In this document: positions 1-64,000 of the stretch, piece by piece
How the letters are laid out: each line of letters opens with the position of its first letter
How positions within the stretch are numbered: position 1 is the first letter of the stretch
Source: Symbiodinium natans
Lineage: Eukaryota; Sar; Dinophyceae; Suessiales; Symbiodiniaceae
DNA length: 64,000 nt
Assembly (NCBI GenBank): GCA_905221605.1
Contig: CAJNDS010001713.1
Coordinates: 592,001-656,000 of the forward strand
Direction of reading: 5' to 3'
The notes under the pieces: model-generated
Databases searched by the model: none
What the model was told of the DNA's origin: nothing
The model's input: the letters and a program-made list of their open reading frames with translations, nothing else
Position numbers and translations under genes: made by a program

Positions 1-3000
1 GGCGCGCCCGTGATGCCACCGATGGAGATGCCGCGGCAACGCTTGGCCTGCCTGCGCCTGCACTGCGAAGATGGCTTGGGGTTTAGGGTTTAGGGTTTCC
101 GGTTTCGGGTTTCGGGTTTCGGGTTTCGGGTTTCGTGTTGGGATGTTTCCCTTTATACTAACAGCCGTATAATAGGGATAAAATGTGGGGGGGGGGGGGG
201 GGGGTGCCTATTGAGGACTGTTAGTGTATTGGGGGAACATCCCAAGTTTCCAGTTTGAAGGGCGAAGATGGCTTCGTTTCTCGGAGGTTTAGCAACTCGA
301 TAGCCCACTTAGGAAACACAAAGGTTCTTGGCCCAAGGACGGGCGTGAACCCAGTTTGTCAGTATTGTGGCTCGCTGGGAGTGACCGTCTTAGGCATCAT
401 CAGACACTTCCTCTGTTTAAGCCTCGCGTTTCCAATCCCGAGCGCAGAACCCCAGACAAGGGTTTAGCGTTTAGGGTTTGAGCAAGTCGTAGAGGTGCAG
501 TCACCAGCAATGAGTGTCCGTGTGCTCAAACCTTCAGGCGATTGCACAAGTCCTGATGCCAAAAGGGTTTAGGGCTCAGGGTTAGGGTTTAGAGTTCGGT
601 TCGGACTTCCGACCCCCCCCCCCCCCCCACCCTAAACCCTAAACCCTAAACCCTAAACCCTAAACACTAAACCCCCCCAAAAAAAGCGCAAAAAAAAGCA
701 AAGCGAGGATCATGGAGCTGCTGGGTGACGAGTGGCTTTTGGTTGCCGCTTTCCACTGGCGCTGGGCCTACTCGGGCGATGGCTCGAGGAGCCTTGCGAG
801 TTTAGGGTTTAGGGTTTAGGGTTTAGGGTCTAGGGTTTAGGGTTTAGGGTTTAGGGTTTAGGGTTTAGGGTTTAGGGTTTCTAAGGGTTTAGGGTTTCTA
901 AGGGTTTAGGGTTTCTAAGGGTTAAGGGTTTAGGGTTTAGGGTTTAGGGTTTAGGGTTTCTAAGGGTTTAGGGTTTAGGGTTTAGGGTTTAGGGTTTAGG
1001 GTTTAGGGTTTCTCGAGGAGCCAGGCCATGCCAGCCTTCATGGGCGGTGCGAGGCGGGCGCAACATGTTTTTGGGTTTATAGGTTTCAGGGTTTTAGGGT
1101 TTAGGGTTTGGGGTTTGGGGTCTAGGGTTTAGGGTTTAGGGTTTAGGGTTTAGGGTTTAGGGTTTAGGGTTTAGGGTTTAGGGTTTAGGGACTAAGCTTT
1201 GTTCCCCGTTATACTAGCAGCTCCTTGGTAGGGATTGTAATCGGGGACTAGAATCCCCATTAAGGACTCTTAGTAGGGGGAACATCCCAAGGCGTTGAAC
1301 TGGGGGGGGCGGTTCTTTTTGTAAAACACCCCCCAATCTTTGAGCACCTTGAGCCTGCACTTGTAACCCGTGGTGTCGAGAATTCCGCCACCCTAGCCTA
1401 AGAATGCCCGAAACCCTACATGTTTTTAACAGGATTTGGGGCAGAAGGAGGGAATGGAGTGAGGCCACTTCCAAACCACCGGCGCCACAACGAGGACAGA
1501 TTTTTTGTTTTTTTCGCGTCGGACTTTCCTGCTAGGTCTGGTCAACCCTATAATCCTTCAACCCCAAACCCTAAACCCCAAACCCGAAACCCCAAACCCT
1601 AAACCCTAATCCCCCCCTCAGAGCACCAGAGGAGCAGTGGGGAGCTTTCCTTCGGCCCGAGGGCACCGTCGAAGAGCAGCGACGAGTCGCGCGATTCCTT
1701 TTCGACAAGATGTTCCTCACGGAGACTGGGTTCAGGAACTTGAAGGTTTAGGGTTTGGGGTTTGGGGTTTGGGGTTTAGGGTTTAGGATTTAGGGTTTAG
1801 GTTTTTTTTGGGGTTTGGGGCCTCACGGAGCCTGGGTTGCGATTTCAAAAAGAGTTTTCGGGTTTAGGGTTTAGGGGTTTATGGGTTTATGGGTTTAGGG
1901 TTTAGGGTTTAGGGGTTTAGGGTTTTTGGTCTGTGGTTTAGGGCCTCACGGAGACTGGGTTGTGGCTCAGGAACTGGAGGGCTTTTAGGGTTTCGGGTTC
2001 TGGGCTCAAAATAAAGAGTTTCGGGTTTAGATGTTAGGGTTTCAGGGTAGAGGGTTTAGGGTTTGGGGTTTAGGGTTTAGGGTTAGGGTTTAGGGTTTAG
2101 GTGAGAGAGAGAGAGAGAGAGGGTTTAGGGTTTCTGAACATTTGGGGTTTGTGGGGTTACTATGCGTGGCTATGGTGGTATTCTCGCTTAAGTTTCCGGA
2201 GCAAAGGAGCCCAGCCAAGTGTGGGTTGGTTTGCAAACCTGGATATCTTGAAAGTTCCGCTGGCCCGAGAATCCCTGTGGGTTTTGGGTTTGTTATTTGG
2301 GGTTTAATCTTGGGATGTTCCCCCTTATACTAACAGTCCCTGATCGGGATATAGTACCCCCCTTTAAGCCCATGTCGCCCATAGAATCTTTACTTTGACG
2401 GGGGTCCCCAATATCCGCCTCAGGAGGTTGGCATCAAGAAGGGGATGCGACAGCTGGGCGTCACGAAGGAGTGGCCCAAGAACTGGGATTGGCGGCGAAG
2501 GGGGGATTTTCCCCGTTGATTAAGGTTGCAGTAAGATGCCCAGGAATGCCCTTAGTTCTTTTCGCATGTTGGGGTTCCTTCTGTTTTCCGATATCCAATC
2601 AAACACGAAAGCGCTTGCAACCTGTTGGTAGGTCGTCAAACCTCTCAACCCCTGAGCCCCAAAACCGCCCAAGCGGACAAAACGGACAACGTGACAGCCC
2701 CAAACCCAAGCGGACCAAGCGGACAACACCGTGACAGCCCAAAACCGCCCAAGCGGACCAAGCGAACAACACCGTGACAGCCCAAAATCGCCAAAGCGGA
2801 CCAAGCAGACAACACCGTGACAGCCCAAAACCGCCCAAGCGGACCACACGGACAGCACCGTGACAGCCCAAAAGCGCCCAAGCGGACCAAGCGGACAACA
2901 CCGTGACGGCCCAAAAGCGCCCAAGCGGACCAAGCGGACAACACCGTGACAGCCCCAAACCGCACAAGCAGACCATGCGGACCACGCGGACAACACCGTG

Positions 3001-6000
3001 ACAGCCCAAAACCGCCCAAGCATGCGGACCAAGCGGACAATACCGTGACGGTCCAAAACCGCTCAAGCGGACCAAGCGGACAACACCGTGACAGCCCATG
3101 CAAAGCCGCCCAAGCAGACCAAGCGGACAACACTGTGACAGCCCAAAACCGCCCAAGCGGACCAAGCGGACAACACCGTGACAGCCCAAAACCGCCCAAG
3201 CGGACCAAGCGGACCAAGCGGACAACACCGTGACAGCCCAAAACCGCCCAAGCGGACCAAGCGGACAACACCGTGACAGCCCAAAACCGCCCAAGCGGAC
3301 CAAGCGGACAACACCGTCACAGCCCAAAACCGCCCAAGCGGACCAAGCGGACAACACCGCGACAGCCCAAAACCGCCCAAGTGGACAACCTTAAGCCCTA
3401 AACCCTAACACCTAAACCCCTAACCCCTAATCCCTAAACCCTAAACCCTAAACCCTAAACCCTCAACCCTCAACCCTAAACCCTCAACCCTAAACCCTCA
3501 ACCCTGAACCCTGCCCTTGAGAGCAGGAGACCGTTGCTGCCTGGGAGGCTTCCTGCAAAAACGTCCTGGGCATTCTGGCTCCTGTGCGACCAACCCCTAG
3601 ACTTTCTAGGGTTTAGGTTTTTCGGGTCGAGGGTTTGGGTTTAGGGTTTAGGGTTTGGGGTTTAGGGTTTGGGGTTTGGGGTTTAGGGTCTGGGGGTGTC
3701 TAGGAAACCTTGTATAGGGAAGCGTAGGGAGCATTCGGGAGAAGTAGGGAGTATTAGGGAAGCTTGGGTTACACATATTTCCCTTGAACCCCCCGTCCCT
3801 CAAGAACCTTACTAGTGAGAGCGCTCCTCGAAAACCTAACCCTGAACCCTAAACCCTAAACCCTAAATAAACCCTAACCCCTAAACCCCAAACCCCAAAC
3901 CCTAAACCCTAAACCCTAAACCTTAAACCCTAAACCCTAAACCCTAAACCCTAAACCCTACATTAAGGACCGGCATCTTGCGCAGCATTCCTTCGTGCTG
4001 GGGGGCAAGCCGAGCACTGCGGACTATGCGCTGCTGGGGCCTCTCTACGCCCACTTGTATCAGGACCCAGTTCCAGGCGGAGGGTTAGGGTTTAGGGTTT
4101 AGGGTTTAGGGTTTAGGGTTTAGGGTTTAGGGTTTAGGGTTTAGGGTTTAGGGTTTAGGGTTTAGGGTTTAGGGTTTAGGGTTTAGGGTCTGCAGTAGTG
4201 AGCGTGATGCTGGAACCGGGCTGCTGTGAACCGAGGCCTGTTGTAAAAGGGTTTAGGGTTTAGGGTTTAGGGTTTAGGGTTTGGGGTTTAGGGTCTAGGG
4301 TCTAGGGTCTAGGGTCTAGGGTCTAGGGTCTAGGGTCTAGGGTCTAGGGCGGCGGCCTAGGAGCTCCAAGCCCGGAATTGTGGACTTTACGAATATAGGG
4401 GACCCCCGAATTTACTCCTCCCAAACAGTAGGGTTTCCTGATAAGAAGGACCCCAATAAGGTACCCCTACCATTCGGAGTGTCATGAGGAAGGTCGCGGG
4501 ACCCGGCCCCAAACAGAGACTCAAAAGAAATTTACCGCGTGGGCTGGGATCATTCCCTAAACCCAGATCCTACAGTACCTCCAGCAAAAGCCCTGACCCC
4601 CAAGTGCGAGCCAGAAGCCTGCTGCTTGTTGAAGGCAAGATGATGCGGGAGGAGTTCCCCTTGGTCACAGACTGGTGTGAACGACTGCATGACTTGGGTG
4701 GTACACTGTCGACCTTCGTCAAGAGCAGCTCGGGCACTGTTATTTCGTGCGGTAGGGATGCAACCGGTTCTGGCGGCGGGGGGGGGGGGGGGGGGAGTCC
4801 TTCCAGGCCTAGATCACGCGTCCTGAAGGATGTACAAGAAGGTAGAGTTGATTTGGCTGTCAAAATTATGGTCCCTTTTTGGGTACCCTAAATATTAGGT
4901 GCCGTATGATAATGGGGATCCAAAAAGGGACCATAATTTTGACAACCACCCAAATGGGGGTTCCAAGTTTCAACTGTACAGACAAGGACAGGAGCCCGAA
5001 GAGTGGCTTGCGAATGACGAAGTGCCAGCTGGATGCATCGAGCTGCTTCAGGCCCCTTGGGAGAACTCTCCTGGAGTTGAGAGCAGGACAAGTCGTTTGG
5101 CTGGAGGGAATGAGGTATGAGGTACCCTAATATGATCCCTCGAAGTGTATATAAAGGGCCCAATTCCCTTATTCCTTACTCAGAACCAGAGGGGACCTAA
5201 TACAGCCCTGTGATTATAATCCCAAAAAAAATGTTTCATAGCCCCCCCCCCCCCAACTTCAGGTGTTTTTGGATGAGATGTGGCCTGTCTTGCAGAGCTC
5301 ATGTGATACATTGCGCTGCTCAGTTGCATCATCTGTTTCCCCGACACAAGCTGTGCTGTTAAGGTGGGTGGTTGAGGTTTTGGGGTTCTCTTCGAAATCG
5401 TACCCTTTAAGGGATTATGTAGCATACCTCATTCCTTCCCAATGAGCCTCAGCTTGATTTGTTGACGAGGAGAGTACTTGCGGTCTCCCTGGTGCCTGCT
5501 TCTGAGCACGACGCTTCCTGACAAGTGTGCCGGCAGCGGTATGCAGCGGTCAGCCATAGGTACCACATAATTAGGGGGTTTGCAGTACAGATACCATACT
5601 TATAACCCTGCTTTTATTTACCCATGGACCAGCCAATAGGAGTTTCCCAGCAAACAAAAACGCAGCAGAAGCATCCCAAACAGCCAAGGTGGGGATCAGC
5701 CTCCGAGAAAAAAAGCGCCCTGAACGATGCGGCTCCTAAGCAAGATGCAACCCCGAAGCCGAAGCCATGATAAGCCAACCCGACCCGAACCCATGTTTTC
5801 AACGCCTGATGCCTGTCGAACTCCCTGAAGCCCCTTCAGTCCCCCAAACACCCCAAACACCCCGAATTCGAAGGTCCTAAAGTAAACCCAAACACCCCCT
5901 ACCAAGCCCTAAACCCCAAACCCCCAAACCCCCAAACCCCAAACCCTGAAGCCGAAACCCTAAACCCTAAACCCTAAACCCCAAACCCTAAACCCTATGA

Positions 6001-7570
6001 TATGAGAGTCACCCTTTTATGAGCCCCGAGGTCCTTCAACGCCGGATGCGCAGACCAGGAGGGCTTTGGTCCCCTGACGCACCGCTTCTCGCTGCCCTTC
6101 GACCGCGACGCGGCCGACTTGAGGGGCCTGAGGGATTTGGGGGTTTAGGGTTTAGGGTTTAGGGTTTAGGGTTTAGGGTTTAGGGATTCACAGACTTCAC
6201 TTTTACGCAAACTCAGTACTCCCATAGTGTATACGTCCCAGTGATAGACACCCTCAGTTTCGCCTGTTCATGCGACCCTTGCTAAAGGCAAGAAGGCCCT
6301 GCTTTCAGGTGTTGCCGGCAGCCTCAGTCCGTGCTTAAAAGGGTTTAGGGTTTAGGGTTTAGGGAACTTAGGTTGGGTTGTTCCCCCTTATACTACCAGC
6401 TCCTGAATAATGACCATCGTAGGGGGGTACGCTACTCCCTGATTATCTTATACTAACCAATAAAGGGATTATAGTGTAGGGGGTACGAGAATCCCTCTTC
6501 AGGACTGTTCGTGGAAGGGGGGGGGTATCATGCCGAAGGCTCAAGCATGGGTCAGGGACACCCTGTACATATGCACCATGTACATATGTGTGTTTCAGCC
6601 TAGGGTGTAGGGGTTTCGGGTTTCCCTAAACCCGAAACCCCAAACCTTAAACCCTAAACCCTAAACCCTAAACCCCAAACTCATGGTGCCCGTCGCGATC
6701 GGGCCACCTAGGAAATGGCTCCCGCGGCGGTAAAGTGGAGGGCCGGCGCTTCGTGGTACCACACCAGACCCTTGGTTTAGGGTTTGGGGTTTAGAGTTTA
6801 GGGTTTCGGGTTTAGGGTAGGGTTTCGGATTTCGGATTTCGGGTTTCGGGTTCGGGGTCTAGGGTTTAGGGTTTAGGGTTTAGGGTTTGGGGTGCCTTAA
6901 GCCTACCTAGGGGGGAGCAAAGGAGCCCTAAAAGTGGGGGTCATAGGTTTTAGGCTTCGGGAGCTACTGTGGTGGACTGCATCAGGTACATCTAAGGGTT
7001 CTACAGAGTATATCATGGGAATAAGGGCCCCTAATTAGAGCTCCGGCAAGAGAGGCGTCAAAGCCGTGACACCAACACAGACGGTAACTTGGGGACCAGA
7101 TGATCCCCCCAGGGACCTTTTGAAAGGGTTTGGGGTTTGTGGTCAGAAACCTGAACATGGGAATTCCAGTAGTGTAGGGTACCTAAGCCTTGCCGTAGCA
7201 GGTCTCGTGACTCCCACGTTGCAAGCAAGTTGGCGCAGTTCCTTCGCTTGGTTGGCCATCGTTGGCAAGAGGGGCTTGCACCTTTACGATGCCCTCAAAC
7301 CCTCATTGCGGTGCCATGGCTCAGACTCAGGCTTAGTCGTGCATATAGCCCTGATACCTGAGGGTTTGCGAAAATAGGGGACCCCCAATATCCAAACAGT
7401 AGGATCTCCTTATAAAAAAGACCCCAATGAGGTACCCCTACCCTAAACCGTAAGTCCTAAACCCCAAACCCCAAACCCTAAACCTTAAACCCTAAACCCT
7501 TCATGGTTTAAAAGGGTTGTCAGCTGCCAGGATCTGGATGCTGCAGCGTGCGGGGGCCCCCAGCGCTTAA
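1..7570 (+). CDS. Glutathione S-transferase-like protein, 5'-partial, about 13 exons
   Basis: Collinear plus-strand exons at about 1-80, 706-788, 1018-1066, 1624-1745, 2424-2471, 3530-3577, 3968-4076, 4635-4700, 4987-5051, 5263-5335, 6031-6142, 6712-6774 and 7535-7570. In order they read LLGDEWLLVAAFHWRW, APEEQWGAFLRPEG, MRQLGVTKE, TVAAWEASCKNVLGIL, DRHLAQHSFVLGGKPSTADY followed by ALLGPLYAHLYQDP, EEFPLVTDWCERLHD, EWLANDEVPAGCIELLQ, VFLDEMWPVLQSS, FGPLTHRFSLPFD, GRRFVVPHQT and WMLQR, with a TAA at 7568. This is the C-terminal helical domain of a GST family: the LGGxPSxAD motif contains the N-capping box S-T-A-D and is followed by the GPLYAHL helix. The thioredoxin-like N-terminal domain with the glutathione site lies mostly left of the window, so activity cannot be judged. 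Phases agree across 1745/2424, 2471/3530, 3577/3968, 4076/4635, 4700/4987 and 5051/5263. Donors are GT, GC and GA. The last junction (6774/7535) does not resolve to a canonical splice in the expected frame, and the exon near 5335 has an unclear end, so a decayed copy is possible. Confidence 0.85.
138..245. repeat. Palindromic element family A, copy with expanded G tract (family entry)
   Basis: Inverted-repeat element with arms resembling GGATGTTCCCCCTTATACTA, then an inner (C)AGTCCTTAATAGGGATT half and its complement. Full or nearly full copies: 138-245, 1200-1290, 6372-6535 (composite), 10360-10463, 30733-30849, 42926-43035, 52692-52794, 56337-56437. Half copies: 2310-2372, 32010-32094 (right arm), 40165-40225 (left half), 59527-59586 (right half). 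About 90-115 bp when complete and with no coding capacity. In this copy the short central G run seen in others has grown to a long poly-G tract. It lies in an intron of the GST-like gene. Confidence 0.85.
789..1017 (+). repeat. Telomeric (TTTAGGG)n intron with 11-bp flanking direct repeat
   Basis: Almost pure TTTAGGG with some TTTCTAAGGG variants. The 11-mer CTCGAGGAGCC occurs at 783-793, at the end of one GST exon, and at 1012-1022, at the start of the next. A GA-AG splice at CTCGAG/GAGCC on both sides restores an open frame reading SRSQAMPAF. This is what an insertion with target duplication used as an intron would leave. The seven bases TTGCGAG between the left repeat and the array are unexplained. 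Confidence 0.6.
1700..2000 (+). repeat. Exon-end fragment repeated inside telomeric tract
   Basis: The GST exon end containing CTCACGGAGACTGGGTT (about 1716-1732) recurs imperfectly near 1821-1840 and nearly exactly near 1944-1965, followed again by (A)GGAACT and TTTAGGG-type sequence. The intron therefore contains partial copies of the exon that precedes it, interleaved with telomere-like repeats. Confidence 0.7.
2657..3390. repeat. 43-bp minisatellite, about 17 copies
   Basis: The start of the GTGACAGCCC core falls at 2691, 2731, 2774, 2817, 2860, 2903 and 2946, so the period is 43 bp after the first unit. The core holds CCCAAAACCGCCC followed by AAGCGGACC repeated once or twice. It lies inside the GST-like intron 2472-3529. 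Since 43 is not a multiple of 3 and the unit lacks stops on the minus strand, it creates minus-strand ORFs of 105-252 codons that are artefacts. It is flanked on the right by CCCTAAA repeats. Confidence 0.95.
4081..4345 (+). repeat. Telomeric array grading into TCTAGGG variant
   Basis: 4081-4190 is close to perfect TTTAGGG. After a 50-bp unique spacer, 4247-4285 is again TTTAGGG and 4283-4345 is a homogeneous run of the single-base variant TCTAGGG. Local homogenisation of a variant points to slippage or unequal exchange within the array rather than repeated telomerase addition. It lies in the intron between GST exons 3968-4076 and 4635-4700. Confidence 0.9.
4388..4470. repeat. Dispersed element family H
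   Basis: Shared by 4388-4470 and 7368-7440: a block with ATAGGGGACCCCC, then CAAACAGTAGG, then GACCCCAAT(A/G)AGGTACCCCTACC. Both copies are about 75-85 bp and lie in introns of the GST-like gene. The inner GGGGACCCCC is palindromic. The termini are less clear than in families A and B. Confidence 0.65.
4856..4945. repeat. Palindromic element I
   Basis: The left arm GTCAAAATTATGGTCCCTTT is matched by an inverted right arm ending in GGGACCATAATTTTGAC, with a core of about 40 bp. It lies in the intron between GST exons 4635-4700 and 4987-5051. A related left arm (TTGTCAAAATTAGGGATCC) occurs near 24626. Confidence 0.8.
5046..5263 (+). repeat. GST intron bounded by 7-bp direct repeat CTTCAGG
   Basis: CTTCAGG at 5046-5052 and again at 5257-5263. 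A GC-AG splice inside the repeat (CTTCAG/GC to CTTCAG/GT) joins ELLQ to VFLDEMWPVL exactly as expected for the GST family. The interior is not telomeric; it carries a poly-C run just before the acceptor. Confidence 0.6.
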
Positions 7571-8029
7571 GGGCGGGGGAGGGCTGACGCCATGGGAGCC
7601 GGTTTAGGGATTTAGGGTTTAGGGTTTGGGGTTTGGGGTTTGGGGTTTAGGGCTGATTGGCTTGGCTGTTGTTTGCAAGTCCTGGGCCCTCTATAAACAC
7701 TCCGACAAAACAGACGTGCTACTGTTTCTGGCTAGTTGCTCTTCCTCAAAAAAAAACTACTGGACCTTCAACCCTCAACCCCTACTTTCATAATTGGTTC
7801 ATAAGTACCATGAACCTCAAAGTAGGGTTTGGGGCGAGGAAGTCTCCAGGAGATCCCCCCCCCCCCCCCCCCCCCCCCATGTCGGAGTCTTCTCTTGGTT
7901 CCCATCTGCAAAGTCATTCAAGAACGACTCTCTCTGAGGTCGAGACGGCCTTGGGAGCCATGGATCCCGAGGCAAAGTGTAGGGTGTCGAGTTTAGGGCT
8001 CCGGGTCCTCCGACCCTAAACCCTCTCTG

Positions 8030-8372
8030 CCCTCTCTTTCATGCACACTCACACACACAGATATATATATATATATATATATATGTATCTTTCTCTCTCT
8101 CTCTCTCTCTTTATTTATTGATTTATTTATTTATTTGTTATTTATTTATTTATTCGTGTATTTGTTTTTAGTTGTATTTAAATTTGTTTTTTGTTTATTT
8201 ATTTGTATTTGAAATTTACATGTATATTTATGTCTATATTTAAAAAGTATAACTATATTGATATTGATATTTACATGTATATTTCTGTATGTATGTGTAT
8301 ATATATATATGTATTATTTTATATACATATATATATATATATTTATTTATGTATTTATTCAGTTAAACCTTA
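8030..8372. repeat. AT-rich low-complexity tract
   Basis: A (TA)n run near 8060-8085, (TC)n near 8090-8112, then TTTA-type repeats and a second (TA)n near 8300-8345. No gene is visible. The 60-codon ORF through it is low complexity. Confidence 0.9.
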
Positions 8373-8660
8373 ATGGGGGCCGCGGCCCATGGCCACGGCT
8401 TTTTTGCCAATAGCCACGGCCCCCCAGTAAGGTTGGTGGTCAAAAAGGGTTTTTCGTTCCACATCGCACCAAGTCTTCCCCCAACCATAACGGGGGCTGT
8501 GGCCATTGGCAAAGCCGTGGCCATTGCCGATGGCGCTTTTGCCGGTTTTGCCCAATGCCCACGGGTGTTTTGCTAATGGCCACAGCTAATGGCCACGGTT
8601 TTTGTTGCCAATGGCCCAATGGCCACGGGTTTGTGGCAATGGCCACGCGTTTTTTGGCCA
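8373..8660. repeat. Degenerate GGCCACGG-rich repeat cluster
   Basis: Many imperfect copies of AATGGCCACGG and TTTTTTGCCAATGG spaced 20-40 bp apart, in both near-direct and inverted relation (GCCAATGG against CCATTGGC). The overlapping ORFs on both strands come from this repetition. No telomeric repeat occurs inside it. Confidence 0.8.
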
Positions 8661-8696
8661 AGAAAGGGCCTCTTCTGGCCCAGACTCCCATTCTGG

Positions 8697-9115
8697 GCTC
8701 GAAACCCTAAGTCTGGGCCAGATGAGGGTTTCGACACCCCACACCCCCCCCCCCCTTTAGAGCGTTTCGGGCCTGTTGGTCCTTTTACATCTCTCATGCG
8801 ATTGTACGAGGATGCCACACGCCACTTTGATGCGGAGCGTGACCGGGACGAGGGCGGGGTGGGAGAAAACAAGGAACATGAGGTTAACAGAATTAAGTGC
8901 TTTTTTCTTTGGTTGTTCGTGTCCGAAAACAAAAAAGCATGAGGTTGCACGAGGATGTCACCCGCCACTTTGTTGCTCCTGCGACTGAAAGTTCCCCGGT
9001 GACCGTGCCTCTTTTTGGGCATTGGGCTCCTGGACCGCTCCGTGACAGAGTGCAGGGGACCGCTCCATGACAGAGTGAGGTTGAGGGACAGGGCTTGCTG
9101 ATGAAAAATGTGCAC
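8697..9115. repeat. Region with two short internal duplications
   Basis: The segment GTACGAGGATGCCACACGCC near 8803 recurs as GCACGAGGATGTCACCCGCC near 8947, each preceded by CATGAGG-like sequence. GGACCGCTCCGTGACAGAGT near 9033 recurs as GGACCGCTCCATGACAGAGT near 9058. I see no convincing exon here, and the stretch may be intergenic. Confidence 0.6.
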
Positions 9116-9167
9116 TTCATATTTCTTAACGTTTTGGGATTCGCTGGGTGGGTGTTTTGTTTTCTAG

Positions 9168-12100
9168 AGTCGCAACAGCGGCTCTACGAGAGATTGCTCG
9201 ACCGGGAGCTGCGGAACCCTAAGCCCTATACACCCTAACCCCTATTGAACGGCTAGTCGGGTGCCAAAAACCCCTATTGAAGGTTGAAGGTTGGGGGGGT
9301 TTCAAAAAGGTATAGAAGGTTCGCGGATTAGGGTTCAGGGTTTGTTTGAAAGGTTGAGGGTATTCGGAGCTTAATTAGGCTTGGGGACCAGGGATTGCAA
9401 GGCTCTGCAGTGCAGTGAGGCTCAAAGTCTCAAAGCCTACCGCCTCCTCTACTTTTGCTTAAAACCTCAAAAGGATTTAAAAAAAAAAAAACAATCCCTA
9501 TATTACCCTTAATAAGGAAGAACATTTGCTATTTTTCGGGGTTCTTAAGCAGTTAGTAGTTCCTGCGGGGGCCTTCGAAGTGTCGGATGTTGGGGATGTG
9601 GGCCGAGCCTTGCGTGTTTTTCCATGGGAAGCTAGGCGTCTGTGAGCCCACTAAACCCTAAACCCTAAACCCTAAACCCTAAACCCTAAACCCTAAACCC
9701 TAAACCCTGTTTAAGTCGAAACCTAAACCCTGCAAACCCTCGAAGCCCCACGACCTCAAGCGGGAGGCGCTGAAGCCTCTTTTGGAGCAGCTACGGGGAG
9801 GCGATCAACTCGCCGAGATTTCCCGAGTCTTGCGGCGCCTTGTTATGGAAGCAGCGCCTTTTCTAGGGAGGCCCTTGGGGTATTGTCTGTTTTAAATTTT
9901 GTTGGGCATTCTCTGGGATGAAGAGGGTCCGACTTCGGAGTAGATGTCGGATGGTATATATAGAGGACAGCGGGCCAAGCTTGTACCCTAAACCCTAAAC
10001 CCTAACCCTGGAGCTATATCCCCCTTGGGACTATTTTGTTATTTTGTTTATATAAAACCACAGAGGACATCAAAAAGCATTATGTTTACCAAGGTTCTAA
10101 GGGGGGTATAGGGAGGTTGAAGGGGCTGAGGGTGTATCTCTGAACCCTAAACCCTAAACCCTAAACCCTAAACCCTAAACCCTAAACCCTAAACCCTAAA
10201 CCCTAAACCCTAAACCCTAAACCCTAAACCCTAAACCCTAAACCCTAAACCCTAACTCTGGAGGAATGTTCGAATGAGTCGCAAGCATCTTGGCCACATG
10301 GGGAGCTTGAACAAACCCAAATGTTGGGCTTTAGGGTTTAGGGTTTGGGGTTTAGGGTTTAGATGCTCACCCTTTTTCTAACAGCTCCTTAATAGGGATT
10401 CGAATACGGCGTATACTATGATCCCGATTAAGGACTGCTAGTATAAGGGGGGACATCCCAACCCAAATGGGTGATTTTTTTCCAAATTCCGTCTCCCTTT
10501 CTCAGGTGTAAAGCACCGCCCGGGTCTCTGAACCCCAAACCCTGTAGTGTGGCTGGTCTGCTTGGGGTTTAGGGTTTAGGGTTTAGGGCTACCTCAAGTA
10601 CCCCAAGCCATACTTTTTGGGTTGCTGTTACGATTCCTGGCAGCTTCTCCCAAGCAGACCATGGCAAACAAGTAGGCTTTGGGTTAAGACAAGGGCTGGG
10701 AGGGGAGAACACGGGGGGTTTCGCGCTTTTGTGAAGCCGCATCTTCGGGCTTCTTGTGGTTCAGGGTGGAACACGCTTGCCTAAGCTCAGAGGGCGACGT
10801 AGGTGTTTTAGGGGGCTATAGAAGGTAACAAAAAGGGGTTTTAAGGGAGAAGAAGATTAAGGGTCCCTTCAAGGAGGGGGTTCCTTCTTACACCCCTTAA
10901 TGTAGCCCCTAGTAGCCCCTAAACCCTAAACCCCCTCAAAACCGTCCACAGAGAGCAACTTTCCTCCTAAGCTGCAACCCCGTAGTGCTTGGCTAGATGG
11001 GTGGCAACAAACCATCCAGAAAAAAACAAAACCCCACAGGGCCCCGAGTACACGTGTAAAGCCTACTTGGAGGTTCATGGGTGCTTATAACCCCTACTAT
11101 AAGTCTACTTATAACCTACTTCGAGGACTTAGGAGGCTTGTGCTGCTGCAAGGGAGGTCCTTAGCACCCGGCTGGCTGCAGAGACCTGGTTGCAAAAAAA
11201 AGGAGGTTTATGAGTACAGTTGTAATTGGGGTTTAAAGTACCCTGAGCCTCCAAGCAGGGATGGGCGGCTCGTGCCCTGTGAGCGGAGCTCAATCGCATG
11301 GCTGCGGCTGTGGCCCTTGCTGCCGCTGCTCTGGTTCGGCAGGCGAAGGGGGGGTTTAGGGTTTAGGGTTTAGGGTTTAGGGTTTAGGGTTTAGGGTTTA
11401 GGGTTTAGGGTTTAGGGTTTAGGGTTTAGGGGCATCACCTTTTTCAAGAATCCCCAACTCCTTTTCGGCAGTTTCCCTCAAACACCTGGTTCGTCATAGC
11501 CTGCATTGAATGAAAACAGCTTGGTGACCTTTTTGCTAAAGGAGGCGAGGGGGGGGGTGGGGGGCTCTGGATAGTTCCGGTCTTGTCTGGTCCTCAAGAG
11601 GCTTCTTTTGCCAGTTCCCCGGTCCTGAATGACGTACACCTTCTGGTGCATGACATAGATAAGTACATGCCACACCACTGACAATTCAGTTCAACACCAA
11701 CGATAGGCACAACATTCATCACCAGTAATTACCAACAGGAACGCATGTGGTCATACTTGCCTCGGCATAACCTGATACTTCTTACGAAGCCTCTTTCGGG
11801 CCTTGCTTGGCCACTAAGCAAAAACCCTAAACCCTAAACCCTAGATTCTTCCTCGCGACCATCGCGCCACCAGGCAGATTTTGCCAAGCACGTGGCGAGC
11901 AGCACTCGGCTTGCAGAGATGAAGCGCAACCGCCCTCCTGAACGAGGATATGTTTGCGCATCTTGCCTAGGGCTCCTTGTGGACCGCATGAACCTTGAAA
12001 GGGTTTATGGTCCATGTACCTGAATCGGGATTCTAGTCGTATCGGGTATATGCCCCCCCCCCCCCCCCAAGTTTTCATTTTGTCCCCAAGGTTGGCCGCG

Positions 12101-12229
12101 ACTCAAAAGCAGCCAAAACGGAAAATGCCGGTTTGGCTGAAGGCTGTCGGGGAAGTGGGAGCCACGCGTTCCATCGATTCCAGTACTCGGAGAGCATCGC
12201 CATCAGAAGGAAAACGGCCGAGCGGGTAA
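9168..12229 (+). CDS. Hypothetical multi-exon protein
   Basis: Exon-like blocks at 9168-9214 (SQQRLYERLLDRELR), about 9560-9635 (AGAFEVSDVGDVGRALRVFP), 9746-9866 (HDLKREALKPLLEQLRGGDQ then EISRVLRRLVMEAAPF), 10256-10328 (LEECSNESQASWPHGELEQT), about 10596-10670, 11290-11350 (LNRMAAAVALAAAALVRQAK), 11845-11971 (RHQADFAKHVASSTRLAEMK then PERGYVCASC) and 12091-12229 (KQPKRKMPVWLKAVGE), ending at TAA 12227. The junction 11971/12091 is a GC-AG splice that removes a family B element exactly and keeps the frame. A block at about 7936-7977 (SEVETALGAMDPEAK) may be an earlier exon. The product is helical and basic with one CxxC; I do not recognise it. The introns are telomeric repeats and elements of families A, B, D, L and N. 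Confidence 0.55.
9470..9555. repeat. Dispersed element family L
   Basis: Copies at 9470-9555, 28598-28695 and 33676-33808. The best copy (33676-33808) has inverted ends CTACTATTTGCTTAAGAACC and GGTTCATAAGCAAATAATAG. The inner parts share TTCTTCCTTA and ATAGGGATT-like motifs. No coding capacity. Confidence 0.7.
10014..10113. repeat. Dispersed element family D
   Basis: Copies at 10014-10113 and 40612-40765. They share GCTATATCCCCCTTGGGA near the left end and GGTTCTAAGGGG(G/A)(G)TATAG at the right end. The 40612 copy contains a tandem duplication of its left half. It lies between exons ending near 40520 and starting at 40773; the bases GCTTCTCC/GCTTCTGC before TATATCCCC occur both at the exon end (about 40521) and inside (about 40672). 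Confidence 0.65.
10142..10256 (-). repeat. Interstitial CCCTAAA array
   Basis: Near-perfect CCCTAAA heptamers ending at an exon-like block (LEECSNES). The G-rich strand is the minus strand here, opposite to neighbours such as 11351-11430, so array orientation is not fixed relative to gene direction. Confidence 0.95.
11067..11257. repeat. Dispersed element family N
   Basis: Left end CTACTTGGAGGTTCATGGGT and a right end that is its imperfect complement (CCTGAGCCTCCAAGCAGGG). Copies: 11067-11257, 38160-38252, 48898-49045 (with a further left-arm fragment at 48818-48853) and a partial at 7795-7827. The shared interior includes TACTTACAACCCC and GTAGACTTATA. This copy has extra sequence (about 11125-11200) with CACCCGGCTGGCTGCAGAGA, related to 25262-25297. 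Confidence 0.75.
11974..12091. repeat. Palindromic element family B (family entry)
   Basis: Ends resemble CCTTGGGGACCACATGAACC and its complement; the interior has GGGTATATGACCCCAA and ACTCTTAATCAGGTATATG-like sequence. Copies: 11974-12091, 22954-23094 (internal duplication), 24024-24130 (right end cut), 25443-25555, 26334-26433 (degenerate), 38272-38461 (internal duplication), 39682-39793, 41533-41714 (internal duplication), 49091-49203. At least five sit between two exon-like blocks. The arms contain GAACCCTAAA, itself telomere-like. In this copy the native CCCC run has become a poly-C tract. Confidence 0.85.
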
Positions 12230-13560
12230 TCTGTCGCAGGAGGTGTCACCGGGGTCTCTTGAGTTCAAGCACGTGATATCACGACGCGTTACTAGTGGCA
12301 TGCACCTGAAATTGTCTATCTCCTGCATCCGAAGTTCTTGGTCCACCAGGCATCGGTTGTTTGCAGGTACTCCTGTTCTGGCTACATCTTGAAGAAACGG
12401 CAGGTTGTAGCCATTTCTAAGCTGCATGGTAGGCGGGAAGCCCAAAGGCCAGCAACCATGATCCTGAAGACATGTGTGCCTGAATGCCTGAGGCACCCCC
12501 TTCACCCCTGCTAGAGCTGTGGACCACTGGACCACACATGACCATCATCTTCCCCGTGTGTCTTCTGTGCTACGCCCTATAAGGGCCTGGGACCCGCCCT
12601 GCCATCGTTCACTGTGCTTATATGAGACATGTATGTGCTGGAATATATCTAGGAGGATTCCAGGGCAAGATCCAGGTTGAAGGGTGACAGGCAAAGCCAA
12701 ACAGTTTCATTCTTAGCTGCTGCCATCATCTCTGCTTCTATTTGTGCACTCACTATTTTCTGGGATGGGGAGCTACATGAAGATCACCTGCCAGTTTGTC
12801 TCGCGTGGCCGACACTTTTGGTTCATCAGGCACACTTCGCTTGGCTTAGTTACTTAGTACTCGTTGTCGAGTAGGTAACCTTTAACCTTGTTGGGGGATT
12901 AGATTCCCTTGATAATCCCACAGGTTAACATGTCTTTATCATCTTTAGACTTGGCTTCTTGTTCTGCTGTTTGGGCAACGCTGTGGCATACTTGGTTCTT
13001 GAGCAGGATCTTGGCCATTAGCAGGTCCTGCCAGACTAGGTAGAAACCGGGGCTTTTCCCGAACTTATCCCAGGAAGATTGCCAAGTCTAGCTTTTTGCA
13101 AGCGGCAGCATGGTGCTGGGAAGTGCAAGCGGCAGCATGGTGCTGGGAAGTGCCATTGGCATGAGTGGTCAAGGTGCTGGATGTCGCAATATTGCCTTTC
13201 ATCTGGCATGCTGCATCGCAACGCAAAGGCTCCAGCTGCACCTCCAAGCACTGGGGGTGTGCCCGGTCAGTTTCTCCAGCCACGCGATTGACTCACAAAT
13301 GCTTCTTGGGCCGATGGCCCGAACAATGCCCCACAGATCGCCTGTCCCAGGCTGCGCTCTAGTCTTGCTGCTGCCCACACTACTTGGGGGTTGTGCGAGA
13401 GGTCCTTGCTTTTGACCAATGTATATTCAATGAATATTCAATGGAAATTTGACAGAGACTGTCGCAGCGCGCGACAGATTGGCGAAAGATACCGCCAAAG
13501 ACGTCGCACTCTTCGCGAGAATTCTGAGGTTACGCTTCGTGGCTCTTGAACAGCATGTCA
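12230..13560. other. Unassigned unique sequence
   Basis: No telomeric blocks and no convincing exon. A minus-strand ORF of 110 codons spans 12203-12535 but overlaps the 3' end of the preceding plus-strand model and resembles nothing I know. A family E element lies at about 12873-12940. Near 13106-13158 there is a short tandem pair of GGCAGCATGGTGCTGGGAAG. Confidence 0.5.
12873..12940. repeat. Dispersed element family E
   Basis: Copies at 12873-12940, 22828-22925 and 56044-56168. They share GAGTAGGTAACCTTTAACCT at the left, a TTGGGGGTAT core, and a complementary GGTTAACCTTT-like right part. The two larger copies continue to GGATACTGGACAACTAAG. The 56044 copy carries about 30 bp of extra sequence between two TAACCT motifs. 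Confidence 0.7.
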
Positions 13561-13561
13561 T

Positions 13562-13720
13562 AGGCCTGGCAGCTTGCAGTTCTTGAGCTTCGGAGGCGAG
13601 GTCAACCAGAGCATGGAGAATGTGGCCCTGCCGGGCAGCTTGCAGTCCTTGAGGTTCGGCGTTTCTTTCAACCAGAGCTTGGCGAATGTGGACTTGCCAA
13701 GTGAACTTGTGTGCTTTGAT
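13562..13720 (+). pseudogene. Fragment of FNQSL-type leucine-rich repeat coding sequence
   Basis: One plus-strand frame gives about two and a half 23-residue repeats: PGSLQFLSFGGEVNQSMENV, ALPGSLQSLRFGVSFNQSL and ANVDLPSEL. This pattern (LPxSLQxLxFGxxFNQSLxxVxL) is, to my knowledge, a very common dinoflagellate repeat related to LRR/FNIP-like repeats. The frame continues to 13849 but loses the repeat after DLPSEL. There are no flanking exons of the same kind, so it is an isolated exon or relic. The 142-codon minus-strand ORF opposite it is the shadow. Confidence 0.6.
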
Positions 13721-13989
13721 GGTTTGGGTTTATCTGTTGTTGTGCACGCGTCTGGTGACAAGAAGGGCCCCGTGCAGGTTAACAAAAGTAGCTTGAAAGA
13801 CTTTGCACTTTCGGTGAGGAGCTTGAATTTCCGCGTGAAACACTGCTGACAAGCATGCAGATTCAGTTCCGGTGTGACCAGCAAGGCCTCTTCCGCAGGG
13901 ATATGTTTCTGCAACATAGGTGGCGGCAGGGACCAGGGAACTTGATTCTCGCAGGGCAGGGGCTTCTGTGCCCAAGTCCACGGCACGAT

Positions 13990-16900
13990 GTCCGCTTGTA
14001 AATCGACGGTGGCGCGGTGCAGTGTCCGCTTGCGTGCAGCGCATGTCTCTTCCCTCCGTGCCTCTGTTTCGATCGAGCCAATCCACTTAGGGTCAAAGCG
14101 CCCGAGGAGCTAAACTTCTTGCCCCACGTCTCCGGGCTCTACTTCAAGTGGCAGTCCCGACAGACACGTGCAGCTGTGCCTGCATGCTGCCTGGTGCGCA
14201 TGCGCTGACAGCTTATGTTCAAAGCTTTGTAGAAACATCTTCGTGGCTGTCCCCGCCGGTGAGCATCTGCAGATGTTACCGGTGCAGTGTCAAGCCGCAC
14301 TGGCTTTGGGTCCTCATGAAGGCAAGCATTCGGCGCTACACGGTGGTGAGGCTCAGCATGCAGTGCGCAAATTGCGGTACGTGGAAACAGCTGCCAGCCC
14401 CCACAAGGCCTGAGCTTCGAGCTGCATCATCTGCATGCACTATAGAAGTTACTGTTTTTGTTACTTTGGGCCCAGTTCCCTATGCACTCTCTTCAGCTCT
14501 CATGCAGCTGCGCAGGTGTTGCAGGGTGGCTGATGTCACACCGTCGCTGGTACTGGATTGTGTCCCCTGGCCTACTCTCTGCAGTTTCCTTGCTCAAGTG
14601 GAATGCTGCAAGTGCTGCCCTTTAGCAACGAGACTGTCTGGGTCAGGAGCCAGATCGGTGGGCTGCATGGTGGCCGCCTGCAGCGTGTGCTTGTGAGGAC
14701 ACCTCTAGATTTTCAGGCCAAAACAGCGTGTGCCTGGTGCTGCCGGTCGACAACTTCTCCCCTGAATACAACATGCAACGTTCAGAAATGGATGCCGTGG
14801 CAAGAGTAGCCGTGCCTCTGACTTTGCTGCCTTTGCTTCCGATGGGCGGCGAGCCTGCTGCATAAGCTTTGCACAAAAGCAGCGATAGTTGCCGCTTTGC
14901 ATCCCGTTGAGAATTCTAGATGCAGATCACTGCATTTCCCGGGTGACCAGCCAAAGCCTCTTCTGCAGGCGTACGTTTCTGCAAATAGGTGGAGGCAGGG
15001 ACAAGCACGATCTTCAAGGGGTAGGAGTTTTTGTGCCCCACTCAAGAGCTCACAGCGAAGCATCCGCTTGTAAATCGACAGTGGCGGGGTGCAACGTCAC
15101 TTTACTTGCAGTGCAAGTCTCTTGCCTCCGGGCCTTTATTTCAGCTGCGAGCAGTCCGCAGCCCCACGGTGCCTTGATGATTGCTGTTACAGTGAAGTGC
15201 TGCAGACTGCGCGGTGCGCATGCGCTGACAACTTATGTAGAAGCATCTTCGTGGCTGTCCCCGCCGGTGAGCATCTGCAGATGCTACCGGCGCAGTGTCA
15301 AGCCGCACTGGCTCTGGGTCCTCATGAAAGCATGCATTCGACGCTGCACGGTGGTGAGGCTCGGCGGCACGCAGCATGCTCTGCGCAAACGGCAGTGCGT
15401 GGAAACCGCAGCCACCCCCCACAAAGCCTGAGCTTCGAGCTGCATCATCTGCATGCCCACGCCCTACAAGTTGCTGTTTGTGTTCCTCTGGGTTCTGTTC
15501 GGTGTTTGCGCACTTGCGCAGAAGTGGCAGCGCAGCACTGATATTGGAATTTTTCACCTGCGCCTGCAGCTTGCCGTTTCTTGACAGCGAAAACATGCAA
15601 GCGACAACCTGCACCCTCGGCAATGCAGACTGACCGGTCAGTGAGCAAGATGTGTGCGCTGCCCAATGGCTGCAGGCAGCGTGTGCTTGCAAGTGTGCCT
15701 GGTTATGCTTTTGCAGGCCTGTGCGCCTGGTGCTGTCGGGAGGAGGACGGCTTTCTTCCCCAACGCACCCTACAACGCTCAGAAAGGGCCATCATCGCGC
15801 AATAGCGACGGTGCCTCTGACTCTTCTGCCTTTTGCTACGGTTATGCGAGCCAGCGTTCTAATCCGGAGGTGCCTACTTGAGCCTTGAGCTTGGCATAAG
15901 TGCTGCAATACCAGTTTTCATCCCATTGAAGTTTTGGGTGCCGATGAAGCCACCCAAACGCTACTGGCTCACGCGCCTGCAGGTTCATGGCTCCCGTTCG
16001 GCCAGCAGAGCCTCTTCTGCAGGCGTATGTTTCTGCACAAAATAGCTCGAGACAGGGACCAGAAAACTGGATACTTCAGGGGCACACATTACTGTGCCCA
16101 ACTCAAAAGTTCACAGCGAAGCACCCACTCGTAAATCGGCGAAGGCGCGGTGCAGTGTCGGCTTGCGTGCAGTGCATGTCTCTTCCCTCCGTGCCTCTGT
16201 TTCAGCTGAGAGCATTTTGCGGCCCAGTAGTGCCATAATGAACGCAGTTGCAGTCCAAAACTTGCAAGAGAAGAACACCCTACTTCAAGTGGCAGCCCCG
16301 ATAGACACGCGCAGCTGTACCTGCATGCTGCCTGGTGCGCATGCGCTGACAGCTTATCTGAAAACTTTGTAGTTGTAGAAACATCTTCGTGGCTGTCCCC
16401 GCCGGTGAGCATCTGCAGATGTTGCCGGCGCAGTTTCAATCCGCACTGGCTCTGGGTCCTCATGAAGGCAAGCATTCGAGCATTCGACGCGCCAAGTGGC
16501 GAGGCTCGGCGGCACGCAGCATGCAGTGCGCAACTTGCAGTTCGTGGAAGCAGCTGCCAGCCCCCACAAGGCCTGAGCTTCGAGCTGCATCATCTGCATG
16601 CCCTACACGTTACTGTTTTTGTTACTCTGCGCCCAGTTCCCTACGCACTCTCTTCCGCTTTCATACAGCTGCGCAGGTGTTGCAGGGTGGCTGATGTCAC
16701 ACCGTCGCTGGTACTGGATTGTGTCCCCTGGCCTACTCTCTGCAGTTTCCTTGCTCAAGTGGAATGCTGCAAGTGCTGCCCTTTAGCAACGCAGACTGTC
16801 TGGGTCAGGAGCCAGATCGGTGGGCTGCATGGTGAGCGTGTGCTTTGAGATAGCTTTACACTGTCATGCCAAAACAGCGTGCACCTGGTGCGGTCGGTCG

Positions 16901-19900
16901 GGGGACAACTTCTTCCTTGAATACGACATGCAACGTTCAGAAATGGATGCCGTGTCAAGAGTAGCCGTGCCTCTGACTTTGCTTTGACTGCCGTTGCGCG
17001 GCGAGCCTGCTGCCTAAGCTTTGCACAAAAGCAGCAATGATTGCCGCTTTGCATCCCCTTGAGAATTCTAGATGCAGATTACTGCGTTTCCCGGATGACC
17101 AGCCAAAGCCTCTTCTGCAGGCGTACGTTTCTGCAAATAGGTGGAGGTAGGGACAAGAAGGATCTTCAAGGGGCAGGAATGTTTGTGCCTCACTCAAGAG
17201 TTCACAGCGAAGCATCCGCTTGTAAATCGACAGTGGCGGGGTGCAACATCACTTGACTTGCAGTGCAAGCCCAAGTCTCTTGTCTCCGGTCCTCTGTTTC
17301 AGCTGCGAGCAGTCCGCAGTCCCGCGGTGCCTTGATGATTGCTGTTACAGTGATGTGCTGCACACTGCGCGGTGCGCATGCGCTGACAGCTTATGCAGAA
17401 GCATCTTCTTGGCTGTCCCCGCCGGTGAGAATCTGCAGATGTTACCGGCGCAGTGTCAAGCCGAACTGGTTCAGGCAAGCACCTTGGCCTACTCTCTGCA
17501 GTTTCCTTGCTCAAGTGGAATGCTGCAAGTGCTGCCCTTTAGCAACGCAGACTGTCTGGGTCAGGAGCCAGATCGGTGGGCTGCATGTTGGCCGCCTGCA
17601 GCGTGTGCTTTGAGATAGCTTTACATTGTCAGGACAAAACAGCGTGTGCCTGGTGCGGTCGGTCGGGGGACAACTTCTTCCTTGAATACGACATGCAACG
17701 TTCAGAGATGGATGCCGTCGCAAGAGTGGCTGAGCCTCTGACTTTGCTTTGACTTCCGTTGCGCGGCGAGCCTGCTGCCTAAAGCTTTGCACAAAAGCAG
17801 CAATGATTGCCGCTTTGCATCCCCTTGAGAATCCTAGATGCAGATTACTGCGTTTCCCGGATGACCAGCCAAAGCCTCTTCTGCAGGCGTACGTTTCTGC
17901 AAATAGGTGGAGGCAGGGACAAGAAGGATCTTCAAGGGGCAGGAATGTTTGTGCCCCACTCAAGAGTTCACAGCGAAGCATCCGCTTGTAAATCGACAGT
18001 GGCGGGGTGCAACATCACTTGACTTGCAGTGCAAGCCCAAGTCTCTTGTCTCCGGTCCTCTGTTTCAGCTGCGAGCAGTCCGCAGTCCCGCGGTGCCTTG
18101 ATGATTGCTGTTACAGTGAAGTGCTGCACACTGCGCGGTGCGCATGCGCTGACAGCTTATGCAGAAGCATCTTCGTGGCTGTCCCCGCCGGTGAGCATCT
18201 GCAGATGTTGCCGGCGCAGTTTCAATCCGCACTGGCTCTGGGTCCTCATGAAGGCAAGCATTCGAGCATTCGACGCGCCAAGTGGCGAGGCTCGGCGGCA
18301 CGCAGCATGCAGTGCGCAAATTGCAGTTCGTGGAAACAGCTGCCAGCCCCCACAAGGCCTGAGCTTCGAGCTGCATCATCTGCATGCCCTACACGTTACT
18401 GTTTTTGTTACTCTGCGCCCAGTTCCCTACGCACTCTCTTCCGCTTTCATACAGCTGCGCAGGTGTTGCAGGCTGGCTGATGTCACACCGTCGCTGGTAC
18501 TGGATTGTGTCCCCTGGCCTACTCTCTGCAGTTTCCTTGCTCAAGTGGAATGCTGCAAGTGCTGCCCTTTAGCAACGCAGACTTTCTGGGTCAGGAGCCA
18601 GATCGGTGGGCTGCATGGTGAGCGTGTGCTTTGAGATAGCTTTACACTGTCATGCCAAAACAGCGTGCACCTGGTGCGGTCGGTCGGGGGACAACTTCTT
18701 CCTTGAATACGACATGCAACGTTCAGAAATGGATGCCGTGGCAAGAGTAGCCGTGCCTCTGACTTTGCTTTGACTGCCGTTGCGCGGCGAGCCTGCTGCC
18801 TAAGCTTTGCACAAAAGCAGCAATGATTGCCGCTTTGCATCCCCTTGAGAATTCTAGATGCAGATTACTGCGTTTCCCGGATGACCAGCCAAAGCCTCTT
18901 CTGCAGGCGTACGTTTCTGCAAATAGGTGGAGGTAGGGACAAGAAGGATCTTCAAGGGGCAGGAATGTTTGTGCCTCACTCAAGAGTTCACAGCGAAGCA
19001 TCCGCTTGTAAATCGACAGTGGCGGGGTGCAACATCACTTGACTTGCAGTGCAAGCCCAAGTCTCTTGTCTCCGGTCCTCTGTTTCAGCTGCGAGCAGTC
19101 CGCAGTCCCGCGGTGCCTTGATGATTGCTGTTACAGTGATGTGCTGCAGGGACAAGAAGGATCTTCAAGGGGCAGGAATGTTTGTGCCCCACTGAAGAGT
19201 TCACAGCGAAGCATCCGCTTGTAAATCGACAGTGGCGGGGTGCAACATCACTTGACTTGCAGTGCAAGCCCAAGTCTCTTGTCTCCGGTCCTCTGTTTCA
19301 GCTGCGAGCAGTCCGCAGTCCCGCGGTGCCTTGATGATTGCTGTTACAGTGATGTGCTGCAGGGACAAGAAGGATCTTCAAGGGGCAGGAATGTTTGTGC
19401 CCCACTGAAGAGTTCACAGCGAAGCATCCGCTTGTAAATCGACAGTGGCGGGGTGCAACATCACTTGACTTGCAGTGCAAGCCCAAGTCTCTTGTCTCCG
19501 GTCCTCTGTTTCAGCTGCGAGCAGTCCGCAGTCCCGCGGTGCCTTGATGATTGCTGTTACAGTGAAGTGCTGCAGACTGCGCGGTGCGCATGCGCTGACA
19601 GCTTATGTAGAAGCATCTTCGTGGCTGTCCCCGCCAGTGAGCATCTGCAGATGTTACCGGCGCAGTGTCAAGCCGCACTGGCTCTGGGTCCTCATGAAAG
19701 GCAAGCATTCGAGCATTCGACGCTGCACGCGCAAAGAAGTGGTGAGGCTCCTTGGCGCGCAGCACGCAGTCCGCAAATCGCGGTGCGTGGAAGCAGCTGC
19801 CAACCCCCACAAAGCCTGAGCTTCGAGCTGCATCATCTGCATGCCCTACACGTTACTGTTTTTGATACTCTCCCCCCAGTTCCCTGCGCATTCTCTTCAG

Positions 19901-20340
19901 CTCGGGTGGCTGATGTCACACCGTCGCTGGTACTGGATTGTGTCCCCTGGCCTACTCTCTGCAGTTTCCTTCCACCCAAGTGGAATGCTGCAAGTGCTGC
20001 CCCTTAGCAAAACAGACTGTCTGGGTCAGGAGCAAGATCGGTGGGCTGCATGGTGGCCGCCTGCAGCGTGTGCTATTTTGAGATTACCTCTAGATTTTCA
20101 GGCAAAACAGCGTGTGCCTGGTGCTGTCGGTCGGGGGACGAAGCTTCCCTGAATACGACATGCAACGTTCAGAAATGGATGCCGTTGACAAAGTGGCCGT
20201 GCCTCTGACGTTGCTGCCTTTGACTTCCGTTGCGCGGCGAGCCTGCTGCCAATGATTGCCGCCTTACATCCCGTTGAGAATTCTAGGTGCAGATCGCTGC
20301 ATTTCCCGAGTGACCAGCCAAGGCTGTCCTCCAGCATCTT
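13990..20340. repeat. Tandem array of about 1-kb units
   Basis: The marker GGCTGTCCCCGCCGGTGAG recurs near 14247, 15256, 16391, 17411, 18177 and (with one change) 19622, giving spacings of about 1.0, 1.1, 1.0, 0.77 and 1.4 kb. The segment 16.4-17.3 kb is repeated 1786 bp downstream at 18.2-19.1 kb almost without change, and the 766-bp unit is a shortened version. Each unit contains ACCAGCCAAAGCCTCTTCTG and GCGCATGCGCTGACA. ORFs of 60-200 codons occur in several frames and both strands, but none carries a recognisable domain. The array holds no TTTAGGG blocks. It could be a large repetitive intron, a satellite, or an array of a short non-coding gene. Confidence 0.85.
18936..19574. repeat. 213-bp exact triplication inside the array
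   Basis: GGGACAAGAAGGATCTTCAA starts at 18936, 19149 and 19362, so the period is 213 bp, with near-identical copies. 213 is 71 codons, so one plus-strand frame stays open through each copy. The high identity suggests a very recent duplication or an assembly effect. Confidence 0.9.
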
Positions 20341-22130
20341 CTAGTGTCTCCTTTCTTCTCTCAAGGATCTCTGCCGCCTGCGCTGTGGCTGAGACTTTTT
20401 CTGCAAGTAGGTGGAGGCAGGGACAAAAAGGATCTTCAAGGGGGCAATTGTTGCGCCCAAGCCAAGAGTTCCAGCGGCTGTCTCTGACTTTGCTGCCTGT
20501 TGACGTGGCTGCGGGGGGAGCCAGCGCTTTTTGCCCAAGGTGCCTGCTTCATCTTGGCGATACTTGCTGCTTTTTTCATCGCTTGAAACCCTGGGCGCCA
20601 CTCAGGTATGACTCAAGCATCGGCAGAGCCCCATGCCTCAGATTCGCGGATCTTCAGGTGACCAGGAAAGCCCTTTGGCTGGAACGCTTTTCTTGGCCAA
20701 CGTGCCGGCAAGGCCCACAAGAACAAGCAGGCTGCATGGCCTGACTGAGAACAGGCCAGGCAGGCCAGAGCAAAAAGGCGGACGGGGACACGGGAGGAAT
20801 GGCATCAGCAGTGTGGGACTGCAATCGTCTCCGAGGACAGCCGCCGAACCGCACGTGCATTCTCGCGCTGCAAAGTGACGCTGAGAAGCTGATAGAGTTG
20901 GTCCTGTTCCTTCCCGGCCCGCTTTGGCAAGGCAGCAAGGATCTTGCGCACTTTCATCACAACTTGCCAGTGCTCATCGGCCCAAGGGCTCTAGCCTGCA
21001 AAAGAGGCCCCCTGTGCTTACGCGAAGCTGCAAAACCTGCAAGAGAACAGTGCCCCCCCTTTCTTTTGCAACATCAATCTCCAATTTGGAGATTGGATTG
21101 GGAGCTTGTCGTGAGTTTGGATCTATCATTGGTCTGTGCTGGGTCTCCATGGGGGGGTCGAGAAATGCCTTCGGCATTTTGCAAACCCCTTTGCCCTTAA
21201 TCCACGCCCTGGCAGGATGAAACATGCCGGGGATCATCGCCGGAGTTGCCGTCCCATCGAGGCGTGGCGCAAGCTGCTGCGTCCTCCGCGGAGTTTTCAA
21301 ACAAGAGAGGGCGTCATGTGACTCATTGTAGTCTACACTTCCCAATCCGCAAGGTTGGGAACATCTCGATTGTGGATTCGCCACTGGCAGCTTCTTCACC
21401 CGCACGCAGCGTCAAATCCCTATGGTGGCATGCCTGCAGTGTCTACGTCCGGCTGTGCCTGACACTGAAGCTCGCTGAAGCTCGGTGCTCCTGTGGACCA
21501 GACATGAGCCGTTGTCGGGAGACAGCCAACAATGGTGGCGGATTTCTTCTTCAGCCAGATACTCAGATTCCCAGGCAATTCTGAAAAGCTTTCTGGCAAC
21601 TTGCCTGCACTGGCGTTTTCGAGACTCCTCCTGCCAACTACCAACCAGGCAGTAAACCAGGCATGACCTCTTGAGAGAGCCGACTGTGTGCCGAGCGGCA
21701 CCTTCATGGCCACGGTGACCTCGTCTTGGGACCTGCATCTCTTGACAGCCGGATCCGAGGCAGTCAGAAAATGGCGCCATAGCACAGCAACAAGAACCGA
21801 ATTGAGCCCGGTAGGATCTTGTCCCTCTTATCCCAGGTTCTCAGATCTGGAAGCATGCATGGGCCCTTGGTGCAGGCAAGTCATGTAGTCATGAAGGCAG
21901 AGACGATGCAGGCCAACATAACACAACGCACAAATGCAAATGGTGAAAAAGCAACCTATTGAACCATAATTTTAAAAATGGTAGAAGGCCAGTATAATAT
22001 GGGCGGCTTCCGAAATTAGGCGTGGGGTCCTTCTTAGGAATCCTAGCATTTGGGGGTCTATTTTAGGGGTCCCCTCAATCCGGACACCCCCATCTGTCAT
22101 GATCGTGTGATCGCCGCACTCAGAAGCAGG
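20341..22130. other. Unique region with uncertain coding content
   Basis: Overlapping ORFs on both strands (about 20633-20878, 20799-21200 plus; 20974-21405, 21412-21785 minus). The plus frame at 20799 contains ALQSDAEKLIELVLFLPGPL, which looks like a possible exon, but the rest of that ORF does not. No telomeric repeats are present until after 22.3 kb. I cannot assign a gene. Confidence 0.4.
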
Positions 22131-22330
22131 AGCTAGGTGGGGTTCCGCGTTCCGCGGCTGGGGTTCCGCGGATGGGGCTTCTTTGGTGCGACGATGGGAG
22201 GTGCAGGTTGGTTAGGTGGATGGGGCTTCGGCTTCTTTGGGGCGACGATGGGGTGCAGGTTGTTTACGCGGCTGGGGCTTCTTTGGGCCGTCGATGGGGC
22301 GCAGGTTGGTTATGCGTCATTCTCGGGCAT
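22131..22330 (+). repeat. G-rich tandem repeat, about three units
   Basis: Three imperfect copies of GGGGCTTCTTTGG(T/G)GCGACGATGGG followed by GTGCAGGTTGGTTA, about 50-55 bp apart. The plus frame gives GWGFFGATMGGAGWLGGWG. It is open but low complexity, so coding status is unclear. Confidence 0.65.
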
Positions 22331-22486
22331 GCAGCCGTAAACCCTAACCGTAACCACTCAACCTCAACCGAGCCCTAAAAAGAGTCCTAAACTCCTAAAC
22401 CGTAGACGGCTCATACAGCTACAGTGTAGCAGCCACATGCGCTTAAGGCGGTGACCCCTAGGGTCTCCTGACAACCATGGGCTGAG

Positions 22487-24166
22487 ATGGTGCCAGGAGG
22501 CGGCTTCGATGTAGAAGAGGCCAAGATGGCTTCGGAGGAGCTCCGCCTGGAATCTGAGATTCGTTCCTTAGAGATGCTTGGGGAAGCCCAGTGGTACCCT
22601 TTTCCCTTTTTTTTTTTGCTTGATGGGTTTAGGGTTTAGGGTTCCGGGTTTAGGGTTTAGGGTTTAGGGTTTAGGGTTTAGGGTTTAGGGTTTAGGGTTT
22701 AGGGTGTTCCCTTATAAAATCACCAACCCAAACAAGGGTGCCCTTATGATCATAAGATGGTTACTGGGCTACAGAAGGATGCAGATCGGCCTCATGGACA
22801 TGAAGCGCCAGATTGAGGCTTAGCAGTGGAGTAGGTAACCTTTTAACTTTTTTGGGGGTATGAGCTTCCCTTTATAATCCCAGAGGTTATAAGCTTTGGT
22901 TCCCCAAGGATACTGGACAACTAAGGAGGTCCAGGAAGAACACCTGCAGCGTTCCTTGGGGGCCACATGAACCTTAAAATTGGGGTCATAGACCCTATAC
23001 AACTGTAATTCTTATTCAGGTATGGGGTCATATACCCTATACTACTGTAATTCTTATTCAGGTATATGAACCCTAAACCCTAAACCCTCCCAAGGTTGGC
23101 AGCAGATGCTGGCCAAGAGCAAGGCGGGACGCCTGGAATGTGAGAAGCTGCAAGGGGCCCAGGAAGAGCATCTTGGGGACCCAGTGGGTACCCTTTCCCC
23201 TTTTTTTGCTTCAAGGCTCCCTTGTAAAGTCGCCAACCCCAAAAAAGGGTGCCCTTATGTACTAAATTAAAAAATTATGGTTACAAGGATGGGCCCCCCT
23301 AGTTAGAAGTAGAGTTCTAAGTGCCCTACATTGGGTTATAAGGATCCTAAATTAGGGTTATAAGTCCCTTAACTACAGTTAGTGTAAGGGGGCCCGTCCT
23401 TGTACTGGGCTACCAAGGCTTGCCCAACTGCGGGCCAAGTGCGCTGCCATCGAAGCAAAGCGCCCACCGCGACTGCCGAGCCCTCCAAGAGCCATCCCTG
23501 CAGAAGAGCCGCCTCCTGACGAGGAGGCGTGTAACTTACTTCGCCTTTAGTTGACATTTAAGTTTTTTGGGTTTCCTTGTTTAGTGGGAATATTAAGGTT
23601 TAACCTTTTCTTAGTAGGAAAATTATAAGGTTTAACCTTTTTCCCCTTGGTTATTGGAGAAGTAAGGTAAAGAAGCTGACGCACCAGAGGCCGCTGGTAA
23701 GGAGGCAAAGGTTCCGATTCCTCGACGCCCCGGCAGTACCAAGGAGGCACCTGCCGCGTTGAAGCAACGAGGGTCCGAGCGTAGCTCCAGAGGAGGCTAA
23801 GGGACATTTAGAAATGTTTTTGGCACTTTAATTCCTAAGAAACAACAATATAGATGTAATATATATATATATATACTTATATAATTGTAATTAAAATTTG
23901 TGCTAGGGTTCCAAGTTTTCAGTATAGGAGGAAGTGCCAGAGCAGCCGCCGCAGCCGCCGCTGCAGTTGTTGCCCGAGGTCCAAGCTCTGGCACTCGTGG
24001 CGGCTATGCGCCTGCACGGTCGACTTCGGGGACCAGATGAACCCGAAAAGCGAAAAGGGTTTGTGGTCCATATTCCCTTAATGGGAATTGTAGTAGGAAT
24101 AGGGTATCTGCCCCCAATTTTAGGGTTAAGGTATGTCGCAGAGGTAGTCGGGGTTAGCTCGGCCTA
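22487..24166 (+). CDS. Coiled-coil/proline-rich protein whose introns are dispersed elements
   Basis: Exons at 22487-22590, 22775-22817, 22926-22950, 23095-23183, 23418-23529, about 23667-23795, 23931-24023 and about 24131-24166. The first four join in phase with GT, GC and GT donors to give FDVEEAKMASEELRLESEIR, then SLEMLGEAQRMQIGLMDMKR, then QIEEVQEEHLQRWQQMLAKS and KAGRLECEKLQGAQEEHLG: a charged, heptad-like helix. Later exons are K/E/P/A-rich (LAQLRAKCAAIEAKRPPRLP, EADAPEAAGKEAKVP). The start ATG at 22487 is the first in frame after a stop-rich stretch, but an upstream exon is not excluded. The introns are, in order, family F (with telomeric insert), E, B, F (with nested element), G, an AT-rich stretch, and B. 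The phase at 23183/23418 does not fit the best downstream frame, so one junction or one base is wrong. Function unknown; helical scaffold-like proteins often look like this. Confidence 0.7.
22591..22774. repeat. Family F element disrupted by telomeric repeat
   Basis: The left part GTGGTACCCTTTTCC and the right part CACCAACCCAAACAAGGGTG to ACTGGGCTACAG match the copy at 23184-23417. The centre (about 22625-22705) is replaced by about 80 bp of TTTAGGG. Other copies: 50028-50098 (right part) and 63388-63458 (compact). The element runs from GT after CCCA to AG before AAGGATG, so it is the whole intron. Confidence 0.8.
23184..23417. repeat. Family F element carrying a nested palindromic element O
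   Basis: Against the copy at 22591, this one is interrupted at GGTTAC/TGGG by about 120 bp (about 23285-23408) that begins AAGGATGGGCCCCC and ends GGGGGCCCGTCCTTG. The two ends are inverted repeats. The trinucleotide TAC flanks the insertion on both sides, consistent with a 3-bp target duplication. Confidence 0.8.
23530..23666. repeat. Dispersed element family G
   Basis: Copies at 23530-23666, 34384-34549 and 62529-62612. They share the end TTATTGGAGAAGTAAG (TTATCGGAGAAGTAAG at 34540), TTTAGCAGGA/TTTAGTGGGA motifs and TTGAACTTTACT/TTTAACCTTTT-like interiors. The right end is directly followed by coding-like sequence at 23667 and 34550. Confidence 0.7.
23926..23931 (+). repeat. AGGAGG direct repeat at an intron edge
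   Basis: AGGAGG occurs at 23791-23796 and 23926-23931, at the two ends of the intron 23796-23930. A GC-AG splice within the repeat keeps the coding frame. The intron interior is AT-rich with a (TA)n run and matches none of the other families. Confidence 0.55.
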
Positions 24167-24234
24167 GAAAGCATCTCCAACAGTTGCTAGCGACTTAACC
24201 CTGAACCCTAAACCCTAAACCCTAGACGTGTGCA

Positions 24235-25978
24235 GTGCAGGTGGCAAAAAACCCTCAAACCCTAACCCGGCTGGGCTTGCTCTATCCAGCAGAGCCCGTG
24301 CAAAGCGTTTCACCTGAAATGAGAGATCTCGAATCTTGGTGTGGAAAAGTGTCCAAGGTGCCTGTGCACGCCATAGAGAAGGCAGATTCGCTTGGGAGTC
24401 TACAAGTTTGCCTGCTTTTGGTTGTCCAGGGTCATGGTAAGCTAGACCAGGCAGCCTGCGCAATCACTTCTGGTGCACCAGCGACCTCATGCCTACAAGC
24501 TCATCCAGAACTGTGGCATACTGTTGCACCACTTGAATATCCACGGTGGGTGCGATGGCAGATTCATTCCGAAGAGGGTTTGGGTGAGGGATTTTGGTGG
24601 AAGGATGCGACGGCTTGGATATGGAGGGGATTGTCAAAATTAGGGATCCTTTTGGGGTCTCTATTATATTCATACGGCTGCATAAACCTCTGGACTCTAC
24701 CCCAGCCACCCAAAACCTACTAGCCTCCTTTTGTAGGCTCCTGTTGTAAAACCCCTTATTCGATTCTGAGGAAACCTACAAAAAGCACAGGTTTTGGTCT
24801 TGCTTCTTAAGGCAGACTCTCTTAAGCTCTCAAGCCTCTACGAAGTTCGCGACGTCACTTGCCTTCGAGGCTCAGCCCATGGCTTTTGCGGGATTTTTGG
24901 GGAGGTACACATCGATGATCACACTTTAAATTCCCAGCTATCCTTCAAGCGCTTTAAGAATCGTAGACAAGGAGTGGGGGATATTTCCACTGAGGAGTTC
25001 TTTTTTGGATTTGGATTTCTGCTCTGTCTTCAATCCAAAATCGGAATAGGCTTACGAGTTCTCTTGAATCTTCAATATGTCTTGGAACTTGTCCCTAAAC
25101 CCTAAACCCTAAACCCTAAACGCTCCAAACGGTACCCCTGACCGCCGAAACCCACAAAACTAAAGTCTGTTCCTGGGCTGGCGGGCTTCAGGCGCCTTGA
25201 TGGGCGTAAGTAGGGTTTAGGGTTTTGGGTTTTGGGTTTAGGGTTTAGGGTTTCTTGACTCTAACCCGGCTGGCTGCAAGAGACCTGGATGCAAAAAGGG
25301 TTTAGGGTTTAGGGCTTAGGCAGGGTTTAGGGTTTCCTTCTTCGGGCTCTTCCTTCGCAAGGCTCTCGCAGGAATCTTGCTCGTGTGTGAGTCGCCTGAT
25401 GTACCTTTGCGCCGGGCAAGCAAGTTGGCCCAAGTACCCCAACCTTGGGACGAGATGAACACTAAAAGTGTTTAGGGTTCATATTTCCTGAATAAGAATT
25501 ACAGTAGTACTAGGGCTGTAGGACCCCAATTTCAAGGTTCATTTGGTCCCCAAGGAAGTACCCCAAGTATTCTAGCATGTAAGCGGGCTTTCATGGGAAG
25601 CATTCCTGCATCTCACGCGTAGCTATGGACTTGACAGAAGCCGAAATCAACCCCTAAACCCTAAACCCTAAACCCTAAACCCTAAACCCTAATTTTGCAC
25701 ACCAAGCCCATGCTTTGCTCGAACAGAACCCAGAGCTGCCATCGGTAGTTCGCGAGCGGCCGCCGAGGGCTGTGGCTGCCGCAGAGGCTGGAAACACTCG
25801 ATCAGTGTTAGGGATCCTTTTTACTTTTTGGGTTATGGGCTTTCTTATATATGAACAAAAGGGATCATTTTTTCTTCCTAGGGGAACAGGGATTAAGGAA
25901 AGAGAGTGTACACTTTTTCAGGTGCTTTCAGACCACATTACAGGACTGACCAGAGCATTTTTGCACTTTGGGCAGTAG
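24235..25978 (+). CDS. Hypothetical multi-exon protein
   Basis: Best exons: 25338-25442 (FFGLFLRKALAGILLVCESP, then VPLRRASKLAQ), 25707-25786 (HALLEQNPELPSVVRERPPR, then AVAAAE) and 25922-25978 (VLSDHITGLTRAFLHFGQ, stop TAG at 25976). The last two join in phase by a GC-AG splice that removes a family C element. Weaker upstream blocks: about 24270-24480 (VSPEMRDLESWCGKVSKVPV), 24813-24975 (ADSLKLSSLYEVRDVTCLRG) and 25168-25208 (FLGWRASGALMG). A family B element at 25443-25555 sits between the repeats that end the first exon. I do not recognise the product. Confidence 0.5.
25432..25566. mobile_element. Family B element with 11-bp target-site duplication
   Basis: AAGTACCCCAA lies at 25432-25442 and at 25556-25566, immediately outside the 113-bp element 25443-25555, which begins CCTTGGGACGAGATGAAC and ends GTTCATTTGGTCCCCAAGG. 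The perfect flanking repeat plus terminal inverted repeats is the signature of a DNA-transposon-like insertion. It directly follows coding sequence (LAQVPQ). Confidence 0.85.
25793..25895. repeat. Dispersed element family C
   Basis: Copies at 25793-25895, 55934-56031 and 56680-56789, about 100 bp and highly similar: ATCAGTGTTAGGGATCCTTT, then CTTTTTGGGTT(A/C)TGGGCTTTC, then TTCCTAGGGGAACAGGGATT. The interior is palindromic around AAAGGATCC. The 56680 copy has extended inverted ends TGCCTATAC...GTATAGGCA. The copies at 25793 and 56680 are in introns with a clear following exon. Confidence 0.85.
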
Positions 25979-26609
25979 AACAGAGCCGAGTCCTCTAGGC
26001 CTTCAGCCCCCAAAGAGACGTAACTTCAGAATGTTGGGAGGGCAACCCCCGCAGCATCTCCCGGCCATTTGACCACCACGTGACCCAACAGTGCTCCCTG
26101 CGCAGGCGAGAGTTCGAGGTGGGGCCGAGAGCTCAGGTGAGTCGGCCCCACAACACAGCATCATGCATGCCTTGCGCCTCGTAACCGTGGGTTTTCTAGA
26201 GCTGCTTCCCCAAACTGTCAAGCAAGAGTTGCCCCATCGGTTTCTTCCTCAGAGAAGGGGAGGTTTGAGTCGATGGCCATACACTCTGCTATAAGGGAGG
26301 CCCATAGAAGGTCGGGTCCAGGAGGTCTCTGTACCTTGGGGACTGAACTGGACCCTAAACGGATGTATAGGGATCAATCGCATACTGGGGCATATGACCC
26401 CAATTATAGGGTTCATTTGCTCCTTTGGGTATTCAGAAAGGTAAAGCCCATGGGGTCAGCGGTCCATAGATATTCCGCACAGGACATCCACAGACTTAAG
26501 GGGTGTCCCCCGTAGCAAGCGTAGCAAGCGTAGCAGGAGGGCCGAGGGTGGTTCAACAAACAGGGTTTAAGGTTTTTGGGGTTTAGGGTTTAGGGTTTAG
26601 GGTTAGTAT

Positions 26610-27397
26610 GCGTTTTGGGGTGAAGTCTACTGCTGCCTCCAGGTCTGGCACGAAGCTTTGCTTCGCTTGGGTTTTGAGGCAAGGGCAAGGGGTACCCTAA
26701 TTTCTAAACCATAAACCCTAAACTCTAAACTCTAAACCCTAAACCCTAAACCCCAAACCCCAAACCCCAAACCCCAAACCCTCCACCACTTGCGCGCCAC
26801 TGCAGGCCAAGCTGGCTCGAGCCTTTGACAGGGTTTTCTCCCAGTCCTTGCCTCGCAGTTTTGCAAAATCCCATTTTCTGCATATGCCTATCATGCACCT
26901 GGGTCGCGATCAGGAGGGTTTAGGGTTCAGGGTTTAGGGTTTAGGGTTGGCGATTCCTGAAGCATCCTGAACGACGCAACGCCTGTTCAAAAGAAGCACC
27001 TCGGTCTCCTCAATTCCTCAATCACTAAAACTCCTGCCAAACACTCCGAAGCCCGAAGCCCGCTATTTTTCTTACTGGGATCCACACACTCAGGTATGCA
27101 ATCGCTGCACTCATCGCTTCCTGTGGCTCGGGGAAAGAATTCTGTGGGCCCTTCAAACCCTAAACTTCTGTTGGCCCTTCAAACCCTAAACCCTAAACCC
27201 TAAACCCTAATGACTTCATGCCCCGAAGGGTCGGATGCCAAAACGCTCCGTTCAACTCACACCAACTACCCCTTGTGGTGCGTTTACGGTAACTTTAGAT
27301 CCTTTTTGGGTTCACTGGGTTTCTTGAAAAAGGTAGCTTAAAACTAAATTTATAGCTACCCTGCTAAGTGCAACCAAGTACCGAATGGCTTTCCTAA
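26610..27397 (+). CDS. Hypothetical protein, at least four exons
   Basis: Exons about 26610-26687 (YAFWGEVYCCLQVWHEALLR, then LGFEAR), 26801-26919 (LQAKLARAFDRVFSQSLPRS, then KSHFLHMPIMHLGRDQE), about 27094-27160 (YAIAALIASCGSGKEFCGPF) and 27212-27288 (DFMPRRVGCQNAPFNSHQLP, then LVVRL). A GT-AG splice removing the family J element 27289-27378 adds RTEWLS and a TAA at 27395. The tandem TTCTGT(G/T)GGCCCTTCAAACC near 27147-27190 duplicates an exon end next to telomeric repeat. No family recognised. Confidence 0.5.
27289..27378. repeat. Dispersed element family J
   Basis: Copies at 27289-27378 and 33013-33110. Both begin GTAACTT(T/A)AGATCCTT, contain TTTTTGGGTTCACTGGGTTTC and end GCTACCCTGC(T/C)AAGTGCAACCAAG. 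Thus GT and AG lie at its very ends, so the element is a ready-made intron. The 8-9 bases before both copies also match (TTGTGGTGC). Confidence 0.8.
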
Positions 27398-27764
27398 TTC
27401 TACTCACCTTTCTCTATGGGTCATGACCAGGCGGATAATGTATTGGGAGTTATATAGACTCTAGACTGGAAAGTGATCCTTAGAAGCGCCGTATAAGGGC
27501 CCATGGAGGGGTTTCGCCTCTTTGCCTCCTAGGACAGTAAGGGCCCCTAAACCATTATCCCTATTCCCTAAACCCTAAGCCCCTTCTTCCCTAAACCCCT
27601 TCTTCCCTAAACCCTAAACCCTAAACCCCAAACCCCAAACCCTAAACCCCAAACCCCAAACCCCAAACCCCAAACCCTAAACCCCAAACCCTAGCCCTAA
27701 ACCCCAAAAGCCTAAATGACCCTTGAAGCCTGAGCCTCAACTGAGCCTCCAAAGGCTTGGTCGC

Positions 27765-29050
27765 GACCACGGCCGCCCGACGGACCGCGCTTTCCGAGGC
27801 GGCAGCCAATGAGGGAAGTTAGGGTTTAGGGTTTAGGGTTTAGGGTTTAGGGTTTAGGGTTTAGGGTTTAGGGTTTAGGGTTTAGGGTTTAGGGTTTACG
27901 TCTCTTTGAGACTGCCCTGCTGAGAAAGTGGGGCTGCAGGGGTGAGAGTTTGCCCGTTGCGCATGTCACATGGAGTTGAGCATGCAGAGACGGGGTTTCC
28001 TTGTCTTGACAAGAGGTGCCATGGATGGGTCGTCTGAAAGATCCGCCCGCAGGTTTTTTGTTTCTTGCGATTTTTTGTTGACGACCTCCATACCACAACT
28101 CTTACACCCCAAGGCCCTAGACCCAAATACCCTGAAAAATGCTCCCCCCCCCTCCCTCCCAGCTGTGCAAACTTAACGCCCCCACACCCCACACCCTAAA
28201 AACACACGGTAAATGTTCGATATCTGGGAGCCCCTAAACCGGAAAACGCAAAACCCTATAAACCCTACATCCCCAAATCCCTAATCCCTAAACCCATCCT
28301 AAACCCTAAACCCCAAACCCGAAACCCTAAACCCTAAACCCTAAACCCTAAACTTCCAGCAGGGGAAGTCCGTCCCGCTGGAGCTGGAGACGGTGGAAGA
28401 AGCCATGGCGGGCATCGACTCGGAAGTTGAAGCCCTGCCCAAGGCGCCTCCGTTCTGGCTTTTTTTTCGGGAGGGGGGTGCCCAAAGCCCTATAAATCCC
28501 GAACCCCTACTGGCTCCTGGAGGCTAAGTACCTCTTCTCACGGCCATCGTTTAGGCTTACAGAACCTTAGCCCCTCAGGGTTTAGCGTTTAAGGTGTACT
28601 ACTTCCCAAAAATAAAAACGTTCTTCCTTATAAGGGCAAGATAGGGATTAGTGTTTTTTACTTTTGGTGGTTCGTAAGCAAATAGCAGTTTAGCGTTTAG
28701 CGTTTATAGGGCTAAGCCTCAGGGTGGTTAGGGTGAGACTCCAAAGCTTGAAGGGTTTAGGGTCTAGGGTTTAGGGTTTTTCCCGGGCACTCAGCAGCCC
28801 CCAGATTCTGATTATCTTTGCTTATATTGCATATTTTTATTAGCATTACGAACCCAAAGTCTATTTTTAGAAGGTATGCCATGAGAATGTGTGCAAGAAG
28901 CGCGCATGTTGCTGTGTTCTTAGAGGAAGGCTTTCCAGATAACTACATTTATCGACGGTCTTTTCCTTAGACTTGAAGGTGCCCAAGAGGACCATAACAA
29001 TGTGCATCAACCGACCCCCCTACCGGTACTTGCTTGTCCCCACAGCCTAG
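27765..29050 (+). CDS. Hypothetical protein, C-terminal exon group
   Basis: Blocks at about 27762-27826 (GLVATTAARRTALSEAAANE), 28361-28460 (GKSVPLELETVEEAMAGIDS, then EVEALPKAPPF) and 28971-29050 (LKVPKRTITMCINRPPYRYL, then LVPTA, stop TAG at 29048). A block at 27900-27945 (RLFETALLRKWGC) may also belong. Family L lies at 28598-28695. The acidic middle exon is clearly protein-like; the product is not recognised. Confidence 0.45.
27820..27898 (+). repeat. Interstitial TTTAGGG array
   Basis: About eleven near-perfect heptamers directly abutting the exon-like sequence ending AATGAGGGAAG, then unique sequence. The exon/array boundary has no spacer. Confidence 0.95.
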
Positions 29051-29188
29051 ATCCCCCCCAATCTTGCAGATGCTCATGAACTCTCCAGCTGTCACCTGCC
29101 CCTGCCTTGAACCCTTTGTCTAGTCTAGGCAGTTAGGGTTTAGGGTGTAGGGTGTAGGGTTTACGGTTTAGGGTTTAGGGTTTGTACG

Positions 29189-30405
29189 GGTATGGCTCCG
29201 AACACTTGAGGCAGTTACGCAATCATGGGCCACCGTCTCGGGCATCAGCCAGTCACTTGGCTCAGGATTCTTCAATTATCGTCTCTTGGGTGGGGTTCCG
29301 GAAACCCCCCCCCCCCTCCCTAAACCCTAAGCCCTGAGCCCTCAGCCCTAAACCCAAAACCCTAAACCCGAAACCCTGAACCCAAAACCCTGAACCCTAA
29401 ACCCTGAACCCAATTCAGGCGCCCAGTGAGGCCCCACATAAATCAGGAGCCCTGGGAGGGGACTTTGGCTTTCTTCACTTTAAGAAGTCAAGACTTTTTT
29501 GGGGGGGTGGCGTAGAGTCTTCTTAACGTTAAAGCCCCTGATTACATGTTTTTAGGAAGCCTGCAAACAATTGTCGGGCTTGGGTTCTGGGTTCTTCAGG
29601 TATGCGGGGCGCAGTATGTAGGATCTTGAGAGATCTTCGGTGCAGGCTTTGGTTTGGGGAAAGCTTGCTGAGATAGGACTCTACCTTGGACCCCTAAGGT
29701 TTTACCCTTGGGTTTGGACCCTAAACCCTAATTCCTTTTAACGACCCTCTAATTGAGTACAGGGGCCATATTAGGAGTGTATTAAGGGAACCTCCTGGCG
29801 GTACATCCTTAGGGGTGCGAGTCTGCTGAGAAGTTGCAGCTCAAGGCTGCTTAGGGTTCAGGGTTTAGGGTTTAGGGTTTAGGGTTTAGGGTTTAGGGTT
29901 TAGGGTTTAGGGTTTAGGGTTTAGGGTTTAGGGGGTTTAGGGTTTAGGGTTAGGGTCTGCTGGTCTCTGATGACTAGCGACTGGCGCGGCCCTCAGTCCT
30001 GGCATGAAGCAGCTTCCAGGTTTAAAAAGGTTTAGGGTTAGGGTTTAGGGTTTTTACAGCCTTGATCTTTAGAGTCTAGCCCGACAAGGTGCTAGGTATT
30101 GTTGCTTTAAACCCAAAGCCTGAACCCCAAGAACAAAATAGGCGCCATAAACCCTGTTCTTAAGCCCCTGTAAACTCTGCACAAAAAGTAAACCATAAAT
30201 CCATAAACCCTAAAAACAAAATAGGCCATAAACCCTAATTCTTAAGCCCCTCTAACCTCTGTAGACCACAAACCCGAAGCCCCTGCGCAGGGTCGGCCCG
30301 ACGCTCGATGACATTGCGCCAAAGGCTTCGTCGACCTTCTTGATAACGACACAAGGCCGGCGAAGCAAACCAACGAAAACCATGCCAAAAAACACAAATA
30401 AATAA
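29189..30405 (+). CDS. Hypothetical protein, at least four exons
   Basis: Blocks at 29189-29307 (VWLRTLEAVTQSWATVSGIS, then LGSGFFNYRLLGGVPE), about 29418-29467 (APSEAPHKSGALGGDF), about 29618-29697 (DLERSSVQALVWGKLAEIGL), about 29828-29860 (ESAEKLQLKAA) and 30291-30405 (VGPTLDDIAPKASSTFLITT, then QGRRSKPTKTM, stop TAA at 30403). The C-terminus is Lys-rich. The introns hold TTTAGGG (29858-29950) and a small hairpin (29470-29545). Confidence 0.5.
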
Positions 30406-30640
30406 TTCAAAAGAGCAAGAAGCAAATCAAGGCAGTTTTTGCCGGACTTTGTTTTTATTTCAACATCAAGGGATTAAGGCTCGTACCCGTAAAGTTGTAC
30501 CCCTAAAGCTTCACCCGTTTCATCTACTCTTCTCCTAACATGGCCCTTTTTACTCCCTTAAAGGATCTGTAACATGAAGTCCCCAAAACCCAAGGGTACA
30601 ACCTCTAGAGAACCCTCCACACCGAAGCTCACTCTCTCCC

Positions 30641-31622
30641 ATGGCCATTGGTGAGGCGCTCGCGCCTCGAACCCCGAGGGCAAGTACTGGCTCGAGCTCA
30701 ACGTGTGCCTTGGAGGGCTGGTACGCGAAGCCTTGGGATGTTCCCCCTTATACTGACATTTAAAAAAGCCGTCCTCTTAATAGGGATGATAGTAGGGGGG
30801 TACTACAATCCCTATGAAGGACTGTTAGCAGAGCGCGGGAACATCCCAACCCGAAACCCTTGAAACTGAGGGGCCTTGTTGTTGGAGAGATGTTTTGGGG
30901 TTTCTGGGCCATCGGCCTCAGTAATCCCGGGTGGTATGCTTGCAGCTGCTGAGAGAACAGCAAGATAGAAGCCCCCCTCCCCCCCCCCCCCCCCAAGCCC
31001 TAAAGAAAGCAACAAGAGCTGATGTGATATGTTGAGTGGAATGTGTTAGCTGAAGCTCAAGGCTAGGCTTCATCGCCGAAGTTCGTAGTGCGAGTCTGAC
31101 AAAACCCCACAAAGGTCCCTAAACCCTAAACCCTAAACCCTAAACAATAAACCCTAAACCCTAAACCCTAAACCCCCACCCCAACCCCACAAAGGTCTGC
31201 CTTCGATCCCCACAGCTGCTTGAATGTGGTCGTTGCGATGACTCGAGTTCATGGGCTCCCAGGTCCTGCGTGCCTTGGGCCCATTTGGTGGTTTCCGAAA
31301 AAAAGGGGATACCTTGTTGGGGTCCTTACTGTAAGGGATCCTACCACCATTTTCGTAAACCCTCATTTTTATTTCGAGTTTGGGGATTGGATTTGAAGGC
31401 TCTGTGCGTTGGAGGGGTCGGGGAGGAGGGGGGAGATTCGCTCGGATCCAGGCTTGCACATCACTTGCTGGGTCTGAGGGAGGGTGGAGTGGCCACAAAG
31501 CCCTAAACCCTACAAATTCCCTGGCCCTATACAGCGCCCGCAGCCATGGCGTTCCATGCACCATGAGGCTGAATTTCTCTTGCGAGGGCCAGACGCTGAC
31601 CGTGACGATGCTTGGGCATTGA
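30641..31622 (+). CDS. Hypothetical small multi-exon protein with start exon
   Basis: The ATG at 30641 opens MAIGEALAPRTPRASTGSSS, then TCALEGWYAK, up to a family A element at 30733-30849. Later blocks: about 31208-31252 (LLECGRCDDSSSWAP, after CCCACAG) and about 31562-31622 (RLNFSCEGQTLTVTMLGH, stop TGA at 31620). The start is chosen because it is the first ATG after a stop-rich stretch and the exon ends at the element. Minus-strand ORFs over 30760-31112 and 31154-31564 are in introns with poly-C runs. Confidence 0.45.
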
Positions 31623-32262
31623 CCGAAGTATAGTTAATAGCACATTCATCATCATCATCATATGCCGCCTTGACGTATTTGATTGTTGATATGTATGGCT
31701 TTAATAGCTTGTTTGGTGATTGTGAGTCTTGTTTGTTTTCAATATCTGACCCTTGTTTGGGTGTCTATGAATATATACTCTAACCCACGCCCTAACGCAC
31801 GCCCCAGGAATCAAAGCACCCAATACCCCGCATTTCCTACGCCCGCTAGCTTCCACCTCTTGGACATGGCAGGACTAGGGCCATCGCGTTCGGGAGTTGA
31901 TTCCTTGAGTAGGGCCTAAGCCTCATCGACAACTCTCCCTGGACGGACGACCCTAGATGGTGGGGGCCTGAACCCTATCAGCCCTCATCGACCCTCAACC
32001 CTCAACCCAGAACAGACAAGTCCTTAACAGGGATTGTAGTAAGGGGCACTATAATCCTTACTCAGGACTGTTAGTGTAAGGGGGAACATCCCAACCCCCT
32101 AAACCGAAAGCATCACTCTAAGCCCCCATAAGCCTCGCCTGAAGCCAGCCTGCTTTGAGTTCAAGCCTCCAGCCTCTCCCTCAAGCCAAGTCGCCTTAAC
32201 TTCAAGTCCCTTGAACTTCGTCCCCCCCCTATAAGTCAACCCCGTGCAGCCCTCCCCACACC

Positions 32263-32493
32263 CTAAACCCTGAACCCTGAACCCTGAACCCTGAACCCTA
32301 AACCCTAAACCCTAAACCCTAAACCCTAAACCCTAAAGCCTAAACCCTAAACCCTAAACCCTAAACCCTAAACCCTAAACCCTAAACCCTAAACCCTAAA
32401 CCTAAACCCTAAACCCTAAACCCTAAACCCTAAACCCTAAACCCTAAACCCTAAACCCTAAACCCTAAACCCTAAACCCTAAACCCTAAACCC
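32263..32493 (-). repeat. Large CCCTAAA array
   Basis: About 230 bp of CCCTAAA, with an initial CCCTGAA subset near 32270-32300 and single defects near 32338 (AGCC) and 32401 (CCTAAA). Confidence 0.95.
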
Positions 32494-32551
32494 TGCCCTT
32501 CTGAAGCTCCCGTGCACTTACGCCCCATCAGCCTCTCGAGACCAACCTCAG

Positions 32552-32621
32552 GACTGAGAAGTTGGACCTGCCCCCGGGGGGCCCCCTTGCTCTGCAAGCG
32601 TACCTGGTCGTGGAGCTCTAG
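32552..32621 (+). CDS. Terminal exon of a hypothetical protein
   Basis: After ACCTCAG the frame reads TEKLDLPPGGPLALQAYLVV, then EL and TAG at 32619. Upstream exons are not clear; the plus ORF ending at 31919 (SFHLLDMAGLGPSRSGVDSL) may be related or separate. The exon lies between a large CCCTAAA array and the TTTATAGGG array. Confidence 0.4.
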
Positions 32622-32642
32622 GGGTTTCTTTCGGGGGTTTTA

Positions 32643-32892
32643 GGTTAGGGTTTAGGGTTTATAGGGTTTATAGGGTTTATAGGGTTTATAGGGTTTATAG
32701 GGTTTATAGGGTTTATAGGGTTTATAGGGTTTATCGGCTTTGTAGGGTTTATAGGGTTGATAGGGTTTGTAGGGTTTATAGGGTTTATAGGGTTTATAGG
32801 GTTTGGAGGGCTTATAGGGTTTATAGGGCTTTTAGAGTTTATAGGGTTTATAGGGTTTGTAGGGTTTATAGGGTGTATAGGGTTTACAGGGT
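32643..32892 (+). repeat. TTTATAGGG nonamer variant array
   Basis: After two TTTAGGG units the period changes to 9 bp (TTTATAGGG) for roughly 25 units, with point variants (TTTGTAGGG, TTGATAGGG, TTTGGAGGG). The unit looks like a telomeric heptamer with an inserted TA, amplified in place. The degenerate CCCTATAAG/CCCTATGAA stretch at 37625-37880 may be a decayed opposite-strand relative. Confidence 0.9.
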
Positions 32893-33339
32893 TCAGGAAG
32901 GCTTGAAGAGTAGCTTTCCAGGGTTGAGGGCTCCGGGGACGTTTGGGGCTCGAGGATGTTCAGGGCGTATGGTTGCTACATTTCGGCTCTCTGAACTTTG
33001 TGGTGCTTTGCTGTAACTTAAGATCCTTAGCCTTTTTGGGTTCACTGGGTTTCTTAAAACAGGCAGCTAAAAATTGAATTTATATAGCTACCCTGCCAAG
33101 TGCAACCAAGTGAAGCCCTCGAAAGTGGCGAGATGCCGGGAAGGGCCTTTAGGGAGACTTCAGTGATATAAGGGGGGGTTTCGACTCGAAATGGAATGTT
33201 GAGCCATCATGGATCTAGGCGGCCCCAACAACCCAAAACCCTAAACCCTGAACCCTGAACCCTAAACCCTAAATCCCAAACCCTTATATCCCGAAGCAGC
33301 CCCAAGCAGGTCTGACTCGCCCTCTGTAATACCGTGAGG

Positions 33340-33398
33340 TTCGCGGCGCAAATCAAGCACGTCAACGCGCGAAGCCCAGTGTGGTCCTTGATCCCAGA
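33340..33398 (+). CDS. Isolated exon-like block before a family K element
   Basis: The frame reads VRFAAQIKHVNARSPVWSLI, then PE, ending exactly where family K begins (33399). After the element, 33541 onward reads VGPLIYPAHLGVLYQ up to a stop. No further exons can be assigned. Confidence 0.4.
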
Positions 33399-33535
33399 GG
33401 GTCCATCTGTAGTACCATTAGGGAATTAGGGTCTGGGGTTTGGGGTGTAGGGTTTAGGGTTTAGGGCAAAAACCATGCTTAGTAACGGTTTTGGGGGGGG
33501 CGCCGAATTCCATAATAGCGCTACAGATGGACCCT
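33399..33535. repeat. Family K palindrome with central telomeric insertion
   Basis: Ends GGGTCCATCTGTAGTACCAT and its complement. The other copy (53418-53520) is intact, with a palindromic core around CATGGTTTTTGGGCACC. In this copy about 40 bp of TTTAGGG/TTTGGGG (about 33428-33468) replace the centre of the left half, while both outer arms are kept. Confidence 0.8.
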
Positions 33536-33539
33536 TTGG

Positions 33540-34380
33540 CTAGGTTGGGCCCTTGATATATCCAGCGCATCTAGGGGTTCTATACCAGGGGGCCCCAAAT
33601 TGAGGAACCATACTTGGAAACCCCAGAACAAACAGGCCTCAGGGCTGAAGAGCCTATGTCAACCTACTTCTGGCCTGTTCTATCTACTATTTGCTTAAGA
33701 ACCCCGAAAAGAATGAAGTATATTCTTCCTTACTTGAGCGTAATATAGGAACTTGCTTTAGTTTTTCTAAGCTCTTTTAGGGGTTCATAAGCAAATAATA
33801 GATATTGGATGCCCGAAACTGTAGGGGATGCAAAGGATGTTGGGGTCTATGTAAGGCACCTAGTCCCCGAACCCTACTCAGAACCCGTAAGAAACCCTAA
33901 ACCCTGTAAACCCTATAAGCCCTGAACCCAAAAACCCTAAACCCTAGAAACCCTACAGGCCCTGAACCCTAAAGCCCCAAACCCTAGAAACCCTACAGGC
34001 CCTGAACCCTAAAGCCCTAAACCCTGGAAACCCTATAAGCCCTGAACCCTGACACCCTGTAGGCGACATAGGATGGGGCCCCAACATCACACCCCCAGCC
34101 TGGTACTAGGATTGAGGTTTAGGGTTTAGGGTTTAGGGTTGAGGGTTGAGGGTTGAGGGTTTAGGTGAGGGTTTAGGGACGTAAGCACGTAAGCTGATGC
34201 TCCAAGCTTCCGCCGGTTGCATCCCCCGTGATCCCCCCCATCCTCAAACCCCGGAATGTTTGTCAACAGCACGTACCCAGAGATTGAAAAAGCCCTTAAT
34301 TCAGGAACATACATTGAATCTTATCAGGGTTCCTATTCTAATGTAAGGGATATTCCTTACTCAAGGAGCCAAAAGTTGAA
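33540..34380. other. Repeat-rich stretch without clear exons
   Basis: Contains family L (33676-33808) and a higher-order repeat at about 33890-34060 with a unit of about 37 bp (ACCCTAGAAACCCTACAGGC then CCTGAACCCTAAAGCC). No convincing coding block. Confidence 0.6.
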
Positions 34381-34549
34381 CTTTACTGTTGGGGTCTAAC
34401 TTATTTAGCAGGAAGAACTTACCTTGCTTAGCAAATAGTGGGGTTTCATCATTTAGCAGGAGTATTGCTTAGCCAACAGTTGAACTTTACTATTAGGGTT
34501 TCACATATTTAGAAGGAATATGAAGTTCAGAAATTTCCCCGGTTATCGG

Positions 34550-36305
34550 AGAAGTAAGTTGCAGAGAGGAGCCTGTTCTCTGAAGCTCTTAGCTGCAGTG
34601 GAAAACAGCTTACTTCTCGAACCTTGGCGAACGTGCTACCAGCACGATTCCGTATATCGATCCCTCATATCGCACCCTACAAGTACCCCACAAGCCCTTG
34701 AACAAGAACACGCGTCCGGTGCCCAGTACACGGAATCCACCCTCGCGGACGCCGACATGCTGCTGGCCGATAAGAACGCACCTATCTTGGAGGACACAGT
34801 TTGTCGTGGGGGCGGCCGGGCGTCAACTTCACGGGTTTAGGGCCCTGCTTACCCCCCTCGAACCCTAACCCCTAACCCCTAAACCCTAAACCCTAAACTG
34901 GGTAAGCAAGGCACTCCCATAAGAAGGGTTTGACCTTTTCCATAGCAGCCATAGCAGCTGTTGGAATCTGAGAGTGGGTTCTACAAACGAAGGCCCTAAA
35001 CCCCAAAACCGAAGAGGTTCTAAGAACATGTTTTTTGGTTAGGGTTTAGGGTTTAGCTTTAGGGGTTAGGGTTGAGATTCAAGGTTTCGGTTGGCGCTTA
35101 CAATTTTCTGGGGACGAAAAGCTGGGGCTCACGAAGGGGGCTTCTTAAGGGGTTGGGGCACAGTATTCTCGCTGACCCACGCGACGGGATGCAAGATGCT
35201 CTGGCTCAGAAAAGCCGAAGAAAGGATATCGGACTTTGCCCTATACGCCCTGACACCTTCACAAACTCTGAACAGCTAGAAACTCTCAATTTGAGGTTTA
35301 CCCTAGACCCTAAACCCTTTCAAGCTTCTTGGTACACTGCTCGATTTCTGGCCACAAGCCTTTGAAACCCTTTTTAAACCCTTAGAAATTCTTGAAGACC
35401 CTTTGAAACTGCCCAGGAGCTACTACAGGGATTCCGGGTGGACCTGAATGCGACCTTGACGAAAGCGCTGGCGGAGGCTGCAGAGGGTTAAGCGTTCAGG
35501 GTTGAGGCTTTAGGGTTTAGAGGTTTCTTCAAGTACCCGGCAGTCGTTACGAGGCCTGGATGCACAAAACCAAGGTTTAGGGGTTTAGGGGTTTAGGGGT
35601 TTAGGGGTTTAGGGGTTTAGGGGTTTAGGGTTTAGAGTTTAGGGTGATTGAGCCTGGGGTTCAAAACAAAGTAAGAGGTCAGGGTCTCGGGTTTCGGGGT
35701 TGGGGTTTCGGGTTTGTTCCCCTTTCCCACCACACTGAGTGGGCCTTGGTTGGTCTGCCAAGAACACGAAGAAGCAGATCGTTTCATCCGAACACGTTGT
35801 GCGTCCTTCCCTAAACCCTAAACCCTAAACCCTAAACCCTGAACCCCGGGCCCTAAACAGCCTATGAAAGCATCCTTCTTGGACGTGGTCATCTCATCTT
35901 CAGCCCGGAGCATGGCTTCTATGTGCTTAAGAAACCCCCCCGCACCCCCCCCACCCCCCAAAAAAAAAACAACTTAGACAACAATCCCTATGCCTAGCAG
36001 TAGTGTAGGAAATAGATGGTGTTTCAAGACTATTTTGTTTATAATTATTACTATTACTGGTACTTTGCATATTGATATTGTTGTTGTTATTATTAATGTG
36101 TTTTTTTTTTTTTTGGGGGGGGGGGGGTGTTCTGAAGCAAGTAGGAGAGATGGGAGTTTTAGGGCCGTGGCGGGGCATAGGGGCACCCTTTTGGGCATCC
36201 CTCTTTAAGGGGATTCTATTCGATTCGGGGTGTTTTCAAGGGTACCGCCCATTTTGGAAATACCCACATCTGGCCCAAGGACTCAAGGACTATCCCCGGC
36301 CCTAA
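34550..36305 (+). CDS. Hypothetical protein, six exon-like blocks
   Basis: 34550-34835 (QRGACSLKLLAAVENSLLLE, then ALEQEHASGAQYTESTLADA, then MLLADKNAPILEDTVC) directly follows a family G element. Then about 35185-35274 (MLWLRKAEERISDFALYALT), 35413-35485 (QELLQGFRVDLNATLTKALA), about 35720-35812 (LSGPWLVCQEHEEADRFIRT), 35859-35930 (YESILLGRGHLIFSPEHGFY) and about 36207-36305 (GILFDSGCFQGYRPFWKYPH, then LAQGLKDYPRP, stop TAA at 36303). Introns include a GTTTAGGG octamer run (35578-35632), poly-C/poly-A and poly-T/poly-G tracts. Several exons are strongly protein-like; no family recognised. Confidence 0.55.
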
Positions 36306-36335
36306 AACCCTGAAACCTGCTCCCCTAAATCCAGA

Positions 36336-37594
36336 ACGCCTACGCTCTGGCAGGCCTTCAGAGCGCCTACTCAGTAAGAGGATCTTCACCATTTTGGGGT
36401 TTATAGGGTTTTGGGTAGCATCAATATGTCACGGAGTTGCAGCATGAACATGTCTTTCTTTGGAACAGCTTGCGAGTGGCCTTCCAAGCAACCACTGCTT
36501 GGAAGCGGACGGTTGCAATGTGGAAGCTGGTGGCTCATCTGGTTGCACGAAATCGAGGGCCCAGCTCGGGCTGCGTATGATGGGGAGGATCTTCTGCAGT
36601 GCATGGGATACTTGATGATACTTGCGGATGGAGTGCCCAGATGCTTGGGGGCTTCGATTTCGCCGTGGCGCAGATCTTTCTGGACGTTCGTCTGGGGCAT
36701 GTTCCGTCATCGGTTTTAGGCCATGTGGAGTACTTATGCTACCTTCTCGGTCATGAACGAAGTGGACAGTTGAGAGTTTGTGGGCCCTGGATTAAACAGG
36801 GTTTAGGGATTTCGGAATACTCCCAGTGGGTTCAGAAAAAGGGCGGTAAACTGAAAATCACTATGCTAACCCCCCGACCTTGAACCCCACCAGAAAAAAA
36901 ACCTTCAAAGCCACTTGAAAAAACAACAAGAAGGCGCACTTAGGCCCTGATTAAAGGGCCCCCAAACCCTGAACATCTAGAAACCCTAGAACCCTAGAAA
37001 CCCTAGAAACCCTAGAAACCCCAGAAACCCTAGGAACCCTAGAAACCCTAGAAGCCGCAAGTTGAGCCCCCTGTTTTTCAGGTTGCCACGGGCCATCTCC
37101 AGACGCACCTGGCGACGCAAACTCCTCCTCCGGACCGGCAGGGCTTAGGCTTAGCTAGGGTTCAGGGCCTCCAGGGACTTTAGGGTTAGGTTTAGGTTTA
37201 GGGTTTAGGGTTTAGGGTTGCGGGTTTGGGGTTTAGGGTTTTGGGTTTTGGGTTTAGGTTTAGGGTTTACGGTTAGGGTTTTCCGGGTTTAGGGTTCAGG
37301 GTTTAGGGCTCTCGAATGGCATGGTTTTCGTCCCAGGCAGGCAGTGCAGCAGTCCTCGCCGAAAAAAGGGTCTAGGGCTAGGGCCTTTGATTAGGGGGTC
37401 GAGGGTTGCCCTCTCTTTCGGTTGTCGGTGGGAGGGGTGAGGACTTTTCGGTTTTAGGGTCCAAGTGTTGCGTTGCACCCGGTTGGGTAAACATCTTTCA
37501 CGCCTTACCCATGAGGTCTCAAACACTTCGTATACATGTTGAAACGGAGCGTTCCACGAACGGCGCCGGTGATCCATCTCGACTTTTCCCTTGA
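36336..37594 (+). CDS. Hypothetical protein, discontinuous
   Basis: Blocks at about 36332-36395 (QNAYALAGLQSAYSVRGSSP), 37085-37140 (VATGHLQTHLATQTPPPDRQ) and about 37455-37594 (SKCCVAPGWVNIFHALPMRS, then QTLRIHVETERSTNGAGDPS, stop TGA at 37592). Between them 36411-36720 is open in three frames on two strands (the plus frame includes MSFFGTACEWPSKQPLLGSG) and I cannot tell which, if any, is used. A CCCTAGAAA run (36965-37055) separates the parts, so two genes may be involved. Confidence 0.35.
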
Positions 37595-37984
37595 GGATCA
37601 ACCGCAGTGCTCCACTCTGACCTCAACCCTATTCCTATGAAGCATAAACCCTATCAACCCTGTGAAGCCTGTATGTGGCCCTATTAGCCCTATGAACCTC
37701 ATACAAAGTATCCCTATGAGCCCTACTACAAGCCCTATAAACCCTACAAGCCCTTTATGTTCTAAACCCTATGAACCCTATAAGCCCTTTAAAACCCTAT
37801 GAATCCTCTAAACCTGCAACAAAACCCTTAATAATCCCCAGAGTCCCTACGAACCTTCTATAAGCCCTGTAAGAACCCTGCATCCTCCTCACTGCGGCCG
37901 CAGGAAGCTCTGGAGGACCCAGGCCTGGCTCAGGGCTCAGGGCTTTAGGGTTTAGGGCTTTAGGGTTTGGGGTTTAGGGTGGGG

Positions 37985-38150
37985 TGGCGTTTCGTTTTTT
38001 TTTTTTCTTTTTGGTGGGGGGGGGGGGTGGGGGGGGGGGGGGGGGGGGGGGGGGGGTGGGGGGTGGGGGGGGGGAGTGGGGTGGGGGGGGGGGGTGGGGG
38101 GGGGGGGTGGGGGGGGGGGGGGGTGGGGGGGGGGGGGGGGGTGGGGGTTG
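37985..38150 (+). repeat. Poly-G tract, about 150 bp
   Basis: Almost only G with scattered T and A, after a poly-T run. The glycine-rich and proline-rich ORFs across it are compositional. It has strong G-quadruplex potential and is a likely site of read error. Shorter G or C runs of roughly 12-30 bases occur near 188, 613, 4777, 7856, 12053, 30967, 38577, 39577, 41235, 42385, 44296, 46026, 47581, 51720 and 62024. Confidence 0.95.
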
Positions 38151-38502
38151 GCTGCTTGCAGGTTCAGGGTACCGGGTACTTACAACCCCCCAATTATACC
38201 TGGTAGACTTATATTTGGGGTTACAAGTACCCATGAACCTCCAAGTAGGGGGAATCAAGATGGACATCATACCTTGGGGACACCAAACGAACCTGAAAAT
38301 CGGGGTCATATACCCTATACTACTGTAATTCTTATTCAGGTATATGAACCATAAACCATAAAATTGGGGTCATGTACCCTATACTACTGTAATACTGTAA
38401 GTCTTATTCAGGTATATGAACCCTAAACCCTAAACCCTTTTAGGGTTCATCTCGTCCCCAATGTAGGTGGGACGAGTCCCAAGCTCTGAGCGGGCGTGTG
38501 AC

Positions 38503-38769
38503 GCAGGCAACTGCAGTGCGGGTGAGCTCCCCTGCTTCTTCGAGTTTAGCGAGGTGTGCGGGGGAGGGCCGGGGGCGGGGGGGGGGGGGGGGGGGGTTTA
38601 GGGTTTAGGGTTTAGGGTTTAGGGTTTGGGGTTTGGGGTTTGGGGTTTAGGGTCTCCTAAACCCTCAACCCGAACACTCAAACACCAGAGGACTTGTGAT
38701 TTAGGGAGGCTTCGGCGCCAGTTTGCAACAGATGTAGGAGCCAAGCTGCGTCGATCCCTGATACCCTGA
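38503..38769 (+). CDS. Exon pair of a hypothetical protein
   Basis: 38503-38550 (GNCSAGELPCFFEFSE, after GACGCAG) and about 38708-38769 (RLRRQFATDVGAKLRRSLIP, TGA at 38767). A poly-G tract and TTTAGGG/TTTGGGG repeats lie between them. Confidence 0.4.
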
Positions 38770-38835
38770 ACACCCCTTGAACCCTCAGCCGCTCAACCGA
38801 AGCGCTGGAACCCTAAACCCTGAACCCAAAAACCC

Positions 38836-38955
38836 CTAGGGTTTAGGGTTTAGGGTTTAGGGTTTAGGGTTTAGGGTTTAGGGTTTAGGGTTTAGGGTTT
38901 AGGGTTTAGGGTTTAGGGTTTAGGGTTTAGGGTTTAGGGTTACCCTAAACCCTCA
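38836..38955. repeat. TTTAGGG array with inverted orientation at both ends
   Basis: CCCTAAA-type sequence runs into the array through ACCCCTAGGGTTTAGGG near 38836, and at about 38940 the G-strand array flips back through TTTAGGGTTACCCTAAACCC. Both junctions are seamless palindromes. Confidence 0.85.
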
Positions 38956-38978
38956 ACCCTGAACCCAAAAAGCCTTCC

Positions 38979-39542
38979 TACACCTGGTCCTACCTTTGCC
39001 CGCCCCATGCGACCTCACCCAGACTCTGCGAAGCCAAGGTTTGATTGGGACTCCGAGGGCTGAAGTGCCTTTTGGGGTTTAGGGTTTAGGGTTTGGGGTT
39101 CAGGGTTTAGGGTTTAGGGTTTAGGGTTAGGGTTTAGGGTTTAGGGTTTAAGGTTTAGGGTTTAGGGTTCCCTGACTCAGGGACCTTGCTGCAGCTTGAG
39201 TGCCTGCTTGACGCCTTCGAATCCGGCTGCGGACTACCCGAACTATCAGGCTTCTTTGCAAGGATTTGGTAGCTAGAGGCGTGCAGCTAAACCCTTTGCA
39301 GGCTTCGGGGATTCGGGTTGAGGCATCAGGGTTTTGACCGCAGAGCTATGAAATGGCCATGGGCCATAGGCCTTATTGTCGCTTTCCGGTTTGAGAGCCC
39401 GCAGGGTGGCTTGATTACTCTCCACATCCTAGCTCGTCCCAATCCCCTTGCAACCCCGCCAGGCAGATATGTGCCGATTCAACGCCACGAAGTGCAGCTC
39501 GGCGATACATCCAAAACACGTATGCTAGAGCCTACACCGTAG
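38979..39542 (+). CDS. Hypothetical protein, three exons
   Basis: 38979-39038 (YTWSYLCPPHATSPRLCEAK), about 39191-39269 (LLQLECLLDAFESGCGLPEL, then SGFFAR) and about 39354-39542 (IGLIVAFRFESPQGGLITLH, then ILARPNPLATPPGRYVPIQR, then HEVQLGDTSKTRMLEPTP, stop TAG). The last exon is well formed. The intron 39040-39190 is mainly TTTAGGG. Confidence 0.5.
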
Positions 39543-39841
39543 CCACAAAACCCTAAACCTTAGGCGTGCGCAGTGCGGGGGGGGGGGGGGGGGGGCTGAC
39601 AACAAAAAGCACCAGAAACCCTCAACCTGAATGTGTCATCAAGCACGCCTTCGCAAATAGTGTTCAAGGTAAAAGATAAGACCTTGGGGACCACATGAAC
39701 CTTAAAATTTGGGGTCATATACCCTATACTACTGTAACTCTTAATCAGGTATATGAACAATAAGCCCTTTTAGGGTTCATTTCGTCCCCAAGGAAGTCGC
39801 CTCGCTTCCCAACCTAGCGTCAGAGGTTCCCTGGAATGCAG

Positions 39842-40131
39842 GTACATTCCAGAGGCTCACTCAGCAGAAAAGTTGTGGCTCCTTTGGCTTGAGCTCTGCC
39901 GCACACTAGGGCGAAGATCCGCGCGGTCTCGGGTGGTCCACACATACATACACCTGTAGGGCCTATAGGGCTAAAAGAAGGCATGTCCTCTGAATCTTTG
40001 GCCATAGAAGAGCTGCAAGTAGCAAGGCTCCAAACTCAGGCTGGTACTACTGCAAGGACTTCGTTCCAGCGCAGAACCAAATCACCAAGGGCATCGCGGA
40101 GCCAGCTGACAACATCTTCAACCCCTTTTGA
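39842..40131 (+). CDS. Hypothetical protein, C-terminal exons
   Basis: 39842-39940 (YIPEAHSAEKLWLLWLELCR, then TLGRRSARS, after TGCAG) and 40040-40131 (WYYCKDFVPAQNQITKGIAE, then PADNIFNPF, TGA at 40129, after CTCAG). Another plus frame over 39983-40160 (LAIEELQVARLQTQAGTTAR) is also open; I prefer the first for its aromatic/charged pattern and clean stop. Confidence 0.45.
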
Positions 40132-40225
40132 GCTTAGAGTTGTGGAAGGCTTCATGGGGTTTAGGTTGGGATGTTCCCCTTTATACTAACAGTCCTCAAT
40201 GGGGATTTTAGTGCCCCCTATTGAG

Positions 40226-40309
40226 GTCCTGAACCCTGGGTTGCGGCCCATGAGCGTGATGGTTTGTCGGGTTCGGCAGACAAGGGTCCTGCGCTTCTGG
40301 GTACTGTAG
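40226..40309 (+). CDS. Terminal exon after a family A half element
   Basis: Starts directly after CTATTGAG, where the family A half copy 40165-40225 ends, and reads VLNPGLRPMSVMVCRVRQTR, then VLRFWVL, TAG at 40307. It may be spliced to the preceding model instead of being a separate gene. Confidence 0.35.
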   Translation, partial: VLNPGLRPMSVMVCRVRQTRVLRFWVL

Positions 40310-40420
40310 GTGCTTGTTCTGACATGCAATCCACAAGTCTCTTTTGATTGTGATTCCTACTTGTACTTGCTCATAGCCTAAACCCAAAACCCTAAACCCT
40401 AAACCCTAAACCCTAAACCC

Positions 40421-40868
40421 TTCACGCTCAGGAAGCTGGTCCACATGTTCCAGGGTGCCTCCTTCGACATGCGCGTGTCATACAACGACACGCGTCGTCG
40501 TGAGCCGGCCGCATGCGAGAGGGCTTCTCCTATATCCCCCCGTACGGTTTAGGGATTATAGGGTTCAGGGTTTGGGGTTTAGGGTTCAGGGTTTAGGGTT
40601 TAGGGTTTAGGGTATATCCCCCCTTGGGTTTTTGTTCATATACAACCCAAGAGGATATATCAGCTTCTGCTATATCCCCCTTGGGAGTTTTTGTATTTTT
40701 GTTCATATTGAAACCCAAGAGGATATTAAGAATACTATTTTTTTCAGGTTCTAAGGGGAGTATAGTATTTCGAGGATCTGGCAGGAGCGTCCCGCGTTCA
40801 TCTCCAGACTTGTGGCTGCGTGGAACTTTGGGGGACCTTCTTTCTTACATCCTTCTCCGCGGACGTAG
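40421..40868 (+). CDS. Hypothetical protein with DMRxxY motif exon
   Basis: 40421-40525 (FTLRKLVHMFQGASFDMRVS, then YNDTRRREPAACERAS) and 40773-40868 (RIWQERPAFISRLVAAWNFG, then GPSFLHPSPRT, TAG at 40866). Between them lie TTTAGGG repeats and a duplicated family D element. The first exon resembles the one at 57928-58052 (LFTGGALDMRMAYDSDIAKE), which suggests a shared domain in the two genes. Confidence 0.5.
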
Positions 40869-41124
40869 AGACTTGCGCTAGTCCGCAGCTCTTCAAGCAA
40901 GACATCATCCTGCATCATGCCCATGAGACTCGGATATCACAAGTCCACCCTGCAACCGGGAGTCTCTCAAGCTCCTAGCCTTCAACCGGAGCAACGCTGG
41001 TTTTTTGAGGGCTTCATCAAACCCCGAAAGGCCAGTTTCAAGTCTGGGGGGAACTTAGGGAACTTAGTGGCATGTGGGTATCCGGCCGTCGTCTGCGATG
41101 TTTTTGGAAGATGAGTAGCTGTGA

Positions 41125-41210
41125 AGGTGAGGCGATCCAGCTCCTACCCATCTTCAACATGAGCTATAACGACCTGGTCGCCACTTTGCCATGGTTTCAT
41201 GCTCTTTGGA
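41125..41210 (+). CDS. Isolated exon-like block
   Basis: Reads EAIQLLPIFNMSYNDLVATL, then PWFHALWK, before a TTTTTGGG and poly-G stretch. An upstream block at about 40905-41035 (MRLGYHKSTLQPGVSQAPSL) could precede it in a different frame. Confidence 0.35.
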
Positions 41211-41447
41211 AGGGTTTTGTGGGTTTCTTTTTGGGGGGGGGGGGGGGGGGCTTTTGGTATCAGGGCTTTTGGGGCCTTCGTGCTTTCATTCTTGGGTGTG
41301 AGGAGCCTAGAGTCTAACGGCCTAGTTGGACGAGGGCCCACAGCAAGGGTTTCCTAAACCTGCTCCATCAGAAAGGCCATTTGGCTTGTGCCAAAAAAGG
41401 CCGCAGTTTTTCCCAACACCCCCTAAGCCCCAAACCCTAGACCGGCC

Positions 41448-41796
41448 CAGAAAGCCTCAAAACAAGTGTTCTCTTGAGGCCAAAAGCGCTCATCTCGAGG
41501 CTTTCACCCTGAACCCTCTGATAGCCCCCCTCCCTTGGGGACGAAATGAACCCTAAAAGGGGCTTATTGTTCATATACCTGATTAAGAGTTACAGTAGTA
41601 TAGGGTATATGACCCCAAATTTTATGGTTCATTTGGTGCCCAAGGTCTATATAAGAGTTACAGTAGTATAGGGTTATATGACCCCAAATTTTCAGGTGCA
41701 TGTGGTCCCCGAGGTCCAGACGAGACTGGAGTGACGAGAGCCCCCCGTTCGACGAAAACCTCCTCCAGCTTGCAGTTTCGGGGTCCAGACATTAGG
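41448..41796 (+). CDS. Exon pair spliced across a family B element
   Basis: About 41462-41530 (CSLEAKSAHLEAFTLNPLIA) ends at the left arm of the family B element 41533-41714. Sequence after its right arm reads SRRDWSDESPPFDENLLQLA, then VSGSRH and TAG near 41793. The stop is in ACATTAGGG at the edge of a TTTAGGG array, so it could instead be intron. Confidence 0.4.
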
Positions 41797-42161
41797 GTTT
41801 AGGGTTTAGGGTTTAGGGTTTAGGGTTTAGGGTTTTATTCGTGATTAGGGCTGGGGGATAGTGCATATGTGTTTCATCGTTAAAAAAAAGTACATCTCCC
41901 CAGGCGAAAACTTGCGAGGAGGAAGTGTTAGGGCTGCGTCTGCTCATTGCGGGGGGCCTCGTCCACTGACCATCAACAAAAATGCAACAGCCTACATCCC
42001 CAGGAAAGGGTATCATTTCATGCTTTCCCTGTTTTTTTGGAAGCCCTATATACCCTAATCAACCATAGCCCAAAACGCAAAACCCTAACCCCTAAGCCCT
42101 AAACCCAAATCCTCTAAACCCTAAACCCCAAACCCCTAAGCCCTATGTAGCCCCGCAACAG

Positions 42162-42876
42162 GCGCGTGCCAGGGAACATGCAGACAAAGTCGAAGGCATC
42201 CCTTCCTTGGGCCAGGGGTTTGGGGGTTTAGGGGTTTTTGCTTGTAGTCTTTAGGGTTTAGGGTTTGGGGGTTTAGGGGTTTAGGGTTTTAGGGTTTCGG
42301 TTGTAGGGTTCAGGTTTTAGGGTTTTGGGTTTAGATGCAGCTTTTGGGGTTATAGGGTTTAGGGTTGAAGGTCTTACAATGGGGCGGGGGGGGGGGGGGG
42401 GGGGGGGGGGAGGTCACAGTAAGGGGCCCTTGGCTTAAGCTTGATGTGCTGGGTCACTGAGTGGTTCGGGTTTCACTTGCGGGGTCTTTTCAACTTCTCC
42501 ATGGCTTTCAAGGGCTGGAACTCCCAGACTGAACTTTGGTATAGGGTTTAGGGTTTAGGGTTTAGGGTTTAGGGTTTAGGGTTTAGGGTTTACGTTTACG
42601 TTCCAGGATGGAGCTCTCAGACCTAACTTGGTCTAGGGTTCTGGATTAGGAGAGCTTCATGATACTCGATAAGACAATGAGCCCTATGCAGTAACCCTAA
42701 ACCCTAAACCCTAAACCCTAGTAGCGGCCCTGAGATCATTGCAGCAGAAACCCGAAAGCCTAGTAGAGGAGCAGGCCAAAAAACGGGCTCACAGGGTCAA
42801 AGAGCCTCGAGCCACTCAATCCTCTCGGGGCTTAGGGCTTCGGGTCCTGTATGGAATATACTTAGGCGCAGTTTAA
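42162..42876 (+). CDS. Hypothetical protein, three exons
   Basis: 42162-42216 (ARAREHADKVEGIPSLGQ, after CAACAG), about 42452-42539 (EWFGFHLRGLFNFSMAFKGW, then NSQTELW) and about 42720-42876 (VAALRSLQQKPESLVEEQAK, then KRAHRVKEPRATQSSRG, TAA at 42874). The end of the second exon is echoed at 42600-42635 (TTCCAGGATGGAGCTCTCAG), after the 42541-42597 TTTAGGG block. Confidence 0.5.
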
Positions 42877-42889
42877 GCGTGTGGTCATG

Positions 42890-43428
42890 TGAGGCCACTG
42901 AAAGCCCTACAGAAGAGTGTGGAAGTGGGGATGTTCCCCCCTTATACTCTCAGTCCTTAATCGGGATTCTAACAGGCGATGCTATAATCCCTCTTAAGGG
43001 CCTGTTCGCACAAGGGGGGCGTGTTAGCACAAGGGGGAACAAACCCTGAACCCTGAACCCTAAACCCTAAACCCTAAACCCTAAACCCTAAACATCCCAA
43101 TGTGTGCGTGTAAAAGACTTCAATCGGCTACGGCGCAGCGCGCTGCAGGGTTGCCGCCGCTCATTCGCGAATCAGCCGCAGACGTGCTGGAGGAGCAGTT
43201 TTGGGGTATCAGTGTTCGGGTTGTGGGGGTGACTATAGTGCGGATAGGGTTTAGGGTTTAGGGTTTCGGGTTTCGGGTTTAGGGTTTAGGGTTTAGGGGG
43301 TTCAGGGTTCTTATGTTCTGGAAGTCTTAGGTGTTAGAGTTCGGCCTGTGGCCGAGGCTTGGGCAAGTTTGGGCAGCTGGAATCCGGAAAGCCTGTCAGC
43401 TGTTGCATTTACACATCCGGAATGCTGA
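42890..43428 (+). CDS. Hypothetical protein, three exons
   Basis: About 42890-42925 (VRPLKALQKSVE) runs into a family A element (42926-43035). Then about 43103-43215 (KRLQSATAQRAAGLPPLIRE, then SAADVLEEQFWGIS) and about 43345-43428 (VAEAWASLGSWNPESLSAVA, then FTHPEC, TGA at 43426). Confidence 0.45.
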
Positions 43429-43538
43429 TAGATGTGCTTCGGGTTCTTTTTGTGTGGACATGCATAAAACGAGGGCTCGAGGCTTCCTTGAAGGGTTTGT
43501 ACGCTTCAGGACGTAATGGGCCCGAGATGCCCAAGAGA

Positions 43539-43542
43539 GACG

Positions 43543-43589
<47 letters not shown>

Positions 43590-43692
43590 CGTGAGAGAGA
43601 GAGAGAGAGAGAGTGAGAGCGAGCCAGGGCCAGAGAGAGCGAGAGAGCGCGAGAGAGGGAGAGAGAGAGAGAGAGAGCCAGCGAGCGAGCGA
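43539..43692 (+). repeat. (GA)n microsatellite
   Basis: About 150 bp of imperfect GA repeat. The RE-rich plus ORFs and LS-rich minus ORFs over it are artefacts. Confidence 0.98.
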
Positions 43693-43900
43693 GTGCGCAC
43701 TGCTTAGAAATGCCTGAAATTTCACGGGAAGGCCAACAAGCACTTACAGGCAACAAGGCGTTGATCGAGGTGCACGTCTTCAGGGGAAAATATCGTGTGA
43801 TATTACTTTCTACTTCTCTGCTGCATAGGCATAGATACATACGTTCATATGTGCAGATATACATATATAGACACATATACATACATGTTTCTACACACAG

Positions 43901-44043
43901 GGCTGGGCCACGCTGCCCGCACTCCCGCGTTCGCGGGAGCCTCTGCTTTGGTGTGCTCAGAGGCCCTGACGTCCAACTTGGACACCTTGGAGTCCCTGTC
44001 GATCAAGAACCTCCCCGGCGTGGAGGAGCCGCTAAGTCCTTAG
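43901..44043 (+). CDS. Terminal exon of a hypothetical protein
   Basis: After CACACAG the frame reads RTPAFAGASALVCSEALTSN, then LDTLESLSIKNLPGVEEPLS, then P and TAG at 44041. A clean, GC-rich coding block; upstream exons are unclear because of the (GA)n and AT-rich stretch. Confidence 0.45.
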
Positions 44044-44366
44044 GCGTAGCGGCTGTCAGAGCAGGGGTTAGGGCCGCTGAGGCTTGCAGGAAAAGAAGGG
44101 GTTAGGGGGCCGTTTTAGGGGTTTTTTCGGGTTGTTGAGGGGAAATTCAGGGTTCCAGAAAGGATTTTTTTTTGGGGGGCCTGTTCAAGGGCACCTTTTG
44201 GCCTCCTAGAGACCGTCCCAGAAGTGAATGCGAAGTTTAATTAAACCCTAAACCCTAAACCCTAAACCCTAAACCCTAAACCATCTTCTTTGACCCCCCC
44301 CCCCCCCCCAAAACCTGATCAACAGTTTTCACCTTCAAAGGGGGCCGGCGCTGGAACCCGAAACCC

Positions 44367-45072
44367 TAAACCCGAAAGCTCCTTTAAAGACCTGGGTCTC
44401 GGTAGGCTCGCTGTCCCGCCGGCAGGCTTCGGTCTCGTTCAGAAACGTGCGCCCGTTCAAGGTGCTGGGAAACCTGATGCAGGACAGGGTTTGGGGTTTC
44501 TAGGTTTAGGGTTTTAGGGTTTAGGGTTTGGGGTTTATGGTTTGGGGTTTCTAGGGTTTAGGGTTTTAGGGTTTTTAGGGTTTAGGGTTGTCAGAGGGTT
44601 TTTGGGGTTTAGGGTTTTTTGGGGCGCTTTTCAGGTTATGGTGTGGACATGTGTGGACGGCTTGAGGTTTGGTCGTTGCTTGGTTAGGTTGTTTAAGGGT
44701 GTTGGCAGCCGAGGGCATTGTGGTCCCGCACTTACACGCAATACGCGCTGCCATGCGACGCAGCCTGGCAAGTCTGAATATTCCCTTTGGGTATGCTCAC
44801 AACGACGTTCGGATAAAGTCGACGCAGAACTGTGCGCGGAAGCGCTTGACTCTGCCTCTGCAGTTTTTGTGGGGCGGGGCTGGATGGGAGGTGGGGAAGA
44901 GCGGGGGTCTGCTTGTTTGCATCGATGTCCGGCCTTAATAACCCAACACGGCCCAACTTGTGGCTGTTTACTTGGGAATCCCTGCGGAGTGGCTTGTCCA
45001 GCCACACGAACCAACGGTAAACCCCCGAGAGAAGTCCTCTTATCTCGACTCTTAAAACTTTCAGTGCCCTGA
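44367..45072 (+). CDS. Hypothetical protein, two or more exons
   Basis: About 44368-44487 (APLKTWVSVGSLSRRQASVS, then FRNVRPFKVLGNLMQ), then a TTTAGGG stretch, then 44690-45072 open in two plus frames (VVPHLHAIRAAMRRSLASLN, and KVDAELCAEALDSASAVFVG), ending in frame at LLSRLLKLSVP and TGA. A splice probably switches between the two frames. Minus-strand ORFs here are shadows. Confidence 0.4.
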
Positions 45073-45377
45073 ACCCTGTAAAATGCATTTCAAACACCCT
45101 CGGCCCAAACCCCCCAAACTTTGAATCCGACACGCCCCCCCCCCCCCCGTGGTTGAGGAGCCTTGTAAGGGCCAAACCAGATGCCCTAAACCCCAACAGC
45201 CCCAACACCTGCTAGACTCTATCTTTCCGATAAGCTGGATACAAGCCCTGGGCCATAAACCCCCCCAAAGCCCTAGTTAGCCCTAAGCACCCTACAGACC
45301 CACAGTTCATGTCATGCACAACCAACCGCGACCTCAACAAGCAAAAGCACAAGCTCCCTCCAACAAAAATTCAAAGA

Positions 45378-47334
45378 GGACCTTGACGTGCTCCGGCTCC
45401 TGCGCGGGAAGGGCGCAAGCCCTTCCGCACGGAGTCCCGACTTCAAGTGTTCCCTTTAGGGTTTAGGGTTTAGGATTGGGTTTAGGGTTTAGGGTTTAGG
45501 GTTTAGGGTTTAGGGTTTAGGGTTTAGGGTTTAGGGTTTAGGGTTTAGGGTCCCGATTAGAAATATTCACAACAGCCCCCCCTCCCCCCACCCCCCCCCC
45601 CAACAAAAAAGCCTATTCTAATGATTTAGGCCCCTAGATTATAAACGCCTCAGCATTCTTTGTTTTTTGGTAATTTAAAGAATGCAAGATTAAACAGTAA
45701 ACAAATGAAAAACTCTCTCTCTCTATGTATATATATATACATATATATTATACATATGTAAAGATAAATAAAAAATCAAATGCATATGTATATATATATA
45801 TATATCTATGAATGAGTCGAAAAGAAGAAGAGCCTTAGCCAGGGTGGAACAAGCAGTGGCCGAGTCGGAGGCCAATGTGGAGGCCGTGATGGCGCCTGGG
45901 CCGCTCCCTCTTTTTTTGTTGGGGTTTTGGGGGTTCAGGTTTAGGGTTTAGGGTTTAGGGTTTAGGGTTTAGGGTTTAGGGTTTAGGGTTTAGGGTTTAG
46001 GGTTTAGGGTTTTCTTTGCTTGGTTGGGGGGGGGGGGGGGGGGTTAAGAGGTTTTTGAGGGGGTTTAAAAGGGGTTTATGAGGGGGTGTAGAAGCAGTTT
46101 TAGGGGCTTTAAGGGTTTTTAGGTTTTAAATGGGTTTAGGGTTTTTTCAGGGGTTTTGAGGGTTTTAAGGTTTTTTGACAATTTTCAGGGTTTTAAGGGT
46201 TTGGGGTTTTAGGGAGTGTTAGGGGTTTAAGGGACTGGAAGTTTAGGGTTTAGGGTTTAGGGCTGTTGCAAAAAGGGTTTAGGGATGGGGTGTTAGAGGT
46301 TTTGATAGGGTTTAGGCTTCTATTTTCTAAGAATGCGGAACAGGGTTTACAGGGTTCACACAAGGTTGGGAGGGTGTTTTGTACGGCCTGTATACGTTTC
46401 TTAAAATCGCGGTTCATTGGTGTATATAGGGTTGATAGTGCGCGTAGTGACCAGGGTGGTAGTCACCCTTAGGATATCTAACTTGGGAAATTCAGATCCA
46501 TTGAGAAGCTCCCCCCCCTGCAAGCCTTGCTTCTTGTGTGGGTTTGCGAGCAACAAGCTCCGCTCTCGATAGTCGCTGACCGAAACCTTCAAGTAAGCCT
46601 AAGCCTTAGGCTCTTAGACTCAGCCACCCTAAACCCTAAACCCTAAACCCCAAACCCCTTAAGTGCAGCCCCCATGCGTAGCTTGCAGTCTGCCTAGCAC
46701 GCGGTGCGGCATTGAGGAGTCGATCGACCGGGAGCTCCCCCCTGTGCCGGACAAGAAGCTTATCCCCGTCAGAGCTACGATCTCGCACCTCGGAGGAGGA
46801 TCTTCTGGGGTTTTTTCTTAGGCACAGATGGGCTGATACTGGAGGTTAGAAGAAGGAACCTGAAAAGCTCAGAACAGAAATCATGAAATATCTGTATAAA
46901 TGATATAGTATAGTATGTTGCAGAACATCTTTCAGGGTTCCTCAAGCAAATCCTGCTACAGGGGTTCGTTTGCACTAAAATTCGAGGGGTTGAATTTGAC
47001 CTACCTTAAATCACGCTTGCGATGATGTTGTTGTGACGCCAGGTTGCTTTGATCGCGAAACCGAAAGCCAGAGAGCCAAAGCATTGACACCCTCAACTTC
47101 ACGCACCCCCCCCCCCCTTCCCCCTAAGCTCCGCCATCTACGCCAACTTAATCCCACTCATATATCGCAGGGCTGTGGAGCGATTCGAAGCATTAAGGCC
47201 TGGAAGGGGAACCTGAAACAATTGAAGCTTAAAACGCCTGGAGCTTCTTGAGGGATGATGCAGGGTTCGGGTGGCGGGACACCGGCTTCTTCAACCCCTA
47301 TGTGCGTATGCCGTGTGCCCACAACAAACCCTGA
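45378..47334 (+). CDS. Hypothetical protein, five exons
   Basis: About 45379-45447 (DLDVLRLLRGKGASPSARSP), 45829-45911 (RRALARVEQAVAESEANVEA), 46486-46590 (KFRSIEKLPPLQALLLVWVC, then EQQAPLSIVADRN), 46666-46805 (CVACSLPSTRCGIEESIDRE, then LPPVPDKKLIPVRATISHLG) and about 47253-47334 (DDAGFGWRDTGFFNPYVRMP, then CAHNKP, TGA at 47332). The introns are TTTAGGG arrays, poly-C/poly-G and a GGGTTTTAGGG-like stretch. Good coding look but no recognised family; the grouping is by strand and order only. Confidence 0.45.
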
Positions 47335-48087
47335 CCCAGTAGCCCATCTAACGCAAGCGCCCAAACCCTAACCCCCCTAAAAACCCCTCTTTGCACGCCA
47401 CGCGCGAGAGTGAGAGCCGAAGCCCCTGAAACTCTAAATCCCCAGCATCCCATAAGACCGTGAGAACCGTTAAAGATGCCAACGAAAAGCCCCCCAAAAT
47501 CCCTGAGCAGAAAAAATCCCTCAACCCCAAACCCTCAACCCTAAGCCCCAAAAACCCTGTAGAGTGAGGCCCCACCTTTGCCCCCCCCCCCCCCCCCCCC
47601 TCCCCCCGTCTCTCCGTGAGAGTCAAGGTTGGGACCCAGCCTTGGCTCCTTCGAGACCAATCAAAACGCAGAGCGGCACATTTATGGAGGGCCTTATTTA
47701 GGGTTTGGGGTTTAGGGTTTAGGGTTTCCAAGTTCAAAAGGGTTTAGGGTTTAGGGTAGGGTTTAGGGCAGTGCAGCCCACTGCCGAAGGGCGGGGTAGG
47801 GTTTAGGGTTCAGGGGCTTCAGAAGCCTTCCGCAAAAGGGTTTAGGGCAGCCAGCATACATGCCCTGACAGCGAAGCAAGGCAAATAGGCATGTCCGACT
47901 GGCAAGCCACCGCACCTCAACCGCCCCAACAACCACCCTAAACCCAGAACCCCAAACCCTAAACCCTAAACCCTAAACCTGCATGCCAGCATTCAGACCC
48001 TCCGGGCGGCTGCAGGTAGTTGGAGCAACAAGTTGCAGCTTAAAGTCTGAACATAAAGCCCAAGCTCTGAACAGCTTCTAGCTCACT
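47335..48087. other. Intergenic or intronic stretch
   Basis: Short TTTAGGG blocks near 47697-47765 and 47800-47845, each entered through an A-rich junction (CAAAAGGGTTTAGGG), a poly-C run at about 47581-47600 and CCCTAAA at 47937-47980. No exon I would defend. Confidence 0.5.
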
Positions 48088-48531
48088 GCAAGCTGGCGGT
48101 CGGACGGAGGTGTCTTTCAAGCTTCTGCACGGCGACAAGTCGAGCTACCACAACTCGTCGGCACGCCGTTGGCGACCAGCCCCGAATTGACGCGTTTGCT
48201 CAGACTTTTGGGGGGGTGGGGGGGGGGTTAATTCTGTGACAATGTGGGTCACAAGCTTGTGTGGCCCCATGTAAGCCTTCAAGCAGGTGTGTTGAGGCTT
48301 TCAGGCTTTCGAAGAATGGGCTGGTCCTTTCAGTCAGGGCAGAAAGAGCTTAGTTACTTAGTTGCTTTTGGACTCGGCAGGGTTGCTGAACTTAGGGGTT
48401 TGAGGGTGTTTGGGGTTTTTGGGGTCTAGGGGTGTTTAGGGTGTAGGGCTAGCAAGGTGCGTCCGCATGAGCCGAAGCCCCAAGGCACCACAAAGCTGGA
48501 GCCGGAAGTGCAGGGCTTTGGCACAGAGTAG
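48088..48531 (+). CDS. Hypothetical protein, exon pair
   Basis: About 48088-48210 (GGVFQASARRQVELPQLVGT, then PLATSPELTRLLRLLG) and about 48450-48531 (VRPHEPKPQGTTKLEPEVQG, then FGTE, TAG at 48529, after CTAGCAAG). Confidence 0.4.
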
Positions 48532-48745
48532 GGCAGAAAGCGTGAAGGGTGTTGTTTCTGCTCAGATTCTACTCGTTCAGTAGAACTATCATGGTATCCT
48601 CACCCACCAAAAAACAACCAAACCCCAGTCGATGAACCCTAAACCCTAAACCCTAAACCCTAAACCCTAAACCCCTAACCCCTAAACCCTAAACCCTAAG
48701 CCCTAAGCCCTAAACCCTAAACCCTAAACCCTAAACCTACATCCC

Positions 48746-49494
48746 AGCCCGAGGTTGGAAGTGAATGTAACTGCGGCCAGCACGGAGGTCGACCTGTAGG
48801 GGCTCTCAGGGTCTTTACTTGGAGGGTTCAGGGTACTTAGAACCCCAACTATGGGGTTTAGGGTTTAGGGTTTAGGGTTTAGGGTTTAGGGTTTAGGGCT
48901 ACTTGGAGGTTTCTTGGGTACTTACAACCCCACTTAAGTCCTCTAAGTAGGTCAGAAGTAGACTTACAATAGGGGTTTACGGTTTAGGGTTTAGGGTTTA
49001 GGGTTAATAGGGGTTAAGTACTCACGAACCTCCAAGCAGGGTCTTAGGTTCCAGAGTCGGCAGCCTAAGATCATCAAAGACACTTCGAAGCCGTGGGGAC
49101 CAAAGGAACCCTAAAAGGGTTTATGTTCCATATGCCTTAATCGGGATCATAGTAGTATCGGACACACATGAACCCAGTTTTAGGGTTCGTTTCGTCCCCA
49201 AGGATTTGGGGTTGTTAAAGCCTTCAGAGTCCAGCAGATCTTGGAGTTTGGCGTTTTAGGGTTTGCCTGAGTTTTGGGGTTTCGACGTTCGTGGCATCTT
49301 CTGTTAAGTCCCTCAGAACAAGGTTCCCTCACAAGCTCAGTCAAATCGAAGTGTGCTTCTGTCGGTTTGCTGATGAGATCTTTCCAGGGGGGCTCAAGAT
49401 CTGGAGGCGAGCTTGAGTTCGATGAGCAAAAAGGGTCCTTAAGGGAGGGGGGTTCAAGGGCGGTATGTAACCCAAGGGTCCCCAGTACGCCCAA
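48746..49494 (+). CDS. Hypothetical protein with family N and B introns
   Basis: About 48746-48810 (QPEVGSECNCGQHGGRPVGA), then family N, then about 49042-49089 (FQSRQPKIIKDTS), then family B (49091-49203), then about 49203-49255 (GFGVVKAFRVQQILEFG, or in another phase a stop at 49216), then about 49330-49494 (SVGLLMRSFQGGSRSGGELE, then FDEQKGSLREGGSRAVCNPR). Frames after the B element are uncertain. Confidence 0.4.
48818..49045. repeat. Family N copy with two telomeric insertions, one with 10-bp flanking repeats
   Basis: A left-arm fragment (48818-48853) is joined through TTTAGGG (48853-48895) to a fuller copy (48898-49045). Inside the latter, AATAGGGGTT at 48968-48977 is repeated at 49006-49015 around 28 bp of TTTAGGG. 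Removing one repeat and the insert restores the continuity seen in the 38160 copy. Confidence 0.8.
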
Positions 49495-49716
49495 CTACTA
49501 GTCCCTCAAATAGTGTGTCGGTGTCTGAACTCATGGTCTGGGATCCTCAGCACTCCCGGACCTCAACTCAAGCCTAACCCTATAAGCCCTCTCGCAAGCC
49601 CTCAACAAGCCCCTAGAAGCCCCTAAACAAGCCCCCAGAAGTCCCGAAACCTTCTAAAACCACCCTAAGATCTTCTCCGAGCCCCTCGAAGTCCCAAAAA
49701 GCTCCCGAAAAGCCCG

Positions 49717-49830
49717 CCAAGCCAGTCTGCAGGCTGCGCTGAACTTCTCCGAGTTGTGCAACAACTGGACCACCAAGTTGCAGCTTGCAACCTTGCAGTC
49801 CGGCCTGGGAAACATAAGCCTAGAGGCGCC
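49717..49830 (+). CDS. Isolated exon-like block
   Basis: Reads LQAALNFSELCNNWTTKLQL, then ATLQSGLGNISLEAPQ. The phrase KLQL also occurs in the block at about 29840. No stop or partner exon can be assigned. Confidence 0.4.
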
Positions 49831-50865
49831 CCAGGGGTCTCTTTCGAGTCCTGGGGGGTGGGTTTAGAGGGTTCTGGTTCGACTTCGGTTGGTTTTTGAT
49901 GCTGGAGTTGCTAATTTGTTTCGGGGGCGAGCACGAGAGATGCCGTCAAGTAGGTAGTTGGTGCACAGCTTTTTGAGAAAGGCCCTCACTGTCCTGGCTT
50001 CGGCAGATAGCCTTCATACCAATGTTCAGTTCAAATTTTTTAAAAAGTGCCAACCAAAACAAGGGTGCCCTTATTTATAATATGGTTGCTGGTCTACTAA
50101 GTATCGGCAAGGTGCCTGAGCCTGCACGCAAAAAGTCACACGGTGACACTTCAAATTGAGCGTTCAAACCCTAAACCCTCAACCCTCAACCCTGAATCCT
50201 AAACCCTGAACCCTAAACCCTAAACCCTAAACCCTACACCCCAACGTAGGACTCATACGGATGCCTCGTGCATCGGGCCCTGTATGCGGGAGCTTGACGG
50301 GCCAAAATGGACGGGTATCTGATATCAGGGGAACCACAAAAAAAGCCTCTTTCTGGTCTAAGTATCTTGGTCCTGAAGGTCTAGGATACCAGCAGGCAAC
50401 AAGGCATGAAGAAAAGCAGTGCAGGGCTGCGGTGTAGGGTTTAGGATTTAGGGTTTAGGGTTTAGGGTTTTGGGTTTAGGGTTTAAGGTTTATAGGATTT
50501 AAGGATTCGGGTTTACGGAAACATCGGGAAACCTCGCCAGGCGCACAGTTGGCACGACCAGGCCGGAGGGGACCCATAAATTGCGCCGCCTCTGGTGCCC
50601 CTAAACCCCCAACCCTAAACCCTAAGCCCTGAACGACGAGTCGCCAGCCTCCCCCAACCTCTTGTGTGCGATTGACGGTGTGTTGGCATGCGCCTTTGCT
50701 TATACCTTTGCGCGTGCAATTTGCGGTTGAAACATGAACATATGTATATGTACATATATATATATATATTCCTCATATTCATATGCCTACATATCTAATC
50801 ATACACACGCAGGGTGTTTTGATGTTCCCGAAATGTTCCCGGCTTTGGTTCCAGGATGCTGCGTC
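49831..50865. other. Mixed repeats with weak exon candidates
   Basis: Contains a partial family F element (50028-50098), CCCTAAA and TTTAGGG blocks and an AT-rich (TA)n run near 50740-50770. Weak blocks: about 50540-50603 (RTVGTTRPEGTHKLRRLWCP, stop) and about 50634-50695 (DESPASPNLLCAIDGVLACA). Confidence 0.4.
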
Positions 50866-50950
50866 GTTGTTCGCTTTCCCCTTTGGGGGGCTGCCTGGGG
50901 TTAGGGAGGATGCCCCCGAAATCCTGCATTCTAGCACGGACCGTAGCTAA
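50863..50950 (+). CDS. Terminal exon of a hypothetical protein
   Basis: After GGTTCCAG the frame reads DAASLFAFPFGGLPGVREDA, then PEILHSSTDRS, TAA at 50948. Confidence 0.4.
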
Positions 50951-51059
50951 CCTCATCTGATCAAGGCCCATTTCAGAGGTAAGTGACTTCCCCCATATAG
51001 CGCGGACTTCCTGAAGCTCTCCTTAACCTGATCCTCAAGGAATAGACCCAACAAAGTCG

Positions 51060-51903
51060 CTCCACCGTGCAGACCGAAACCGCAGTTTCCCCCCCAGCTT
51101 CCCACACCCAAAGCCAAGCCTCACAATCCAAAAGCGGCGAGCGAAAGCGACAAAGGGTTTTAGGGACATTTTAAAAATCGGTTTTGGGTGCCCGCACTGC
51201 GCTAAAGCCACTCGCGAGAAGTAGAGGTTTTGGGACATCAGGATGTGCTTCTGAAGGTAAGCCCGAAAAGAACCCTCAAGCCGGGCTAGGGCCCTTAGTA
51301 TGGGCCCCCCTAAACCCTGAACCCTCCTAAACCGCTTTAAGGGGCATATAAGGGGTTCCCGTTTAAGGGCCCGTTCTAAGGGACCATGTAACTCCCGCCC
51401 CCCCCCCCTCTGCGAGGTCACACTCATCATCGGCCTTCCTGTATTCCCCCACCTCCAGAGCCATCAGGACGGGCTCCTCAAAAGGAGCCATGGCGGAAAA
51501 CTTATAGGTATCCCAAGTGGTACATGCCCTTTATCCCTTTGTGATAGCGATACTCGGGACGCGAACACTGATGAGCTCTCTTTTGAATGCCCGTGCAGGT
51601 TGCTGACGAGGAACTTGACTCGGGTGTTTTTGTACCGGGTTAGGCCCAGAAGAGAATCCAGGAACCTTAAACCCTAAAGCACACATGTTGAGCAATTCCG
51701 GGGGGTTGGGGGGGCGGGGAGGGGGGGGGGGGGTGGTGGTTCCGGGTGCAAGACGGGCTGAGAGCCTTCAGCTCAGGTTGATGGACAACGTCGGCGACGT
51801 GACTTTCACAGTTTCTTCCAACGACACCATGGACCGCGCGCTGGAGCAGCCCGGTGACCTTTGGCCAGTCTTTGTGCCTTCCTTGCTAGGAGACCTACAC
51901 TGA
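51060..51903 (+). CDS. Hypothetical protein, up to four exons
   Basis: About 51079-51160 (TETAVSPPASHTQSQASQSK), 51209-51256 (HSREVEVLGHQDVLLK, with a GTAAGC donor), about 51461-51600 (SHQDGLLKRSHGGKLIGIPS) and about 51748-51903 (RRAESLQLRLMDNVGDVTFT, then VSSNDTMDRALEQPGDLWPV, then FVPSLLGDLH, TGA). The last exon is the strongest. A 131-codon minus ORF at 51035-51430 competes; see rejected items. Confidence 0.45.
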
Positions 51904-52236
51904 AAGTTAGAAAATCCTGAAACCTACTTCTTTTGCAGCTGGGTCCTGTTCTGGTGATTGGTACGAGTACCGTCTTTGCGTCTGAAAGATCGGTTCACTC
52001 AAGATTATGTCTATCAGAAAATTCCGTTCTTTCACCATCATCATTAATCAGCTCTAACATTTCGATTTTTCTAGTCGATGATTCCTCCCCTCTCTTTGTC
52101 CAAATATAGGGGGAGGGGGCTTAGAGTTTAGGGAACCATAAACCCTAAACCCTAAACCCTAAAGCCGAAACCCTAAACCCTAAACCCTAAGGGAAGAGTG
52201 TCAGCTAGGCGGGTGGCAAAAAAAAAACCCTAAGGG

Positions 52237-53386
52237 AACCCGTGACCTGCCCCTAGTGCACCCCTTCTTGGAAGCGGAAACTCAGCCATTTCCCAGTGTT
52301 TAGGGTTTAGGGTTTAGGTTTTAGGGTTTAGGGTTTAGGTTTTAGGGATTATTGTTTAGGGTTCAGGGTTTAGGTCCCAGAGCCTCTCAGAGATTTCAAC
52401 TTCCCAGCCGCTGCATTCCTAAGCCATGCCCACTGCCTCACGCTCTTTCGGCTTTTGCAAGAAAAGGGTTTAGGGTTTAGGGTTTAGGGTTTAATTAGGG
52501 TTTAGGGTTTAGGGTTTAGGGTTTAGGGTTTAGGGTTTAGGGACCACAAGAACCGCTCCCCAACCCCCGCTTTTCGACCAGGCCTTGGGGATGTTGCGGA
52601 GTCGCGAGCAGTTCCTGAAAACCCTAAACCCAGGGTTTAGGGTTTAGGGTTTGGGGTTTGGGGTTTGGGGTTTAGGGTTTAGGGTTTAGGGCTGGGATGT
52701 TCCCCCGTATACCAACAGTCCTTAGTAGGGATTCTAGAACCCCCTATGATTCTAATCCCGAATTGGGAGCTGCTAGTATAAGGGGGAACATCCCTAAACC
52801 CAACACCCTAAACCCCTAAATCCCAAACCCTAAACCCTAAACCCTAAACCCCAAACTGCCGCCACAAAGGCACCCGGACGAGTCCATCTGGGAACACGCG
52901 GAGGCCTCTAAACTTCGTCGCCATTCGGGTGTAATTCAGGCGACCAGGGTTGGGGGTTTAGGGTTTAGGGTTTAGGGTTTAGGGTTTAGGGTTTAGGGTT
53001 CAGGGTTCAGGGATTGAAACTGGGGTCCCCCACCCACAGCTTCTTCTTAGTCAGGCTAGTTAAGGGTAGCCTGAGTTGAGAAGTGAGCCGTAGCCCCTCG
53101 TCTCGCCGGTGGGTTCGCCTTTCTCAAGGCGGAACGGTTGAATCTTGGGGTAAACCCTAAACCCTAAAGCCTAAACCCTGAACTGAGCCCTAAGCCCTAA
53201 CCCTTGCATGCAGATTCTGATGGCCAAACCCCTAAGCCCTAAGCCAACAGTTTCCGCCTGGCGCAGACTGGCACTCGAATGCTCCTAAATGCCACGATGA
53301 CGGATGCTGCAGAGAAGGCGAGAGGGGGGGTGGTTCGGAGTTCTGGACCTGGGAGTGCGAATTCCTTCTACGTCTTCAATCCTTGA
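52237..53386 (+). CDS. Hypothetical protein, five exons
   Basis: About 52237-52299 (GTRDLPLVHPFLEAETQPFP), 52381-52463 (RASQRFQLPSRCIPKPCPLP), 52541-52621 (DHKNRSPTPAFRPGLGDVAE), 52866-52948 (RHPDESIWEHAEASKLRRHS, then GVIQATR) and 53251-53386 (FRLAQTGTRMLLNATMTDAA, then EKARGGVVRSSGPGSANSFY, then VFNP, TGA at 53384). The introns are TTTAGGG arrays and a family A element (52692-52794). Confidence 0.5.
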
Positions 53387-53545
53387 AGCCCCAAGACTCC
53401 TCCAGTTGGAGCTGAGAGGGTCCATGTGTAGTACTATTATGGAATGAGGCACCCCAAGACCCCTGTTTAGCATGGTTTTTGGGCACCTGATTCCACAAAG
53501 GTACTACAGATGGAGCCTCTGGGAAATTTGTCGTCTGCACGCGTT

Positions 53546-53619
53546 AAAGGATGTTTGAAGCCGTTTTCTTTCGGGTCGGTTCCAAGCTGTGCGAGCTGAC
53601 CTTCGTGACCACGGCCTAG
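53546..53619 (+). CDS. Terminal exon after a family K element
   Basis: Reads FEAVFFRVGSKLCELTFVTT, then A and TAG at 53617. A possible preceding exon (about 53396-53424, RLLQLELR) abuts the family K element 53418-53520, which would then be the intron. Confidence 0.35.
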
Positions 53620-53738
53620 CTCAGCGCCGCCAGCTCCGGGTTCAGGGTTTAGGGTTTAGGGTTTAGGGTTTAGGGTTTAAATAGGGTTTAGGGTTTAGGG
53701 TTTAGGGTACAGCTTGGGGGTTCCCAGCCCATCAGAAC

Positions 53739-53822
53739 ATCAGAAGACCATGGCAGGCCTTTCTCCGCCAGTTCAAGCAGCTGGACCCAACTTCGGGAGC
53801 TGTCCTGCTCTCCTACTTAAGC
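53739..53822 (+). CDS. Isolated exon-like block
   Basis: Reads WQAFLRQFKQLDPTSGAVLL, then SYL, before a large CCCTAAA array. The FxxFxxLDxxxxG pattern recalls a degenerate EF-hand-like helix-loop, but one block is not enough to call it. Confidence 0.4.
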
Positions 53823-53828
53823 CCTGAG

Positions 53829-54086
53829 CCCTAAAACCCTAAACCCTAAACCCTAAACCCTAAACCCTAAACCCTAAACCCTAAACCCTAAACCCTAAAC
53901 CCTAAACCCTAAACCCTAAACCCTAAACCCTAAACCCTAAACCCTAAACCCTAACACTAAACCCTAAACCCTAAACCCTAAACCCTAAACCCTAAACCCT
54001 AAACCCTAAACCCTAAACCCTAAACCCTAAACCCTAAACCCTAAACCCTAAACCCTAAACCCTAAACCCTAAACCCTAAACCCTAC
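53829..54086 (-). repeat. Longest perfect CCCTAAA array in the window
   Basis: About 258 bp of near-perfect CCCTAAA with one defect (CCCTAACACTAAA near 53950). It abuts an exon-like block on the left. Confidence 0.97.
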
Positions 54087-54451
54087 CCCGAATCCCTAAA
54101 GGACCCCCAGAATTCACAAGCCCAGGAAGAGCCACCCGCAACCTGGTTCTGGTGGCTGTGGTGCGATGGAAGCTTCTAGACACTAGATTTTGCGGAGTCT
54201 GTGTGGGCACTTTAAAGTCATAGAGTCATAACTCTCTAGCCCAAAACCCTAAACCCTAGACCCTAGACCCCCCGAAAGCGAGTGAAAGCCCTACGAGATC
54301 CGCCCAGTCTGCCCTAAGGCTCAGACCTAAACACCTAAAGCTTCCTTGGGAATCCTGAGCCCTGAATCCGAAGCCCGACATGCAGCTGAACTGGGGTTTC
54401 AGATTTGGTTTGTGGAGTCAAGAGCATTGAGGGTCTCGTTGCCTCAGGTGC

Positions 54452-55198
54452 CTTGTGAAGAGTCCTGCTCTTGGTGCGGAACTTGCTGCCCGGCTCCAGC
54501 CCTGTGAGGGTGAGTTCGGTGAGGGATGGAGAGAAAGCGCTTCCCTGTGGGGGCTAGTTCGGTGGGTGAAGGATGGAGAGGGAGAGGGAGAGGGAATCCC
54601 TAAACCCTATCCCTAAACCCTAAACCCTAAACCTGGGATGCCCGGTGAAGCCCCGTAAGCTGCAGCTGCTTGAGGCTGCTCTTTGGGAGCTTGCCTTGCA
54701 CCGAACTACATCTGGGATCCAGAGCCATGACTGGAAGTTATTGGAGGGTTCATATTCCACATATATATATATGTATATATATATATACATGCATATATAC
54801 CTATTTTCAGACATATGTGTATATATGTCACATGTCTTAGGGTTTAGGGTTTTGGGGTTTAGGGTTTACGCACAACACTACTGGTAGCCTAGGGATTTGG
54901 AAGGGTTGTGCAGGGGCAGCTGGCACTGGGACTTCTTTCAACCACTTTCAGCGCAGGAGGTTGAGTTCTCAGGCATCCTGCGTGGCTAGACTCAGTGGGC
55001 GGCTGGTTGCTCTCGGGTCTTCGGGGCAGGCGTAGTGCGGAGGTGCACGTTGCCGCGGCTTGCTGCATCATTCAGGATGCTTCACTGAATGCTTTCGAAG
55101 CCTGGGGCCTGAAGTTTCATCAGAGCGAACGTTTTTGCACAAGCACGACCAGCCATATATCAGTAGTAGGATCGATGAAGCACCGGTGTGATCCTTGA
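54452..55198 (+). CDS. Hypothetical protein, three exons
   Basis: About 54453-54507 (LVKSPALGAELAARLQPCE, followed by GGTGAGT), 54642-54734 (VKPRKLQLLEAALWELALHR, then TTSGIQSHDWK) and about 55026-55198 (RSAEVHVAAACCIIQDASLN, then AFEAWGLKFHQSERFCTSTT, stop TGA). A (TA)n run and TTTAGGG lie in the second intron. Confidence 0.45.
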
Positions 55199-55330
55199 CT
55201 TAAGGTGGTCTAAGAATGCCCTCCGGGTTTAGGGTTTAGGGTTTAGGGTCATGCGCAGATGGGCACCTCTTAACCTCGATCAGTCCCTGCGCAGTGGCGC
55301 ATGACTGAGTCTAGGCGGGTGGCGCAAGTG

Positions 55331-55603
55331 AGTACGACCCCTCCGAGTGGAAGGTTTGGAAGGACCTCTTTCGGTATCTCCCAGATGGCCTTAGGGTTTA
55401 GGGTTTACGGTTTAGGGTTTAGGGTTTAGGGTTTTAGGGTTTAGGGTTTAGGGTTTAGGGTTTAGGGTTTAGGGTTCCTCCAAATCGTGGACCCGAAGAA
55501 GGAGATCCTAAACCCGAACGAGTGTGTTGGTGTCCCGCAGCTTTGTAGTCATGCTCACCCAAGAACTGCCTATTGCCATAGCATGCGCTTAGCCACAACA
55601 TAA
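55331..55603 (+). CDS. Hypothetical protein, exon pair
   Basis: 55331-55393 (EYDPSEWKVWKDLFRYLPDG) and about 55481-55603 (LQIVDPKKEILNPNECVGVP, then QLCSHAHPRTAYCHSMRLAT, TAA at 55601). A TTTAGGG intron separates them. Both exons look convincingly coding. Confidence 0.5.
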
Positions 55604-55664
55604 GGGTTAATGGTAGGGTGTTGGGGCAGGAAGATGGGTACTGTGGGATGGCATTTGTGGAGTG

Positions 55665-56879
55665 AGTTCGGAGCCAGCAAGCAGCCTAATGAGCAGCCTG
55701 ACGGGACACTTCTGGGGCATTGATGCTTGTGGCTTGCGCTTGTTTCCCGGCATGTGCTTGTGTCTTACGGTTGGGGCTAGCTTTGACAAGAAGGCTCTCA
55801 AGTGGTATAAGGAGGCTGAGGGAACTGCAAGGTTTTCGGTTTCAGGTTCAGGGTTTATTGCTCTGTTACGGGCTACAACCCGCAAAACCTTGAAACCCGA
55901 AGACGCGGGGTTTTTGCGGCCCTCTTTCTTAGTACTAGATCAGTGTTAGGGATCCTTTTTACTTTTTGGGTTCTGGGCTTTCTTATATATGAACAAAAAG
56001 GATCCTTTTTTCTTCCTGGGGAACAGGGATTAAGAGTAGTAGAGTAGGCAACCTGTAACCTCGCTGGGGACTTTGCTTTGCACAGGGCGCGCTTTAACCT
56101 TTTTGGGGGTATTCGACTCCCGTGAGAATCCCAAAGGTTAACCTTTAGTTCTCCAAGGATACTGGACAACCAAGTTTTGTGAGTTTCCGAAACCCTAAAC
56201 CCTAAGCGTCGGAATTCATCGTTTTCGAACCTGCGGGCGCGCTTGGCGACGCAGGACGACCAGTGCCGCAATAACCTCACCTGCGCTTTTACATGCACCT
56301 GGGGTCCCAATTATTCGAGTGGTCTCAGGTTCGGATGTTATGTTCCCCCCTTATCCTAACAGCTCCCTAATAGGGATTCTAAAAGGGGTACTAGAATCCC
56401 AATTAGTTTACACTGTTCGTACAACATAAGGGGGGATCATTTCAAGGTCTTCGGTTCTCCTTCGCAGGGCTTCGGGTGACGCAATGTCTGTCCTGCGCTT
56501 TGCGAGGCCTCGTAGGACAAGTTTTTTTTTCTGTTTCTTTTTTTAGGCTTCGGATCCCAGAGATAAGTACAGGCAACGTCGTCAGGTAGGAATCGAGTTA
56601 CCTTTTTTGTCATGATGGCGACTCTGTGGTTCTTGAGCAGAAGAGGGGTGGGGCGAAGCGAACTGCTACCTGCCTATACTCGATCAGCGTTAAGGATCCT
56701 TTTTACTTTTTGGGTTATGGGCTTTCTTACATAGGAACAAAAAGGATCCTTTTTTCTTCCTAGGGGAACAGGGATTAAGTATAGGCACTTTCGCAGACCT
56801 GGCCAGAAACTGTAAAGACTCTCGAAAGCCCACCGTTGACGGCATTTGCTTGGCCCGTAAACCCCTACGCGCCCTTTAG
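55665..56879 (+). CDS. Hypothetical cysteine-containing protein, four exons
   Basis: About 55665-55830 (SSLMSSLTGHFWGIDACGLR, then LFPGMCLCLTVGASFDKKAL, then KWYKEAEG), about 56209-56328 (SSFSNLRARLATQDDQCRNN, then LTCAFTCTWGPNYSSGL), 56552-56586 (DPRDKYRQRRQ, donor GTAGG) and 56797-56879 (LARNCKDSRKPTVDGICLAR, then KPLRAL, TAG at 56877). The introns contain families C, E, A and C in that order. Confidence 0.5.
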
Positions 56880-57728
56880 CGGGGACACCGAGCAGTTTGT
56901 CCCCCAAACCTTCCCTAAGCCCTAAACCTTTTGTTTTCAAAATGCAATCACCCTTTCAAAGCACTAGACAACCCCAGCTAAATCTCACAGAGCGCAACAA
57001 AAAGCACAGATTAGGCACGCCTGCAAAGCATCGAACATCCCCACTCCCCTCTCTCTGACCCCCTCCAAGCCCCTCAAATGGTATGGCACTTCAACCCTCA
57101 ACCCTGCGAAAACATCTGAGGCTCCGACAGCCCGGTCCACAACCCACGAAAGTTTGCAGCGGCAGCAACCGAGAAGTGCCCTAGCTGCACCGCACAACAA
57201 AGGCTCAAGATTTGTTCTGGTTCAACTTCTCTCTTTTTGGGGTAGAGCAGAGCTCCAGTACTTCGGAGAGGAGCTCCCCGCTGGCGTTTGCTAGCACACC
57301 ACTAGGCACCAAACGCCATAAGCCCTTGGGCCCCTAAACTGCGCGCCTCAGTTGGCTTGGCTCGTTTCCGTCGCCGAAGGACCTGCCGAAAGCCCGGCAA
57401 GGGCCAAGGCTCCCAAGGCATCGGCCAGCCTAGGCCACCACCGCTTGCCCACCTGCCCTGGGAATGTAGGTCGCAACTTTTGATTTCCGGTAAAGCGGCA
57501 CTTATGCAGCGGTCACTTTGCGACCCAGCGCGCCGTGGCCCCGCATCGGGCACGCGGAGCTCAAAAAACACTCTACCCCTTAGACCCCCTCCATTCCCTA
57601 ATCAGCCCCGCTTCAATTGCCAATGGGTGAAAGTTTTTGATGTGGTGTGTCGAGGTTCCCTAAACCCTAAACCCTAAAGCCTAAACCCTAAACCCTGAAC
57701 CCTAAACCCTAAACCCTAAACCCAGTGA
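56880..57728. other. Unassigned; overlapping ORFs on both strands
   Basis: 57302-57680 is open on both strands (plus GKAALMQRSLCDPARRGPAS; minus AALPEIKSCDLHSQGRW) and a minus ORF covers 56985-57200. There is no telomeric repeat until 57660. I cannot choose a strand. Confidence 0.4.
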
Positions 57729-57730
57729 TA

Positions 57731-60700
57731 ATCCCATTTTCTTGGATTCATGGTCCGGGCGATGTCGCAGCAAAGGCCCATTGCAAACAAGGGTATGTGG
57801 GGCACGGTTCCATTGCCTTTCGTCCTCGCGAGCCTCGGCCCCCTCTCTTCTTCTTGCCCCCTAAACCCTAAACCCTAAACCCTAAACCCTAAACCCTAAA
57901 CCCTAAACCCTAAACCCTAGGAGTTCAACTACCAAACAGCCTCCACCGGGGTTGCAAGGATCCTGGGGCTCTTCACCGGCGGTGCGCTGGACATGCGCAT
58001 GGCCTACGATTCGGACATTGCCAAGGAGATCGGCCTGCGGGGCTCAGGGGCACGGGGGGCCCTAAACCCTAAACCCTAAACCCTAAACCCTAAACCCTAA
58101 ACCCTAAACCCTAAACCCTAAACCCTAAACCCTAAACCCTAAACCCTAAACCCTAAACCCTAAACCCTAAACCCTAAACCCTATAAACCCTAAACCCTGG
58201 TTCTGGCTCGTGCAAACCGGGGCCTTGGGCTCCGCAATCGGTGTCACGGGCTTGGTTTTCTCAGGGGGCTTCTGGTGCTTAAGGCAGGGGGCTTCCGGGT
58301 TGGAGGCATCTTGGAGTCAACCCCTGGTTCTTAGTAGGGAATGAGGGAATTAGGGCCCTAAAAACACGTACCCTCTAAGGGCAATCCCTACTAAGAACTA
58401 GCCAGAAAAAGCCAGCTTTGTGTATTTCTCGGTTCCAGAGTGTATGAACACAAACCTGTTGAAACCTCTTGTTGTCGGCATTCTGTGTGTTATAGGGTCT
58501 GGGTTGCAGGGTTTAGTTGATGGAAGACACGCGATCACAAAGGTCATGCCCTTGGCGAATATATGCCCAAAGCACTTGTATGTGCAGCCTTTGTGCTCCT
58601 CTATACAACATACTATGGAACAAGACACGCGGTCACAAGCGTTCATTCGGCGAAGATGCCCAAAACACTGATATTTGCAGCATCTTAATTGCCTCTTGTA
58701 CGACAGAAGCACAGGAACGCTGTGCGCAGTGTTTTCGTCCGAAAAGCACTCACAAAGCAAGCACTTTGAAACTCACACTGCGCAAGTGCAGCTGCATTTT
58801 TGCGCACGTGATCATGAAAGCCCGGTGGCAGTGGTGATTTTGAGCATAGACAAGACACGTCCAACGAATTAGAGGCGTGGACTTTCCACGTTTTCCGGCA
58901 TCCAACTCCAAACTGACAAGCGCAAAACACCGCAACGAGCGGCTGAAACTCCCGCCATTCCCTCCCCCCCCCCTCCCCCCCACAGCTTTCGGGCTAAGCC
59001 TGCTCAAGCCAGAAATCACTCTAAGGGTAGTTAGTTGATTCCATGCTCTCTGAATATTCGCCCTGAATTGAGGAACCCTTACATACCCCTAGCTGAACCC
59101 TAAACCCTAAACCCTAAGCCCTCTCAAACCCATGGGGCCCGCACTTCAGAACCCTTTATAAGAAGGTCAAGCAAATCACGCAGGAGCTCGTGCAGTCCAT
59201 CCCTGAGATGAATATGACCTTCCGCAGCCTTCAGGAGAAGTACAGGCAAGACGAGGGGGTGGGGGTGGGGGTTTAGGGTTTAGGGTTTAGGGTTTAAGGC
59301 TTAGAGGGCGTAGGTCTTAGGGTTTATGCAAAAAGGTTGAGGGCAACATGGGTATACTGATGCGTGTATGTATACAAATTTATACACACATGTAAAAAGT
59401 CAATATTGGTTTTACAATTATGCAGATTTGTTTATGTATTTGCTGGCCATCCCTCCGTCTCCTCACCCTTCCCGCGCGACCTACCTTTAATGGCTTCCCA
59501 CTTTCCACTTCATCTTTATATTAGTGCGAGGGGGGGGGTACTACAATCCCTATTACGGACTGTTAGTATAAGGAGGAACATACCAAAGGAAACTCATTAA
59601 GCAAAGACGGCGAAAGTGGAAAGCCGTTTTCCGTTGCAAGTCGGGGGTGGTCATATTCTTTGAGCTGTGCGTTGTTAACATCAACCAGTAAATAAAACAC
59701 AGCAAATGCTGCCTGGTATGCACATACATGTTGCATGCCACGTGCGAAGCATATCTTACAGAGAAATACTCGCCTACGACTCCCCCCCACCCCGAGTTAG
59801 TGGTGCAAGAAACGGATAATTTGCTTGCCATCATAGTATCGCGCAGGTTTTTTGTTGTAAATAAGGCTAGTTGCCTTCATCGAATGACAATACCAATGGC
59901 TTGTAGCTGCAATAATGCACCATGTAATTTTACGAAGTGAGAAGTGTATACCCCATCGGGTTATATAATCTATGTTCATTTTCGTTCCCACAAGTTAGAC
60001 ATGCAAACACTTGCGTTGGGTTGATTAACATAATTGGGGGGGGGTTCTTTTGCATTTCGTCAATACGTTATACGTTATACTATTCGAAGTCCGGGAATAT
60101 TGGAAGCCCCACCCTAGCTAAACTACTGTAAGTAGCTCGGATGTTTGGCGAACATTATTAGAGCCAAGTTACAATCAAATAGTCTGAATGGTTGAGAACA
60201 TTGAAGAGAATGAAGGGCAGCTATTGGGACAACTAGTGTGAAAAACATGTTCCTGGAGCTAGTTGATAGATTTGTTTTGGAATTGGAGCTGCCTTACTAT
60301 ATTCGCTGACTTTCACTAACGAGGGCTTGTAACTCAAAAACGATTTCATACATGACGTGAGTAGAGGAATACTTGTTTGAGTTTTACATGAACAATACTA
60401 GTTTTCGTAGTAACTGACAGTTGCACGATGTTCGTCACGACAGATGCGTTATGTACCGTTTGAACGTGGTGCAAGGAGCGAGTTTCCGGTCGAAGCTTTA
60501 CACAGGAATGCATCTGTGTTAGAGAGCAAGAGGGGCGAACATCGCACAGGTACCACGAATTCAGTATAGACATGTAACAACTGAGCATATCCGAAAGTTG
60601 CAGGAAATTCGGTACTTACGTAGGAAAGAATGGCTAGGTAGGTCACGGTGGGGTCAGTGTCCGGCTTTGTGAACCTTAAACCCAAGCCTGTGGCAATAGG

Positions 60701-61618
60701 CTCTAAACCCTATGAACCCTATAAGCCCTACGGGGTTTTAGGGTTTTAGGGTTTAGGGTTTTAGGGTTCAGGACTCTGAGTTTAGGGTTTCGGGTTTAGA
60801 TTTAGGGTGGGCATCTTCTCCCGCGACCCCTCAGGACACTTGCAACGCAGGCGCACTTGGAGGCCATCACCCTGTCCCCTCTCCAGCACCAATTTGTGGA
60901 AGCAGGCACCAGGGGCTGAACCCTACACCCCAAACCCTCTAAAACCTCGTAGGGTTTATAGGGTTTAGGGGAACACGCTGGGATAGGTTTGGAGGCCCTA
61001 GAAGATTTCCTTTTATGGCTTTCTGAGCATTATACAGGGAACTAAAGGTTGAAAAACATTACAAAATTATGTTCAAACCTACCCCCGTACACCCTAAACC
61101 ATATAAGCCCTACACCATAGTGCTTCAGCTTCTCGCAGCGCGCGAGGCCTGTTGGCTTTTTGGCATCCCGACACAAAGAAAAAAGACACACCCACAGCTT
61201 TCTGAGCCGTGCTTTTGGTGTTCTATCTTTGGGGAGTTTGGTGGGGTACCCTAAACTCAAAACCCTACTCAAGTCCACGTCAAGGTTCCCGAAAGCAACA
61301 CCCCAACAGCTGCGCCCTTGGGCTGCGGATCTCGTAGACTTCGCCAAATGAAGCTTTCACGCCGGTTTTTGTTGGAGGCACCGCCTTTGAAGACAGGGGT
61401 AGGCTTGGACAAAAGTTTGGATATTCTTAAATTACCTTTAGTCCCCTATATACCCCTTATAAGGCCAGCATCGAATCTTTACAGGGCCCCCAAACCTACC
61501 CCTCTTTTGCCTCAGAGGTGTTGAGCTTCTGACAGCAGCAAACAAGTACCTGGAGAACATCCTGTCAGTTGAGCTGAAGTACCTTGGAAGCATTCCAAGG
61601 AGCACTGTGTCGCTGTAA
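57731..61618 (+). CDS. Hypothetical protein with a hydrophobic segment
   Basis: About 57750-57855 (MSQQRPIANKGMWGTVPLPF, then VLASLGPL), 57928-58052 (EFNYQTASTGVARILGLFTG, then GALDMRMAYDSDIAKEIGLR), 58199-58325 (FWLVQTGALGSAIGVTGLVF, then SGGFWCLRQGASG), about 59160-59258 (YKKVKQITQELVQSIPEMNM, then TFRSLQEKYRQDE), about 60834-60911 (TLATQAHLEAITLSPLQHQF, then VEAGT) and about 61521-61618 (LLTAANKYLENILSVELKYL, then GSIPRSTVSL, TAA at 61616). The third exon could be one membrane span and the fourth is helical and charged. The long 59.3-60.8 kb gap makes a single gene uncertain. Confidence 0.5.
58062..58197 (-). repeat. CCCTAAA array between two exons
   Basis: About 135 bp of near-perfect CCCTAAA that makes up nearly the whole interval between coding blocks ending near 58052 and starting near 58199. 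Confidence 0.95.
58323..58399. repeat. Palindromic element M
   Basis: CTGGTTCTTAGTAGGGAATG at the left and the inverted CAATCCCTACTAAGAACTAG at the right, with GGGCCC near the centre. It directly follows a coding-like block. Confidence 0.8.
58525..58712. repeat. Diverged tandem pair of about 95 bp
   Basis: ACACGCGATCACAAAGGTCA at about 58528 is repeated as ACACGCGGTCACAAGCGTTC at about 58626, and TGCCCAAAGCACTTGTATGT as TGCCCAAAACACTGATATTT. On the minus strand both read (Y/T)xCFGH with regularly spaced cysteines, but no family is evident. No telomeric repeats are nearby. Confidence 0.6.
59600..60660. other. AT-richer island without telomeric repeats or exons
   Basis: Base composition shifts to higher AT. 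ORFs are short, in all frames, and overlap on both strands. No family element is recognised apart from the half family A element at its left edge (59527-59586). It could be an inserted sequence or a long intron of the surrounding model. Confidence 0.5.
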
Positions 61619-61939
61619 GCGAGCCCTTAACCCCAAACCCTGATGCTAGAGTTTCATGGATGCTTCTAGGCTTTGAAGCACGGTCAGTTTTCGGACATGC
61701 TGTGGGTTGGGGTGATTTGCGATTTCGGGTTCGTGAAGCACCCGAAGTACTCGTAGCTTACCCATTTAGACAGACCATGCGCTATGGTTGTGCTCTTGAC
61801 TTGTCCTTCTATGGGGAGGTGCGGGGGAGGGCGGGGGGGGGGGGTGCGGGGAACCCCTAAACCCTAACCCTAAAACCTAAACCCTAAATCCACCCTAAAT
61901 TCAGCAAGGCGGGTGGCAAACAAAAAAGACACCCTGCAG

Positions 61940-62020
61940 GAACGTGCCCGACGGAATCAAGATGATGGTGGAGTTCGACAACCTGAAGCCGCTGCCCCAG
62001 CCCAGGCTGTTGCAAAGGGT

Positions 62021-62052
<32 letters not shown>

Positions 62053-62279
62053 GCTTACAGGGTTTAGGGTTTAGGGTTTGGGTTTGTCCGCAGTCCAGTT
62101 GCAAAAAAGGGTTTAGGGTTTAGGATTCAGGCAATGCCCTCAGTCCGGCTGCAAAAAGGGCTTAGTGTATTTAGGGGAAGGCAACGCACCTGAGGGGAGA
62201 GCAAGCGTCAGGTTGTTTAGGGCTTTATAGTCGCTGTGATGGACATCTCTTGCAGGGCGACTTGAAGGTCTTGACTTAG
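61940..62279 (+). CDS. Exon pair with stop
   Basis: About 61943-62017 (VPDGIKMMVEFDNLKPLPQP, then RLLQR) and 62256-62279 (GDLKVLT, TAG at 62277, after CTCTTGCAG). A poly-G run and TTTAGGG with A-rich junctions lie between. The short last exon is supported only by its acceptor and stop. Confidence 0.4.
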
Positions 62280-62818
62280 GCCGCCCGAAACCCTAAATCC
62301 TAAACCCTAAACCCTAAACCCTAAACCCTAAACCCTAAACCCTGAACCCTGAACCCTGAACCCTGAACCCTGACAAACGAACCCTAGGGTAGGTTTTCAG
62401 GGGCGGGGATCCTGTTTTCAACTGCCTAGAGCCTCTAGGAGGGCAATCTGAGGGGCCGGAGCCCCCCCCCCCCCCACCCCCTCCTAGAGCACCTCAAGAG
62501 AAGCCTTACAGCAAGGATACCCGTCATAGTTGAAAATTAAACTTTTGGTGTTTCCATATTCGGTTGGAACAAGAAAGTTTATCATTTTGCTCTTGTTATT
62601 GGAGAAGTAAGCTTCTGGAGGGTTATAGGCGAATCCCCTCCCCCTAATATAAGCCCCCCTCCTACTCTAAATACTCCGATTGTAGGTATACTATAGTATC
62701 TAGGGGAGGGGAGGCGGATGGGTTTCGGGGTTTTCGGGGTCAGGGTCCCGGCTGTGACATTCATTAGCTGGGGTCTGGACTTCCTTCCACACTAAACCCT
62801 TACACCGTTCAACCGGTG

Positions 62819-64000
62819 ATGGCTAAATCCTCAAGCGAACCCGTTAAAACCTGCACACTCCGGCTGACGTTCAGGCGTCTGCTTGTGCAACTTTGGCCAA
62901 CCCTAAACCCTGAACCCTAAAGCAGTAGGGTTTTTGTTGTCTTGTGCGGCCCTCAGAAGCAGGAACGCGCTGGAGCGCTCGCAACCCTAAACCCTAAACC
63001 TCCATCTTGGCTGAGGCCTTTCCAGTTTATCTTCAGCCTCCTGGACGGAAGTGGCATCCTGGGTATGCTGACAGCAGGTCCGGTTCTCATGGGTTTGGGG
63101 TTTAGGGTTTAGGGTTTCGGGTTTAGGGTCTCATCTTGGGCGGGGGGTGAGGCAGGGGAGAGGAGATTTGGGCTGAACTGAAGTTGTGTGCGACCTCATC
63201 TGTTCCGCATAGTGCATTATACGAAGAAAGGCTCATGATTCGGATCAAGCCCCCCACATATTTTGGGAGTGACCTTGGAAATCGTTTCGGAGAACCTGTG
63301 GGCCCTAATCCCCATAAGGATTCTAAGACTCTTTGTGAGGGAGTTGGGTTTACCATGGGTTTACCCTTTCAGACTTGGTTGGTACCCTTTACCAAGTTTT
63401 TTTGGTTATGGGTTCCCTTATGCAGTCACCAGCCCATGAAAGGGTGACCTGGCTGCTGGCAAGTCTATGTGCGGTTGTTTAGGATTTGTTCAGTGTTGTT
63501 CAGGGTCTTGGGGTTAGGGTTTAATCCAAAATTGATTTAGGCGTTTGTGGGTGGCTGAATCTTCGCGGACGTACTTGGTACAACCTTGCACCATGAAGCT
63601 TCCGATACCGTCGATGCGTTCGCGCGGATACGTCCTATTGATATCACTGCCACTGCGATCTTTGCTTCAGATTGCCATTTGTTGCCCTTGTCAGCAACTA
63701 CGAGGGAACAGACATGTGAACTCAGTGTGTTGCTGTGCCTATCTGGTACGTCCCCAGCCATGACTTGCCACCCTAAACCCTAATCCCTAAACCCTAAACT
63801 AACCCTGAACCCTAAACCCTGAACCCTGAACCCCAAACCCTAAAGCCTAAACTCTCTCCGAATCACTCACCCCTCTTGCTCGGGTTTTTGGGGGATTTCG
63901 GGGGAGCCCTAGTTTTTGAAACCCGAAGCTAGAGCTGACCTGGGAAGGCCCGCCCCCTGAGTCTCCTGTCGCGACGGCCGCAGAGGACCGGGGTTTAGGG
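62819..64000 (+). CDS. Hypothetical protein, start exon to window edge, 3'-partial
   Basis: The ATG at 62819 gives MAKSSSEPVKTCTLRLTFRR, then LLVQLWP. Next about 62962-62988 (KQERAGALA), 63011-63093 (LRPFQFIFSLLDGSGILGML, then TAGPVLM), about 63187-63385 (TSSVPHSALYEERLMIRIKP, then PTYFGSDLGNRFGEPVGPNP), a family F element (63388-63458), about 63562-63773 (FADVLGTTLHHEASDTVDAF, then ARIRPIDITATAIF) and about 63930-63990 (ELTWEGPPPESPVATAAEDR). The minus strand of 63537-63761 is also open. The third exon is hydrophobic. Confidence 0.5.

Follow-up and report, generated by a model that had tools for sequence, protein, structure and literature searches.

How does the coding sequence of a small gene come to be split by six short elements? 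The gene in question encodes a small, probably coiled-coil protein of the free-living dinoflagellate Symbiodinium natans and lies in a stretch of 64,000 nucleotides (contig CAJNDS010001713.1, positions 592,001 to 656,000; here called the window; G+C content 51.6%). The original prediction for positions 22487-24166, made from the letters alone, was that dispersed elements lie between the coding blocks and that these are introners. The dispersed elements are indeed there; four of the five types for which we searched are abundant genome-wide. How introns originate has been asked for a long time, and this gene, whose six introns can each be traced to a transposon-like insertion, offers a clean worked case. 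We suggest that the introns of this gene very probably are non-autonomous DNA transposons, that is, introners, which would be spliced out in the cell.

Our corrected model has seven coding exons and six introns, all on the forward strand. When joined, the exons form a single open reading frame of 190 amino acids, whose product is identical to the S. natans protein P0001 (100% identity over 100%), itself a gene prediction which could be partly ab initio. According to the part of PMC8045281 that deals with annotation, RNA-seq and IsoSeq data were used for the S. natans gene models and GA donors were permitted. The depositors named P0001 hdaC. With Pfam we found only DUF3496, below threshold, and we read the product as a probable coiled coil with a low-complexity tail. 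We also searched the genome for retrocopies or paralogues and found none: the only matches with E below 0.02 were to five of the seven exons of the gene itself.

Exon 1 (22487..22572) opens with the ATG start, and its joined translation, like that of each exon that follows, is identical to P0001. Intron 1 (22573..22777, GA-AG) consists of the left target site duplication GATG (22573-22576) and an F element (22577-22777) which contains a (TTTAGGG)n insert; the right copy of GATG is the start of exon 2 (22778..22814). Intron 2 (22815..22925, GA-AG) is made up of the duplication GAGG and an E element (22819-22925) with the terminal inverted repeat CTTAG..CTAAG, and is followed by exon 3 (22926..22950). 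Intron 3 (22951..23094, GT-AG) starts with an exonic G (22951), then comes the 2-bp duplication TT and, from 22954, a rearranged and mostly antisense B element; exon 4 (23095..23167) begins with the final G of the element and then TT. In intron 4 (23168..23417, GC-AG) the duplication GCAT (right copy GCTT) precedes an F element (23172-23417), in which a further MITE is nested on the reverse strand (23282..23404). After exon 5 (23418..23530) comes intron 5 (23531..23666, GT-AG) with the duplication GTAA and a G element (23535-23666) bounded by the terminal inverted repeat CTTACTTC..GAAGTAAG. Exon 6 (23667..23792) is separated by intron 6 (23793..23927, GA-AG), that is, the duplication GAGG and an AT-rich low-copy element (23797-23927), from exon 7 (23928..24040), which carries the stop codon TGA at 24038-24040 and whose final residues TSGTR derive from a B element.

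The donors of introns 1 to 6 are thus GA, GA, GT, GC, GT and GA, with GA in three of the six, and the acceptor is AG throughout. Each intron opens with the left target duplication (for B with the exonic G first), so that the element itself starts four bases inside the intron, or three in the case of B. With the left duplication allowed for, element boundary and intron boundary coincide at all six introns, and the reading frame is preserved at all six after removal of the element plus one target copy. Across the six introns 22 of 24 duplicated positions agree, and only two of the 720 possible left/right pairings do as well, two and not one since introns 2 and 6 have GAGG in common; ends or duplications are imperfect in introns 3 and 4, and the element of intron 6 belongs to no high-copy family. 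The coding blocks are split by elements as had been predicted, but the predicted eight blocks with copies of families F, E, B, F, G and B between them reduce to seven exons and six introns in the reading frame, the last B holding the stop and being no intron in the annotated protein. The inner part of intron 4 is a separate MITE. Splice sites had also been placed at the element ends. This is right for the 3′ AG, which comes from the element, whereas the 5′ site is a duplication beginning with G (G-first below) and not a GT or GC inside the element.

Most of the 19 copies of the nested MITE that we fetched have the ends TACAAGG..CCTTGTA or near variants, and the element is dispersed genome-wide. 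It may be a Tc1/mariner-like MITE, a type with a TA duplication and inverted repeats. As a candidate introner it was rejected, since it lacks an AG end.

Seven homologues, P0002-P0008, align to the gene product. In all eight sequences the regions around junctions 1 to 4 are free of gaps and partly invariant. At junction 5 the alignment lacks gaps only with P0002-P0004, and at junction 6 only with P0003, while P0002 and P0004 are off by one residue there. P0005 and P0006 are encoded on contigs no longer than 797 and 977 bases, respectively, which is less than the span of the gene, and this suggests that both derive from spliced transcripts.

We searched the genome (759,417,921 bases in 2,543 contigs) for five element types: E, F, B, the element of intron 6, and G, by which we mean the family of intron 5, taken to be the G of the original prediction. 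The first-look candidates, of which 40 per search were scored, number 239 for E, 889 for F, 1,135 for G and 643 for B; the intron 6 element gave seven candidates and is of low copy number. The 21-mer at the 5′ end of F is found at 4,872 genomic places with at most one mismatch, and its reversed control at none. The claim that the same elements recur elsewhere in the window also holds: there are, among others, further copies of E (12861-12931, 56092-56174), F (50041-50101, 63380-63450) and B (11976-12091, 25444-25555, 39682-39793, 41533-41645, 49092-49203). Two partial E copies stand in tandem at 56035-56174, and B copies overlap at 38272-38461 and 41533-41714.

The conserved part of the E and F copies extends beyond the introns as first drawn, and short identical words flank many copies. 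From genomic copies with their flanks we derived the consensus ends CTTAGTAGTAGAGTAGGTAACC..GGACAACTAAG for E and CTTGGTAGCCCAGTGG..ACTGGGCTACCAAG for F; copies of G end with the repeat seen in intron 5 or close variants, and those of B with CCTTGGGG..CCCCAAGG. Terminal inverted repeats are present in E, F and B (profile consensus and copies) and in G (copies), and the intron 6 element has inverted ends of CTA..TAG only. In the G search the element corresponds to query positions 10-141: leaving aside the window's own copy, 26 of 40 left-hand matches have their start at 9 or 10, and of the 21 right-hand pieces 13 finish at 141. The G family occurs in two forms, one of 133-144 bp (L109-L112; the window's copy has 132 bp) and one of 101-102 bp (L113-L128).

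The match between left and right flank shows a sharp peak at a length of 4 in both E and F. Among the best-scoring copies of each search, which are a non-random sample, the 4-bp match is 0.72 for E (permuted mean 0.29, maximum 0.43; 24 of 29 copies usable), 0.63 for F (0.27, maximum 0.40; 23 of 30 copies) and 0.95 for G (0.36, maximum 0.55; 20 of 20 copies); five of the 29 E and seven of the 30 F copies had been excluded by an end or length filter, and the E locus L027 as too short. Family B has a duplication of 2 bp, with a match of 0.94 against a permuted mean of 0.39 (maximum 0.67) in 18 distinct copies out of 20. A family-blind scan of the window for duplications with inverted repeats gave one CTT-ended element (that of intron 5), one CAC-ended and one CCC-ended element; it was too strict and was dropped.

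We suggest that an insertion turns into an intron in the following steps. A transposase acting in trans would insert a short element with inverted ends (CTTAG..CTAAG, CTTGG..CCAAG or CTTAC..GTAAG) into a coding sequence older than the insertion. The insertion would copy 4 bp of the target, or 2 bp in the case of family B. The terminal AAG of the element could then serve as 3′ splice site, and where the first base of the duplicated target is G (GT, GC or GA), the left copy would become the 5′ splice site; in family B the G directly before the 2-bp copy would supply it. It appears that the elements became introns because the element brings one splice site and the duplicated DNA of the landing site the other. 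Either orientation would be workable, since the element ends are inverted repeats. Splicing out the element together with one target copy would restore the old mRNA exactly, and the continuity of frame and protein argues that the message is indeed left unchanged. Insertions elsewhere would be kept in the mRNA or be located outside genes.

The continuity of the encoded proteins suggests that E, F and B sequences also act as introns in several unrelated genes. Removal of the element and its duplication is supported by homologues or protein repeats in four further genes. At L057 (F, duplication GCTT, GC donor) exact removal gives a joined open reading frame of 1353 nt in which an RCC1-like repeat unit (pattern VYST..AFAAKKTDGTVVTWG) is made whole again. 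This frame contains eight units, seven of them without an element, and in the eighth the codons for AFAA start precisely where element and duplication were removed; two more units follow in the same frame past a stop, and Pfam reports a match to RCC1_2. At L036 (E, GATA, GA donor) the homologues P0010 and P0011 run across a junction which we set by hand, as the element end is irregular with extra bases; this locus had failed the copy filter. A further protein, P0009 (from ENA), is identical to the L036 product over 83% of the query and ends just inside the E copy, being unspliced there. It looks like a gene model that stops too early because an introner went unrecognised, and such predicted proteins, apparently cut short, are a hazard of annotation. 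A search of PDB sequences with the L036 protein gave no match. At L040 (E, GCAC, GC donor) the homologues P0012-P0014 read through the junction, and at L091 (B antisense to the gene, GCA, GC donor) a Pfam match to Ank_2 over residues 79-171 spans the junction at about residue 115. The frames are also open across the junctions of L033, L048, L054 and L099, for which no junction-crossing homologue is shown. At the G-first copies L031, L041 and L049 we found no convincing coding frame. To the left of the E copy L042 (duplication CTAC) there is a long open frame which the G rule does not explain; the copy may belong to a larger intron or an untranslated region.

It could be argued that the introns are older and that transposons landed inside them later, so that the elements merely fill them. 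This seems to be true of two insertions, the nested MITE of intron 4 and the TTTAGGG run in intron 1. For the introns as such we consider it improbable. In an old intron both target copies would be intronic, yet the duplications lie exactly at the exon edges and the AG is provided by the element ends. Moreover, the removal of element plus one copy keeps the frame in six of six cases and restores a repeat unit at L057. These observations argue for introns created by the insertions themselves.

The elements could also be ordinary dispersed MITEs and the coding blocks chance reading frames or a pseudogene. Copies are in fact frequent outside obvious genes, many of them at sites without recognisable coding context. 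In addition, the duplication is G-first in only nine of 28 E and F copies with at least three of four matching bases (one of the nine being the window's own) and in seven of 20 G copies, judged by the right-hand copy; here three of four long-form but four of 16 short-form copies are G-first, which are small numbers. For the gene, chance frames or a pseudogene are largely refuted by the identity to P0001, and together with the seven homologues this exact annotated protein leaves such a reading hardly any credit. According to the original prediction, copies distributed without regard to introns would speak against introners. Such copies exist, as many show no sign of coding sequence, but they do not refute the introners, since introners that are DNA transposons may insert at any site.

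The scattered copies lead to a tentative proposal, which we hold with slightly more doubt than trust: dinoflagellate introners may be no special class of element, but simply those among many indiscriminate MITE insertions that happen to have a G-first target copy. Unrelated types with 4-bp and 2-bp duplications would have converged on AAG ends, and in the 2-bp family exon and element would exchange a G: the host would provide the G of the donor, and the transposon, with its last base, the opening base of the exon that follows. Selection of G-first sites in genes would be consistent with the six of six introns of our gene compared with the 27 E and F copies that remain without the window's own (Fisher p=0.003). 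If true, such a filter would by itself yield mixed GT, GC and GA donors and a G after the acceptor. It would also provide a simple rule as to which insertions turn into introns, and a reason for the GA and GC donors of dinoflagellates.

We compared the open reading frames that span the excised copies in 86 copy-orientations, picked regardless of coding content; excluded were the E copy of the window itself, a B flank present in duplicate and copies whose duplication was poor, such as L036. A spanning frame of at least 400 nt, a cut-off chosen post hoc with the data in view, is found in six of 19 G-first and one of 67 other copy-orientations (p=0.0003). After exact removal the Mann-Whitney test gives p=0.014, and for the single families 0.045 (E), 0.086 (F) and 0.30 (B). 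When one extra base is left in, G-first copies still lean towards longer frames (p=0.097; at least 400 nt in 3/19 versus 4/67, p=0.18), and likewise with two extra bases (p=0.064; 4/19 versus 4/67, p=0.07). Thus, the signal is in part one of coding context and not of exact excision. Genome-wide, the base after the 3′ end of F is G in 393 of 1275 cases, and the base before its 5′ end is C in 319 of 1746 (p ~1e-15). This strand asymmetry agrees with the G filter, but we do not rest the case on it: of the first 100 rows with a base other than G behind the F 3′ end only 16 have C, a smaller number than a simple model of retention in genes predicts, and a target preference of the transposase may therefore contribute.

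Multiplication of the introns by reverse splicing of intron RNA, without DNA transposition, would likewise lead to multi-copy introns. Target duplications are not expected from this process, and the inverted termini, the arbitrary duplication sites and the occurrence on both strands are equally marks of a DNA transposon, so that we regard reverse splicing as very improbable. That both splice sites lie inside the element (GTAACC.., GTACCC..) is suggested by a GT near the 5′ end of E and F, but this was rejected and is scarcely tenable, as the product then differs from the annotated protein and exon 2 as originally drawn retains an in-frame TAG; in our corrected model this TAG forms the end of E and is removed with the intron.

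The introner reading is supported by the duplications, the inverted repeats, the exact annotated protein, the homologues across the junctions and the same families in other genes. A seventh element, of family B, lies on the forward strand at 24025..24129, holds the stop codon and has no usable G at its site; in the annotated protein it is unspliced. P0002-P0004 end with MSHK, VSHR or ISHR, and the S. natans protein with TSGTR, read from the start of the B element. Just past the element, at 24133..24147 on the forward strand, we find ATGTCGCAGAGGTAG, which would encode M S Q R and a stop and resembles these endings. It is probably a remnant of the former C-terminus. The seventh insertion would thus have hit a site without usable G, failed to become an intron and replaced the C-terminus. 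If the G filter is true, other insertions that miss the rule should likewise show as altered protein ends.

The mechanism as such has been described before, in a closely related species. Gozashti et al. (2022, PMC9860276) describe introners of S. microadriaticum with 4-bp duplications, terminal inverted repeats, a 3′ splice site of their own and a 5′ site taken from the duplication, and report GC and GA donors across introner families. The S. natans gene shares all these features of mechanism and differs from what is described there in the species and in that several element types, one with a 2-bp duplication, occur in one gene. The present case thus refines the known mechanism and does not overturn it; the 2-bp family, splicing in antisense orientation and the G filter are the newer details. 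In the literature on dinoflagellate introners that we searched, we found neither an introner with a 2-bp duplication nor this gene, which is no claim of absence from print. As cited in PMC11453091, Roy et al. (2023) found in five dinoflagellate genomes recent intron creation by introners of many families at a high rate of gain, with 12,253 introns in Polarella glacialis; creation of introns by introners of many families is also what the present gene appears to show. Dinoflagellate introner elements are further treated in PMC10666404, with S. natans in its comparison tables. Like our elements they have inverted repeats at both intron ends and short direct repeats; unlike here, the relevant passages identify them by this repeat pattern and contain no splice-site mechanism. 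The introners of Amoebophrya (PMC7789003) are similar in that the edges of their introns carry inverted repeats (8-20 nt) and direct repeats (3-5 nt). The splice motifs reported there are very diverse, whereas in the S. natans gene the first base is G and the last two are AG in all six introns.

The window as a whole (1-64000) is rich in other repeats. Interstitial runs of TTTAGGG/CCCTAAA, their variants and other simple repeats mask about 8.6-9.1 kb; the density of telomere-like repeats is high, and one such run is that of intron 1. Direct repeats in two blocks, mostly spaced by 43 bases, occupy 2653-3472. At 14864-19658 a 300-base repeat occurs six times with spacings of 213, 766, 1020 and about 2150 bases, and the same region contains several long open reading frames on both strands which may be derived from the repeat. 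Finally, a tandem array of a 9-base unit (TTTATAGGG-like) lies at 32599-32940 beside a long CCCTAAA run.
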